From: Phycomyces nitens
Lineage: Eukaryota > Mucoromycota > Mucoromycetes > Mucorales > Phycomycetaceae
Length of the DNA stretch: 64,000 nucleotides
Direction: 5' to 3'
NCBI GenBank assembly: GCA_022702545.1
Contig: JAHRBC010000001.1
Span: 7,192,001 to 7,256,000, forward strand
This document shows, one piece after another, positions 1 through 64,000 of the stretch (position 1 is its first letter; every line of letters begins with the position of its first letter). The translations under genes were made by a program, and so were the position numbers. The notes below the pieces were generated by a model, which was not told where the DNA came from, ran no database searches, and saw only the letters and a program-made list of their open reading frames with translations.

Positions 1-548
1 ATCATGTCTCAATAGTAGACTTCATAGGCCATTTACAGATCTTTAGAATGAATGGCCAGAGAGAGAAAGAGAGACTTGCCTTTAAGCCGCAATTAGGATT
101 ATAGATCTGGGCAAGAGCCAGAGTGTGATCACCCTCCAAGCATGACTGGCCACAGGGCGTACACAGGCAATCAGTCTTGGGTGACTGTAGTCCCACCGAC
201 TCTGAAATACAAGTTGTCCATTCACTTCTAGTCATTCCGTTGTTGATCTTGAGGAATCGCAACAACAGCAAAAAAAAGTTCAAGGCTTATTTCTCTTGTC
301 TTGGTGAGAATACCAAAAGGGCTGGCAAATTGAATAATGATGATCTTTACAGGCGCAAAAATTGCAATTATATATATATGTTATATATATAAAAACTATT
401 ATTATTATTTTTTAAAGAGAAAGAGGACGGGCTGGAGAGGAGGATTTTGGCTGTAAAGAATAGAGATAAAATTTAAAAAAAATAAATGTTCCTTGCTGGA
501 GACTCGGAAAATATAAATAATAGTAGTAATAATAATATTAATATTAAT

Positions 549-579
<31 letters not shown>

Positions 580-1859
580 GTGATAAAAAGAGCCAAGGAA
601 GGATTGGAGGAAGCCTTTATTTCTGTCTTCTGAACCAAGTTCTGAGTAACATTGATTCAACCATTGTGATCAGGTACAACAAGGCCATTTGAGTTTTTTC
701 ACTTTCTGCTGGTGACACGACCTTTAGCCATAATTGTGATTGGAGATTTCCTGGTATTTTTAAGCCCAATACATTGGCCTTTAATCCTCTTGTCCTACTC
801 TACCTGTCATCTTTTATTATTAATCCTTATAAAAGAGAGGGATTGTGGTTGTGGATTTGGCAGTAGAACCCACAAGATGCCAATTTACCATCAATTTTAT
901 TCATACTTGCAGTCAATATAAGAAAAAAAAAGTTCTTTATGCATGTAGGTAGCCAGCCATCATATTCTCACAAACCATACACAAACACGGTTCGTTTATG
1001 ACATCCCCCAACCCCCACCCCTGAATATCGCGTCTGTAATCGATTGCTTGGTTTGATGGCAACCATTGGCGTTTGTATTCTGTGGCCAAGCCAAGGACAC
1101 ACGGGCCACATATATGTAAATGGGTCTAGAGAAGAGTGTGGCTATTGGGATGCTTTTTATAGACTGAACATTCTTCAATGACACCAAGAACGTGCGCAAG
1201 ATAGAACCCCTTGTATCTACTGTCGCATAAACCGCGCCACAAAAATATAGGGATTGTATGTCAATCACCTTTTTTCCCTCCATTTTTAAGCTTGCTCATC
1301 ATAACTTGAAATGAATGTCCATGTATTTCAAAGCCTGTATTGCATTGTGGGGCATGCCCCCTGACTATAAATACATTTGCCCGGTTCAGCTGTGATTTCA
1401 CTCTGGGTATGGTACAACCAGCACCCAGACCAAGTCAGATCTGATGTTTGAAGAAAGTGTGTTCCTACAGATCCATTACATTTGCACGTCTGTATGTATG
1501 TATGTATGTGTGTGTATAGATATGTACGTATGTGTGTGAAAAAAGCGAGCTTTCATTAGCTGATAAACAATCCATCTCTTTATCTCTCAAAAGATCAGCA
1601 TAGTCCCCGTGTCTGGTGAAATAGAATTACATAAGGTTTATGGTGGAACCTAGTTTTATATTCCCATCAGCAATTTTGTAAGAGAGAGATAGAGAAAATA
1701 AGAAGAAGAAGAAAAACGCCAAAGGGCCTTAAAGGTTGGTTAAATGTTATCCTGACACCTATTCTATACCAATTTGCACTTGCAGGGTGTTTTATTGTAT
1801 CGAGTAGATCCAATTCATTACCTCAATCCAAGAGCTTAACAAATGAGCAATATCCTTGA
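1..1859. other. AT-rich spacer, no supported gene
   Basis: I see no gene in this stretch. It holds A/T homopolymers, an AAT/TAA microsatellite near 514-580, and a TGTA/TG-rich tract near 1490-1545. The short open frames on both strands (for example 2-283 and 996-1283 on the minus strand) lack splice-flanked continuation, recognisable motifs or family resemblance. It lies downstream of the ELG1 stop codon, so its right end contains that gene's 3' region. Confidence 0.6.
514..580. repeat. AAT/TAA microsatellite
   Basis: A run of AATAAT/ATTAAT triplets with small interruptions, ending in about ten perfect TAA copies. It is ordinary simple-sequence DNA in an AT-rich spacer. Confidence 0.85.
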
Positions 1860-4087
1860 TCAGGCCATCATAGCCTCTTTGAGTGATTGCTTTTCTGAAA
1901 CCAAACTCCAAATGTCCATAGTACTCGCAGTCGACAAGAGGCTTTCCATTGCCCCCAAATCTCCAGGAAGGTTATTGGTTTTAGCCTTGTCTTTTAGGCA
2001 TTGGACACATATATCCATAGAATCCTCTTTGTAGGCCATTGGATCATAGCCAAGGCTGACACCAGACAGATGATGAGCGCTGTGTAGCGTATATAGACAT
2101 CCTTTTGGCCATTCTCCGTCAGAGTACCCCATAATGTGATCGAATAAGCCTTGGAGTTTATAAAATCGCTTCTTACCACTCTCTGCGTCTTGGTGATTGG
2201 GTAGTTTATGGGTCTTGCACCACATCTCAAGCGTGTAGAGCAGCTGTCGTAGATCACACCCAACTACGTCTATGAGGCAGGCTAGATCATATGGCTCAAC
2301 AAGATAACCCTCTGAGAAACAGACCAGCTGAAGATAAGGCAACAGTCTCTTTTCCTCTGGTGTCTTGAAGGCCAAGACGGCTTGAAGGGTCAATTTTCTG
2401 ATGGGTATGGATTTTATGTCTAATGAGATTGGTTAACCAATAACACCAGCAGGCCTACAAAGCATTGATTACCATTGCATGTCATGACAATAGGCCGTTT
2501 GCTCTTTTGAGCAAGACTAGTGACTGCCGCCCAGAAGCCTTTATCCTCTTCAAACAGATTATCGACTTCTTCCAACAGAATCAAACTCTGGCGTGTCTCC
2601 AGGGACCTTGGTAGAAGCATTGTTTCCATGGATACACCCGTGTTTGTGCGTGTGATCTGATGATCGATGGGTGTCATTGTTGTCTTTGTATCACGCGAAT
2701 CTTGGTACGCTTCTCGAGTCGCGTGCTGATTATCTGACAAGTCCGAATGTGTAGGTTTCTCCTTGGATACTTGGAGGTAGGACATGATGGATCCAATAGG
2801 ATTTTTTTTATCTTTTGGCTTTTTAAGACACACACCACCATTGGTTTCAGAGACTACTACTGCTGGGGCTGTAGAATCAAAGATGACCTGGTAGTTCTCT
2901 GCCATGTCTCCTACTGCTGCCATCAGATCCTTTCCTGCCCGCTTCATGCCAGAGTGGATCTCAAACACATCATAGCATGCTTCTTCTGCCACACCATACA
3001 CTGCTGCCGTCTTCCCAACTCCATGATCACCCACCAATAGAATCATATTTGAGTTCATATCCATACGCTTCCTTTTCCTCTCATTTACATTTCGCCGAGA
3101 GGGATTGTTTACAGGCATAAAGTCATCGTCCAGATCAACCGTAACTTGTCTAAAATCATCAAAAATATCTCTAATCTTTTGTTCGTCCGAGACCGTGACT
3201 GGAGATATCTTCATTTCCTCTAGCCACTCTTTTAGATAGCTTGCATTCCTTGAATTGCAAAGTAAAGACGATGCCCTTGTCGGTCTGTATTTCTCTGCCC
3301 AGACCATATGCTTTGTTGTATGTTTTTTTGGTGAAGCATCGTGGTTGGCAATAAATATAGACTCTAGGAGATTGACACAGGCTTCTGATTTCCAATGGGA
3401 ATACACGATATCCATAAACCTTTTCATTTGTTTACAAGACAATATACGCTCAAGAGACGAATGGTCATCTAATGTTGTTTGCTGGTCCTCATTGACTCTC
3501 AAAGTTTTTGTCGGCTCAAAATATGAATTTTTAGCTTCACTATCAAAGAGTTTCTCATGTACAAGGTCTGGTATTGTGTGAATTGGTTTTGGTTCTTCTG
3601 TCCAGGACCGATTACCATGCATACTCTTGTCAGGCCAGGAAGCGATCAAGGTGTTTTGGTTATTATTTACAAGAGGATCGCTAGACTGAGTGTGCCCATC
3701 ATGTTGACAAGAATCTGTATGTTTACTATCTGGTTTGCAAGACTGTGTGGATCTTTTTTGAAAAAAGGCAGATATCTTTTCCTTGTTGTTTGAAGGGGTA
3801 TTACCAAGTGAAACACGATTTACATCTTTTTTAGATTGGCTGCTACTAGTCTCAACAATTGTCGAGGGGTTTGTTTGGCTTGTCGTCTGTGGTCTACAGG
3901 GCCTTGGAGCAGAAAGTGATAATAGTTTTGTATTCAATCTTGGGGGAGTGATCGTGGTATTATGAGATCGTGTTTCTTCAGCAGGTAATATATAGATTGG
4001 TGTGTTGCGAGAAGGCCGAAAGAATGGTTTGAGTTGCCGTCTTGATCTTGATGATGATGAAGAAGTCTTTTTTAATTCATCCTTCAT
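1860..4087 (-). CDS. ELG1: ELG1/ATAD5-like clamp-unloader AAA+ ATPase
   Basis: Large subunit of the alternative RFC-like complex that unloads PCNA from chromatin in the nucleus. Two exons, 4087-2473 and 2419-1860, are separated by a 53-nt GT..AG intron that restores the family motif MTCND; the product is about 724 residues, close to yeast Elg1. Visible features are a long polar N-terminus with two PIP-like motifs (LKPFF at 19-23, ISAFF at 105-109), the conserved WAEKYRP start of the RFC-type module near 263, a complete Walker A (GDHGVGKT, 353-360), and a Walker B/sensor region with EEVDN near 506. After the intron come the lid and collar helices. The C-terminus is shorter than in animal ATAD5. 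The first ATG of the open frame is taken as start. It converges with nothing downstream and is transcribed away from the SDHAF3 gene. Confidence 0.9.
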
Positions 4088-4783
4088 GATCCTAACGGTA
4101 AATGATATATGGATTCCTCATTACAAATTGACCTTTTTTTTTACAGTGCTAGATTTCCCGACCATCGTTCGACAAGTCACACATTTAACGGTGAATATCA
4201 AGAGAGCCTTTTTTTTTTAAAAAAAAAAAAAAAACTCGGGGAATTCTATTTGATGGATAATGGTCCCATAGATACCAATGCCAAAAGATAAACAGGCAGA
4301 TTGTTAGTAGATACTATAGATCTCTGGGGTTGCAATATTGGCCTTTATATTTGACTTTTTTATCAGAGTTTAGGGCAATAAATTTCCTAGAGTCCAAGGG
4401 ACACCCTTGCACTTGGAATCTCAACTTGTTCCAAACCAGCCTTGATTGCAAGGCCAAAGATGTCATGTATTTCTCGTTGTTTGGCCCAAAAAAAGAAGAA
4501 GATGTGTACAGTGCAATTGGATTGCTATACAATTATAAGATCTATTAAACTCGCCATATTGGCCTAATCAATAGCATTGTCGATAATATGCTATGGAAAA
4601 AGAGTAAGAATCTCTAGTCGATTTCTCGAGTAATTTGTAGTTTGCAGAAAAAAGGATGATGATTGGCTTGTGGAAGGGTAGGCATTAAATATGTGGCTTG
4701 GTGTTTGCGGAGTGTGCTTCCCTTGAACAAGACTGGACAGGGCTTGTCTTGAAGGCCTTGGTTTGTTCATCAGCTATATAGCC
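4088..4783. other. Divergent promoter spacer ELG1/SDHAF3
   Basis: A 696-bp spacer between the start codons of two divergent genes. It contains a T/A homopolymer near 4211-4234 and no convincing coding sequence; two overlapping 72-codon open frames on opposite strands near 4314-4548 have no recognisable motif. Confidence 0.6.
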
Positions 4784-5243
4784 ATGCCTCGTGTACCTAG
4801 AGAAGCAAAGATTCTGCTGGCTCCAATGGAGCTGTATCGCCAGATTCTCCGTGTCCATCGTCGTCTCCCTCCACCAATGCGCAGTCTCGGTGATGATTAT
4901 GTCAAGGCTGAATTCAGACGCCACAAGGATGTAGACAACCCAGTACATCTCATTGGTTTTGTCTCGCAGTGGCAAGAGTGAGTGTCTACCTTGTCTACAA
5001 TAAACCCAATGCTCATCCATATACTCTAGTTATCTGGACACTCTAAAGAAACAGACTGCTTCTATCAAATCAGAGTCCTCTGCACTTTCCAATGATTCGC
5101 TTGTCAAAAGCTTCAACGTTCCCAAGGATGGCTTGGGAAAGAAGATTGACCCTGAGCTGTATGAGAGAATGAGCGATGAACAAATCGGTCAGCTCTATGA
5201 ATTGCACAACGAATTAAAGCCAGGAAGTGGTGAAAAGGCATAA
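4784..5243 (+). CDS. SDHAF3: Succinate dehydrogenase assembly factor 3 (ACN9/SDH7)
   Basis: Mitochondrial LYR-family chaperone that protects the iron-sulfur subunit of complex II during assembly. Exons 4784-4977 and 5030-5243 flank a 52-nt intron; the spliced product is 135 residues. The signature of the family is clear: PMELYRQILR (LYR motif) followed by RLPPPMRSLGDDYVKAEF and the block GFVSQWQ/DYLDTL, the last part being created by the splice junction. The ATG at 4784 is chosen because it begins just before the conserved block and no upstream in-frame ATG exists. The hydrophilic C-terminal tail is longer than in yeast. It converges with the dynamin gene, with about 200 bp of AT-rich 3' sequence between the two stop codons. 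Confidence 0.92.
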
Positions 5244-5443
5244 GTGGTTGTCTTTTAATCATCCAGACCATCTTTACATGTAATTTGCAGGAATGAATAC
5301 ATATTGGAATCTATAGATTGGTTCTCAAAGATGTTGCATGATTTGTAGAAAACATTTATATAGTACAGAAAATATTGCCTGTTTATTTATTTATTCTTGT
5401 TTTATTCTTGTTTTATTTTACTATTATTTTATTATTTATTTTT

Positions 5444-8151
5444 TTACATGGCATCATTAACAATAGAGAATGCTTTTTTGTACACTTCCAACATGGCTTT
5501 GCATCGTTCCCGGTCTGCTGAAATGGAAGGATCTTCTTGTAACAATTCTTCAAATAGTTCCTCGCAATAAAGTGCTGTTACTAGTTTGTTTTGAACCGAC
5601 TCTCTTGTGAAATTTACAAGGAAATGCATGATTGCCTTGGGTACTAGGTCTTGGATAGACTTGCGCACAATGTTGAAATAAGAAGTAATCAACGATCCTA
5701 TATAAAACAAATTAGTTCCAGCAATATATATATATATATATGAGATGCTGGGATACTTTACGAATAAGCTCAACTTCGAGATCTTCTTGGGTAGAACGGC
5801 TTGTAGGTATGGGGTCAATGGGACTTTCGGATGAAATGGACTGTTCACATACAATCAGAATTCATTGATCATTTGGTTTCTGATATGCTTGTGCTTACAT
5901 GTTGTGCGAATAGAGAATCAAGACCTTCGGTATCATTAGGCTGTGGTGGCTGGCCAAAAGGGCTCTTTTCTTGGAAATCTTTACTGCCTCGGTCTGCTTT
6001 GGGTACACCACCAAAGAAGTAGTTTAAGAACGAGTCCTTTGGAGGTGAACCCGACACACTTGAGCCGATATTCATTCCATTTTCTTTCTTTTGACTAGAG
6101 ATGCTGCCTTGGTTCAAGGTACGATGCTATACAGACAATATATATGTATATATATAAACCACTGTGCTGTTTTTTTGTTGGCAACTCACATGTTTCTTCT
6201 TTATTACTCCCTTGGATTTCTTCTCTAGTTCAGCCATGGCACCACTTGCTCCAAGGAAATCTGGGTGGTTTGTGTTTATGTAGGCACATTGGGTTGATAT
6301 GAGACTCTCGACATAGACAGAGGTTGGCATCAGACGTTCGCGCAGCAAGTTTGACACGACCTCAATCAGCTTAGTATGTAACTTGGGGAACCTTAAGAGT
6401 TCCTAAATAAAGGAATAAATGGAATTGATTGATATATTTGGTAGTTTTGGACATTACCTTGTTGCCACATGTATGACAGATCTTGTAGAGTTCTTCATAT
6501 GCCAAATTGACACACTTGAGACTTGGTGCCTCGAGTAGTCTGATTTGTGGTCGCACAAGCAAATCAAACGCTAGTTCAGGTACAAATAGCGAGCATCTTG
6601 GCCCAGTAGAGTTACGAATGGCAGTGCGGATATCCTCGTTTGTGAGGTTTCCACAGGGCAATATAGAGTCCAGAGCATGGCCAAAAATGTTGTTGAAGAT
6701 ATAATAGATTCTTGCTCCTCCAGATCTTTTGTATAGGATAAGCAATTTGATTTGATTTAATAAGTATCCAATACTTATACTTACAGCTCTTTGGTCGATA
6801 TTTGTGAAGAAGTGCCGTCAATAGAAGCCACAAACTCGGTAGAAAACATGGTAAGAAGTTTGAGGATCAAGGATCCCTAATAATAATAATGAAAAGGTTG
6901 ACAAAAGAATAAACCAATATATCTACTTACACTGTGCACTTTTCCGACAAAGGCCGAGTCTCCATACTGAGCTAGTTCATGCTGTGTTTGGCCAATCATG
7001 GAGCTAAGCTTTGAGCGCAAATCAGGTAGCTTTTCACGAATATGATTGACAAGAACCTATAATATTTGGTTTTTTGTTGGTAAATCCCCATCATATTCCC
7101 AGATATCAATGTACTCACTGTGTTGAGTTGCTTTGTCAGGTATGCTGTTCCTGAACGATTGACAATGCTCTGGTAAGCAGGGTGTCTTTGGAAGAATTGT
7201 TCTTCTGCCTGGAGAGCCTCTGCCATTGGTTTGTTGGTCAGGATATCCTGTTGACTTCGGTTGACAAGACCAACAAAGCCTAGCTTTAGCGGAAATGCTC
7301 TTCCGGTCAAGACATCCAAAGCATGGGTGCCGGCATCCATAAGATCCAGCTTTGTCACCACACCAATCGTACGTTTTCCAGCTGGATCCATCATCCTGGC
7401 CAGTTTCAGACTGTCTGAATTAGCCAGATCAGAGTTGGCTGGAGTGATGGCTAGGATAATACTATTATTTGGTTAGTGGCTGGGTGCATTAATAAACAGC
7501 ATACCTATTTGGTTTGGAGATATAGTCTAGAATAAGCTGTCTTATTTGCTTTTCGATATCGGCCGGTTGGTCGCCTTTGATGATATGGCCATTAATAAGC
7601 GTATTAATGACATTTGATTAAGAAAAAATGACTCACCGATTGGAAGCTAAACAAAGGGGAGGTGGGTGGGTGGGTGGGTTAGGCATGAATCGACTACTGA
7701 TCGAGATTGGGATATTAAATATTACCTTTGTTAGGCCAGGAAGGTCTACAAGCGTAAGGTTAAGAACCTTTTTAGAGTAAATTTTAAGATGAATCGGCTT
7801 CCGAGCAATTCCTTTGTTGTGTCCGGCTATCCGAGCCGTGTCATCTTCGATTTCACGTCGTACGTCGTTAAAGTCATAAAACTTCTTTTGAGGAACATGC
7901 AAGAATTCTGCATAGTCAGGGCCATCAGTCTCGGATCGCAAGGTGATTAGCTGGAGGACAAGAGGTCTACGGGTGACGATTCCACTACCACGAGGCAAGA
8001 AGTCTCTTTGGACAATATTCTCTAAAACAGACGATTTGCCTGAACTCTGGGCACCGACAGTAATGATCTGGGGGAGATCAAGACTCTCATTTCCTCCCAC
8101 AGTTGAAAAGACGTCCTGAACTCGGTTGATTAGCTCAACTACGTTCTCCAT
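5444..8151 (-). CDS. DNM1: Dynamin-related GTPase for mitochondrial and peroxisomal fission
   Basis: Cytosolic GTPase that assembles on organelle membranes and constricts them. The sequence tracks Dnm1/Drp1 rather than Vps1: P-loop GAQSSGKSS (33-41), [19 protein letters not shown] (G4), [26 protein letters not shown] in the stalk, RNSTGPR, and a C-terminal GED with [17 protein letters not shown] resolve eleven exons: 8151-7726, 7646-7637, 7574-7505, 7461-7119, 7056-6931, 6876-6785, 6725-6458, 6402-6190, 6126-5899, 5840-5762, 5697-5444. The second is a 10-nt microexon that supplies LPIG of the conserved G-D-Q block; without it the frame breaks. The insert B region is short (SFLNYFFGG), as in fungal Dnm1. 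The start ATG precedes the conserved INRVQDVF helix. Confidence 0.94.
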
Positions 8152-9479
8152 TTAAAGAATGTAAAAAAAAAGGTATAAATGTGTGGGTTGGAGTTTACGT
8201 TTTCTTTCAAACGCAAGGTTTAAAATAATAATAATTCACAAGTGTCCCTGAGTGAAAACCGAAGCGTTATTTGCACCCAACCCCATTGAGGATTATGGTT
8301 TGCGTCATTCGATTGCGACCCCCCCAGTGTAGAAGCCGATTTTTTCTCTCTCGCTTTCTTTTCTTCTTTCTTTTCAAAATCCAAAAATCAATACAAGCTT
8401 ACATGTTTGGACCAAGTTAAAGGACGTTTGTTGTTAAAAAGGAGCCTATTCTTAATAATCTATATTTTACTCTATGAGAACCCCTTTTTTATATATATAT
8501 AAAAATGAGCTCAAGTCAATCGACACGGCGAAAAAAAGTCACGAGATTTCGCATTAATCAATTGTGATATATCTTGGTTATCACTATGTTTGGGATCAGA
8601 TCTTGTTAGACAAACTCTATTAAGAATACACTTTGAATCAACAAAGACTCTTGAATTCATATAGTCCGTAACTTGGTTTACGCTGAGATAATTTAACGGT
8701 ATCCAAGATGTCAAGCCGCTATTGATGCCAATGGTAATAATGCCAACTATTAAGAATATATTTTTATGAATTATAAAAGCTAAATAAATGTTCAACAAGT
8801 ATTCTGCAGTAAGCTGAGCTTTGTAAATGGCATGTTTGACATACTTTTCAAATATGAAAACTGAAAATTGAAGCGCTACTTTATTCCTCTGGTTGTATAA
8901 ATCTACGATAATTTCCTCGTTAGTGTTGCCCTATAGCATGGCAAATGCTGCATCTTTGTCACCCAAATCGTCAAACGCACCAACGCCAGGTGTGTGTTTG
9001 AAGGTGCAGCAAAAAAGCAGGCTGCGATGGATTTGCTTACAGCCATCTCTTGTATGACACCTTTAAACATCTTTATCAGTATTTAGCCTGTCTTTCTTTT
9101 TCCTCGTCCACACATCAAACCAACACAATTATTACCAATAAACCAAGAGCACGAACCAGAGGCATTAAAGACCATTATAAATACAAAGAGTGGCTTGAAG
9201 AGCATCTCAACCGAATAACCCAACCTTGGTTACTTTAGCATTTTTGAATGTGTTTTTGGCTCCAAAGTAGCCACAACCCTTTTTTTACACTGATTTGGTT
9301 TTGAAATGGTCAAAAGACCAAGGTCTCAAAATGATGATTATCGCTCAAAAATCCAAGTATACTTTCAATGTAAATTTCAACTGTTAATAATTGTTTATTG
9401 GTCTACTAACCATTGATTTTCTTGTATTTATGTAACAGTAAAATAAACAACATTATCAAGATCATTGGCAAGAACGGGA
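8152..9479. other. Spacer upstream of DNM1
   Basis: Mostly noncoding: DNM1 5' region with a pyrimidine-rich run near 8341-8380, and AT-rich sequence. Small open frames (8511-8798 minus, 9050-9238 plus) show no motif and no splice-supported extension, so I do not call them genes. Confidence 0.5.
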
Positions 9480-10154
9480 GGATACATACGATGCATCGAA
9501 AATCAATTCCAATATAATAAAGACAGTCGTCAGTATTAATCAAATGGCAACCACGGGTATTATGAACAAGGCTGTAGAGTAAAGACACGAGCGGTTATGA
9601 TTTTGCAGAGGAACTGCATTCAATTGTCGAGCAACCAAACGAGCCTGTCTCTGAACAACTTGGCTCTGTGGATATTTTTTGAACCTTTCACTACCAACAG
9701 CCTTGAAGATGTTTATAAAGTGAAAAAAAAGTGAAAAAGAATATAAAGACATCGTATCAGATACTTTTGCTATCCCTATAGTCCTAATGAAGAATGCAAA
9801 ACGTCTGATCAAACAGATTGATGAAGCACATATTACATCAAGAACAATGTATATCATCAATAAATTGTCTTTGTTAAATAATCATATAGTGGAGTTGGCA
9901 GGGATAGAATACAAATGTACTACTACTGAAAAATTCAAATGGGGCGGTATACTCTTTACGATCAACCAAAGAGATGTATCAATTGTTTTGGTAGAGTTCT
10001 TCAGTGGGTCTAAGGACAAGACTTTTACTATCAAATAAAGTTGGTACATTGAAAAAATTATACACAAAGACCAAAGCTTTAATGATAAAGATCCCACCCC
10101 AAAAGCCAAATATTCTTTGTTACTGAACAGATGCACTCTGAATATCAAGAACAA
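9480..10154 (-). pseudogene. Decayed multi-pass membrane protein reading frame
   Basis: On the minus strand a single frame from about 10154 to 9480 encodes repeated hydrophobic segments separated by basic loops (for example LWSLCIIFSMYQLYLIV, LLMIYIVLDVICASSICL, MSLYSFSLFFHFINIF, LYSTALFIIPVVAI, LILTTVFIILELIF). The frame is interrupted by two in-frame TGA codons, near 9883-9885 and 9540-9542, with hydrophobic coding-like sequence continuing on both sides. I do not recognise the family. Either this is a decayed gene, or the stops lie inside small introns whose sites I could not place. No genetic-code change is implied, because other genes here end normally in TGA. Confidence 0.3.
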
Positions 10155-10389
10155 CTGGAAAATATATTAATACTTATAATAACCAATTTCGAGCAGTATT
10201 TATTTGGTTTATACCTAAAGAAGCCGCTAATTACTTGACAACAATTGAAACAAAAACAAAAATATATTGAACTTTATCTAGACAACTTTTTTAAAGTATA
10301 AAAAGAGCAATAAAACCAACAAGTATTTACTGTGAAAATAATTCTTTAAATGAGTAAGATGCTTTGTATATATATATATATATAACAGA

Positions 10390-12149
10390 GTGTATTCACC
10401 TGTATTTTATAAAGAGAGTAAAGTAATCGGAACTACTGTTCCTATTGTTTATCAATGGTCTATTCCAAACTGGTCCACAATACAATCTCGCCTTGTTTTT
10501 CATAGTCCAGAGTTTGAATCCTATAATCGTCAATGGCAAGTGGACTTGGAATGATAAATAACCTTTTTGAAATATCAAGGTTGTTAATTATACTATGCAT
10601 GTATATCATTGTAGGTTTATTCAGGTACCGTGGTGTCAGTTTCTAACCTATTGGTATACTAAATGTCTATATAATATATGATTCTAGGTTGAAAGACAAA
10701 TCAATGTTTCTAAAGAGGTATATTGATGAATAGCAGTAAATAAATTCATATTTACTTGGGATTTTATAGAAAATCATTGTCCATGTTCAGCTAAAGGATA
10801 ACTATAATAAAATCAATGACGAACCTCAGCATGACTTTAATCTATTCTTGAACATAAAAAACAACGCTGGGAATTCCAAACTATTCAATAATATCGGTCC
10901 AAGTAAGTTTAAATTTTTAATATCATACAATTTCCATTACTTACATTCTATTAGGCTCCACTATAAAAAGTCACGCTAGTAAGGCCCGAGTACTACTAAG
11001 TGTCCTAATCGTATTGTATTAACAGCATCTTAGTATCTTATGAATGGGAATCTCCTGCTACATCATCTTTGGACGCTTTAAACGAGTCTGCCGACAAGGA
11101 TTCATTGACAATCTCGGTCCATATCAAGAGAGAATTGCCTGAGCCAAAATTTAGACCTTTCACTGCTCCCAAGTCAGAGTCAGCAGCTAAAGATATGTCC
11201 AATATCCCTCACGATGTAACCGTTCATGTTTTTCAAGGTGTCAAAAAGACAGACCGTTCAGAATATCAGTCATTTGGCTGCCACAAAGCCAAACTAGCAA
11301 AAGCATCCAAATGGTTTAAACAAATATTTAATAATGCCGAGGAACCTGTAACCGATGAGGCCATAATACAAGGAATGAAGCCAGAGATATTCAAAAGGCT
11401 CTTACAATACAGCTACACATCAAAGCCAGAAATAAAGAGCATTGAAGACGCAGTTACGATTATCGAAGCAGCAGACCGCCTTGAATTCAAGACTCTTTAT
11501 AAAGAAGGATTCAATTATCTACAGAAAAATATTAGCTCTGATAATATCTGGAGCATTTGGAAGGTTGCAGGCAAGATATTCAAAAGGCAGTTTTATATAT
11601 ATACTGAACTGTTATGTAGATGTATACCACTGCAAAAAATCTATTGAAGTTTGCAAAGAATATCTAAAGGGAAACATTGAATCGATCTTTAAAAACGCCT
11701 CTTGGTTAAGAGTAGACATTATTTATGCCATAATGGCCCTCAATGTTGACGGTCTACCAGAGGCTGTGAATGAAGCGCTATTCTTTGATGCAGCCCTCAT
11801 CTGGAGAGAATGGAATATCGAGCAAATAGAAAAAAAGGCATCATATAATGACTCGTGGCAATCCGAAAAACAAGAACAGCAAGAACGGGAAGAAATAAAC
11901 CGTAAATTTGCATTAATGATTCGTTGTATTCGATTTCCTCAGATGGTGAAAGAAGACTTGCGTTATATTAGTTACAACATACCATTTGTAATGAATATTG
12001 AGGGAATCCCTCGAACGGCAAGTCTTTAAACATGTTTATAATCTCTAAACCCAACTAACCCCAACTTTCAGATTTCTAGAGCCTTTCGGGACATACAATT
12101 TGACAAGGAACCTATACCGACAGAATATCAAAAGCGACACGTATCTTGA
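10390..12149 (+). CDS. MATH-BTB (SPOP-like) protein, exon map partly unresolved
   Basis: Likely substrate adaptor of a Cullin-3 ubiquitin ligase. The first part is a split MATH domain: a segment with YQWSIPNWSTIQS and HSPEFESYNRQWQVDLE (10390-10552), a segment IIVHVQLKDNYNK (about 10772-10905), then an exon from about 11026 containing the MATH end (DSLTISVHI). A BTB domain follows from about 11200 (HDVTVHVFQG, FGCHKAKLAKASKWFKQIF, LLQYSYTSKPEI), then a BACK-like helix (EVCKEYLKGNIESIF). The last intron is GC-AG (12018-12071) and leads to a short final exon ending at 12149. The 5' exon and start codon are not identified. Between 11580 and 11640 the frame changes without an obvious intron, next to a TATATATA run, so a frameshift or an unrecognised intron is present. 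Confidence 0.7.
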
Positions 12150-12365
12150 CTTTTTTTTAATGTTTTGAAAAATACACAAATCCTTAAATATGATGAGTTT
12201 GCTGTACATATTAAGTGCAATGACACGATCGTAAAGGTCATTTTGCTATATTATGAATATTTCAAATCTAGGTCTAATGGTTATGCTTAATATAAAGCAG
12301 GCAAAATGTATGAAGTTTAAGAATGTTGAGGTATGTGGATATAGAACATGGTTATACAATGTCTA

Positions 12366-13292
12366 TTATGCTGTCTTTTTACCAAATGGTTCTATAACAA
12401 CCGAGAAGTTGTTTCTCTCTCCACCTTCTCGGCCTGGAAGGATCTTCTTCTTCCAGTCCAATTTCTTTGTGACGGGCATATCTGTGAGTTCAAACAGGTA
12501 ATATGCCAGCTTGTTGGAGAAGTGGTGTTTTATGCAATTTGTGTACCCAATGGACTTCATCATAGCCAACAAGTGTTCGTGGGACATGTATCTGGAATTG
12601 TTGACGCAGGGCAATGGTAGAACGAGGAAGAGGTAGTGCAGACGACTGGTTTCAGAGAGAGAGGGCAAAAAGTTGCGAGTCTGGATCAGCATCTTACCTA
12701 AAGACTCGTTTAGCAAAAAAAATAAAGTGCTATGTTTTTTTTTGAATATTTTACCTCTGTCTTTTGGATCCCCAACAAAGTTTACAACTAGACTCAAACA
12801 GACAACATCGAATTTGTCTAGAGTGATTGGCATAGTCAAAAAGTCCTGTTTTTCAATTGCTGGGTCCTGAGGGTTTAAATCAATTGGTTTGGCCTTGATC
12901 CACGAAGCATAAGGCTTATAATTATCAGGAGCTACAGCACCAACATCGAGTACACGCAGTGGCTTTGTTGCAGTATCCATGTTTTCTTTGCAATGTTCCT
13001 TGAGCACCTTGACGAGCCACTTTGAAGAATCTCCGCCTCGGGTTTTGCTCTGTCCCAGTTGGGATGCCTTTTGGTACCAGTCAATGCCACCCATGCTATC
13101 CATTTCTTCTACGATCGCCTTTTCTCTTATGCGATCTGCTGGATCGTTGGATTGTTGACATTTAGCAAGTTCTTTATTCAGCACATGAAATCTTCGAATA
13201 AGACGAGCGGTCTCTGCGGATGACCGCTTAAAGTGTGTCCCAGTGTTGTTTCTCTGGGCTGTAATTGGAATCTTTTTGCGTGCTTTTCCCAT
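12366..13292 (-). CDS. BMT2: 25S rRNA adenine-N1 methyltransferase Bmt2
   Basis: Nucleolar SAM-dependent enzyme that places m1A on large-subunit rRNA. Family marks: the basic N-terminus MGKARKK, GGIDWYQKASQLGQ, GGDSSKWLVK, the SAM-binding stretch LRVLDVGAVAPDN, DLNPQDPAIEKQDFL, VCLSLVVNFVGDPKDRG, and FLVLPLPCVNNSRY. A 57-nt intron (12754-12698) lies inside the last of these regions. It is a multiple of three and has no stop, so the unspliced frame stays open; removing it gives DPKDRGKMLIQ as expected of the family. The ATG at 13292 is preferred over the upstream in-frame TTG. It is divergent from the glutaredoxin-like gene across about 160 bp. Confidence 0.9.
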   Translation of the reverse strand: MGKARKKIPITAQRNNTGTHFKRSSAETARLIRRFHVLNKELAKCQQSNDPADRIREKAIVEEMDSMGGIDWYQKASQLGQSKTRGGDSSKWLVKVLKEHCKENMDTATKPLRVLDVGAVAPDNYKPYASWIKAKPIDLNPQDPAIEKQDFLTMPITLDKFDVVCLSLVVNFVGDPKDRGKIFKKKHSTLFFLLNESLGKMLIQTRNFLPSLSETSRLHYLFLVLPLPCVNNSRYMSHEHLLAMMKSIGYTNCIKHHFSNKLAYYLFELTDMPVTKKLDWKKKILPGREGGERNNFSVVIEPFGKKTA

Positions 13293-13452
13293 TGTTAACA
13301 ATCTAATAAAAAAAGAAGAAAAAAAATCCCAGTTGGCAGACGGACCTTGTCACGTGCAGGTTGTCATGGCAACATGTAGGCATTCTAGTCCAGTTGTGAC
13401 TTGTATAATAAAGATACAAGGGAGAGGAGAAGACAACTCACTGATTACAACA

Positions 13453-13795
13453 ATGGCATCCCGAGCAATCAAGCTTACTCTTTACTCTTCCAGCACTTGT
13501 TCTCTCTGCACAACTGCCAGAGACAACATTTTGAGAGTTCAGAAAAAAGTAAGTGAGAATTATGTAGTAAATGGAGCCTGACATGAATGCATGCCAGACT
13601 CCCTTCGCTCTTTCTGTTTTGGATATCCACAAGCCCGAATGCCCAAAAGAAATGGCAGACAAGTACATTTTTGATGTCCCCGTCGTTCACATGAATGACC
13701 AGTTCCTTATGCAACATTATGTGCCTGAAGAAACGCTTTTGGAAGCTATCAAGAAGTTTGAAACTACAGGCAAAGTAGAAAGAGTTGCCGCCTAA
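13453..13795 (+). CDS. Glutaredoxin-like (DUF836) small thioredoxin-fold protein
   Basis: Short thioredoxin-fold protein of the glutaredoxin-like family that includes yeast YDR286C; its redox role is poorly defined. Exons 13453-13548 and 13598-13795 flank a 49-nt intron and give 97 residues. The N-terminal strand LTLYSSSTCSLC holds a C-x2-C at the glutaredoxin active-site position, followed by a helix. The C-terminal half contains YIFDVPVVHMND, with the cis-proline expected before the third strand (DVPVVH). The small size fits the family. Function beyond the fold is inference. Confidence 0.85.
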
Positions 13796-14130
13796 ACAAT
13801 CTAGCCAATCAACCCAAGAGTAATCAAACTTTGTTCCCATGGCAACACAAGGGCACTGTGGGAGTTTGACTGCAGCAGCAAATATCTATCTCTAGGCAAA
13901 TTTATTTGTTTGGTTTTATACCTGTAAAGAAATGTAATTACATTGTTTCTTGGTGGAATCAAATGATAGCTGTGGGATCCATTAAATAAGAATCCAAAGT
14001 ATTGATGTTTTCTGGTCGACCCGATTCTGGATAATGACTAGCCTGACGATTGTGGTTGGAGTTGAGCCAATGATGGGTGAAGTATGGACACTATATTTAT
14101 ATATCTGTATATGGGATGATTTGAAGCAAG

Positions 14131-15629
14131 TCATGGATCTGTACTCGAGAATCCAAAATGTAGGGCCATGTACGACCATTTAGAATAGAATTGAACACGA
14201 GGATCAAGAAAGTCCTTTCTATCCAGCAATGTAAAGAATAGGGAGTTTGCATACACAGGCTGTTTGTATCAATGTTTAGCTTACAAAAAACTCAAGTTTT
14301 ACTGCCTTGTTTGTGGTTGTCATAAATATTACTTTTATGCGCGTATTTAATTAAAGCAATATTATTGAATTGGATCACACCAAGGTGGCATTAGTCTGTT
14401 TCCTATTCTGACCGTGTCATTTGATTACCTTTTTCCTACCCTTTGCTTGGATTTCGAATTGTTCAAAATAGAGCCAATAACCATACAAAACATCAAGAGG
14501 AATCAAGGCAAAAAAGAAGGGGGGAACCGAATCATGCTGTTTTGAACGAAATTCTGCAAGATTCACCATGTATCTTGAGAATGGTGTTGTTTGGACGTCA
14601 AAATCTATTGGTTGACGTGGTGTCAAGGACATGTTGTTTTCTTTGATTTACAGGGTGGTATGATTCATTCGTATAGCATATCATTGGATCAAATGGTTGG
14701 CAGACTTGTAGAAAAGAATACAAGATCCTTGTATGATTGATAAGAGATCCTGAACATGGCGTGATAGTTACAAGAGACTGAATGGTGGCTAATTTACATT
14801 ATTGATGGTGAGGCAAGCAATTGACAAGAGAAAAATTGGATATGCTACACACAAAACTCAGGAGCAATGATCGGAGCCAAACCAAGAAGAGAAAAACGTG
14901 GAGAATATGGGAAACTTGGAAGCATGGAAACCAAGTGCAAACAATGGGCTATTGTGTACATTGACATGTCAAGGCAACAAAAGATGTACATTATATTAAT
15001 CCTTGGTGAGAAATCAAAAAAAGAAAACAAAAGAATTAAAAGTATATCTTATATATTCAAAAATCAACTTTATTGGTAATCATTATCTTTGAAGTGCTTC
15101 AACTTGGTTATCATCATCAGCCTAATATAGCAATAAACCCCAGTATTGTCAACAAGTACTAAAGCAAAAAGATAAAACAGTATCCATGGATACCACGGCC
15201 TAGATAGCCAGCCTATTTATTACTGGCTCCAAAGGGACTCGCAAACCCACTTGGGTTGCACTTGTAGACATGAATATGATTGCTCAGTAGTAAAACAGGA
15301 CCATCATTTGTACTTGTTCATGATAGCAATCATATTTTGATAGCTGAAATACTCGATAGTATTTTTGGAATATGCCCACAGCATAAGTATTTTTATAGCT
15401 CCAAATATCCATAACTGGAACAAGAGCGTTCTGATGGGCCGGGTCAGTCAAAGGCCGAAATTTGTGCCAACAGGCTCTCAGGTCTGTCATTGTATCGAGC
15501 TTGTCAGGATTAGTCTGCCCGGAACCTTCTATAGGTCAATGTCCCATTCGATGTTTGTGGTTTATAATCTTGTTCCAATGAGTCTGCTGACGTGGTGTTT
15601 CCTGGTAATGTCACAATGCCTAGTGCCAT
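14131..15629 (-). pseudogene. Unrecognised split coding-like segments (gene or decayed gene)
   Basis: Three minus-strand blocks read like protein. Block one begins with ATG at 15629 (MALGIVTLPGN), reads to TYRRFRAD, then must jump one frame to continue as NPDKLDTMTDLRACWHKF and DPAHQNALVPVMDIW down to about 15325. Block two (14632-14422) contains PIDFDVQTTPFSRYMVNLAE and PLDVLYGYWLYFEQFE and ends at a GTAATC donor. Block three (about 14264-14131), after a CAG acceptor in matching phase, reads NSLFFTLLDRKDFLDPRVQF and ends in STDP. The product is unknown to me. The frame change near 15520 and the missing link between blocks one and two suggest a damaged gene or unresolved introns. Confidence 0.35.
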
Positions 15630-15853
15630 TTGTAACACTCTTATTTACAGTCATTTCACGTCTTGGGCTGTCTGTGGTTTCTATGTTCCTACACCAGTTT
15701 CTGATTGTCGTTTCGGCGCCTTTTTTTTCTTTCTCTTTTACTTCTTTGCTGTTTCGTTAATGTTTGTTTAGAAGAGCAAGAGGTTGTAAGCTTAAGAATC
15801 TTCGGATTTTTAAATTATAAAGGCTTTTTTTTATTAATCTCACGCAGTTTATT

Positions 15854-16162
15854 TTACATCACCGCACAGCATCCACCTCCTGCTGCAGGCGCAAATGGAT
15901 CCTCTTTCTTGTCAATGGGGCCCCAGACAGAGGGCACCATAGGATCCTTTGTATTTTTGCAGTATTCAATCAAGCTAAAAAATCAAAGAAATAGACTAGA
16001 ATTTCAGCGTCATTGTCAAGGTTGGTTTGGGATGGTGTACCTAGAAGATGCCGAAGATACGGTGATTCTAGGGACATCAAGCTGTTCTCTTAAACACTGA
16101 TTCAATTCGAGCAAACGGTTGAGCTTGGCTTCAGATATGTTTTGAGCTCTTCGCGTGGGCAT
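15854..16162 (-). CDS. STE18: Heterotrimeric G-protein gamma subunit
   Basis: Small membrane-anchored partner of G-beta, acting in pheromone and nutrient signalling. Exons 16162-16041 and 15974-15854 flank a 66-nt intron and yield 80 residues. The N-terminal half is a coiled-coil helix ([19 protein letters not shown]) typical of GGL domains. The C-terminal half has [18 protein letters not shown] and [15 protein letters not shown], ending in the CaaX box CAVM preceded by a second cysteine, as expected for farnesylation plus palmitoylation. It is divergent from LYS4 with 296 bp between the two start codons. Confidence 0.92.
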
Positions 16163-16458
16163 GACTGTGGGTATAATGAGCGTATAGGGGCGAGATGAGA
16201 GAGAAGGAGAGACGACCAAGGGTTGGGTTGTTGTGGTGCAAAGGTTGATTAACGCCTGTGACTTTAAGTTCCGCTCATCGCATTTCACGCGGGACTGCCA
16301 TTGCCTCTTTTGGACATTGACAGAGATGAAATTGAGCATCTGTGATAATCTTCAACCATTCTTTATAAACCGTCTCCGGTTAACTACATCTCATTCTTTC
16401 TCTCAAAAACCCCCCACTCTCTTCTTTACACTCTTACTTGGCCATAAAGACACACACA

Positions 16459-18861
16459 ATGCTTCTCTCGCTGTCAAAGACGAATATGGTCCGTGCAGCC
16501 CTGCGCTCCAGCCCAGCCAGATTCACTCCTTATGCTTCCCTCCACCAAGCATCAGAAGCCACAGACACCCAGAACCTCATTGAGAAGATTGTCCAGAAAT
16601 ACGCTCTTGATCTGCCCGAGGGATACAAGGTCAAGAGTGGTGACTATGTGTCTATCCGCCCCCACCACCTTCTTACTCACGACAACACCGGACCTGTCAT
16701 TCCCAAGTAAGTTTAATTGACATGCGCGTATGTTGGCCTGCCAACTGACATTGTCTATAGGTTCAAGTCCATTGGTGCCACCAAGTTCTACAACCCCAAG
16801 CAGCCCGTGTTCGCATTGGATCATGATGTCCAGAACAAGAGCGAAAAGAACGTAACAAAGTATGCCAACATTGAAAAGTTTGCAAAGGAACACGGTGTAG
16901 ATTTTTACCCTGCTGGACGCGGTATTGGCCATCAAGTCATGATTGAGGAAGGCTATGCATTCCCCTCTACCCTGACTGTTGCCTCTGACTCTCACTCAAA
17001 CATGTACGGTGGTATCGGTGCAGTCGGTACTCCCATTGTCCGTACCGATGCTGCTGCCATTTGGGCCACTGGTCAGACCTGGTGGCAAATCCCTCCCGTT
17101 GTCAAGGTTGAGCTCAAGGGAAGCCTTCCTACTGGTGTCACAGGCAAGGATGTCATCATCACTCTTTGCGGTTTGTTCAATAAGGACCAGGTTCTCAACA
17201 CTGCCATTGAGTTCCATGGTGCAGAGGCCCTCAAGGCCCTGTCCGTTGAGGATCGTTTGGCCATTGCCAACATGACAACCGAATGGGGAGCCTTGGCTGG
17301 TGTCTTCCCTGTCGATGATCTCACCATTGACTTCCTTCGCAAGCGTATGCGCCGAATTGCTCTCTCTCACTTTGAGAACAAGAACCTCCCACCCACTCCT
17401 CCAGGCCAGGACTTTGTCCACCCCCGCATTAACGAGACCACCATTCAGGCACTTATTGACAACCCAGTCAAGCCTTCTCCTAATGCTACATACAGCAAGA
17501 CCCTCACTCTTGATCTGTCTACCCTTTCGCCTCACGTCTCTGGACCCAACTCGGTAAAGGTTGCCTCTTCGCTTGCTTCCCTGGAGGAGAAAGACATCAA
17601 GATCAACAAGGCCTACCTTGTGTCCTGTGTCAACTCGCGTGCCAGTGATCTCAGACAGGCTGCTGCTGTGATCAAGGGAAAGAAGGTCAAGGAAGGCGTT
17701 GAGTTTTACGTGGCTGCTGCTAGTTCAGAAGTTCAAAAGGAAGTAGAGGAATCTGGTGATTGGGACATCTTGCTCAAGGCTGGTGCCAAGGTTCTTCCTG
17801 CTGGTTGCGGTCCTTGTGTCGGTAAGTCTTTATTTAATGAACTGAACGAATTGCTAATTGTCTGTACATAACCCAGGACTCGGTACTGGTCTGTTGAAGG
17901 ACGGTGAAGTTGGTATCTCGGCAACCAACCGTAACTTCAAGGGTCGTATGGGCTCCCCCTCTGCACTGGCCTACCTCGCATCTCCAGGTAAAGATGAGTC
18001 ACAAATCCATGCGTTTTGGCCCTGCTATTTCCAAAAACAAAAACTCTAATCTCAATCTAAATATTATTTTTCTATAATGTGTATAAATATAGCTGTTGTT
18101 GCTGCATCTGCTGTTCTTGGAAATATTGCTTCTCCTGGTTCTGTCGAGAGTGGTTCCAAACTGTCTGCTGCGCCCGTTCCTTCCTTCAGCATCGAGACCA
18201 GCGAGAAGAAGCAGGCTTCTGGAGAATCTTCTGCAGCTGCTGCCGAAGTCCTGCCCAACTTCCCCAATGTAATCAAGGGTGAGCTCTTGTTCTGTCACCA
18301 AGACAACCTCAACACTGATGGTATCTATCCCGGCAAATACACCTACAACGATGACATGACAACCGAGGACATGCGCAAGGTTGTTATGGAGAACTATGAT
18401 CCTGATTTTGTCAATGTTGTCAAGGAGGTAAGTCATTGGATCAAATGCTCTTTGTATCAGCCATTAATCCCAGACATGATTAGGGAGATGTTCTGGTGGG
18501 TGGATACAACTTTGGCACTGGTTCTTCCCGTGAACAGGCTGCAACTGCCCTCAAGTCTAGAGATATCACCATCATGGTTGCTGGATCTTACTCTGATATC
18601 TTCAAGAGAAACTCAATCAACAATGCCTTGTTGCTGATCGAGTCCCCCGAGCTCGTCAATGACCTCAAGGAGCAGGCTGGTACTGACACATTGACCAAGC
18701 GCACTGGCTGGCAAGTCGAGATCCACGTTGCCGAAGGAAAGGTCAATGTGAAGAAGGATGACGGAAGCAGCAAGTTGTACAAAGTTGGTGGACTTGGCAA
18801 GAGTGTCCAAGAAATCTGGTTGGCCAATGGATTGGAGGGATGGGTCAAGAACAGACTGTAA
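16459..18861 (+). CDS. LYS4: Mitochondrial homoaconitase
   Basis: Converts homoaconitate to homoisocitrate in the fungal alpha-aminoadipate route to lysine. Five exons: 16459-16706, 16761-17821, 17877-17987, 18093-18427, 18484-18861; about 710 residues, near the yeast enzyme. The N-terminus (basic, Ser/Ala rich, [18 protein letters not shown]) looks like a mitochondrial presequence. The catalytic part has [37 protein letters not shown] and [13 protein letters not shown]. Cysteine ligands for the 4Fe-4S cluster are visible as VSCVNSR and CGPCVG, the second being cut by an intron after CVG. The swivel domain has [15 protein letters not shown]. The start ATG is the first in frame and opens the presequence. 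Confidence 0.95.
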
Positions 18862-18997
18862 ATTATTACAAGACATAAAAAAAAGGACTCCAAGACTTGA
18901 GTTCATTACATAAACCAACAACAAGAACTTGTATTCTTAAAAATTAAATACCAAACTAATAATATTAATATAAATCAAAACCATCAAATGGTACAAG

Positions 18998-19908
18998 CTA
19001 TGTGCTGTATTGCAATGCCCTAAAAAAGATGTCTTCATCAACCACAACTCCATATATCGGATCAGATGTGCACTCCATGTCAATATACTTGGACAGATTC
19101 ATGGTATTATCTATTGTTTAATACTTAATTAAAGCCGTCTTGCAAGTCTGATCTGGTCTGGCACTTGCCTGGTGTTTTGATTGCAGGGTAAATTGGCGGT
19201 GGAGCCTGGTAATTACCATCCTTGAGCTTGTTTTATAAGCCTGTCTGTCAGTACATTAAGATATTTGTAGATGCTCTTATACCATGTGGCTTCTATCGGA
19301 AGCAAATCCGCGTAGATACTCGGCAGCAGGAATCAGTCGAAAATATCTAGCTCATATTATTATAACATTTGAATCGTAATAACCAAATGTACCTTTTGAA
19401 CCTATCTGGGAGTACAATCTCTGGAAGGAACGCCTTTCTTATATACTCATCAGAAGGAGAGGGAAATTCCAAGGCAGAATCAAAGTCATAGACTAGAGAT
19501 CTATGACAAGAAATATGTCAAGCTGAAAGAGTGCAGACAAGGTAGTTACCGAACCGAGTCAAAATAGTAGAGAATAACATGGTAATCCTAAAGACATTAC
19601 ATTAATAAAGAACATCATTATCGTCAAATATCTGCTTTACCCAGACAACGGGATTGCCATTTACACAGGGAGTTTGGTTCCACACTGGAATCTAATGACC
19701 TGGTTATGCGGGATTCTCATTCTTCCTTGTTGCTTACTGTCTGATTAGGATTGCTTATGAATACAACAGTATAGTTCTCAAGAACAGACTTGTCCTTCTC
19801 GCTTATGGTTCTACAGAGCTTATAGACATTTTCTTCACAATAACAACGAGTGTAAATGAGGTCTTGTCTGGGAAGATCTAGTGGTTCAATCAATCTCAAA
19901 TGGTCCAT
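18998..19908 (-). CDS. NTAQ1: Protein N-terminal glutamine amidohydrolase (NTAQ1-like)
   Basis: Deamidates N-terminal glutamine to glutamate and so feeds the Arg/N-degron pathway. I can join seven exons by conserved blocks: TRCYCEENVYKLC (catalytic Cys), IPVWNQTP, DYHVILYYFDS (catalytic His), LVYDFDSALEFPSP (catalytic Asp), YFRLIPAAEYLRGFASDRSH, NYQAPPPIYPAI, and MNLSKYIDM leading to the end. The last intron (19168-19111) is GC-AG; without it translation stops before the conserved MNL block. The ATG at 19908 is used because sequence upstream belongs to the shared promoter with IMP4, 122 bp away. The exon 5/6 acceptor (AAG) is less certain than the others. Confidence 0.87.
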
Positions 19909-20030
19909 TTCAAACCCTTTCTTTTCATCAGCCGCTGACTCTAGAAAAACGGATCTTGTGCCAGTCACACTCGCTCGACATTTTTTTCGTTTTTTCGCTT
20001 GTCGACCTTGTCTTTCTTCATTCAAGCGTC

Positions 20031-21358
20031 ATGGTAAGCCCGCAAACGCCCCCTTGCCTAGCCTGCCTGCTAGATAAAAGGCTTATCATGTGCATATTCT
20101 GCAACACAATAGATTCGAAGAAATACTCGCCTGCGTCGTGAATATCTTTACAAAAAATCGCTCGAGTCCAAGGACCGCACGATCTACGATCGCAAACAGA
20201 AGATCAAGGAGGCGATTGAACGTTTGTAGTCAAAATAATAGAGCCTCAACCGAGAATATAGACAATTAATGTGGAATGTTTAGAGGGAAAGCCTATTCCC
20301 ACTGAATTGCGCAATGTTGGCGATGAATTAAAGAAGGATCTTCCTTTTGATCAGGCACAGGAGGGTAAGAAGCAAGCATTTCGGCGTAATACGCATTGGT
20401 ACTGATAATCACAAACAGAGCCTTCAACACACGAGGATGATGAATATGCTCGCGCTGGTGTATTTGACCCCAAAGTTCTTATTACCACATCCAGAGATCC
20501 CAGCAGTAGACTCCAGCAATTCTCAAAAGTATGGAATGGATCTTTAGACAAGTGTTTAATTAATTATCTGTGTAGGAAATGCGTCTCGTATTTCCCAACT
20601 CCCAGCGTATTAACCGTGGTGGACATGTCATGAAAGAGATTGTCGATGCCTGTAGAAGTAATGAAGTGACAGATTTAATCATTTTGCATGAACATCGTGG
20701 CCAGCCTGGTAAGATCCTGTGGCGAGACATTAAAATAGAAAAGAGCAAAATCTAATCCAAGTGTGGTTTAGATGGAATGGTCGTTTGCCATTTCCCCTAT
20801 GGTCCTACTGCCTACTTTTCATTGCACAATGTCGTCCTTCGCCACGATATCAAAGATCAGGGCACAGTATCTGAAGCATTCCCTCATTTAATATTCAACA
20901 ATTTTAACTCAAAATTGGGACAACGTGTAAGGACCATTATTATTGACTCACCAAGGGGATATTATTAAATCATACTGTATTTCTAGGCTACCAACATTCT
21001 AAAGTACCTGTTCCCTGTCCCAAGAGAAGACACCAAACGTGTGATGACTTTTGCAAACGAGAACGATTATATTTCCTTTAGGTAAATAATTTTTGCAAAA
21101 GCCAATATTAGATACTTACTATCTTGCTTGTAGACACCATGTGTATGTAAAGACAGGCAAGGATGTCGAATTGGCAGAAGTTGGTCCTCGATTTGAAATG
21201 AGATGTAAGTCTGGAATTTCTCGTACGCTTGATAACCAACTAATCATATTGTCTATAGTGTATGAGATCCGCTTGGGAACTGTCGAATTGACAAACGCAG
21301 ACGTAGAATGGCACTTGGCATCTTTCACTAGAACAGCAGCAAAGAGAATCGAGCTTTA
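20031..21358 (+). CDS. IMP4: U3 snoRNP protein Imp4 (Brix domain)
   Basis: Component of the Mpp10-Imp3-Imp4 subcomplex of the small-subunit processome, acting in early 18S rRNA processing. Nine exons are joined from conserved blocks: [116 protein letters not shown] and [19 protein letters not shown]. The ATG (20031-20033) is followed directly by a GTAAGC donor, so the first coding exon is the start codon alone; the next exon opens with the isoleucine of the usual M-(L/I)-RR start. It is followed 107 bp downstream by EME1 on the same strand. Confidence 0.93.
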
Positions 21359-21465
21359 AAAAAAAATCATTATTTTCATGTACAGTAAAACGAAATTTAA
21401 CAATTAAAAAATATATAAAAAAAAAAGAATGTGACGTTGTGTGAAAGTAAATCTTCTTTCACTAA

Positions 21466-23551
21466 ATGACCTTTAACCATCTCGATCGCATGGTAGAGCA
21501 GGTCTTTGAGATTTGTGGCTCAGAGACAAAGGCTGACATTCGAGCAGACTTGGAAAAGACATTGAGTGTAGAATTAACATTGAACAGGATCTGGGATGGT
21601 CTTGTAAGGTTATTTTGCTCTATATTTTGTTTCTTGATCTCATGTTAGCCTGGTTTAGTTCATTAGACAATCCAATCCAAATACATTAATCATTCTGGAT
21701 TCAGACGATGAAGAAGTAGCTCCAAACATTATAGAATCAGATCATCAGTAAGGATCCACAATCCTTGTCATCAAAATGTTAATGGGTCTATAGATCCATC
21801 ACAATCCCCAAAATCTCTACCCTTCCTGATCAGAGCAGTCTAGACAATACACCTTCGAGTCCACTAGATGAATTCAATTGGGATTCAGACAATGATTCTC
21901 TACCTTCGCCGAGTGCTCTTGTCTCTCATATGCTTTCAAGCAAAAAAAAAGTTTCGTCAATCAAAGTGATTGATATTGACGATCTAGACAATGTAAATTC
22001 ATCCCGATCAAAAAAGAAACAAAAGCAAAAAGAGATTACTGCGGATATACCTAGCTATATATGGGAATGGGATGACCTTGACTTTGATGAGATTGCCGGA
22101 TCGTCTTCGAATTCAACATCCAGACCCATATCCAACCCAAAGGCAAGATCAGGATTGTTTGAGTATAAAAACCTGGCAATATTTATCAACAACATAACGC
22201 TATTAGGACTCATCTCAGAAAAAGAGAGAAAGAGACGAAGCCAAAGAAGAAAGGGCACAAAAGAAGCAAAAAGAGCAAGAAGAAAAGAAGAAAAGGCAAG
22301 AGTCTCTAAAGGTATTCTTTATTTTTTCTCTGTTGTTAGTGTAATTCGGTCCCACTTAAAACATATCTATTGTAGGCCGAGAGAGAAGCGCAGAAAGCAT
22401 TAAAAAAACTCCATGAGCAGGCGAACAAATTAAAGACAAATCGCAACCAAGTATTGCCAGAAATGATTGTGTACCTAGATAGCGACTTTGGAAGTTCAAG
22501 TGTAGGACAAGTACTTCAAACACAACTTGGAGAAAAAGATGTCGAAGTACACATACTATCTCGTCCTGCGCCCTACACTGTCTCATGGAAACGAAAGCAG
22601 CAAGCAGAGTGGGATGAAGGCACGCAGCAATTTGTTCCGTTTGGATCAACACGTATAAAAGACGAGGCATTTGTGTTGGTGTTTGTGACGATTGAGCGTC
22701 TATGTGATTTGATGGAAACCAACTCATTGGAAAGCTTTGTGGACATTATCCAAGAAGACGCTGGCAATAAACAGATTTTGATGATGTTGGAGGGGCTGGA
22801 ACCCTATTATAAAAAGAAGATCTTGGTTGCCGGCCGTCAATTCCAAGCTACAGTCTTGGAAAATATTCAATCTACACAAGGAGTACGAGAAGAACCCAGA
22901 TCTACACAAAGGCCCCGGAAACAACCCAAGAAAAGAACACTACAAACCTTGGCAGAGTCTGGACCCACCAAGGAAGAAATAGAAAAAGCCCTGACACTGC
23001 TTCAAATGATGAAAGACGTTATGATTGTTCCTACTGTAGACGAAGCAGATTCTATTGAATGGCTGGTGTCTTTGACTGGAAATATAGGTCACAGAATATA
23101 CAAGTAGGGAATTGAACTATTGATGAAGAAAAGGAACATTTATCCAACTGACATACTGATGTTTTTGTAGAGCTCGAGGTGCAACTGTGAACAATGGCCC
23201 AGCACGAGCTGGAGCTGATGACGAAGATATCTGGTCGAGAATGCTACAGGAAATCCAGCAATGCACACCTGCTGTAGCCAAAAGTATCATACAAATCTAT
23301 CCTACTGTAGAATCGCTTTACCGAGCCTATCAACTTACATCTAATCAGAAAGAAGCAGAAGAGATGTTGGCTGATATTGAGGTAAGTCGATTGGGAATCT
23401 AGAGGGTTTGTAAATAAATAAACGCGCCTGACAGACAATGTAGGTTGAACGGTCTGCATTGTCTGGTCGCGACCGGTTCGTGAACAAGTCAATGTCCAAG
23501 AAGATATATACAATATTTATGAGTAATGATCCTAATCACAAGATAGCATAA
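21466..23551 (+). CDS. EME1: Holliday-junction resolvase partner Eme1
   Basis: Non-catalytic partner of Mus81 in the structure-specific nuclease that resolves recombination and stalled-fork intermediates. The N-terminus is acidic and Ser-rich (LDSDDEE), then a charged coiled coil (ERAQKKQKEQEEKKKRQE), an ERCC4-type fold beginning EMIVYLDSDFGSSSVG without the catalytic ERKxxxD signature, and C-terminal helix-hairpin-helix sequence (VAKSIIQIYPTVESLYRAY, EMLADIEVE). The coiled coil is reached only by removing a GC-AG intron (22143-22206) that changes frame; other introns are GT-AG. The final exons read RDRFVNKSMSKKIYTIF, matching the Eme1 tail. It converges with PEX5. Confidence 0.88.
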
Positions 23552-23734
23552 GATATCATAATCTAGTATGTGGATGGTATTATAATCTTTATTATTATTG
23601 TTGTTGTTATTGTTGTTTTTTAAAGGTATTGACAATAAAGACTTTTGGATGATTATCCTGCAAGATCTTTACTGAATACACACCAAGGGACACCTAAACG
23701 GGAGCTTGGTCGAGTATATCCAAAGCTAGTTGTA

Positions 23735-26274
23735 CTAGAATTCAAATACACCTCGAAAGGCGTCAAGATTACGCCTATCGCACTGACTAGCAAGATCTTC
23801 ACGATTCATCCTTATATAAATGAATTAATAAATAAATTGGTCTCGGAAATATGCCTTTTGTACTCACATATACATCACCATACGAAGACTGTCCCAGACA
23901 TTTTCACTCATTGCACCAGATGACCCACCTATACCTCCTTTCTGCTGGCTCATTACGGCTGCACTCGTGCTAGCATCTCCAGCCTGCTGAAGTGCAAGGG
24001 AAGTAAGCAAATGCTCTGCTGCTTCTCTGTGCTGTCCTAGGTTGATACAACTGATGGCCAGATTGTAACGGGCACGGACATAGGAAGGGTTGATCTCAAG
24101 TGCATTGAAATAGGCTTCAATTGACCCTGATGTATTGCGTGAATTGGCCAATGTGGCACCCAACTTATTCCACAACAGGTAATCCTATGATATCAATGTT
24201 AATTCTAGTACTCAAAGTATACCCACCATATACTGCTCCTACCTGTGGTCTACTTTGAACTGCGGCCCTAAAGCAATCTATTGCCTTTTCGTACTCTTCA
24301 GACACGTTAAAGAGCACGCCAAGTCCAACTTGAACATTTGCGTCCATCTCTTCTCCAGGGAAACTTCGTGCTGCCTCCAAGAATATGTTGGTCACATATT
24401 CATGTCTTCCTTCTACTGTTTTTGGCATGCCTCCCCTCTGAGCAAGATGTTTGTATTTGTTATTGTTAACTATCCATTGTTCGAGACATTCATATGCATC
24501 TTCGCGACAAGACTCGTTTGTGTAACTGACGGCCAAAGCTAGCCATGCTTCCAGCAAGGAAGGGTTCATAGAAACAGCTCGTTTGAGGGCAGCAATTGCA
24601 GCCGCATCTCTCTCGTTCTCTTGTTGACGAAGACCAAGTTCCTGCCATGCATTTGAATCAGATGTCACCAGCTGTGCCTTTGCTTCAAGTGCAAGAATCG
24701 TGTCTCCAAGAGATACATGGTCTTCATTTATTGCGGCAGGGTTGAGTAGATATGGATTGTTTAGTGCGAATGTGTAATTGTCATACTCTGGGTTTGCTGC
24801 CCGGTAACCCTGTTTCTCTCCAGTGACAGTGTCCCAGTCTTTTTGCATGGAATCCCATTCATCGTCCTTTGCGGTTCTGAGGTGTGCAATGTTTTCTTGG
24901 TATTGTCGAATCCAGTCAGAAGTATCAGTGCCATCCTTGAGTACTTTCTGAAGCACGGCAGGATCCATGGGCCCGTGCTTGGTGAACTCAGCTGCCCAGT
25001 CAATTGCATCAGAAGATGCATTCGTTTCTTTCATAGACTCACCGTCCATCTGGTCAAATTCTGATGTCCAACTATGCTCTGGTTTTTGATTAAATTCACT
25101 CGACCACATTTTACCACTCGAGGATTGTCCCATATTTTGAGTGAATTCATTCTGCCATTGACGTGGATCAGTTGTAGTGTGTGTCTGTGCAAAGTCTGCT
25201 GCCCAGTCTTCGCCTCTTGTTTCGACCATCTTGTTGCCCTCAATTGCCACTTCTCTGTCTTTTAGTTTACGCATCAAATTCATAAAATTCGAGTTTTTGA
25301 ATTTAGGATTCTCTTCTGTACGGACAGAATCTAGCAACATGGCAGCAGTCCTGGCCAAGGCTTCTTTATCTCCTGCCTGGGTAATTGGATCTTGTTCTGC
25401 AAACTCAGTTGCCCACGAGTCCTGGGCTGCAAACTCTTGTTCCCAGTTTACATTGCCTATATTGCCCATCAGTCCCTCTAACCCCAAGTTTTAAGTCTCT
25501 TTCTTCACCTGCCTTGTTTTGCTTCCTCAAACGCAGTCTCAAACGCTTGTCTCTCATGATCTGTGATTGCGATTTCATTGGGATGGCTCTGCTGAAATGC
25601 TGCAAATTCACTGTGCCATTTATGATCTGTTGTGTGGTTTGGTAAGGATTGGGCTGCTCATATTGTTTTCATTATGACAAATGTACCTGGTTGATTCTGC
25701 TGATATATTTTCTCAAACTCTTCAAATCCTCCACTTGGGTGATGTTGCATCAGGGGCTGTTGCATAAAATCATTTGCCCAGTCGTTTGTTAAAGCGTGCT
25801 GGGGACTGGCGTTGATTACATCGAGCTCTCGATTCAAGCCATTGAATTCAAATATTCCTGCTGGACGTTCTACTGCTCTGTCCTCCTGCATAAACTCATC
25901 TGCAAACTATGCAATTTGGGTATTTATTGAGAAGTCCAAGTCTGGGATTCCTATTTACCTGTCTGTCTGCAACTGATCCTTGGGCGGGTCGGGTGCGAAA
26001 CCCGGACTGGTGAAGGTGTTAGGGTACTGGAATACAGTGCTTTTGCTATCTATTTTATTTACTTTTGAGCTCTCTCCCCGTTGATTTCCCATCATACGAT
26101 CCTAATGGAGAATGAGGGAGGTTGGTAGTGTGCGTAAGTGCCTGTGTGTCAAAATCAAGACTATTGTTGATTTACTTGTTGCAAAGATCTGTCTTGTTGG
26201 AACTGCTTCATAAGACCAGCCATAGGATTGGAAGGACCGCACTCGGCTCCTCTTGATACAGATGAAAATGCCAT
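23735..26274 (-). CDS. PEX5: Peroxisomal PTS1 receptor Pex5
   Basis: Cycling cytosol/peroxisome receptor for matrix enzymes ending in SKL-like signals. The N-terminus MAFSSVSRGAEC carries the conserved cysteine (residue 12) used for export ubiquitination. The middle holds ten WxxxF/Y motifs (WANDF, WHSEF, WEQEF, WATEF, WAADF, WQNEF, WSSEF, WTSEF, WAAEF, WIRQY). The C-terminal half is the TPR ring (WQELGLRQQENERDAAAI, AWLALAVSYTNE, VQVGLGVLFNVSEEYEKAI, WNKLGATLANS, RARYNLAISCINLGQHREA). A last small exon restores the family ending NLDAFRGVFEF. Eight introns are needed; one between EEAKQ and EGLMGN would be only 35 nt and GC-AG (25512-25478), so that junction is the least certain. Confidence 0.92.
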
Positions 26275-26678
26275 TTTGTAAGGTTAAAGGCAGTAAAGAA
26301 AGAAAGAAAGAGAAGAGAAGAGGGGAAAGATTCTGCAAGTCAAAAGGGCAACACAAGACGGCTGATTAGTCATTTTAAACGGCGTTGGCTTGTGGGGACG
26401 CCAAAGAGTGGACAGGATTGGTGGATATGTGACGGCTGGGATGTCTTGGAGTTATCCCCATGTGAGAAAAACAATACTGCATTTTGGCCAAACAGCACAC
26501 TCTAAATGTTCCCCCATGTATATTTTGTATTATAAAATCACTTGGGCAATGATTTTAGAATCACAGCACACATTTGATCTGGATTTGAAACGTTCTCCTT
26601 TTCACACACCTTTTTCCCTTGTTCTCTTTAAACCAAACGTAATACCATTGGAACTACATTGCTGCAAACCATAGTAAG
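26275..26678. other. PEX5 upstream spacer
   Basis: Promoter side of PEX5, beginning with a GA-rich run complementary to CTTTCTTT near 26290-26325. I see no gene. The expected left terminal repeat of the adjacent Tc1-like element (complement of its right end) is not present here. Confidence 0.5.
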
Positions 26679-27647
26679 ATGTCTATTCCTGGGATACCGC
26701 GACTCAAAAAGGGAGAAAGGCCAACTCACTATATTATATAAAGGTATCATAAAACGCGATCTGTCGAGAGCATACGTCATGGAGGAAGACCTGGACTTCT
26801 CAAGGGCAGAGACAAAGGGGATATCCAAAAAATGATACAAAAGAATCGCAAAAAGACATTGAAAGACGTTACAGAGGAAGTGGAGGAAATGATTGCTGCA
26901 CCTATTTCCGAATCTACTGTTCGCCAAACCTTGCACGATTTGGGGTTTAACAGCCGTGTTGCAGTTGCCAAGCCTTTCTTGACACAGGCAAATATGGCGG
27001 CACGAAAGAGATGGGCCCAAGCAAGAATGAATTGGAGCGAAGAATGGAAATCGGTGATTTGGAGTGATGAGTCCCGGTTTACGCTTTTCAAGACAAATGG
27101 GCGTACCCATGTGTGGAGAAGACCAAATGAAAAGTATGCCACTGACTGCCTCCAACCAAAGGTGCAAGGAGATTGTGGATCAGTAATGGTATGGGGGTGC
27201 ATCTGGGCCGGAGGTGTCGGACCCCTTGTTGTCCTAAAGTACAATATGAATGCAAAGTCCTATGTAAAAGTATTGCAGACAGTATTCAAGCCGTACTTTG
27301 ACAGTCTTCCGCACAAGGACGAGCTGCACTACTATTTCCAAGAAGATAATGCCACGCCACATAAAGCAGCATTGTCAAAAAAGTGCAAGGAAGGTCTTGG
27401 CATAGACGTTTTTGAGTGGCCATCAAAGAGTCCAGATCTCAGCCCAATTGAGAATATCTGGAATCTTTTGGATGGCCGTGTGCGGTCAAGACCTTGCCAG
27501 CCTACCACATTGAAGAAGTTAGAAGATGCTCTGAAAGAGGAGTGGGAAACTATCGCTATAAGTGTATGTGAAAAGTACTGCCTTAACATGCCCAAAAGAC
27601 TATTGGCTGTTAAAAGTATAAAGGTGGGCCTATACTTTATTAAATAA
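26679..27647 (+). pseudogene. Tc1-like DD34E transposase, damaged N-terminus
   Basis: Catalytic DDE integrase of the Tc1/mariner superfamily. The intact part starts before 26832 with RSVESIRHGGRPG (end of the paired-like DNA-binding region), then VIWSDESRFTLF (first D), GSVMVWGCIW, YYFQEDNATPH (second D) and KSPDLSPIENIWNLLD (E), with 34 residues between second D and E, so DD34E. The N-terminal helix-turn-helix part is damaged: the same frame meets a TAA near 26741, and the preceding sequence makes sense only in mixed frames. The catalytic triad itself is complete, so decay has started from the 5' end. Confidence 0.85.
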
Positions 27648-27767
27648 ACACCTAATTTTTATCAGTTAAAGTACAATCCTTAAGCTATATAATCACAAAG
27701 TTGTAGAGGTCTTGGATGCATATATAAGGAATATGATAGAAAACAAAATATGATATTGGATTTACTT

Positions 27768-27812
27768 GATTTTTGAAATGTGATTTCGGAAATTCAAATT
27801 TCTAGGGCACTG
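27768..27812 (+). repeat. Right terminal inverted repeat of Tc1-like element
   Basis: AT-rich terminal repeat ending TTCTAGGGCACTG, followed by TA at 27813-27814. It includes an imperfect internal palindrome around GAAATTCAAATTTC. The partner repeat on the left was not found. Confidence 0.65.
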
Positions 27813-28539
27813 TAAATATCATTAATTTGTTGTAAACTTAAACTTATTTTTTTTATTAGTGGATAAACCTTGGACTAAAATGAATTATAGTCAATAAGAT
27901 GCTTTTCCAATATGTAGTTATCATTTAACCACAAGATTATAACATGAGCTGTCGTCATGTTTCTTCAATATTTAAACAAAGAGATACGATTTATTAAAGA
28001 TAGGAATATGAACCAAAATTACAATTACGATTAAGAAATATAAATGATTGGTGGTGGCAAATGAGAAAGGGTCGTGATAATGGGAGTAGTATATCGGTAG
28101 ATTTTGTATTTAGGAAATTGATCACAACGATTCTAATTTGTCAAAAAATGGGCGTCAATGGAATATATAAAGTCAAAATAAAAAAAAAAGAATACATTAG
28201 CCTTAGATAAGAATTTATGTAGAAAAGACATACCTTTGACTATTGCCCAGCTACACCTTTGCAAATTATGCAGGAACATCTGCAACGGATTTCATTTTAG
28301 AGGCTACGGATCTTTGAGAGAAAAAAGGTCAATATTAGAATTATTTAATCTTCTTACTACACACAAACAGACTTTAGATTCTAAAAATTACCTGATAACA
28401 GTCAAAGTGGAAAGAACAACATTGTTGAGAATAATGGTGAAGTATCAGAACTAAGGGTATACTCAATGTCACAGCCAAATTCAAGATTTTTGTCGCCTCA
28501 GCAACATATATCCTAAAATTTGGCTCATACAATATGACA
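27813..28539. other. AT-rich spacer between transposon and tandem array
   Basis: Nothing convincing is encoded here. A 72-codon open frame at 28236-28454 plus has no motif. The DNA is AT-rich with poly-A near 28170-28190. Confidence 0.5.
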
Positions 28540-31068
28540 TTAGCATTCTTTTGTCATCATTTACTCTCGGTCATCTGCTTCTATGTTTGCGTCCGCTCGA
28601 ATTTCGTAAAGGTTCGTCGTATTCGCATGCTATGTCCTGTCATCAATACACAATTTAGTATATTTGCTAGCTTACCATATGGTCTCGTTGTCGTATCATC
28701 TGTCAAAACTCGTATTCGATTTCGTTCGTTCTCGTCTTCTGTATCCACTAATCTTCGACGTCCGGTATGTTATTCGTCTATTACTCGTCGGATGGGTCAA
28801 TGTTTTCGTCGTCGTGTGTAATCGTCGTCGTTAAATGCTGTTCGTCTGTATCCATGTTTGCGTTCGTTCGTTCGTAATTCGTAAACGTTCGTCGTAATCG
28901 TATCCTATGTCCTGCCAAAAAAATCCAAATTAGAATGTGTGCTCGCTTACCTTAATTCCCTGTCGTCCATATCGTCTGCAAAAGTTCGTATTCGATTTCG
29001 TTCGTTTTCGTCGTCTGTATCCACTTATCGTCGACGTCTGGTATGGTATTCGTCTGGTACTCGTCGTATGGGTCAATGTTTATGTCGTCGTGCGTAATCG
29101 TCGTCGTTAACTGTTGTTCGTCTGTATCCATGTTTGTGTTCGTTCGTTCGTTCGTAATTCGTAAATGTTCGTCGTATTCGTATCCTATGTCCTACCAACA
29201 AAAAATCTAAATTAGAATGTGGGCTCGCTTACCTTAATTCCCTGTCGTCCATATCATCTGCAAAAGCTCGTATTCGATTTCGTTCGTTTTCGTCGTCTGT
29301 ATCCACTTATCGTCGACGTCTGGTATGTTATTCGTCTGGTGCTCGTCGTATGGGTCAATGTTTTCGTCGTCGTGCGTAATCGTCGTTGTTAACTGTTGTT
29401 CGTCTGTATCCATGCTTGTGTTCGTTCGTTCGTTCGTAATTCGTAAACGTTCGTCGTAATCGTATCCTATGTCCTGCCAAAAAAATCCAAATTAGAATGT
29501 GTGCTCGCTTACCTTAATTCCCTGTCATCCATATCGTCTGCAAAAGTTCGTATTCGATTTCGTTCGATTTCGTCGTCTGTATCCACTTATCGTCGACGTC
29601 TGGTATGGTATTCGTCTGGTACTCGTCGGATGGGTCAATGTTTATGTCGTCGTGCGTAATAGTCGTCGTTAACTGTTGTTCGTCTGTATCCATGTTTGCG
29701 TTCGTTCGTTCGTAATTCGTAAACGTTCGTCGTAATCGTATCCTATGTCCTGCCAAAAAAATCCAAATTAGAATGTGTGCTCGCTTACCTTAATTCCCTG
29801 TCGTCCATATCGTCTGCAAAAGTTCGTATTCGATTTCGTTCGTTTTCGTCGTCTGTATCCACTTATCGTCGACGTCTGGTATGGTATTCGTCTGGTACTC
29901 GTCGTATGGGTCAATGTTTATGTCGTCGTGCGTAATAGTCGTCGTTAACTGTTGTTCGTCTGTATCCATGCTTGTGTTCGTTCGTTCGTTCGTAATTCGT
30001 AAACGTTCGTCGTATTCGTATCCTATGTCCTGCCAAAAAAAATCCAAATTAGAATGTGGGCTCGCTTACCTTAATTCCCTGTCGTCCATATCGTTTGCAA
30101 AAGTTCGTATTCGATTTCGTTCGATTTCGTCGTCTGTATCCACTTATCGTCGACGTCTGGTATGTTATTCGTCTGGTGCTCGTTGTATGGGTCAATTTTT
30201 TCGTCGTCGTGCGTAATCGTCGTCGTTAACTGTTGTTCGTCTGTATCCATGTTTTCGTTCGTTCGTAATTTCGTAAAGATTCGTCGTATTCGTATTCCAT
30301 GCTCTGCCATAGAAATCCAAATTAGAATATGTGCTCGCTTACCTTAATTCCCTGTCATCCATATCGTCTGTAAAAGTTCGTATTCGATTTCGTTCGTACT
30401 CGTCGTCTGTATCCAATAAGCGTCGAGGTCTGGTATGTTATTCGTCTGGTACTCGTCGTATGGGTCAATGTTTTCGTCGTCGTGCGTAATCGTTCGTCGT
30501 TAATCGTTGTTCGTTGTATCCATGTTTGCGTTCGTTCGTAATTTCGTAAAGATTTGTCGTATTCGTATCCTATGTCCTGCCATAAAAATCCAAATTAGAA
30601 TATGTGTTCGCTTACCTTAATGCCCTGTCATCCATATCGTCTGCAAAAGTTCGTATTCGATTTCGTTCGTACTCGTCGTCTGTATCCACTTATCGTCGAC
30701 GGCTGGTATGGTATTCGTCTGGTACTCGTCGTATGGGTCAATGTTTTTGTCGTCGTACGTAATCGTCGTCGTTAACTGTTGCTGGTCTGTATCTAAGTTT
30801 TCGTGCGTTCGTTCGTAAATTCGTAAAGGTTCGTCGTATTCGTATCCTATGTCCTGCCGTAAAAATCCAAATTAGAATATGTGTTCGCTTACCTTATAAT
30901 CTTGTCGTTTGTATCCATTAAACTTTGACGGCTGATAAGGTATTCGGTTGGCATTCGTTGAATACATTAGTTCCTGACCTTGGACTCAATCTTCACCGTA
31001 TATTGCTGATAGTCCGAATCTGTTCTGGCATGCGTTCGTTTAGGTCCGTCGTATTTATATTTCATATC
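28540..31068 (-). repeat. Tandem array of ~275-bp units, each carrying two intron-like segments
   Basis: Ten head-to-tail units start, on the minus strand, at 31068 (degenerate), 30853, 30576, 30303, 30029, 29749, 29473, 29191, 28911 and 28636 (truncated); spacing between intact units is 273-282 bp. In the unit starting at 30029 the layout is: exon-like A 30029-29863 (167 nt), GTGGAT..TTTTGCAG segment of 49 nt, exon-like B 29813-29789 (25 nt), GTAAGC..CTAAT..GGCAG segment of 39 nt, then the next unit. A plus B is 192 nt, 64 codons, phase zero at both ends, and reads DIGYEYDERLRI...VDDKRYGRQGIK, an acidic Asp/Thr/Asn-rich peptide. The same sites recur in nearly all units. No known family is recognised; the array could be the body of a spliced gene, a decayed one, or a noncoding transcript. 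Confidence 0.85.
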
Positions 31069-31107
31069 CTGTTATAAATATTCAAGTTAGTATATGTGTT
31101 TACTTAC

Positions 31108-31440
31108 CTTATTGTAGCAATATTTTTTACATCTCGGACAGTAGTCCTAATGAGATGTAATAGTCGGCTAGTATTATTATATATATACACTTACCTTGTT
31201 TTATACTTTATTAACTCACTGTGAGATGTAACATGGAAATTTTTGCGATTTCTACGTCGACTGATCTGCTATTTCGATAAACCTATATTGGATGAAATAA
31301 TTATTAGTTTGTTAGCACTATTTTGTGCTTACCTTTCAAGTCTTTCTTTGTTATTGCTTGTCCTATATAATCTACGATATATATCTGTCTACGCGTACTG
31401 ATCCAACATTGATTTTGCGCTGAATATATATTGTGTTATG
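31108..31440 (-). other. Candidate upstream exons of the tandem-array transcript
   Basis: Just 5' of the array on the minus strand, consensus-like donors and acceptors continue. A 39-nt exon-like block (31146-31108) between TTAG and GTAAGT reads DYCPRCKKYCYNK, with a C-x2-C pair, and joins in phase to the first degenerate unit (DMKYKYDGPKRTH). Before it, a block reading SVDVEIAKISMLHLT can be joined in phase through a GTGAGT donor. A further block ends YIGQAITKKDLK at a GTAAGC donor, but its phase does not fit the next block. These are predictions from splice-site patterns only. Confidence 0.3.
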
Positions 31441-33386
31441 TCTCTATGTATTCCTGTCTCCAAAGTCTTCGGTCTCAGTGGATATGGATATTCCAAATAT
31501 ATCTATCATACTAGCCGTCTGGTATATCGTATATAAAGGTTTCTCGTCATGAATTTCTGATATCGAGGTTTTATCTTCATTTTTTCTATGTTTTTTGTAT
31601 TTGTATTTTTTTTTAATTTTGTTTTTTTTTATTATGGTTGAGTGATCTCCAAACAGAGGTGAACATGATCTACGTATAACGACTGAGTTGTCTTTTATCT
31701 TCAATCTTCTAATATGTAGGTCGGTGATAACTATGAGCCTTGAAGTATATCTAGGGGATCGTTTTGCTTGAATGCCTTGAAGTAAACACCTTGATAGTCT
31801 TGTTATGTGCTGTAGTATAGTTGTCGTCCAGGGTCTCTAGAAAAGAATGAGTAAGGTGTTAACTATCGATATATAATAGCATACAATCAAAGGGCTTCGA
31901 TTTGGTACAAAATTATGGTTTTGCTCATGGATGTATTGAATATGTGGCAATAGTATCCAATGATGCAACATAGAATATTTTTGAATTGCCTTACCTATCA
32001 CATGTAGAATACCAGTGGTCTGCTAGTAATTGTGCTGTTTATACATCTCCAGAGTTCGTTTAATCTTTGCGTGATATTCGATTCTCAAACATACTGTTCG
32101 TTTACCTGCAAGTCATTCTTGAAAGGAGGCGGAAATTTTGATATCGTGGCCGTATTTATGTAGACTCTGCCAGTATAGATAGTCTAAATATTGCAGGAAC
32201 GTTGGTTATGTCTGAGCAAGGCTTTTCTCAGAAACATTGAGAGGCTATAAAGAGACCGGTCATCGGCCAAGGTGATCGTTTGTAACTCAACAGGGCAGTA
32301 TTCAGTGGAGTTAACCATCCCACATATTTGCCAATGTGGTGAACTGGAGAAATTCCATGATCAAGATCAAACCAGAAATGGAGCGGGCGTGCAGAGTAAG
32401 CGGGTGCGGAAATCATAAACATGTGGATAGGCTTACAGATCTTGTAGATACGGTGGACTGCGGTAGTGAGTAGACGGCCATTTGCGATATAAGTGGAAGT
32501 CAAGCAGTCTCGGTTTGGATTCTATATAATACTCACAATTTAAGAAAGCCATGTCACAATATTATCTCCAAGTACTTGAGCTTACCAGTAGTCTAACCAA
32601 AATGGAGGACAATACCCTCTATATCATTGTGTGATTCTTGGATAGTGGATGGTGAATGTTCGTTTCAATTTGGCGGACGGAATGCTGGTCAGAGCTGGTT
32701 GACGACATCTTTGATCCTTGACAGCTAACCAAGAATATTCTGATATATCTGGCCAACAAAATAGTTCTTTCGGCTCCCTTGGATTGGTGTATTTACTGCC
32801 TCGGTTACCCTCAATAGTGTGGATGGAAACGATGTCATTTTATAGCTTGAAGATGAGTTCAATCGGCATTCTAGTATTTTCACTGGGCCACTTTGAATGT
32901 CAATATGTCCATCATCTGGAGTTACTACCTCTGTTATTCCTAAGAGCGCATATGATAGTGTAGCCTTTAAGCGTTCCGTTGACTTGTTCCCGTTGCTCTC
33001 TAATGAGAGAAACTTTGTTCTCTCTACTAATTAGGACTTACCTTTTGCTAGCTATGTACTGCGGTATGTGTTATCCAGTCAAGCGAACGATAGGTCATTC
33101 GTATAGTGCTGCTTGCGTTCCTTCTCGATTATTTCCTGAGGGTATTGTGCTTTTATATGCCTTGACTTCTTGCAACTGTACGGCAGACGACAATCCTTTG
33201 TTCTCTTTAAAATCTTCCTTCGTGTCCTTCTTTGTGACTGTAACTAAATCCAACAGACATGTCTTGGTATTTCAAGTAAACCTTGGGCCTTCGTCTAACA
33301 TCTATCTCGTATATCAAAGGATGTGTCTAATCATTTCCTCGTAGCTGTGTCCATCATGATAAAAGTATAATACCAAGTTGTGGTAA
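31441..33386. other. Unassigned stretch of the accessory island
   Basis: No recognisable gene. Several minus-strand segments are open and flanked by plausible splice sites (for example NDIVSIHTIEGNRGSKY near 32850, and ARPLHFWFDLDHGISPVHH near 32370), but more than one frame looks coding in places and no single consistent model emerges. It may contain further exons of the neighbouring candidate genes or old element remains. Confidence 0.35.
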
Positions 33387-33947
33387 TCAAGGATTCGTAT
33401 AATCTTTAATGATCTTTAAAACAGTATATTTTGATCTAACTGTTCTATAGAGTTGTGACATGTCTAGGTACACAAAAAGGATATTCCTCTCACTATCAAC
33501 TTCTGGTATATCCGTAACGTATGGTGTCCAACAATACCGTCTAAGCATATCGTAGAAACTGTTTTTGCTATCTCAAAAGATAGTAATAGGTATGTTTCTG
33601 TCTTCTTTCGGCTTTTACTCTACACTGGTACTGGAACAAAAGTCTGGAAAAGCTGGTCGGTACATGAGTCCCAGTCGATGGTGTCAAAAACAGATGCAAT
33701 GCCTTTGGGGATAATCTACATCTGAATCGTCATTTAGTAACTCAAACTTACTTTTTACAGGCCTTGGCAAAACAGTGATAGGTTTTTCATGAGCTATACG
33801 CGTCTCATTTCCAAAGACGAGAATGCAATTGGCAGGTTTTTGTAATGCTAATGATGAGGTAAATTCAAAAGAGGAATCCATAAAAGTGTTGGCATCTTGA
33901 TTGAGGACGCGTCTTCTAGTGTCTCTTCTTGTCAAGGTCTCAGTCAT
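33387..33947 (-). CDS. Candidate three-exon gene, unknown function
   Basis: Three minus-strand blocks join in phase through good splice sites: 33947-33752 (start MTETLTRRDTRRR), intron GTAAGT..AAAG of 49 nt, 33702-33624 (IASVFDTIDWDSCTDQLFQ), intron GTAGAG..TTAG of 83 nt, 33540-33387 (CWTPYVTDIPEVDSERN, FVYLDMSQLYRTVRSKY), ending in TGA. The product is 142 residues, without signal peptide or membrane segment, and I recognise no domain. Consistent phase across both junctions is the main support. It lies upstream of, and on the same strand as, the tandem array, so it could also be the 5' part of one longer transcription unit if the TGA is avoided by splicing. Confidence 0.4.
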
Positions 33948-34479
33948 GGCTTGTATTTATATCAGCTCTTTAAAATAAAAAAAAGTCAAAAAAACGCGTT
34001 CATAAAACTTGATTCATTCTTCAGTTACCTTGTATACCTAAACCCAAAGTGTTTATATATGCCGGTAATAGCCGTCTAAACAGCTTATTATTAATACTGT
34101 ACTCTCTTAAAGAGGTATACATAACTTCTTTGCAAAAAGTAAATGTGGGAACATGTAAATGAGAGGAAGGAGGCAAGAGATGTAAAAAATGATTGAGCGT
34201 GAGAGTCTCATTTTATACACGAATTTTGCTAGGGACACCATCGTGTGTCACGTGTATTGACTTGCCCTTTTTTGATTGCCTTATTTCTTCTGCTACATAT
34301 TTAATAACCCAAAGCCCAGGACTGACACAATACTAGAATATTGAAAGTATTCTTGGTGTTCTAGTTGTAATAATTGTATCTAGCTTGAGAATATCTTCCA
34401 TTGCATTCAATCTCTTGTATTCCAGCAATTTAGTGTAAATGTCTCTGATGCCTGGCTTGTTATTTCTGAAATGTCCAGT

Positions 34480-34860
34480 GCAATTTTTCTTTGAATTAAA
34501 CCGCTAATCAGATTCATAAGAAACGGAATTGAACTTTGAATCAAATTTGGAAAGCAAACTTGGAATCTATTTCGTAAATCCAACTCGACATCGAACTTTG
34601 CTTCCAGACTGGGCACTGAACCATGTATTGAACCACAATAAACATCGGTTTGAGCCATACATTGGACTTTTTATTAAACCTTGCTTTGGACTTGGAGTGT
34701 AACTTGGCATCCGAGCTGGATTGAACTCGACATTGGAGTTTTGAACAAGTTTTGGATACGCTTGGAGTGCGAGTTGGAGTTGGAGTTGGACCTGGACTTG
34801 ACATTGAAGTGTACTTTACATGTGTGGATCACACTTACCTTAACTTGAATTGTCTTGGTT
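34480..34860. repeat. Degenerate TTGGA-rich short-period repeat
   Basis: The motif TTGGA, often as ACTTGGA or GTTGGA, recurs many times on the plus strand with short, roughly 6-12 nt spacing, clearest at 34720-34805 where GTTGGAGTTGGAGTTGGAC occurs. It makes small open frames on the minus strand (SPGPTPTPTRTP) that I regard as by-products of the repeat. Confidence 0.55.
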
Positions 34861-36710
34861 TGAAGCGCTTGATTACGACAGAGATTTTTTCAGGAGTAAG
34901 CCATGACCTCTTGGGATATTCTGGAAAGTAGGTCTTTATCTTTGGCTCGACCCCACAAATTTTGGCTTTCTTAACGGCTGGTCTTTATCCTGGGTTGAAC
35001 TTGACTTGAATTTCGGGAATCTGTTGTTAATCTATACTCATACACCGGCTGAAATACGAACTGATTATATTCTTAGTCTTGTTGGCATAAATGCTTGGAT
35101 TTGACAGCCGGATTTTTGGTATAATCGGAACAGGTGGGACAAGCAGGGTAATACAATCTACTACAACCGCCACTTCCGACAGCAGGACCAGTAAAGCTAT
35201 CAACAAAGGAATAATGGGACCATCAACAGAAGCCATGTGCCACTCGAGCAATGTGTCAACAACATTGGGCTGGACAATCAGCAGTAGACGGATGACTAGA
35301 CTTGATTGATACAATACCCTACATTCGCACAGAGGCACTTTAAGTCTCTGGGGGAGAGAAGTAGGCTTGTCGTACTTGATGGTCACCAATTAGCAAGAAC
35401 CATTCTTTACTCTCACTGGAATTCTCCAAATGGTGTCCTCTTGTAGTATATAGCCCGGGATAAAGAAACTAAAAACAATTTATATAGCTAGTATCCAACA
35501 TGGGATAAAATACAGTATAATGGAACAAATACTTATCTTAATGATTCTCCTTGATGCTGTCACAATCGTATGGATTTGTGGGCAATGCCATTTAGTACCA
35601 TATTGCTGCTTGGGTTCACACTGTTTTGTGGGGAGCGCCCTCGTAGACCGCTGGTAGCCTATAAAGTCCTGCCAGTGTTAGTGGTGTTTGTATAGATTTT
35701 ATGGATTGTATTATCCCTGATGATCTTGCGGTTGCTGCTTCTTGCTGTTATACTAGGACTGGTTTTGTTGTTGGTCTTGGAATCCTCAGGTTGATTTCGA
35801 TTTGACTTTGGCTTGAGTATTTCGGAAGACCACAAAGGTATACCTCTGCAGACTGGCAATGGAGTGTCAGCTCTACGTGATTTGAATATTTCGTCTTGGT
35901 TTTTGTTTTCGGCTGATGGTTTGGATTTTTACCGTTGATTGGTATCGTTGATTTACATTGTTAATTTTTATTGCTTTCATCTCTATTGCCAGAATATTGG
36001 GGGTGGATAAAGGTAGAAGTGATATCCATTTGGGACCAGTCTTAATTCGGCGTCTTGCTGGACTGATCTAATCTGAGCATATCGATATGAGGTTTATCCC
36101 CGGACTGGATTCTTGAATTAGATTGTCCTAGTAATAAAGGACGGCCCAGAAAGACAGACTTGCTATGGAAATTGATTTACAAATGAAGTGGCTACCCAGG
36201 TGTGTCTTTATAGTTGACCTCGGGCATATAAAATGTACTCTCAGGGCAGTAGAATTGAACATTGCTTCTCCTTGACAGATACGAGCACACACACTTTGTA
36301 CTGAGCAGGGAATGTCTCGCAGTGTGTGTATAACTTTAATTGACATATGCAATCTCTTCTTGACGACAGTCGCAAGTGTATCTTTGATCTGGCTCATCGA
36401 ATTTGGTGTGACAAGCCAGATCAGCTTGAATGCACTTAAAATAGATATTGTGGTGATCCAGTCATATTGCTGCTATAAAGCAAATATATTGAACGAGTGG
36501 CATTATAAATGATATGAATATGAATATGAAAGATGTTTAAAAGGTCCCTTTGAAGATTTATGTAGGCATTGATTCAACATGGAAGCTTTGTTGAATAAAA
36601 ATGTCTATTTGACTTTTAATTATATTGAATGTACAAGCTACATTGATAATATACAAATGCTTTTATCTTACAAATATAAAAATTTGAGATATTAGAGTAA
36701 CTATTGGTGC
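34861..36710. other. Accessory spacer, no supported gene
   Basis: No recognisable gene. A 120-codon minus frame at 35027-35389 overlaps a 72-codon plus frame, and a 66-codon minus frame lies at 35659-35859; none shows a motif or usable splice context. Composition is less AT-rich than the following desert, compatible with old mobile-element remains. Confidence 0.4.
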
Positions 36711-36941
36711 TTAATAGGTAATAAAATCGTAGACTCGAGTTATCCCTCCCCTTGGCTTATACACAATACGTCCCTCCTGTGCAAAACGTTTTATGATTGA
36801 TTGTATCGTGGAAACAGCCAAGGAATAGGTACGGCTAATATCACAGAGTCGCCAGTTGTTGACATAATATCTTAGAATAATCTCCTTTCGTACTGCAAGA
36901 GTAGTTCTTGTATAGCATGCTCGTCTTGTATACTTTGACAT
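36711..36941 (-). pseudogene. Orphan Tc1/paired-like helix-turn-helix fragment
   Basis: A 76-codon open frame reads RTTLAVRKEIILRYYVNNW, then LCDISRTYSLAVSTIQSIIKR and FAQEGRIVYKPRGG. This is the pattern of the first DNA-binding half of Tc1/mariner transposases: a helix with EI..RYY, a second HTH with ST(I/V)..II.RF, then a basic KPRGG linker. No catalytic domain follows on the minus strand. It is probably a relic of an element different from the one at 26.7 kb; a small stand-alone DNA-binding protein is possible but less likely. Confidence 0.6.
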
Positions 36942-39243
36942 CTTGTTGAGAAATTAAAGAAAAATAGATTATTTTGAATTAATTAAGCATCGAAAACGCT
37001 TTATAAAAGAATTGAATATATGAGTTAAAATAAGTTTAAGTTGATGCACAAGGTCTTCATACAGACTATATAAATGAATTTTTACAAAATATATATTGCC
37101 ATGATATAGATAAGCATCCCGACTTTAAATTTACTATGGAAAATAGCCTTGAGAATAAGAAACAATTAAGATTATGATCCATATAAAATAGTATAATATT
37201 GATCCAAATATAATGCGATGTCTTAATCATACATACAGCTTATAACATAATGGGGATTGCATATGTTTTGCATTAGGTTAAGAATTTCTTAAAGTGTAGC
37301 AGATAAACTTAAATATTCAAAATGTCCACAAGTGCATTAATATAGATGCACAGTACCAGCCTAAATCATGTAAAAGGCAATAAAAAATGATTGGCGAAAT
37401 ACAATTGATATTTTACACCTCATCTGAGCGACACACTTGTTACATATGCTAGATAAATATTGAGCTACCTTGCGTAAATATAACATTGAAGTCTCCAAAA
37501 AAAATGTATATAGTATCCTTGACAGCTTTAAAGAAAATTCTTCCATATATTTATCCAAGTAATGTCATATTTGTAACATCAAATCTCTTATCTATTCTTT
37601 ACAACATATCAACCTAGATAAAATATCATATTAGCTACATTCTTACAAAATTTACATCAATAGAGCGAGAAAAAGAAATATAAAATACGAAAAAGCATAT
37701 AGTACATATAAGTATATGCAGCTTTTCATAGATCCCAGAGTATTATGGTCCTTACAGATACTTCTAGTTTTACGATTCTAGCAAAATGTCTTTTATATAT
37801 ATATAGATACCATTATTTTTTCAAGTTATATATCGAAATACAGTTTATTTTAAAGATCAGTACCTCGAGAAAGTTCTGTATTATACAATGTTAATACGTA
37901 TGTGAGTAAAACGCTCACGATACTTTCTGCTCAATTGAAATATATGGCTTGTGCACCATATGTATATCTAATAAAGTTGATCTCACTTGATAATATACTT
38001 AAAGCTGATTTAATATTCAAACCAGTTGACAAATATTTTCATTTATACGTATTTGCGCATGTAAGATTATGCTCATTTCTTCTTGTCCTGGAGTAAAAAG
38101 CCAGCAAGCCGGCTAAAAAATCGCATATTTTTATAAATTCCACATGGAAGATACTTTAGATTCAAGACCTAACAGTATTAATACCAAATACTCGTTTATT
38201 TTTATAGATCTAGCTGACAAATCATACAAAAGATAACAATTTGCACTATTCATGTATTTTAGGCTCGTTTGTAAATAGTTTATATGATATTAAAGGCTAA
38301 GAAAGAAAAACCACATAATATATATTTCTATTGTTTCTTTTTAATATCGTTTAAAAAAAAAGGTCTTCAAGTCTTGAGATCTATTTGATACATTTCATAA
38401 ATGCGATTTACCTATTAGTAGGCCACTTTTTATGGACCTGTCATGCATAGTTTACTTGTATAAAAAATAGAGTATGTACTCTTAAGTTTTTATCTGCTGC
38501 AAGATATTTTTATACATGTATGTTCACTAATTTGAATCAGACTACATATAAAGACTAAACAAATTTACAGTCAATAGCGTGAGCATTAAGAGTTACAAAC
38601 AATATGGCGAAATGTTGTTATATCACTTATTGGTAGTATTTTGAATATCAGTCAATACGAACTCATAAGAACTTATGACTTGTAGTAAATACTTTAACTC
38701 AAGAAAATAGAATGTATAATAGGTCTTAAAGAGCATATTATTATCATACATTGGATTACTTTATTTTAAATATTATTATATTTGAATTTTGTAGTTTAAT
38801 TCTATTTAATATATATACATGTGTCATGTAAGATGGATATCTATCAATTATATAACACAGTTCGAGTAACAAAATATAAGAAACTGACTATCTAGGTTAT
38901 TTAAACCTCTCTATAATATTAAATAAAATCACTTATTACAATAATATTAGTACATTATGGTATAATTATCGAAAACGCATTCCTTTTTTTTTTTAAGATT
39001 TATGAATTATAATTCACTGCAATGCAAGTTCAATGCAAGTTCAATGCAGTTAGATCTCAAAATTAAAATAAAAGAAAAATCTATTATCTAACTCTGATAC
39101 TGTATCTGTAGAGATGTATTCAATTGATATTCGTACTCTTAATTGCTAGATCAAGCGTGTAATCCATTATATATAAAAGCTAAAGGAAATACGAGAATAA
39201 GTATTCATCATCTTTCATACCAATATTATCCATACAAGGCACT
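36942..39243. other. Very AT-rich gene desert
   Basis: About 2.3 kb of strongly AT-rich DNA with short A/T runs and no coding-like segment on either strand. Near 39011-39060 the words ATGCAAGTTCA and TCAATGCA repeat. The right end is the promoter side of the P450 gene. Confidence 0.6.
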
Positions 39244-41322
39244 ATGAGCAGTGTACTAGTCGAGAGTCTTTACAATGAGGGAGCTATACTTCCTATTGCA
39301 AGCGCTGTTGCAGTAGGAGTGGCAGCTAAACTTGTTCATACCATCCTGGTCTGGGCTAATCAAGAAAAAAGTGAAGATCCATGGAACCGAGATGGATTCA
39401 AGAAAATTCCTGTTCCTTCAGGAAAATATCCGTATTTTGGTACTAATGATATCACTACTAAAATTTCATAACACAGTTATGCTAAGAAAAAGCTCTTATT
39501 TACATTTAATAGGCCATGTAATCTCCATGGGAAAAATTCCAGCCTTTCAAGTCGAAAAATGGCACCAAGAGAGTGGTAACTTCCATCTTGAGTTCATTGT
39601 AATATGTGTATTAACGATATATTTTTACTTAGGTCCTATTATTCACATTACTTTGGGAATTCAGCATTGGGTTATCATTAGTGACCCATTCATTGCTCAT
39701 GATCTTTTCTCTCGAAACGGAATCAAAGCATCTGGCAGACAGAGACATTTCTTTACCCACGAAATTTACACCGACGGTGGAAAGTAAGATATGAATTTTC
39801 AATGAACCATAGCTTATATCGATTTTTAGCCGTGGTATCCTTTTCAACGATACAGGGAAGAAGTGGAAGAATGCTCGTGGAATGGGTGAGTATATTACAG
39901 AGCCTTATAGAAGAATACGTTTAAAGGATACTAATATATAATTTATACAAAAGCGTTGTCGATTTTATCACCAAAGTTTGTCGATAGGTTTACGGCTGTT
40001 ATCGAAAACATGGCTGACGATACTCTAAGGGTACTGAAGAACAAGTCGGATGAGGATGGTGCAGTATGGCCTATGCCCATTTTAAAGCTAGGAACTTTCA
40101 GTGCTATTACAAGATCTCTTTTCGGAAAAACTGCAGAGTCACTCGGCGAGGAAACATTTAGGACCATTGCGTTCTTGGGAGAAGAGGTTATCAGATTAGC
40201 TGGCCCGGAAAACGACATTGATTCTTTCTTCCCTCAATTCTCGTGGCTTACTAAACTCTCATCTGAAAAAAAGGCAATGGACAACGTTGTTACGAACAGG
40301 GACAGAATCTATCGAAAGCTGATAAAAGATGCTGTGGAAGGCGATGTCGACTGCTTGGCAAAAAATGCATACGCACTCAAGGATGAATACAACCTAAGTG
40401 ACATGGACTTGATTATCATTATGAGTAAGTCTCAAAATATTATGGCTATATTTCTTGCACAAATGATCTTATTTAATAATATTCACCAAGGCGACCTTTT
40501 TGCTGCTGGTGGAGACCCTATTGCTCTTTCGTTGGCCTGGCTCTATGCAATTTTACCCCATTATCCAGAGATACAAAAGAAAATGTGTAATGAGATTGAT
40601 GCATTTATTGTCAAGAATGGTCGTATACCCAGTTTCTCTGATCGTGAAGATCTGCCATATGTTATTGCTGTAATGATGGAAAACATTCGCTTCAGAAGCA
40701 TTACAAACTTTGGAATCCCCCATTATGCTACAGCTGACAGTAAGTATTCAATAAGAAAAAGATACCCATAAAATTAATACTTTATTATATAGTTGAGTTT
40801 CTTGGTTATTTTATCCCAAAAGACACTGTGATAATGAATAGTATGCATGCTATGCATATGAACCCAACAGTTTATGAAGATGCAAAGAAGTTTATGCCAG
40901 AGCGCTTCATGGGATGCTTCAAGTCTTGGACGACTTTATCGAACGGAAACATTAAGGACCGTGAGATGTATGCTTTTGGATGGGGAAGGTATGTCTTGAA
41001 CGTTGTAGTTGTAAATAAGAAAATTAATCAAATGTTATCAACCAAAGACGAACCTGTCCTGGATCCCACTTTGTAAGTAAATGAATACATATACACTTTT
41101 AAGGACTGTATTAATTCAATTATACCATAGGCCGAAGTCGAGATCTTTAACATGACTGTACGTACACTCGCACGCTGTACCGTAGAACCTGCTCTCAACA
41201 AAGATGGAACCCCTCATTATTACGACTTGGATGTTGTGTCTACTGGACTCAATTTACCCCCAAAGGAGTACAAAGTACGCTTTGTTACCAGAACTGATGT
41301 TCCCATAGACATCCCCTTTTGA
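39244..41322 (+). CDS. Cytochrome P450 monooxygenase
   Basis: Membrane-anchored haem-thiolate monooxygenase; substrate unknown. The N-terminus has a hydrophobic anchor (LPIASAVAVGVAAKLVHTILVW) followed by PVPSGKYPYFG. Further on are the C-helix WKNARG, an I-helix GDLFAAGGDPIALSLAW, ExxR as ENIR, PERF, and the haem loop. That loop appears only after splicing: exon end FGWG at 40988, a 59-nt intron, a 25-nt microexon (41048-41072), a 58-nt intron, and the last exon from 41131 give FGWGRRTCPGSHF followed by AEVEIFNMTVRTL. The I-helix lacks the usual acid-Thr pair (GGDPIA in place of AGTDTT). Sequence style resembles P450s expanded in Mucoromycota; the CYP family number is not assigned. The gene stands alone beside a gene desert. 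Confidence 0.9.
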
Positions 41323-41830
41323 ATCATGACCAGACAACGTACTGAATTGTAAAACATATTTCTATTGTTGGGGACAAGATCATTGTAGCCAACATGGAAC
41401 ATATCGAATGGTATTCAATACACTAAATAAATACTTTTTTTTTGAAATCTCTTTTGTGGGCTGGTCTAAAGATGGTCTATTGGCGTTAGTGCACATTAAA
41501 TAGTATACAAGAGCTTTTGAATTCAATAAACACTAATACCTTAGATTATATAACTATATTAAAATGCTATTGAAAGTAATTGCTTACCAATATACATATA
41601 TATATACGAGTTTTATTTTATTTTATTTTTTGCTATAGTAGCTGTGATGAATTAAGCTGTACATGTTATAACTGAAGCTTGTTTTATTGTAATTAGAGAA
41701 TGGAAAAGAAATTGGACATGGTGGTGGTCCGAAGCAGACCTGTGGCGCAAATGAAAAATGAAATAATAGGGAAGGGAGGATACAAAATACGTATACAGAA
41801 TACTTTGATGCTGGCCAAAAGACCACATAT
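41323..41830. other. Convergent 3' spacer P450/NOP58
   Basis: Noncoding sequence between two convergent stop codons, with TTTTA repeats near 41610-41632. Open frames at its right end continue the NOP58 KKE tail in other frames and are not genes. Confidence 0.6.
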
Positions 41831-43475
41831 TTACTCTTTCTTTTCCTTTTTCTCCTTCTTCTCTTTCTTCTCCTTCTTCTCCTTCTTTTCCTTCTTCTCC
41901 TTCTTCTCCTTCTTTACCTTCTTCTCTTCCTTGGCCTCTGGTACCTCGACTTCCTCGATCTTTCTCTTCTTTGGCTCCTCGACTTCCTTGGGTGCTTCTG
42001 ACATAACAACATCGCTCTGTGCATTGTATTGTGCTGTTTTGTTGAACTGGAACTTCTGCTGCTTCTGGACAGGCTTCTCCTTGTTGGCTCTAGCATTTAC
42101 ACGGCCTTCCAACATCTGGATTCTAGCCTCAACCTTGATGCGGCCATCAGTGCCGACATCAGGAGAGTCACCATCACCAAGAGCATCAACTCTCAGAGCA
42201 ATGGCAGTCTTGGTAGCCAAGACACGGGCAACCTTTGCCTTGTGTTTGGCACCAGCCTGACCGACCAATGAAGCATGGTAGATCAAACCATACTTGGGTG
42301 TGTTGTGCTTGGTCTTCAAGGCACGGAAAAGAGCCTTTTCAGCACCAAGGATCTGAATGGTAGAAGCAGGCTGCTTGGCCAAGTTCATCAAAGAACCAGC
42401 ATGGGAAATGAGACGAGCACCAACGAGTTCACCAACGAGGATGGTGAGGTTAGGAGCAATGGCTAAGATTTAAATAATACATTAGAGCACTGTTGATTTG
42501 TATGGTCTTTAAACAAATTACCATTCATGCGGTTCTTCAAGTATTCATACAATTGCTGTCTGTACTCGGTAATGGAGATGACTTGGTCGCACAAGCAGTG
42601 GATGTTCTCGATATCCTCCTCAGAAATTTCGGTACCCATGGAGATCTCGGCAGCTTCCTTAACTTCGGCCTCCAACTCTTCGGGGAGAATAGCAGACAAT
42701 TCGGTAGAGTGGGCGTTGGTACGGAAACCCATCATCTTAACAACCTTGGCATAGGCAAGGTTGTCAACAATGATCTTGCCCATCTCGGGGAAATGCCAGC
42801 CGTACCATTCCTTAACACGCATAGCATATGTGTTCAACTCCTTGTCAAGATCATCGAGGAGAGCAATTGCCTGGACAATCATGGTGTCAACCTTGTCAGG
42901 GCTGAACTTGAGTTTATAACGAGAGAGAGAGTGAGAGAGACCAAGAGACATAGCAGAGAGGTCTGAGGGTGAAAGGCCAGAGACAAGGGACTCGAACTGC
43001 TGGCGGATACCTCTGTAGAGATCCAAGACAGTGGAATCGGAAATAACACTGATACCCAACTTCTTGTTGATTGCGCTACCTGTAGTCCAAATTGATAAGT
43101 ACTCCACACACAAAAGTTCAATTAGACATACCAAGCTTAGGGTCACTGATGATCAACTTCTCCTTCTTCATATCCTTTTCGGAAATCTCGCTTTCCAAGA
43201 ACTTCTTCAAGTTCTTGGGAACCTTGCCTTCGACAATACCAGTAACGGCAGACAAAGCATCGGTAGTGTTCTCAAACTTCTTGAAAGCCTTGAGCTTGAT
43301 ACTGTGAATAATTGAATGAGCCACTTGATGTCAAGTAATCCAAAATGACTTACGCCTGATTGGCCTGTTCGGGGGTCTCGAAATCCTTCCAGATATCGTC
43401 GGCCTTCTCGAGCTTGGCATCATTGACAAGCTTGAAGAGAGCATAGCCAGCAGCAGTTTCGTATAAGACGAGCAT
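41831..43475 (-). CDS. NOP58: Box C/D snoRNP core protein Nop58
   Basis: Nucleolar core protein of box C/D snoRNPs, needed for 2'-O-methylation and pre-rRNA processing. Four exons. The start [16 protein letters not shown] is the typical Nop58 N-terminus; then NOP5NT, the coiled coil, and the Nop domain with [36 protein letters not shown] and [20 protein letters not shown]. The C-terminus is a long KKE-repeat tail ([12 protein letters not shown]...), which marks Nop58 against Nop56. The start codon at 43475 is 479 bp from the start of UTP22 on the other strand, so two ribosome-biogenesis genes share one promoter region. Confidence 0.95.
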
Positions 43476-43954
43476 AGTGAGATCGGTAACTCGTATTTAT
43501 AAATAAGAAATGGAAAAGGGTGATCTCAACACAAAAAGGAAAGACAAGCCAACTTGCTCAACACAAACACGTCGCTATTTTTTTTCTTGGGTGGCGGACC
43601 AATTCACTAATGCTTCTCGTTTTGACAGGCAGGAAGAAAACCCGTCACAAAAATAGAGTGAATCAAGGTTTTTGTGGTCATTTGTATGTCTTTTGTGTCT
43701 TTATTAAAGTATTTGGACGAACACACTGCCTTTGGAACATATTGCAGGTAGTGTTATAGCTTACCAAATAGACTTGATAAAATAATCAAGTTTTCTAGAT
43801 AGTCTTAATAGTCTTTCCAACTTAAAAAAAAAGCCACACTGCCTTTGATCCCGACGAACTTCGGTGTGTCTTTCAAGTACCGACCACTGCCTATTTTTTG
43901 TCAACTTTTTTTGTTATATATTTTAGTTTGTTTTATAAAAGTAACGCTTTAATC
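43476..43954. promoter_or_regulatory. Bidirectional spacer NOP58/UTP22
   Basis: A 479-bp spacer between start codons of two divergent nucleolar genes. It has no coding-like segment. A shared promoter is inferred from the arrangement, not from a recognised motif. Confidence 0.5.
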
Positions 43955-46900
43955 ATGGCACCTGCATTCAAGAAGAAGCCCAAGAGAACCTTGGCTGACT
44001 CTCCTAATAAGGTCAGTCCTATTATAGCTAATTATATGACGAGATCAATAAAGATCTCACTCTCTCAACAATTCAGAAACCCGAGACCCAGCCTCAATCG
44101 AAGAAGCAGAAGCGATCGCCGGCCCCAAAACAGGTTGCCGAGATTGAAGACGATGAAGAGGATCTCATTGAAGCAGCAGAGACCGGAAAGTACGACGATG
44201 ATGCCTTTGACAGTGAAGAAAATGACGATTGGGAAGAACAGTCGGACGATGAGGGTGAGGAAGAAGCCTTTGAGGAAGACGAACTTATGGAGGACACTAT
44301 CAACAAGCCAAAGAAATCCAGAAAGGCTATTCGCATCAAGGGAGGAGAACTTGAGGGAATGAAGGAAACAGCCGAGTTGTTCAAGTCAAACATCTTTAAA
44401 CTGGAGGCAAGTAGTCCCGAAATTAAATCCAATTATATTTCAGGGGGACTAATGCGAGCTATTATAGATCGATGAGCTGTTGGCCGAGGTTAGTGTAAAG
44501 TATGAGAAGCACAAGGCTTTGGAAAGAGCTCTCCATCATATCAAGGCCATATTCGATGCTGTACCCGAGGGTGAAGAGAAGTTGGTAAGTGAGAAGAGGG
44601 TATGGTTTAATGGGAATACAGTCTGATTTGTTATTTGGGGATAGTTGAATGCCTTTAAAGACGAAATGTCCGAGAAACACAACATCGAAACACCTTTCCC
44701 TAACCCTCAGCCTGCACCCGACGCGAACTACAAGTTCAAATTCGAAAAACCTGCAGCAATTCACTTAATTGGAGGATACGCATTAAAGTCGGTTGCTAAA
44801 CTGAAAGAGCCTTTCAATGTCGATGTAGCTGTAGAGATGCCAGCCAGCATTTTCCAGGAGAAGGACCATATGAACAACCGTTATTTCTACAAGCGTGCAT
44901 GTTATTTGGCCGTACTTGCCAATGCTATCAAGGAGTCCAAAATGGGCTTCCAGGTTGAATTCAGCTCATTCAACGGAGATATGCGCAAACCTATTTTGTT
45001 GGTAAAGGCATCTGGTGGTAAGTGTATAAAGAGGGGGATCAGGCAAGTTTTTTTTTCTGTTTCTAAACATATAAACGGAATAGACAAGTCAGAGGTGGAT
45101 TTCTCTAAAACCAAGTGCGTTATACGCATTATGCCCAGCTTGGCCGAAAACACCTTCCCTGTAAACCGTCTTGCGCCCGGAAGAAACAATGTCCGCTCAG
45201 GCGAAGAAGTTAACGCTGAGATGTTGAAGCCTACTCCTCACTACAATGCCTCTCTTTTGATGGATACTTCTCTCACCGAAAACTTGGCATTCCTCTACCA
45301 GCATAGCAAAGCATGTGGTGCCTTTAGAGACTCAATTGTGTTGGCTAAAACATGGTTGCATCAACGTGGTCTTGTGTCAACTGATGAGATCCATTCTGGC
45401 TTCAATGCCTTCCTCTTCTCTATGTTGACAGGTTACCTCTTGCAAGGTGGAAAGACTGGTGGTGGAAAGAAGTTGGCTAATGGTCACAGCTCTTACCAAC
45501 TGGTTAGAGGAACCATCGATTTCCTTGGTAAGGCATTTTATTACAGGAGACACACTCGTTCATTTGACTAATTTGTTCTGTTACTTAGCTACTCACAACT
45601 TCGAAGAAGATCCTGTCTTTATTGGAACTTCTGATAGCTCAGAGGTAAGCCAAAAATGTTTTAAATAATCTTTATTCACACCAATACTTTTCTAGTTCTC
45701 TGTTGAAGCCTTCAAAAAGAACTATGATGTCGTTATTGTCGATCCCTCTGGCACCATTAACTTGGCTGCTAAGATGACCTTGTCTACATTGGCTCAGGTA
45801 AGATATATGTAATGCGACATATAGTTCATATTGTTTTTCTGACCACATTATATAGCTTCAACACGAGGCCAAACTGGCAATGACATATTTCAATGATACC
45901 ACCGATAGATTTGAAGCCTTATTCCTGAAGAATGTCAAGGATATCAAGTATAGATTTGATAACTTGCTTAGGTAATTTGCCAAATGTTACTTGCCAGTTG
46001 CAGATACTTATATGTTTATTCCTACAGACTCAAGGCATCTGGCACTCCAGTCAGACAATACGACCGTGCTGCAAAGGCAGACTATGCTAGCCATCTTGAG
46101 TTCTTTGCCAAGACCGCCGGAAACATCCTTAAAAAGGGACTCACAAACCGTGCTGATCTTATTTCAGTTCAATATTCTGCCCCTTCTACATGGTCTATAG
46201 ACTCTACTGCACCTGACCTTGATGAAGACGCCATCATTACCATTGGTCTTATCCTTAATTCCGATAATGCTCCTCGCCTTGTTGACCAGGGTCCTGACCC
46301 ACAGCAAACTGAGGCAGCTCAAGCCTTTAGAGAGTTCTGGGGAAAGAAGTCTGAACTTCGCCGCTTCAAGGATGGTAGCATTGTCGAGAGTGTTGTCTGG
46401 CAAACCCAAGGCTATGAGAACAAGAGTTTGATTGTCCAAAAGATCGTACTCTATCTCCTCAAATTCCATCTTGGTGTCTCTTCTGAGCGTACCCACTACT
46501 GGGCTGGTCAGCTCTATCCTTATATTAACTACTCCAAGGCTGTCCCCGAGAACCTCTTCAGCCCTGAGCTCAGCCTGAACGACTTCCAACCTTTGATGGC
46601 AGCCTTTGGTCAATTCTCCAAGAAGCTGCGTAGTGTTGACAGTGCCTTGCCTCTTGTTATCAGCAACATCTATCCTTCCTCTGCTAGTCTGCGCCAAGCC
46701 ACTGTTAATCTCCCACATCCTGCAGACTTTAGCAATATCTCTGCTTATCCTACAACCACAAGATACTTTGATGCCATTGATGTCATTGTCCAGCTTGAAC
46801 GTTCCAACAAATGGCCTGATGATCTCGAGGCAATGCAGAGTGTCAAACAAGCCTTTTATCTCAAGATTGCAGAACAACTCAAAGAGGGCTCTGGTATCTC

Positions 46901-48233
46901 CTCTGTACCTGTAGAAGATGTTCGGGAGACCAACCCAATGACCAGCCGTGTCTATCTCGATGTTTACTACTTTGGATTCATTTTCCGTTGCCGCCTTCAC
47001 TTGGAGCAGGAAGGCGAACTCCTCAAATCTATTCTTGCCAGCAAACGCGAGACCAAGGCCAAGAAGGCTTTGGCCAAGGAGGCACTCGAGTCTTACGAAA
47101 TGCAGTTTGTCCATCGCCGTGCACACACTTACGCCATACAAGCTCTCTGTGGCCGCTTCACTGCGTTTTCGGCAACTGTGCGCCTTATTAAGCGATGGTT
47201 CGGTTCCCATTTGCTTTCTTCTCACGCATCAGAAGAGTTTATTGAGCTGATCTGCGCTCACGTATTCTTGGAGTCTCAGCCATGGTCTCCTGCTACAAGT
47301 GCAATGTCCGGATTCTCTCGTGTATTGGGCTTATTAGCATCTTGGGACTGGCAGCGCTTGCCCTTGATTGTGGATCTCAGTGGCGACATGCCATCAAGCA
47401 TGCGTGATTCCATCTCAGAGAAGTTTAATATGCTGCGTAACAAGAACCCGCAGATCACACAGGGAGCCATGGTAGTGGCTACCAAGAATGATCTTGATGG
47501 CCTGCGGTGGTCTGCTCAGAAGCCTTCCAAGGTCGTTGCTGCCCGTATCCAGGCATTAGCAAAGGCATCTTGTGGTGTACTTGACCAGGCCATTGCATCT
47601 GGGGAAGAAAAGGATATCAAGGTAAGCTAGCTATATCAAATATAAAGATGAACAAGGCTAAGATCATTTTCAATCCAGCGTATCTTTGTTACTCCCATGG
47701 ATGCATACAGCAACATTATCCAGCTCAATACAGAGCGATGCACCCGCTATTTCCAATCCCTCCATCCTCAACACAAGTTCATGTCCACCACAAAAGCTGC
47801 TGGCTCAGAAATGGGTGATGTTGTTTACGCAGACTTTGACCCTGTTACAGAATACGTAAACGAGATTGAGGTAAGATAAAGATTAAATAATAAATAATAA
47901 TAAATGTCGCTAATCCTATGAATTTGCAGAGAACCTATGGAAACACCGTACTAGTATTCTACAACAAATACGGAGGTGACAAGATTGCACTGGTGTGGGA
48001 TCCTGTTACAGCAACTCCCAAACAGTGGAAGGTCCGGGTTGAATATAACAGCGTGCCTGTAGATATGACAAAGCGCGGTGTACTGGTAAGTCAATTGAAG
48101 TTAACAACCATACCCTTGCTAATTCCGTCACTAGAAACCTGCCAAGGACTGTAAAGAAGTATCCAAATTAGCTGCACCAAACTTTGAGGCCATTCTGTGC
48201 GAGATCAAGAGGCTCGGAGAGGGACTTATTTAG
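43955..48233 (+). CDS. UTP22: SSU processome protein Utp22 (Nrap/NOL6 family)
   Basis: Subunit of the UTP-C module of the small-subunit processome, in the nucleolus. The N-terminus is basic then highly acidic (EDDEEDLIEAAE, SDDEGEEEAFEED). The first Nrap domain contains IHLIGGYALKSVAKLKEPFNVDVAVEMP, followed by NNRYFYKRACYLAVLA. Later blocks match the nucleotidyltransferase-like/poly(A)-polymerase-like Nrap repeats: FWGKKSELRRFKDGSIVESVVW, THYWAGQLYPYINYSKA, RLIKRWFGSHLLSSHASEEFIEL and RIFVTPMDAYSNIIQLN. About a dozen short introns are removed; the largest exon runs from about 46026 to 47621. The stop is TAG at 48231-48233. The start ATG opens MAPAFKKKPKRT, a basic nucleolar-type leader. Confidence 0.94.
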
Positions 48234-48548
48234 AAGAGGAGAGAGAGAGATTTTTTTTTAAGAAAAAAAAAAGATTATTTCATATAAAATTGCATTTGAC
48301 AAAATATATACACCAAAATCGTTGCATTCAAACAAAGAAGTATTGTGTGCTCGTGAATTAAAACATAATAATAAGCATCCAAGGCCAATTCTGGTTTGCT
48401 CCCCCCATTTTTATTATGCAGCCAATCAAAATCTGTTGGTCACTCCCTTTTGGACCTCATGCTCCTTGCCTTTTTCTTGTTACTTTTAACCTGCTTCTTG
48501 GCTTTGCAGTAATAGGCTTTCTTCTAGACGTGTATACGTATTCTCAAG
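48234..48548. other. Spacer UTP22/FHIP
   Basis: A 315-bp noncoding spacer with T and A homopolymers near 48249-48272; 3' end of UTP22 and promoter of the next gene on the same strand. Confidence 0.6.
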
Positions 48549-51447
48549 ATGGACTACTTTTCAAAGTTCAAAAAACGGATCGTGGCTCCCAAAGTGCAGC
48601 CAACTAGTGCAATGCAACTTTCCAAGTTCCATAAATGTTGGGATTATGTTCATGTAAGTGTGCGATCCCAGTCTGGATCCCCATTGACTTGTTCAACAGA
48701 ATGTCCTGATGATGGAGCAAAACGTGGGCAAGGTTCATGTGGACCAGACAGAGATCCCAGAGAACCTACGCCATATGGTGGATATGCTGGTCGATGAAGA
48801 AGCAAGACAAGAAGACAACACCACCGGAGTGTGCATGGAGTATCTTTTAAAGAATGGCGTATTGGAGTATCTGGTTAATGTTTCTGAAAAGGTGGACAGC
48901 CCGGCTGATATCTGTGGAGAGACGATTAGGATGATTGCCAGCATGATCGATCTACTGGACGATCGCTTTCTAGTCCACCATGCTGTCCACAAACCAACGA
49001 TCAAACTGTTGCGCTTTTGTGTACTGGATGACAGACAGAGTGACATTTACCATGAAGATCTTGTGGACCTAATGTATATCATTTGCTCCAAGATATATGG
49101 TTTCCCTGCACTGCTCAATATCTTCTTTCATGACAAGCAATGGCTAACCACTCCCCAAAAGTCTCTCCATATGCGCGATTCCAATTCTGGTGCCAAGGAT
49201 CCCAAGAAGCCTGAATATGAATTCCTATTGTTCACTTATCTGCTACGGTTTGTTCATCGAGAGGGCCGTTCGGGTGATTTTGCAAGGACCGGTTTACTGT
49301 TCTTGATGGAGATGGCGACAGAACAGCTGGGAGACTTTATTCTGGAATCTGACTTTGCCAGCATCATGGCAGCAGGTCTTGGTGCTCTGTATTCGCAGCT
49401 GCCTCGTAAACTTATGGTGAATGATGAAGATGAAATCAATTCTAGTTCAGCGTCCTATCTACTTGGCCAGGACAGACATCCTCGATTAGAGAACCTTTCA
49501 AGTGCTGAACAATCAAACTCAAAGGAATTCAAACTTCAACTGGATTCTTTTCTCAAGTTGCTCGAGTTTTGTCAAGATGTATTGACTCGATGTCCTCACA
49601 GAGAGATATCCGTTCGGCTATTACAGAGTGTTCGTTCAATCTTTCTCGAGAATATTCTCTATCCCTCTATTCTAGAGTGCTCTGATATGGACGGATCTTC
49701 AGTAGCTGTAATTAGCTATATTGACCTGATCCTCCAGACATTGCAACAAGATGCCCTGGCAGAAGTTGTTGTAGGATTTCTGATGAATGAAGAAGACCAG
49801 ATTATAGAGAGTCGTCTGCGCGAAAATGGCATCTTTCTTTTGGCTGGGCTTTCTTTGGATGTCCCCAAACCTTCGCCTTACTTTACCACTGTCGAACGCT
49901 TCACACTCAAGGATCTTATTTTCACCAGACTTCAATCAAACTCTCAATCAACTGTCGTTGCTACTCTAAAGCTCCTCAAGACTTTGATTGTTAAGCACTG
50001 CCGTTATTCTCTCCAATTACTGGCCATAGAGCCCGATATTGACCCCAAGGACGAATCTGATGGAAAGACGCCTTCAACTTGGATCTCTCACCATATTCGC
50101 GAGATGACACTATATTTCTCACTGGTTTCTGCAATCGACTCACGCCCAAACACACTGACTCTTGGATATGAGGAGTATCTCCAGGATGTTGAGCAATCAC
50201 TTGAATGTGATTGTTGTTACCAGAGGTTTACAGATAAGCTGCCTAGTCAGGATCCCCAGACTACCTCGAAAAGCGAGCGCAGAAGAAGTTTCAAATATGG
50301 TGATTGGCAAGGAAGAGTATCTCATGAAAGACATCCCATCAGAAACCTCTATCAATCTCACAACAAGGTTGTCCGTCATCGCATCAAGCCAGCCGATCCA
50401 TTGCTCCAGATCCTTCTCAGTTTGCTGAGCCATTTCTTTACTCAATCATCCGAGCTTAACTTGGCCTTGACAAGTGTGGTAGCTGCCTTGGCCACTTGCC
50501 CCTACAGAAGTCTAGAAGGCTGGATATCTTTCCGGGAAAGTGACCAAACTACAGCAGATGATGTGTTGGTTCTAGACAGAGATCATGTAAATGAAGGCAG
50601 TGAAGAGCGTGGTTCGATCCATGGCCATGATATCTATGCTCATTTTGACAATGGCTTGGTTGACGAGGACGATGAGGATGACGATCGATCGATTGATTAC
50701 GGCGTAGAGAAACCCACCCAGATGCGCGCTCCTGTTCGCTTCAAATCATACCCTCCAATCTTTACACTTCTCCGAACTCTGACACAGCAAGTGGACTATT
50801 ATCGTTCTGAGATTGATGGGTTTGACACCCTCTTGGAAGAACGCTGGCGAGGTCTTTTACTGGGAGAGTCTGATGTTGACATACAGCCTACCCCATCCAC
50901 ATCTCTATCAACCCGCAGAATGCAGGCCAGGGACCAGCCTCCAGAGGTACCTATTCCTTCGAGAAGCCTGTCTACATTCTTTGGAGTCTCTCCTGGAAAA
51001 CGTCGACCTCCTCCCCCAGCCACGTCCTCTTCCGTGCCCACAGTCAATCCTTCAAAATCACTTTCATCCTCTACAACTGCCGCGGCCTTGGCAGCTATTA
51101 GAACCCATGAGGCACCACTTCCAGTTAGTGTTGTTCCTGTTATAGTTAGTAATCCGCTTTCTCATCTGGCTATTCATGCTGCCAAGACACAGAATGTACG
51201 GATACAGCCGCTGTTTCCTTCAAATTTTGTGAGTGAGGAGCCCATATTAGATCTTGATGATGAAGACATTGTTGCATTTGCTCCTCAAGCACATCCTTCA
51301 AAGCCCAAAAGAAATGACAAGAGTACGGAGATTACGCTGGCGATGATTCTTAACAATGTAGTCATTCTTGAAGAGGCAATCAAAGAGTTGGCAGCAATTA
51401 TGCAAGTCCGACGTAGTCTTGGGATTGATGCCGTACGATACACGTGA
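48549..51447 (+). CDS. FHF-complex subunit, FHIP/FAM160 (RAI16-like) family
   Basis: Homologue of the FHIP subunit of the FTS-Hook-FHIP complex that links early endosomes to dynein. Two exons, 48549-48653 and 48700-51447, with one 46-nt intron; 950 residues. The N-terminal MDYFSKFKKRIV and W-rich start, then IPENLRHMVDMLVDEE, GVCMEYLLKNGVLEYLV and the helical repeat with YEFLLFTYLLRFVHREG fit the family. The central linker is Ser-rich and acidic (DEDDEDDDRSIDYG). A C-terminal helix (LAMILNNVVILEEAIKELAAI) closes the protein, as expected for the Hook-binding end. The exon 2 length makes it one of the longest uninterrupted reading frames in the window. Confidence 0.85.
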
Positions 51448-51527
51448 TTAGCTTAATTTTATTTTTTTCTTTAAAAAAAAATTGTATAAATCCCTTTCCT
51501 TGTTCCCACCTTTTTAGTAACAGCAGA

Positions 51528-53108
51528 ATGGCATCGACAGTTTACGTAGGAAATATACCAGCAAACTCTCACTCAGAGGATCTGAAGGAGATGTTCAACA
51601 AGTATGGAAGAGTTGTCATGATTGAGATCAAGCAGGGATTCGCCTTTGTCGTAAGTTTTCTTCAGACACACAGACACAGACACACACATACAATTACATG
51701 AGCACTACTGCGGGCACTGTCGACACACGCATTATGACGTGAAGAAGAAATTATTACCAAATGCTGGCACCGATGCATGGGATGAATAGACGCACCAAAC
51801 GCAGCAGTGTTCTTGTCTTAAATGATCCCAGCAATAACATTTTGGATTTCTAAAGGACATGGAAGATCGTCACGCATGCGAGAAAGTCATTGGACATCTG
51901 AACGGTGCTTCTTTTATGGGAAGTAACATCCGTGTCGAATTCGCACGTAGCGATACAGATCGACGTTACAGTGGCGCGGTAAAGGGGACGTGCTACAAGT
52001 GCGGTGGAGTTGGTCACTTCTTACGCGAATGCCCGAGGTAAGACACCAGACGATGGCTGTATTTTGTTCTCGGATACGCGTACACGATAACGGATACTTC
52101 ACTTCATGTCGACTTTCAAATGATCGTGTCCTTTCCACAAAAAAAAAGCATTTTCCATATGAGATCGACTATTTATATGTACGATGAATAACGTGTTAAC
52201 TGCGACATATTATCTGTACGCCATTTACCCTCTTAGTGGTCATGATGGAATTCGTAACTATCCTAGACGTTCTGATTATCGAGACACGCCCAACGGGCCA
52301 CCACCACCACCAACTGTAGATAGATACGTGCCAGAGTATAGAGACATGCCCGTACCACGCGTCCCAATTGACCGCTACAGAGATCGCTCGTATGAACGCA
52401 CAATGAATGCATTGGATACATCAGTTCACTTTAATGATCGTTATAGTCGTAACAATATGGCTGATGTTCGTGATAATTACCCGACGAGTACGTTGCTTTC
52501 GACACACAGCCTGAGTGGAAATGATGATGTTGACTTTATGTTTGGAATTTGATCCAGGAGACTTTGAGCGCTATGGAGGCACATCACGTCATTACGTGGC
52601 TAACGGAAACAATGATCGGTTACCATTGAACTACCGTAGAGATGATATGATTCAAATAGACAGACCTTATCGTAACACTCTTCCTCCCCGTGAAGAAAGA
52701 GGTTTCCATGATAGAATGAACATCAGAGGCCAGCGTATGACAAGACCCTCTGACAGAAATGATCTTCGGTAAGCGTGTCATGTCTTTCCTTGGATCCAAA
52801 TAGCGGCCTTCTCATCAAAGATCCAGACGTTCTCCTCCAAGACACAGGCCATTATCGCCTGAGCGGTACGTCACACGACCATACAGGTGCATACTCTACG
52901 CTCTCTCTCTCTCTCTCTAAGATGATAGACACAATTTACATATATTGATCGCCAAACCCATAGACCTGTAATGTACCGAGAGCCACCACCCCCTAGCTCG
53001 CGGTATAGAGACGAGCGTCCCTCAATGCCATCAGGACAGCCCGTAAGACGCCGTTCTCGCAGCCCTCCTCGCCCAAGAGGCCCCCGCACACCAAGCCCAA
53101 GACGATAA
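51528..53108 (+). CDS. SR-like splicing factor: RRM, zinc knuckle, Arg-rich tail
   Basis: Nuclear RNA-binding protein of the SRSF7/RSZ type. The RRM has RNP2 VYVGNI and RNP1 KQGFAFV, with the second half of the RRM on the next exon (DMEDRHACEKVIGHLNG, GSNIRVEFARS). A CCHC zinc knuckle follows (CYKCGGVGHFLREC). The rest is Arg/Tyr/Pro-rich with RSP and SPPRP runs near the end (RRRSRSPPRPRGPRTPSPRR). Introns one (51651-51855, 205 nt) and two (52038-52236, 199 nt) are about four times longer than most introns here and flank the RRM half and the knuckle exon. Long introns at these places are common in autoregulated SR genes, so regulated splicing is a reasonable inference. Confidence 0.85.
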
Positions 53109-53267
53109 ATGGAATATATATTTGGTTTTCAAAGAAACCATACTTTTTTTTAATTTATTCTTTTTTTTTTCTTCAAAAAAAAAGGAAATGATAAAAGCAA
53201 ATTGCTAGGTTTTCTTATTAAAATAAAGTGTTGAACTGGCACTTTGAACATATTGGTCATAATGGTC

Positions 53268-55633
53268 TTATGCAAACGCGAGTATAGTATTGCCATGCTC
53301 ACTGCGAACAAAGACATCAGACCCAGTATCTTCTGTCTTGTAGAAACCCTTTTTCAAGAAATGTCTCATCTTGGTTACATGGACATCTTCGGGCTGTGTA
53401 GCATTGACTACTGGGGAACCATTGTGTGGTCCAGAAATCACCACAAAGTTACCCTCATAAGTATCAGCAGGCAACTGGACAACAGCAGCACCCTTCAAAG
53501 CACGGACTGCAACCTTGACAGGCGAAGGGTTTGTCTTTTGGAGAACCTTCACGGCAGTGTATCCTCTAATGGAACCAGCGATCAATTCCTTGGAAGGCTC
53601 ATATTCACCCCTGATGTCTCCATCAAGAGTTCCCAAATGGATTCTTCCTCCTGTCAATCCCTAGAATATGTATAAACCAGAATATTAGAATATGTTCATT
53701 AGCAGGTATGTTCTTAATTACCTTTAAATCAATCGAGCCACGACCAAGTCCAGCCTTAAAATGGTTGAATGTGATCTTATCCAAGTTTTTTCCAGATACG
53801 ATACCAGCATCATTCATGTGAAGCTTAAGACTGTGGAATGACTTTATGTTGGAAGGGAAGACGATATCGACAGTATAAGTCACACAATCCTCGGCAGAAG
53901 GAGGTGGTGGTGGTGCGTCAAGAGGGCCAACATCCCTTCTAGCAAATACTTTGCAGAAGTTGGGATGGTGATGAGGACTGTGTTCTCTACTGTCTCCATG
54001 ACCAGGATGGGGTTCTTTAGGGCCATCGTGGGGAGGACCACCATGAGGGCCACCGTGGGGAGGACCACCATGAGGGCCGTCGTGGGGAGGACCACCGTGA
54101 GGACCATCGTGGGGAGGACCACCATGAGGGCCGTCGTGGGGAGGACCGTCGTGGGGACCGTCGTGGGGAGGACCACCATGAGGACCATCGTGGGGAGGAC
54201 CACCATGAGGACCATCGTGGGGAGGACCGTCGTGGGGACCGTCGTGGGGAGGACCACCGTGAGGACCATCGGGGGAAGGAACACTGTGAGGACCATCGTG
54301 GGGACCACCGTGGGGAGGACCATCGTGAGGACCACCGTGGGGAGGACCATCGTGAGGACCACCGTGGGGAGGACCATCGTGAGGACCACCGTGGGGAGGA
54401 CCATCGTGAGGACCACCGGGGGAAGGAACACTGTGAGGAGGGCCGTGAGGAGGGCCGTGAGGAGGGCCATGAGGAGGACCATGAGGAGGGCCATGAGGAG
54501 GACCATGAGGAGGACCATGAGGACCGCGAGATTTTTTGTCACTGTTTTGGATTTCAATGGCATATTCACCGTTATGGTTAAATGCAGTGAGGAAAACCTG
54601 ATCCTTGTTATAGTTCGCTCCGTTATAAAGAGTAATATTGACCAGGATATCTGTCTCATTAACATTTGGAGAGATCGATTTTACAATGTTAATATTGCTT
54701 CCTGGGGAGAAAAATCCCTTTGAGAATATGACGGCCTTTTGAAAGTTCTCGGGGGAGAAAGTGAATGCGTGAGAAGTGATCTGAGTAGCGTTAATCTTAC
54801 AGTCCCATGATGGGATTGGAAGAGTGGCGTTAAGATCCTGATTAATGAGCTCAACACTCTCGTCTTTTCTTTCATCGTCAGGGATAGGTCCAAAGCGGAA
54901 GCGGTGGTGACTGGGAAGAGATCTGTGTCCATCGACAAGCACAGGCTTCTCAGAATCGTCTGAGGAATCTTTCTTGTCGCCATGATGCTTTCCGTGCTTG
55001 CCATGTTTTCCATGTTTTCCATGTTTTCCATGCTTTTCATGCTTTTCATGCTTTCCATGCTTTTCAGAATGGTCCTGGTGCTTTTAATTGTAAAAATAAT
55101 ACCACAGGATAAAATAATTAATACGATTTAAAGATATATAAAATATTGTAATACGCAAGTGACACATACCCCTTGACGACCAAATTTGGGACCGGATTCC
55201 CAGATTTTTGTGTGATCAAACGCATATTCCAGTTCTTGCATGTATTTACACAGCTGGCCAACTTCTCCGTGTTCGTGGTGGACCTCAGATGGGCCATTAT
55301 ACATGGCAGAAACTGTTTCAACTGAAGTATCCTTTGAATGTATATATTAGCAACGGTATTGCTTTGAGCATATTTGATGTTCTTTGAGCTATTTGGCTTA
55401 CCTCGAAGCTAAAGATAGGGAATTGGGTCAAGGTAAGCAGAGCAATGGCACCACCGATCATGAGTGCCTTTTTAAACTTTTGGCCTAAGAAAGAGCTTAT
55501 GAGGATATTTTGAAATTGATCAGATGAATCATTACTTACATTTGCCATTGGATTGACATGATTGAGTGGGTTGAGGAGCAGGAATCTCCTTTTCGGCTGT
55601 TGGTAAAGGAGAGTATTCTCCCTTGTTTTCCAT
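53268..55633 (-). CDS. Type-II membrane protein with HGPP tandem array and adhesin-like ends
   Basis: Unnamed protein. Exon 1 gives a short cytosolic N-terminus (MENKGEYSPLPTAEKE); exon 2 a single membrane segment (ALMIGGAIALLTLTQFPIF), so a type-II or signal-anchor topology. Then come an extracytosolic Cys-containing stretch, a KHGKHEKHGKHGK basic run, a globular part with several N-x-S/T sites (NATQI, NETD, NITLYN), a Gly-His-Pro-Pro/Asp array (54012-54530), and a C-terminal part with beta-repeat character (GLGRGSIDLK, GGRIHLGTLDGDIRGEY) that resembles the bacterial/fungal adhesin-like DUF4097 pattern. Five exons; last intron about 53663-53721. Likely surface or secretory-path protein, perhaps metal-binding through His; function is inference. 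Confidence 0.75.
54012..54530 (-). repeat. Coding tandem repeat (GPHDGPPHGG units)
   Basis: In-frame repeat of 9-12 nt words building 12- to 36-nt higher units such as GPPHDGPHG and GPPHGPPH. The C-terminal-proximal copies alternate DGPHGGPPH, the proximal block is plain PPHGPPHG, and a SVPSP spacer interrupts the array twice. The array keeps frame throughout. Confidence 0.9.
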
Positions 55634-56938
55634 TATGAAACTCAAAAAGAAAATAGGAAAAAAAAAAGAAGTTTTAAACAAGTGAGGATTGGTTACGGTC
55701 TATTGTTTTATATGATTAGTTTTTTGCAATTTTTCCCGTAAAATTACGATATATATATAAAAAACTGCCAAGACATTTGATCACTGCCAAATCGGGGTAT
55801 ATCGTACAGCCAAGACATGACACACAAACGCTTCCTCGGCAGCAACCAAGTTACTGAGGTGATATCTGGATAAGCGAAACAGTAAATAAGATTATTAGGC
55901 TATAGAGACGACTATTATTGCAACTGTAGTTGGAGTAGAATAGCAAATTTCTGGACTACTGTTTCAATCACTAGACAGTTATGGCAATATTTATTTAATT
56001 TTAGAGGGAATATTTTTGTGTCTCAGCTCAACTGTATATATATAACTTCATTTGTAAAAGATTGGTAGGATTTCCTGGTAATTTGAATAATAACTGTGAA
56101 TATATATATTTATATATATTTATATTTATATTTATATATGTTTAAAGAGGCATCTTGTTCCATTGGATAGATAAATGAGGTATAATTCATTCTTATAGGC
56201 TGGTGTGATCCACATAATCTCCTATTGTAAATGTAAAGTCCAAAGGCTAATCATTCAAGCTTTTATCAGATCTGTCAAACTATATATTCCAAAAGTAATG
56301 GATAAATGTCCATATTTAATATCCAATAGGCTAGAATGGATATTTGGAATTGAATTTAGAAAGGTAGATGCTTTGGAATATGTAGAATACAAAAATCTAT
56401 ACTGGGTCTTTAGATTGTATGATAAAAGTGGGACCAAAACTGATGATTTATAAAAGATGTGTATTACCTCTTTAAATCAGGTTTTTTTTTAGCCTAGGTA
56501 TTCTTTATTGCTTGTGAAATTGTTCTTGATTTGCAGCCATTTTGATATATCTGGGATTAGGGTAGATATCTCCAAGAAGAGAATGCTTCTATGGGTAACA
56601 TATTTATTTGTTTGTTTGTTTTTTGGTAGGTCAATAGACTCTGTTCTTTATATTTGGCTCATCAAAAGCATTTGTACTGGAAACGATGTTTGATATCTTG
56701 GGTTTAAGGATCATTTTACCGCATTATCGACTCTTGTCTTTTTGGTGGCCATCTCGATAACATTGGGTCTTTTAAAACGACATTTACCATAAACAATGGT
56801 CAATTGTAAATACCAATAATACCAACAGGTCTGTTGATAGATACAGATATTAAAAAATGTGGAATAGAAAGGGGATGGATTGACTGCAATTAGCAATAAA
56901 AAATTCACTAAAATCAGGGGACGACAAATGAACAGAGA

Positions 56939-56973
<35 letters not shown>

Positions 56974-57422
56974 TTATAATTCGCTGCCTTCTTTTTTTAT
57001 GAGTATGTTCTGTAGGCATTCATTCCTATCTATATCAACTTGAATTCATATTAGAATCCACAGCTCGCTTTGAATTGGGACATTTTGACCTTTGTTACGC
57101 TTAAAAGTCCTAAATGCCTAGATAACCCAAATACACAGCATGCTCATAAAATAAGGTGATAATTAAGCACCTTTGCAAGACACTTGCTGTATTTTCATAA
57201 AGCACATTATTAATTGTGACCAAAGTCAGTAATAATAATAATATAATAATATAATAATAATCAAATAATCAAATCAGAGATATCCAGTTGAGTTCATGAT
57301 GTCACACAGCATTTCCATTCCGCCACGTATCAACTTCCTAAGCGGCGTTTGATGCACAATCTTCTCTCACTGGTTCCTGTTTTAAGCACTCTGATAGCTA
57401 TAACCAAAAAGAACGCGCCATT
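55634..57422. other. AT-rich spacer
   Basis: Promoter side of both the HGPP-repeat gene and SEC23, about 1.8 kb. It has ATATATTT runs near 56100-56140, a TG microsatellite near 56944-56971 and an AAT run near 57230-57260. Small open frames (56205-56453 plus, 56711-57019 minus) have no motif. Confidence 0.6.
56944..56971. repeat. TG dinucleotide microsatellite
   Basis: About fourteen perfect TG copies in an AT-rich spacer. Confidence 0.9.
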
Positions 57423-60300
<2,878 letters not shown>

Positions 60301-60599
60301 AGAGTGTGGTCAACAACAAGACACTAGCATATCAGCACAGAATATCCATATTTATAATAACATACACCCCTCTGGACTTTTGGTGCTTTCAGAGCAACCA
60401 AGACAGAAAAAAAATAAATTGCTTTTCTTATATGTCTTTCTTTCTTTCTTCTTCTTTTTCAAGGGTAATATGGTGTGAATACAAAAAAGAACAGTGTTTC
60501 AAAAAACGAAACAGGTGAAAAAAAAGGAGGAAAGTATATTATGATGTACAGTATGAAACACAGAGTATACATATATTCTGGATGTGTATATGATGGAGG

Positions 60600-62404
60600 T
60601 TAGATTTCAAAATCTTCACAGTGAAGATGTGGAATAGTTTTACAATCGGTGATTCCAGCAATAATATTCTTTATATTGCCATTGAAACCTGGAGGGCCAC
60701 AGGCTATCAAAGAAGAATAGGCATTAGACACATGATTCAACAAGGACACTCGACCTATTTTGTGTGTGTGTGTTGCTTACCAAACACGCCCATGGAATCA
60801 CCACGATTGGCCTTGAAAAACGACTTTAGATCAACACGCTTGTCTGAAACTATTGACGGTTGGACACGTTTAGAGCTTGTATTCATATCATCTGACTCCT
60901 TTTGCTTCATAAGCCCACTGGTTTCCATTGTATATCTGGTTACTTTCTCGTTATTCTCTACTGTTTCCGAAAAAGCATCAATTGTCATATTTGAACAATC
61001 ATCTTTCTGGCGAGTGACAAAAAATGCAACATGAAGACTAGGGAATCGTTCGGGATTTTGCTGATGAGCATACTCGAATGAATCCATAATCTGTTGGATT
61101 TCCTCGCGAAACCAACCAAGCTCGGCCATTGAACGTACAGACCACAAGAAATGGATATTTTTTGTCTTTATTCTTGATTGGAGGCAGTGATCTGGTTCTT
61201 CAATCAAGGCTTTGTACAGCTCACGGAAAAGGCGGATACCAAATGTGATTCCTGCTCCTCCGTTAAGAATAGCAATAGTGTCGTGTTCGGTGAGCATGGT
61301 GTTGGCCTGAAGATCGGACGAGCCGTTTCCGAATGGTCCACTCAAAAGGACATTGAGTTCTTGGGAAGGATCGATCTTTTCAAATAGTTTACGGGTCCAG
61401 TTTCCACGTACAGTGATATAGACTTCGATCTTGTCACAAGCACCATCTTCTGCTACATGGGCACTGGTTATAGTGAATGGATGCCATTCGAACCAAGACA
61501 CCGAGGGAATGCAGAGAGAGACATATTGGCCGGGAGTATGTACCATTGGGCTTGAAAGACGAAGTGACAAACGTACACATCGTTCTGGCATTATTTCGAC
61601 GCGTGCATGGGCTACATGAGACTTGACACACCAGCTTGCGAATACGTTTAAAACATAGACAATTATGCCTGCTACAAAGTACCGCATCGCATATGGTGTG
61701 TGCTTTGCAATGGCCCCGATGAACCCGAAAGCGAACAGATGGGTAAAGATAAAGAACTCGTGGCTGTATTTCCGCACGGGATAGATACTGCCAACGAAAA
61801 CTAGCATTAGACAGGCATAACCCGCCAAGCCATAATGGACCTTTAGCAAGGACAATTGAGAGGCCAAGAATACGGGAAATTTGGCCCAGGATTTGATATG
61901 GAATGCCATGTGTATTGTGGCCAGTACAGCAATTGACGTTCCTAGCATCCGGTGGAGAACATTGAGCTTGGTTGGCGAGATGCCTGTCAAAAAGCTCATG
62001 GCCGAGCTTTTTCCTGTAGATCCAAGTACAAAGGGTACAATTGACAGGGCAAGGAATCCGGCACGATTGGAGTTCAAGGCGAGATCGGTATTGACCAACA
62101 AAAGAGGTATTCCGGTGGATAGGAGAGCAATAAGGATGAGAAATGTTCCAATCGGAGGGAATATTGGTATACGAGGTATGGCAGTATACGAGCACTTGTT
62201 GATAATATATTGTTCAATACGGGAATATCTTTTGATAAAGGAACTTAATGGTGAAGGTTTGGAATGAGAATGGTTCCAAGTCATGAGGCCATGTCGAATG
62301 GTCAACAGAAATGTGAATCCGGCTAGAACACCAGCAAGTGCTCCAGAGTAGGTCATGTTTCCATTCCAAGGAGTCTCCCCCGAATCCATGTCCATTCCTT
62401 CCAT
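60600..62404 (-). CDS. Ferric/cupric reductase transmembrane component (FRE family)
   Basis: Plasma-membrane flavocytochrome that reduces ferric iron outside the cell. Several membrane spans are visible. The haem-binding histidines lie in LHRMLGTSIAVLATIHMAFH and HEFFIFTHLFAF. The FAD site is HPFTITS and the NADPH site includes NGGAGITFGIRLFREL. A last exon, reached through a 95-nt intron, adds the conserved CGPPGF and ends CEDFEI. The first exon starts at ATG 62404 with a Met-rich MEGMDMDSGE; the upstream in-frame codon at 62458 is TTG, so the ATG is chosen. The Met/Asp N-terminus could bind metal, but that is only a suggestion. It converges with SEC23. Confidence 0.9.
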
Positions 62405-62560
62405 AGTAACTGTTGAATAAGAGAGAAAGGCAATGCAATCAGATAAAGAAGTCCGCAAAGATCAAACTGGGTAATAAATTGAAATAAAATAAAATACAAA
62501 AAAGGGTAATCCAATCAATAGGTCTTTCCGAGCAAAAAAACCTCAATTCTGCGCTGCAAA

Positions 62561-62595
<35 letters not shown>

Positions 62596-62843
62596 CACAT
62601 CACACCTGTCAGTAATGGCTAAACGCTTCATTTAACTACAGTCACATTACTCTACAGGTTCTAATTCGTATCATGGCTCGGCATCAATACCAAGTAGATC
62701 AATTGACTGGTTGACCAGCATTCTACCTTGCCAAACACCTATCTGTGGTCTGTTTATACACACCTTCTAAGTATTGGGATATCAAGCGACAATAAACGAG
62801 GATTTATTCTGTATTTTGAAATCAAACTTTGACTATATTGAAA
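62405..62843. other. Spacer with 29-A homopolymer
   Basis: Promoter side of the ferric reductase gene and 3' side of the oxidoreductase gene. It holds a pure A run (62566-62594) and no coding-like sequence; a plus-strand open frame entering from the right is a shadow of the oxidoreductase gene. Confidence 0.6.
62566..62594. repeat. Poly-A homopolymer
   Basis: Twenty-nine consecutive adenines preceded by five thymines. No retroposed gene is seen next to it. Confidence 0.9.
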
Positions 62844-63941
62844 CTATAACAAGGCTTTGTTTTCATAAAACTTGTAATCAGTGTATCCCTTATTTCCTGG
62901 GGTATAGAATGTCGACCGATCGTAGGGTGTCAGAGGCCATTGGTTGCGTATTCTTTCCACTAAATCAGGGTTTGCAATGAAGCCTCGTCCAAAGGCGACA
63001 AGATCACCGGTAGCTTCAGAGTGAGAGGTGGCCTTTTCAGGGTCAAGGGTATAGCCACCAGCACTGATAAAGGCACCCTTCCACACAGACCGGAAAGGAT
63101 CCAAAGTCTCAGTGGCAGTAGAACGGTCATCTGTAAAGAACTTTACTCGAGGCTCTACAATGTGCACGTACGACAGATCAGAATGCTTTGCTTGACATTC
63201 ATTTACAATGTGTCCCCAGGTCTCATAAGGTGTCTCGTCCTCCATGCCTTGGAACTCGGACCATGGTGACAATCGAATTCCAGTTCGATCAGCTCCAATT
63301 GCTTGGGTCACGGCCTCCAGAACCTCGAGTGTGAAGCGAGTTCGGTTCTCGATCGATCCTCCATAGATGTCTGTTCGCTTGTTGCTCGAGGAATTAATAA
63401 ATTGGTCCAAAAGATAGCCATTTGCCGAGTGGACCTCTACTCCGTCAAATCCAGCCTTTAGAGCATTCTTGGCTGCCTGGACATAATCTTGGGTAATCGC
63501 ATGGATCTCAGGGATCTCCAAGGCTCTGGGTACTTCATTAGGGTTTCCGTATCTGTTTGTACCGGGAATAGCCAGTTCTGAGGCGGACACAGGTCGCACG
63601 TTATTAGGCAACATGGCCGATGACGAGGCACGACCAAGGTGCCACAATTGAAGAAAAATGATGGCTCCCTTTTTATGGACTGCCTCGGTAATCTGCTTCC
63701 ATCCTTCGATTTGGGCAGGGCTATGTATTCCGGGAACATTGGCGAATCCACCAGCAAGAGGAGTGATAAAGGTGGCTTCACTGATTAGTAAGCCGCCATT
63801 GGTTGCACGCTGTTCATAATAGGTTGCCATGTCAGGGGTAGGAACACCTTCGATAGTGGCTCTCGTGCGAGTCAAGGGAGCCAAGACAATACGGTGCTTG
63901 AGGGCATGGCGGCCAATCTTGACGGGTGAAAAGAGTGTCAT
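62844..63941 (-). CDS. Old yellow enzyme family NADH:flavin oxidoreductase
   Basis: FMN-dependent ene-reductase of the OYE/12-oxophytodienoate-reductase type; physiological substrate unknown. One uninterrupted exon, 365 residues, normal for the family. Motifs: IVLAPLTRTRA, ISEATFITP, LQLWHLGRAS, GFDGVEVHSANGYLLDQF (H-x2-N substrate site), GGSIENRTRF, GIRLSPWSEFQGM and FGRGFIANPDLVERI at the FMN phosphate site. It has no introns, in contrast to almost every gene around it; that could mean transfer or retroposition, but many fungal OYE genes are intronless, so this is weak evidence. The ATG at 63941 is chosen over an upstream TTG. Confidence 0.92.
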   Translation of the reverse strand: MTLFSPVKIGRHALKHRIVLAPLTRTRATIEGVPTPDMATYYEQRATNGGLLISEATFITPLAGGFANVPGIHSPAQIEGWKQITEAVHKKGAIIFLQLWHLGRASSSAMLPNNVRPVSASELAIPGTNRYGNPNEVPRALEIPEIHAITQDYVQAAKNALKAGFDGVEVHSANGYLLDQFINSSSNKRTDIYGGSIENRTRFTLEVLEAVTQAIGADRTGIRLSPWSEFQGMEDETPYETWGHIVNECQAKHSDLSYVHIVEPRVKFFTDDRSTATETLDPFRSVWKGAFISAGGYTLDPEKATSHSEATGDLVAFGRGFIANPDLVERIRNQWPLTPYDRSTFYTPGNKGYTDYKFYENKALL

Positions 63942-64000
63942 TGATAAAAGTAACAAGAGAACAGTCTGGAGAAAAAGGTTGGTGTTTTATATAGACGATT

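Follow-up and report, generated by a model that had tools for sequence, protein, structure and literature searches.

What is the tandem array of approximately 275-nt units with intron-like segments that lies on the minus strand of a 64,000-nucleotide stretch of the Phycomyces nitens genome (hereafter, the window): an exon array encoding a modular protein, or a repeat in which an intron has been multiplied? The first-pass annotation favored the former possibility, namely, an array with two introns per unit, the spliced product of which would be a protein of identical acidic modules. The results of the present analysis lead us to consider it likely that the array is, instead, a minisatellite within a decayed MULE-associated dispersed repeat of Phycomyces nitens, that it carries one multiplied intron, and that it acts as a patch for recombination between copies of this repeat. 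What is new here is a variant, namely, a minisatellite associated with a transposon and containing a single tiny intron in each unit, and not a protein family.

The array was delineated by TRF at 28603-30896 (period 273/276, 8.3 copies, 90% matches), and a profile built from six window units retrieved ten unit matches in the window and 75 in the ten family loci described below. The array itself is real, although the description of it as ten head-to-tail units of about 275 bp applies in full to eight of these (273-282 nt): on the minus strand, the first unit, which starts at 31107, is only 215 nt long, and the last unit, which extends to 28553, is partial. Ten segments of 39-41 nt, with the pattern GT..CTAA..AG, occupy the same place in every window unit; the intron-to-intron spacing is 215 nt in the first unit and then 277, 273, 273, 281, 276, 280, 282 and 275 nt in the full units. 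The array is embedded in a longer region that is common to nine other copies in the genome and corresponds to positions 9541-16188 of a 24-kb oriented stretch of the window. There was no Rfam match at the gathering threshold in the window, and no tRNA genes were found at 27000-35500. The features are as follows, with the short segments designated introns on the basis of their predicted splice signals:

27813-34460, minus strand: the whole window copy, consisting of the left part, the array and the right part, common to nine other copies according to genome searches
31108-34460, minus strand: left part, about 3.3 kb, non-coding by comparison of ten copies
30893-31107, minus strand: divergent first unit, a 39-nt intron and a 176-nt exon
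30620-31065, minus strand: GenBank model CLU79DRAFT_846611 (P0001, 117 aa), exons 31065-30979, 30922-30893 and 30853-30620
28676-30892, minus strand: eight full units, each an intron and an ACGA-rich exon, 273-282 nt by intron spacing
28553-28675, minus strand: partial last unit, a 39-nt intron and the start of an exon
31069-31107, minus strand: intron 1 of 10, GTAAGTAAACACATATACTAACTTGAATATTTATAACAG
30854-30892, minus strand: intron 2 of 10, 39 nt, spliced in GenBank model CLU79DRAFT_846611
30577-30615, minus strand: intron 3 of 10, 39 nt
30304-30342, minus strand: intron 4 of 10, 39 nt
30030-30069, minus strand: intron 5 of 10, 40 nt
29750-29788, minus strand: intron 6 of 10, 39 nt
29474-29512, minus strand: intron 7 of 10, 39 nt
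29192-29232, minus strand: intron 8 of 10, 41 nt
28912-28950, minus strand: intron 9 of 10, 39 nt
28637-28675, minus strand: intron 10 of 10, 39 nt
29814-29862, minus strand: proposed second 'intron' of the unit at 30029, GTGGAT..TTTTGCAG, 49 nt, judged exonic, with five ACGA
27813-28533, minus strand: right part, a decayed homologue of a MULE second ORF and the downstream region, by DNA match and tblastn

Rather than representing a gene at a single locus, the array belongs to a dispersed family with ten copies and one partial copy. At least 22 matches of the unit were identified in nine loci, all of which belong to this family; the left flank is present in ten full places on contigs C1, C5 and C7 and in one partial place on contig C4, and the right flank matches the ten copies and six further loci. 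The family layout runs from a non-coding left part through the array to a right part that is decayed and shows homology to MULE transposons. In the left part, no codon periodicity was detected across the ten copies except in one window at the array edge (P=0.005, with overlapping windows), and 148 of the 183 alignment gaps are 1 or 2 nt long. This part includes a 90-codon open stretch around 33947-33687, and an 87-aa piece is found at 11 places, in 8 of which it is stop-free. The right-part DNA matches six MULE-type loci, with the longest match starting at 28533, and in the window copy (hereafter W) the stretch 28315-28034 matches the second ORF of the MULEs in a tblastn search; tblastn detected homology to this accessory ORF beyond the array on the right in each of the ten copies, with no hit in C4. 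In one of these six loci, the host MULE L026, the first ORF encodes a MULE transposase domain (PF10551, E 2.2e-17) and is followed by this second ORF, of 278 aa, which has 83 matches in the genome, fragments counted. We take the second ORF to be OTU-like by the motif DGWCGF..HW (DGxC..HW) alone; no meaningful hit bearing on this identity was obtained in Pfam, NCBIfam and PDB sequence searches, and the mean pLDDT of the predicted structure, 31, is too low to be informative.

PMC6446971 lists MULEs that include a Mucorales group and describes plant Pack-MULEs as transposase-less MULEs carrying other sequence. The family analyzed here resembles MULEs in the homology of its right part to the second ORF and the end of MULEs in the same genome, and differs from them in that searches of it for a transposase, a left terminal repeat and a target duplication found none of these. 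For the transposase, the queries were two host MULEs only (PF10551, E 2.2e-17 and 7e-19), and the matches associated with copy C7d are located about 4 kb upstream of that copy. The right ends of C7e, C7c and C7b resemble MULE termini, with no left partner found; in the two of ten copies in which target duplications of 9-10 bp were sought, the candidate repeats do not adjoin a terminus. There is also a likeness to Rehavkus, for which the same paper describes a minisatellite before the 3' terminal repeat (PMC6446971), in that a tandem repeat precedes the right end of a MULE-related element, but the present unit is about 275 nt long and contains a whole intron. Among the matches listed in a search of the open-access literature, no paper was recognised that deals with this array or with whole short introns arranged in tandem within MULEs.

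In three copies, C5b, C5c and C1b, the shared sequence continues on either side beyond the limits that apply to the remaining copies, and these three therefore may be parts of larger duplications. Given this shared outer sequence, and with neither a left terminal repeat nor a target duplication detected, the mobility of the family is unproven. Spread of the copies by segmental duplication and gene conversion, rather than as a mobile element, is accordingly an appreciable possibility, which we weight more heavily because of the shared outer flanks, even though it is not the one we favor. It would account for the inverted pairs C7a/C7b and C7c/C7e, which are tens of kb apart and have left parts 97-99.7% identical, for the extra sequence of C5b, C5c and C1b, and for the target duplications not found in the two copies tried. 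Conversely, full copies are present on three contigs, and on four if the partial copy is included; W, C7a, C7b, C5a and C7d lack a longer outer stretch common to other copies; and C7e, C7c and C7b end in MULE-like termini.

The homology of W to the other copies ends at 27813, and an ORF for a Tc1/mariner-type transposase (PF01498, PF13358; 26832-27647, plus strand) adjoins this end. Locus L034 (C4:8496500-8503499) is a MULE that has inverted terminal repeats and contains two long open frames, of 701 and 266 aa; near its right end there are several terminus matches, 35 nt apart, and its second frame recurs elsewhere in the genome, open over an equal length. Within the additional sequence that C5b, C5c and C1b have in common, to the right of C5b, we observed a 151-aa ORF (L012, about 5673-6127, minus strand) with a YVCGCCGGLFF motif that is, we presume, reminiscent of Helitron-type proteins. 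A tyrosine-recombinase-like fragment (123 aa; PF00589, E 3.9e-4, below the Pfam cut-off) was considered as a family component and rejected: among the fetched loci, it occurs only to the left of C7c and C7e (L014/L016).

Each unit had been proposed to contain two introns, and comparison of the units separates these. Site and frame counts are based on 49 full units from six loci (15+9+8+8+5+4); outside these counts are the six short first units, the first unit of C7a, the last units, and one 333-nt unit of C5a that exceeded the length limit of the counting script, whereas C7c, C7d, C7e and C5c have no full unit by the same rule. The GTAAGC..CTAAT..GGCAG segment is indeed present at a fixed place, with the consensus GTAAGY..CTAAT..CAG over 39-41 nt. 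Its GT and AG are intact in all eight full window units and in 46 of the 49 units genome-wide; the three exceptions, all among the eight full units of C5a, carry ATAAGT in place of the donor, and the branch-site TAA and the final AG are invariant in the 49 units. When site variability is expressed as variant events counted per locus, with diversity as a second measure, the 12 core sites of this intron average 0.5 events, compared to 1.33 for the whole intron (P=0.007), and the difference from all unit positions (1.22 events) is of borderline significance, with P=0.07 when events are counted and P=0.046 when diversity is used. The pattern of U2-type introns, with GT-AG and the branch site more conserved than their neighbors, is accordingly observed for this segment, with a borderline result for the comparison with the whole unit. 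The second segment, GTGGAT..TTTTGCAG, behaves differently: its GT..AG is intact in 6 of the 8 full window units and 36 of 49 genome-wide (elsewhere, the ends read GC, TT, AA or GG), its eight core sites average 1.12 events against 1.22 for all positions (P=0.52), and its GT/AG taken alone 1.75 events against 1.19 in the exon (P=0.80). In addition, this segment in the unit at 30029 holds five ACGA, as the exon does, and ACGA is absent from the first segment. The suggested alignment of the units for splice-site conservation thus sustains the GT, branch site and AG of the first segment and fails to sustain those of the second; judging from such sequence comparisons, one of the two putative introns holds up and the other probably is exonic.

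The partial copy in C4, which is separated from the other copies by the deepest split of the family, shows the same local conservation: its intron is 80-87% identical to those of five copies, compared to 60-70% for the preceding 50 nt and 53-58% for the following 36 nt, with gap columns scored as differences and the introns chosen by a pattern written after inspection. The donor of the C4 intron is GC, and the first intron of C7d lacks the final G. The length of the array intron is unusual. In a weak pattern scan of 134.5 kb of background sequence, intron-like patterns exceeded chance at 46-61 nt, whereas at 38-41 nt there was no excess (5 seen, 7.5 expected), so that the 39-nt form appears unusually short; a 46-nt form that uses the next AG would fit the background range. 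Both forms occur in the three automatic GenBank models that use the array donors, with 39-nt introns in P0001 and 46-nt introns in P0002 and P0004. The shortness of the segments relative to the host intron-like excess is what could be expected if they were a conserved DNA or RNA motif of a satellite and not spliced introns at all. We regard this as unlikely because conservation within the segment is concentrated on the GT, branch site and AG, because the segment is T-rich (36% T, no ACGA) next to a T-poor exon (15% T), and because these three models splice at the sites in question.

If the segment is an intron, its number varies widely among the copies of the family within one genome. By pattern, 66 introns, 63 of them exactly 39 nt long, were matched in 11 loci: one each in C4 and C7d, two each in C5c, C7c and C7e, six in C1b, seven each in C5b and C5a, 10 in W, 11 in C7b and 17 in C7a; these counts exclude decayed or longer introns in C5a, C7c and C7d. 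In the C4 copy, the intron is present without a duplicate. We infer from the series growth from one intron, although C4, given its missing right part, may have been reduced secondarily instead of being ancestral. The family probably derives from a transcription unit of several exons in which a single 39-nt spliceosomal intron occupied the place of the array. Tandem duplication of a segment comprising the whole intron and about 200-240 nt of the following T-poor, ACGA-rich exon would have founded the array, which then might have grown and shrunk through unequal exchange or slippage, so that between 1 and 17 intact introns are now present per copy. That the individual copies grew independently is not clearly indicated because unit identity within loci (94.2%) is only moderately above that between loci (90.5%). 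This scheme is akin to intron gain by tandem duplication, in that the intron number rises and the splicing signals are inherited, but here the whole intron and exon are copied repeatedly, in relics of an element. It is also distinct from introner elements, which are near-identical introns at many unrelated sites: the listed 22 unit matches represent nine loci of one family. Copies in which one and the same tiny intron occurs intact 1, 2, 6, 7, 10, 11 and 17 times coexist in one genome, which offers a direct handle on intron multiplication, on the splicing of runs of short introns and on recognition by RNA silencing.

The array also marks a discontinuity in the relationships between copies. The left and right parts are, respectively, 99.7% and 71.5% identical in C7c/C7e, 95.0% and 63.1% in C5a/C7b, and 93.6% and 99.4% in C5b/C5c. 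When the last 400 nt before the array are compared with the first 200 nt after it, identity steps from 99.7% to 83.5% in C7c/C7e, from 95.7% to 69.1% in C5a/C7b, and from 93.4% to 100% in C5b/C5c. Not all of the discordance arises at the array, since right-part identity also declines in pairs without a step, such as C7a/C7b, where it falls from 99.0% to 90.7% and 73.6% with distance from the array. The identity steps are best explained by exchange within the array, although gene conversion ending there would look alike. The array may have served as a patch of homology at which left and right parts were swapped between copies; it is the apparent site where these parts change partners, that is, a minisatellite acting as a recombination junction.

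The exons of the array have a peculiar composition, with 15% T, 100 ACGA per kb and no TCGT. Positions within ACGA show 0.72 events, compared to 1.50 for other exon positions, and only 2 of 231 circular shifts gave a value as low. The excess of ACGA seems to be mostly a matter of dinucleotide composition because the ACGA count of 24, although above the mean of 17 in 2000 first-order Markov controls, is below their maximum of 29. A further reading, which we consider decidedly doubtful, is that of a selfish element with up to 17 minimal introns, enhancer-like ACGA exons and selection at the RNA level, in which the array would be a spliceosome trap or RNAi lure, or else a recombination hub for swapping right ends; if this were so, the range of 1 to 17 introns in one genome would be a natural experimental variable. 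It is improbable that the array yields a non-coding RNA that holds or stalls spliceosomes, with the effect of factor titration or of RNAi silencing of the element. The succession of as many as 17 introns that are very short and closely resemble each other and the ACGA positions that vary half as much as other exon bases would suit such a role, and parallels exist in PMC3116199, where factor titration is proposed for the UACUAAC repeats of Gomafu, and in PMC6232588, where transposon introns are reported to feed RNAi silencing in Cryptococcus; the mostly compositional origin of the ACGA excess argues against it. Gomafu/MIAT and the array have in common the repetition of branch-site-like motifs, but according to PMC3116199 the Gomafu repeats lie in a non-coding exon and bind SF1, whereas the branch sites of the array lie within the intron-like segments.

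If the family copies are transcribed, the introns would be removed one by one, as 39 nt or, with the next AG, as 46 nt, and the resulting RNA would consist of repeated exons and not of one open frame. The first-pass annotation derived a product of 192 nt for the unit at 30029, which is arithmetically correct, and a frame running from unit to unit, which is not kept across the array. Under the two-intron model, four of the eight full window units are multiples of three and four are open, and across the joined units no run free of stops exceeds 152 of 554 codons; over the six loci, 35/49 products are multiples of three, 11/49 are open and 38/49 are closed in all frames, and in C7a, the most homogeneous array, none of the 15 is open. 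The one-intron model fares no better, with 10 of 54 exons being multiples of three, 6 open and 48 closed; in the window, its longest run (131 codons) is the same as in the antisense control (131). The frames are interrupted by 1- and 4-nt indels, TAA precedes most donors, and no codon-phase signal was detected at the variable sites of the units. Thus, the kept reading frame that characterizes a protein-coding tandem exon array was not found.

Coding arrays with introns in each repeat and a preserved frame are known, for example, LPA kringle IV-2 and nebulin. The array shares with these a tandem unit composed of an exon and an intron, and differs from them in that the frame is lost. A modular acidic protein is unlikely because the reading frame is not kept, and a gene for repeated acidic modules with two exons per unit is the least credible reading, highly improbable despite the larger share of multiples of three under two introns (35/49 against 10/54), the four open window units and the small proteins annotated automatically at W and C1b, in the face of second-intron sites that are not conserved, 38/49 and 48/54 closed units under the two models, the missing codon phase, and annotated proteins that differ in frame and splicing.

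Protein searches, starting from a unit translation, which covered proteins of 0.55-1.75 times the query length and one of which scored only the 7997 candidates sharing most words, returned four P. nitens proteins (P0001-P0004) and none from other species. All 117 residues of CLU79DRAFT_846611 (P0001) are reproduced exactly by the W locus, with introns at 30978-30923 (56 nt, in the first exon) and 30892-30854 (39 nt, the array intron). P0002 and P0004 fit the C1b copy exactly, with array donors joined to an AG located 7 nt further on, and P0002 additionally has a 158-nt intron; for P0003, no exact match was obtained at C7a, C7b or C5a. The proposed second intron does not appear in any of the three mapped models, and frames and splice choices differ between the proteins, which cautions that automatic annotation turns such arrays into inconsistent small proteins. 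Finally, elsewhere in the window, a 27/54/81-nt tandem repeat at 54019-54523 lies within an ORF (53623-54942, minus strand) and encodes PHGGPHDGP repeats.
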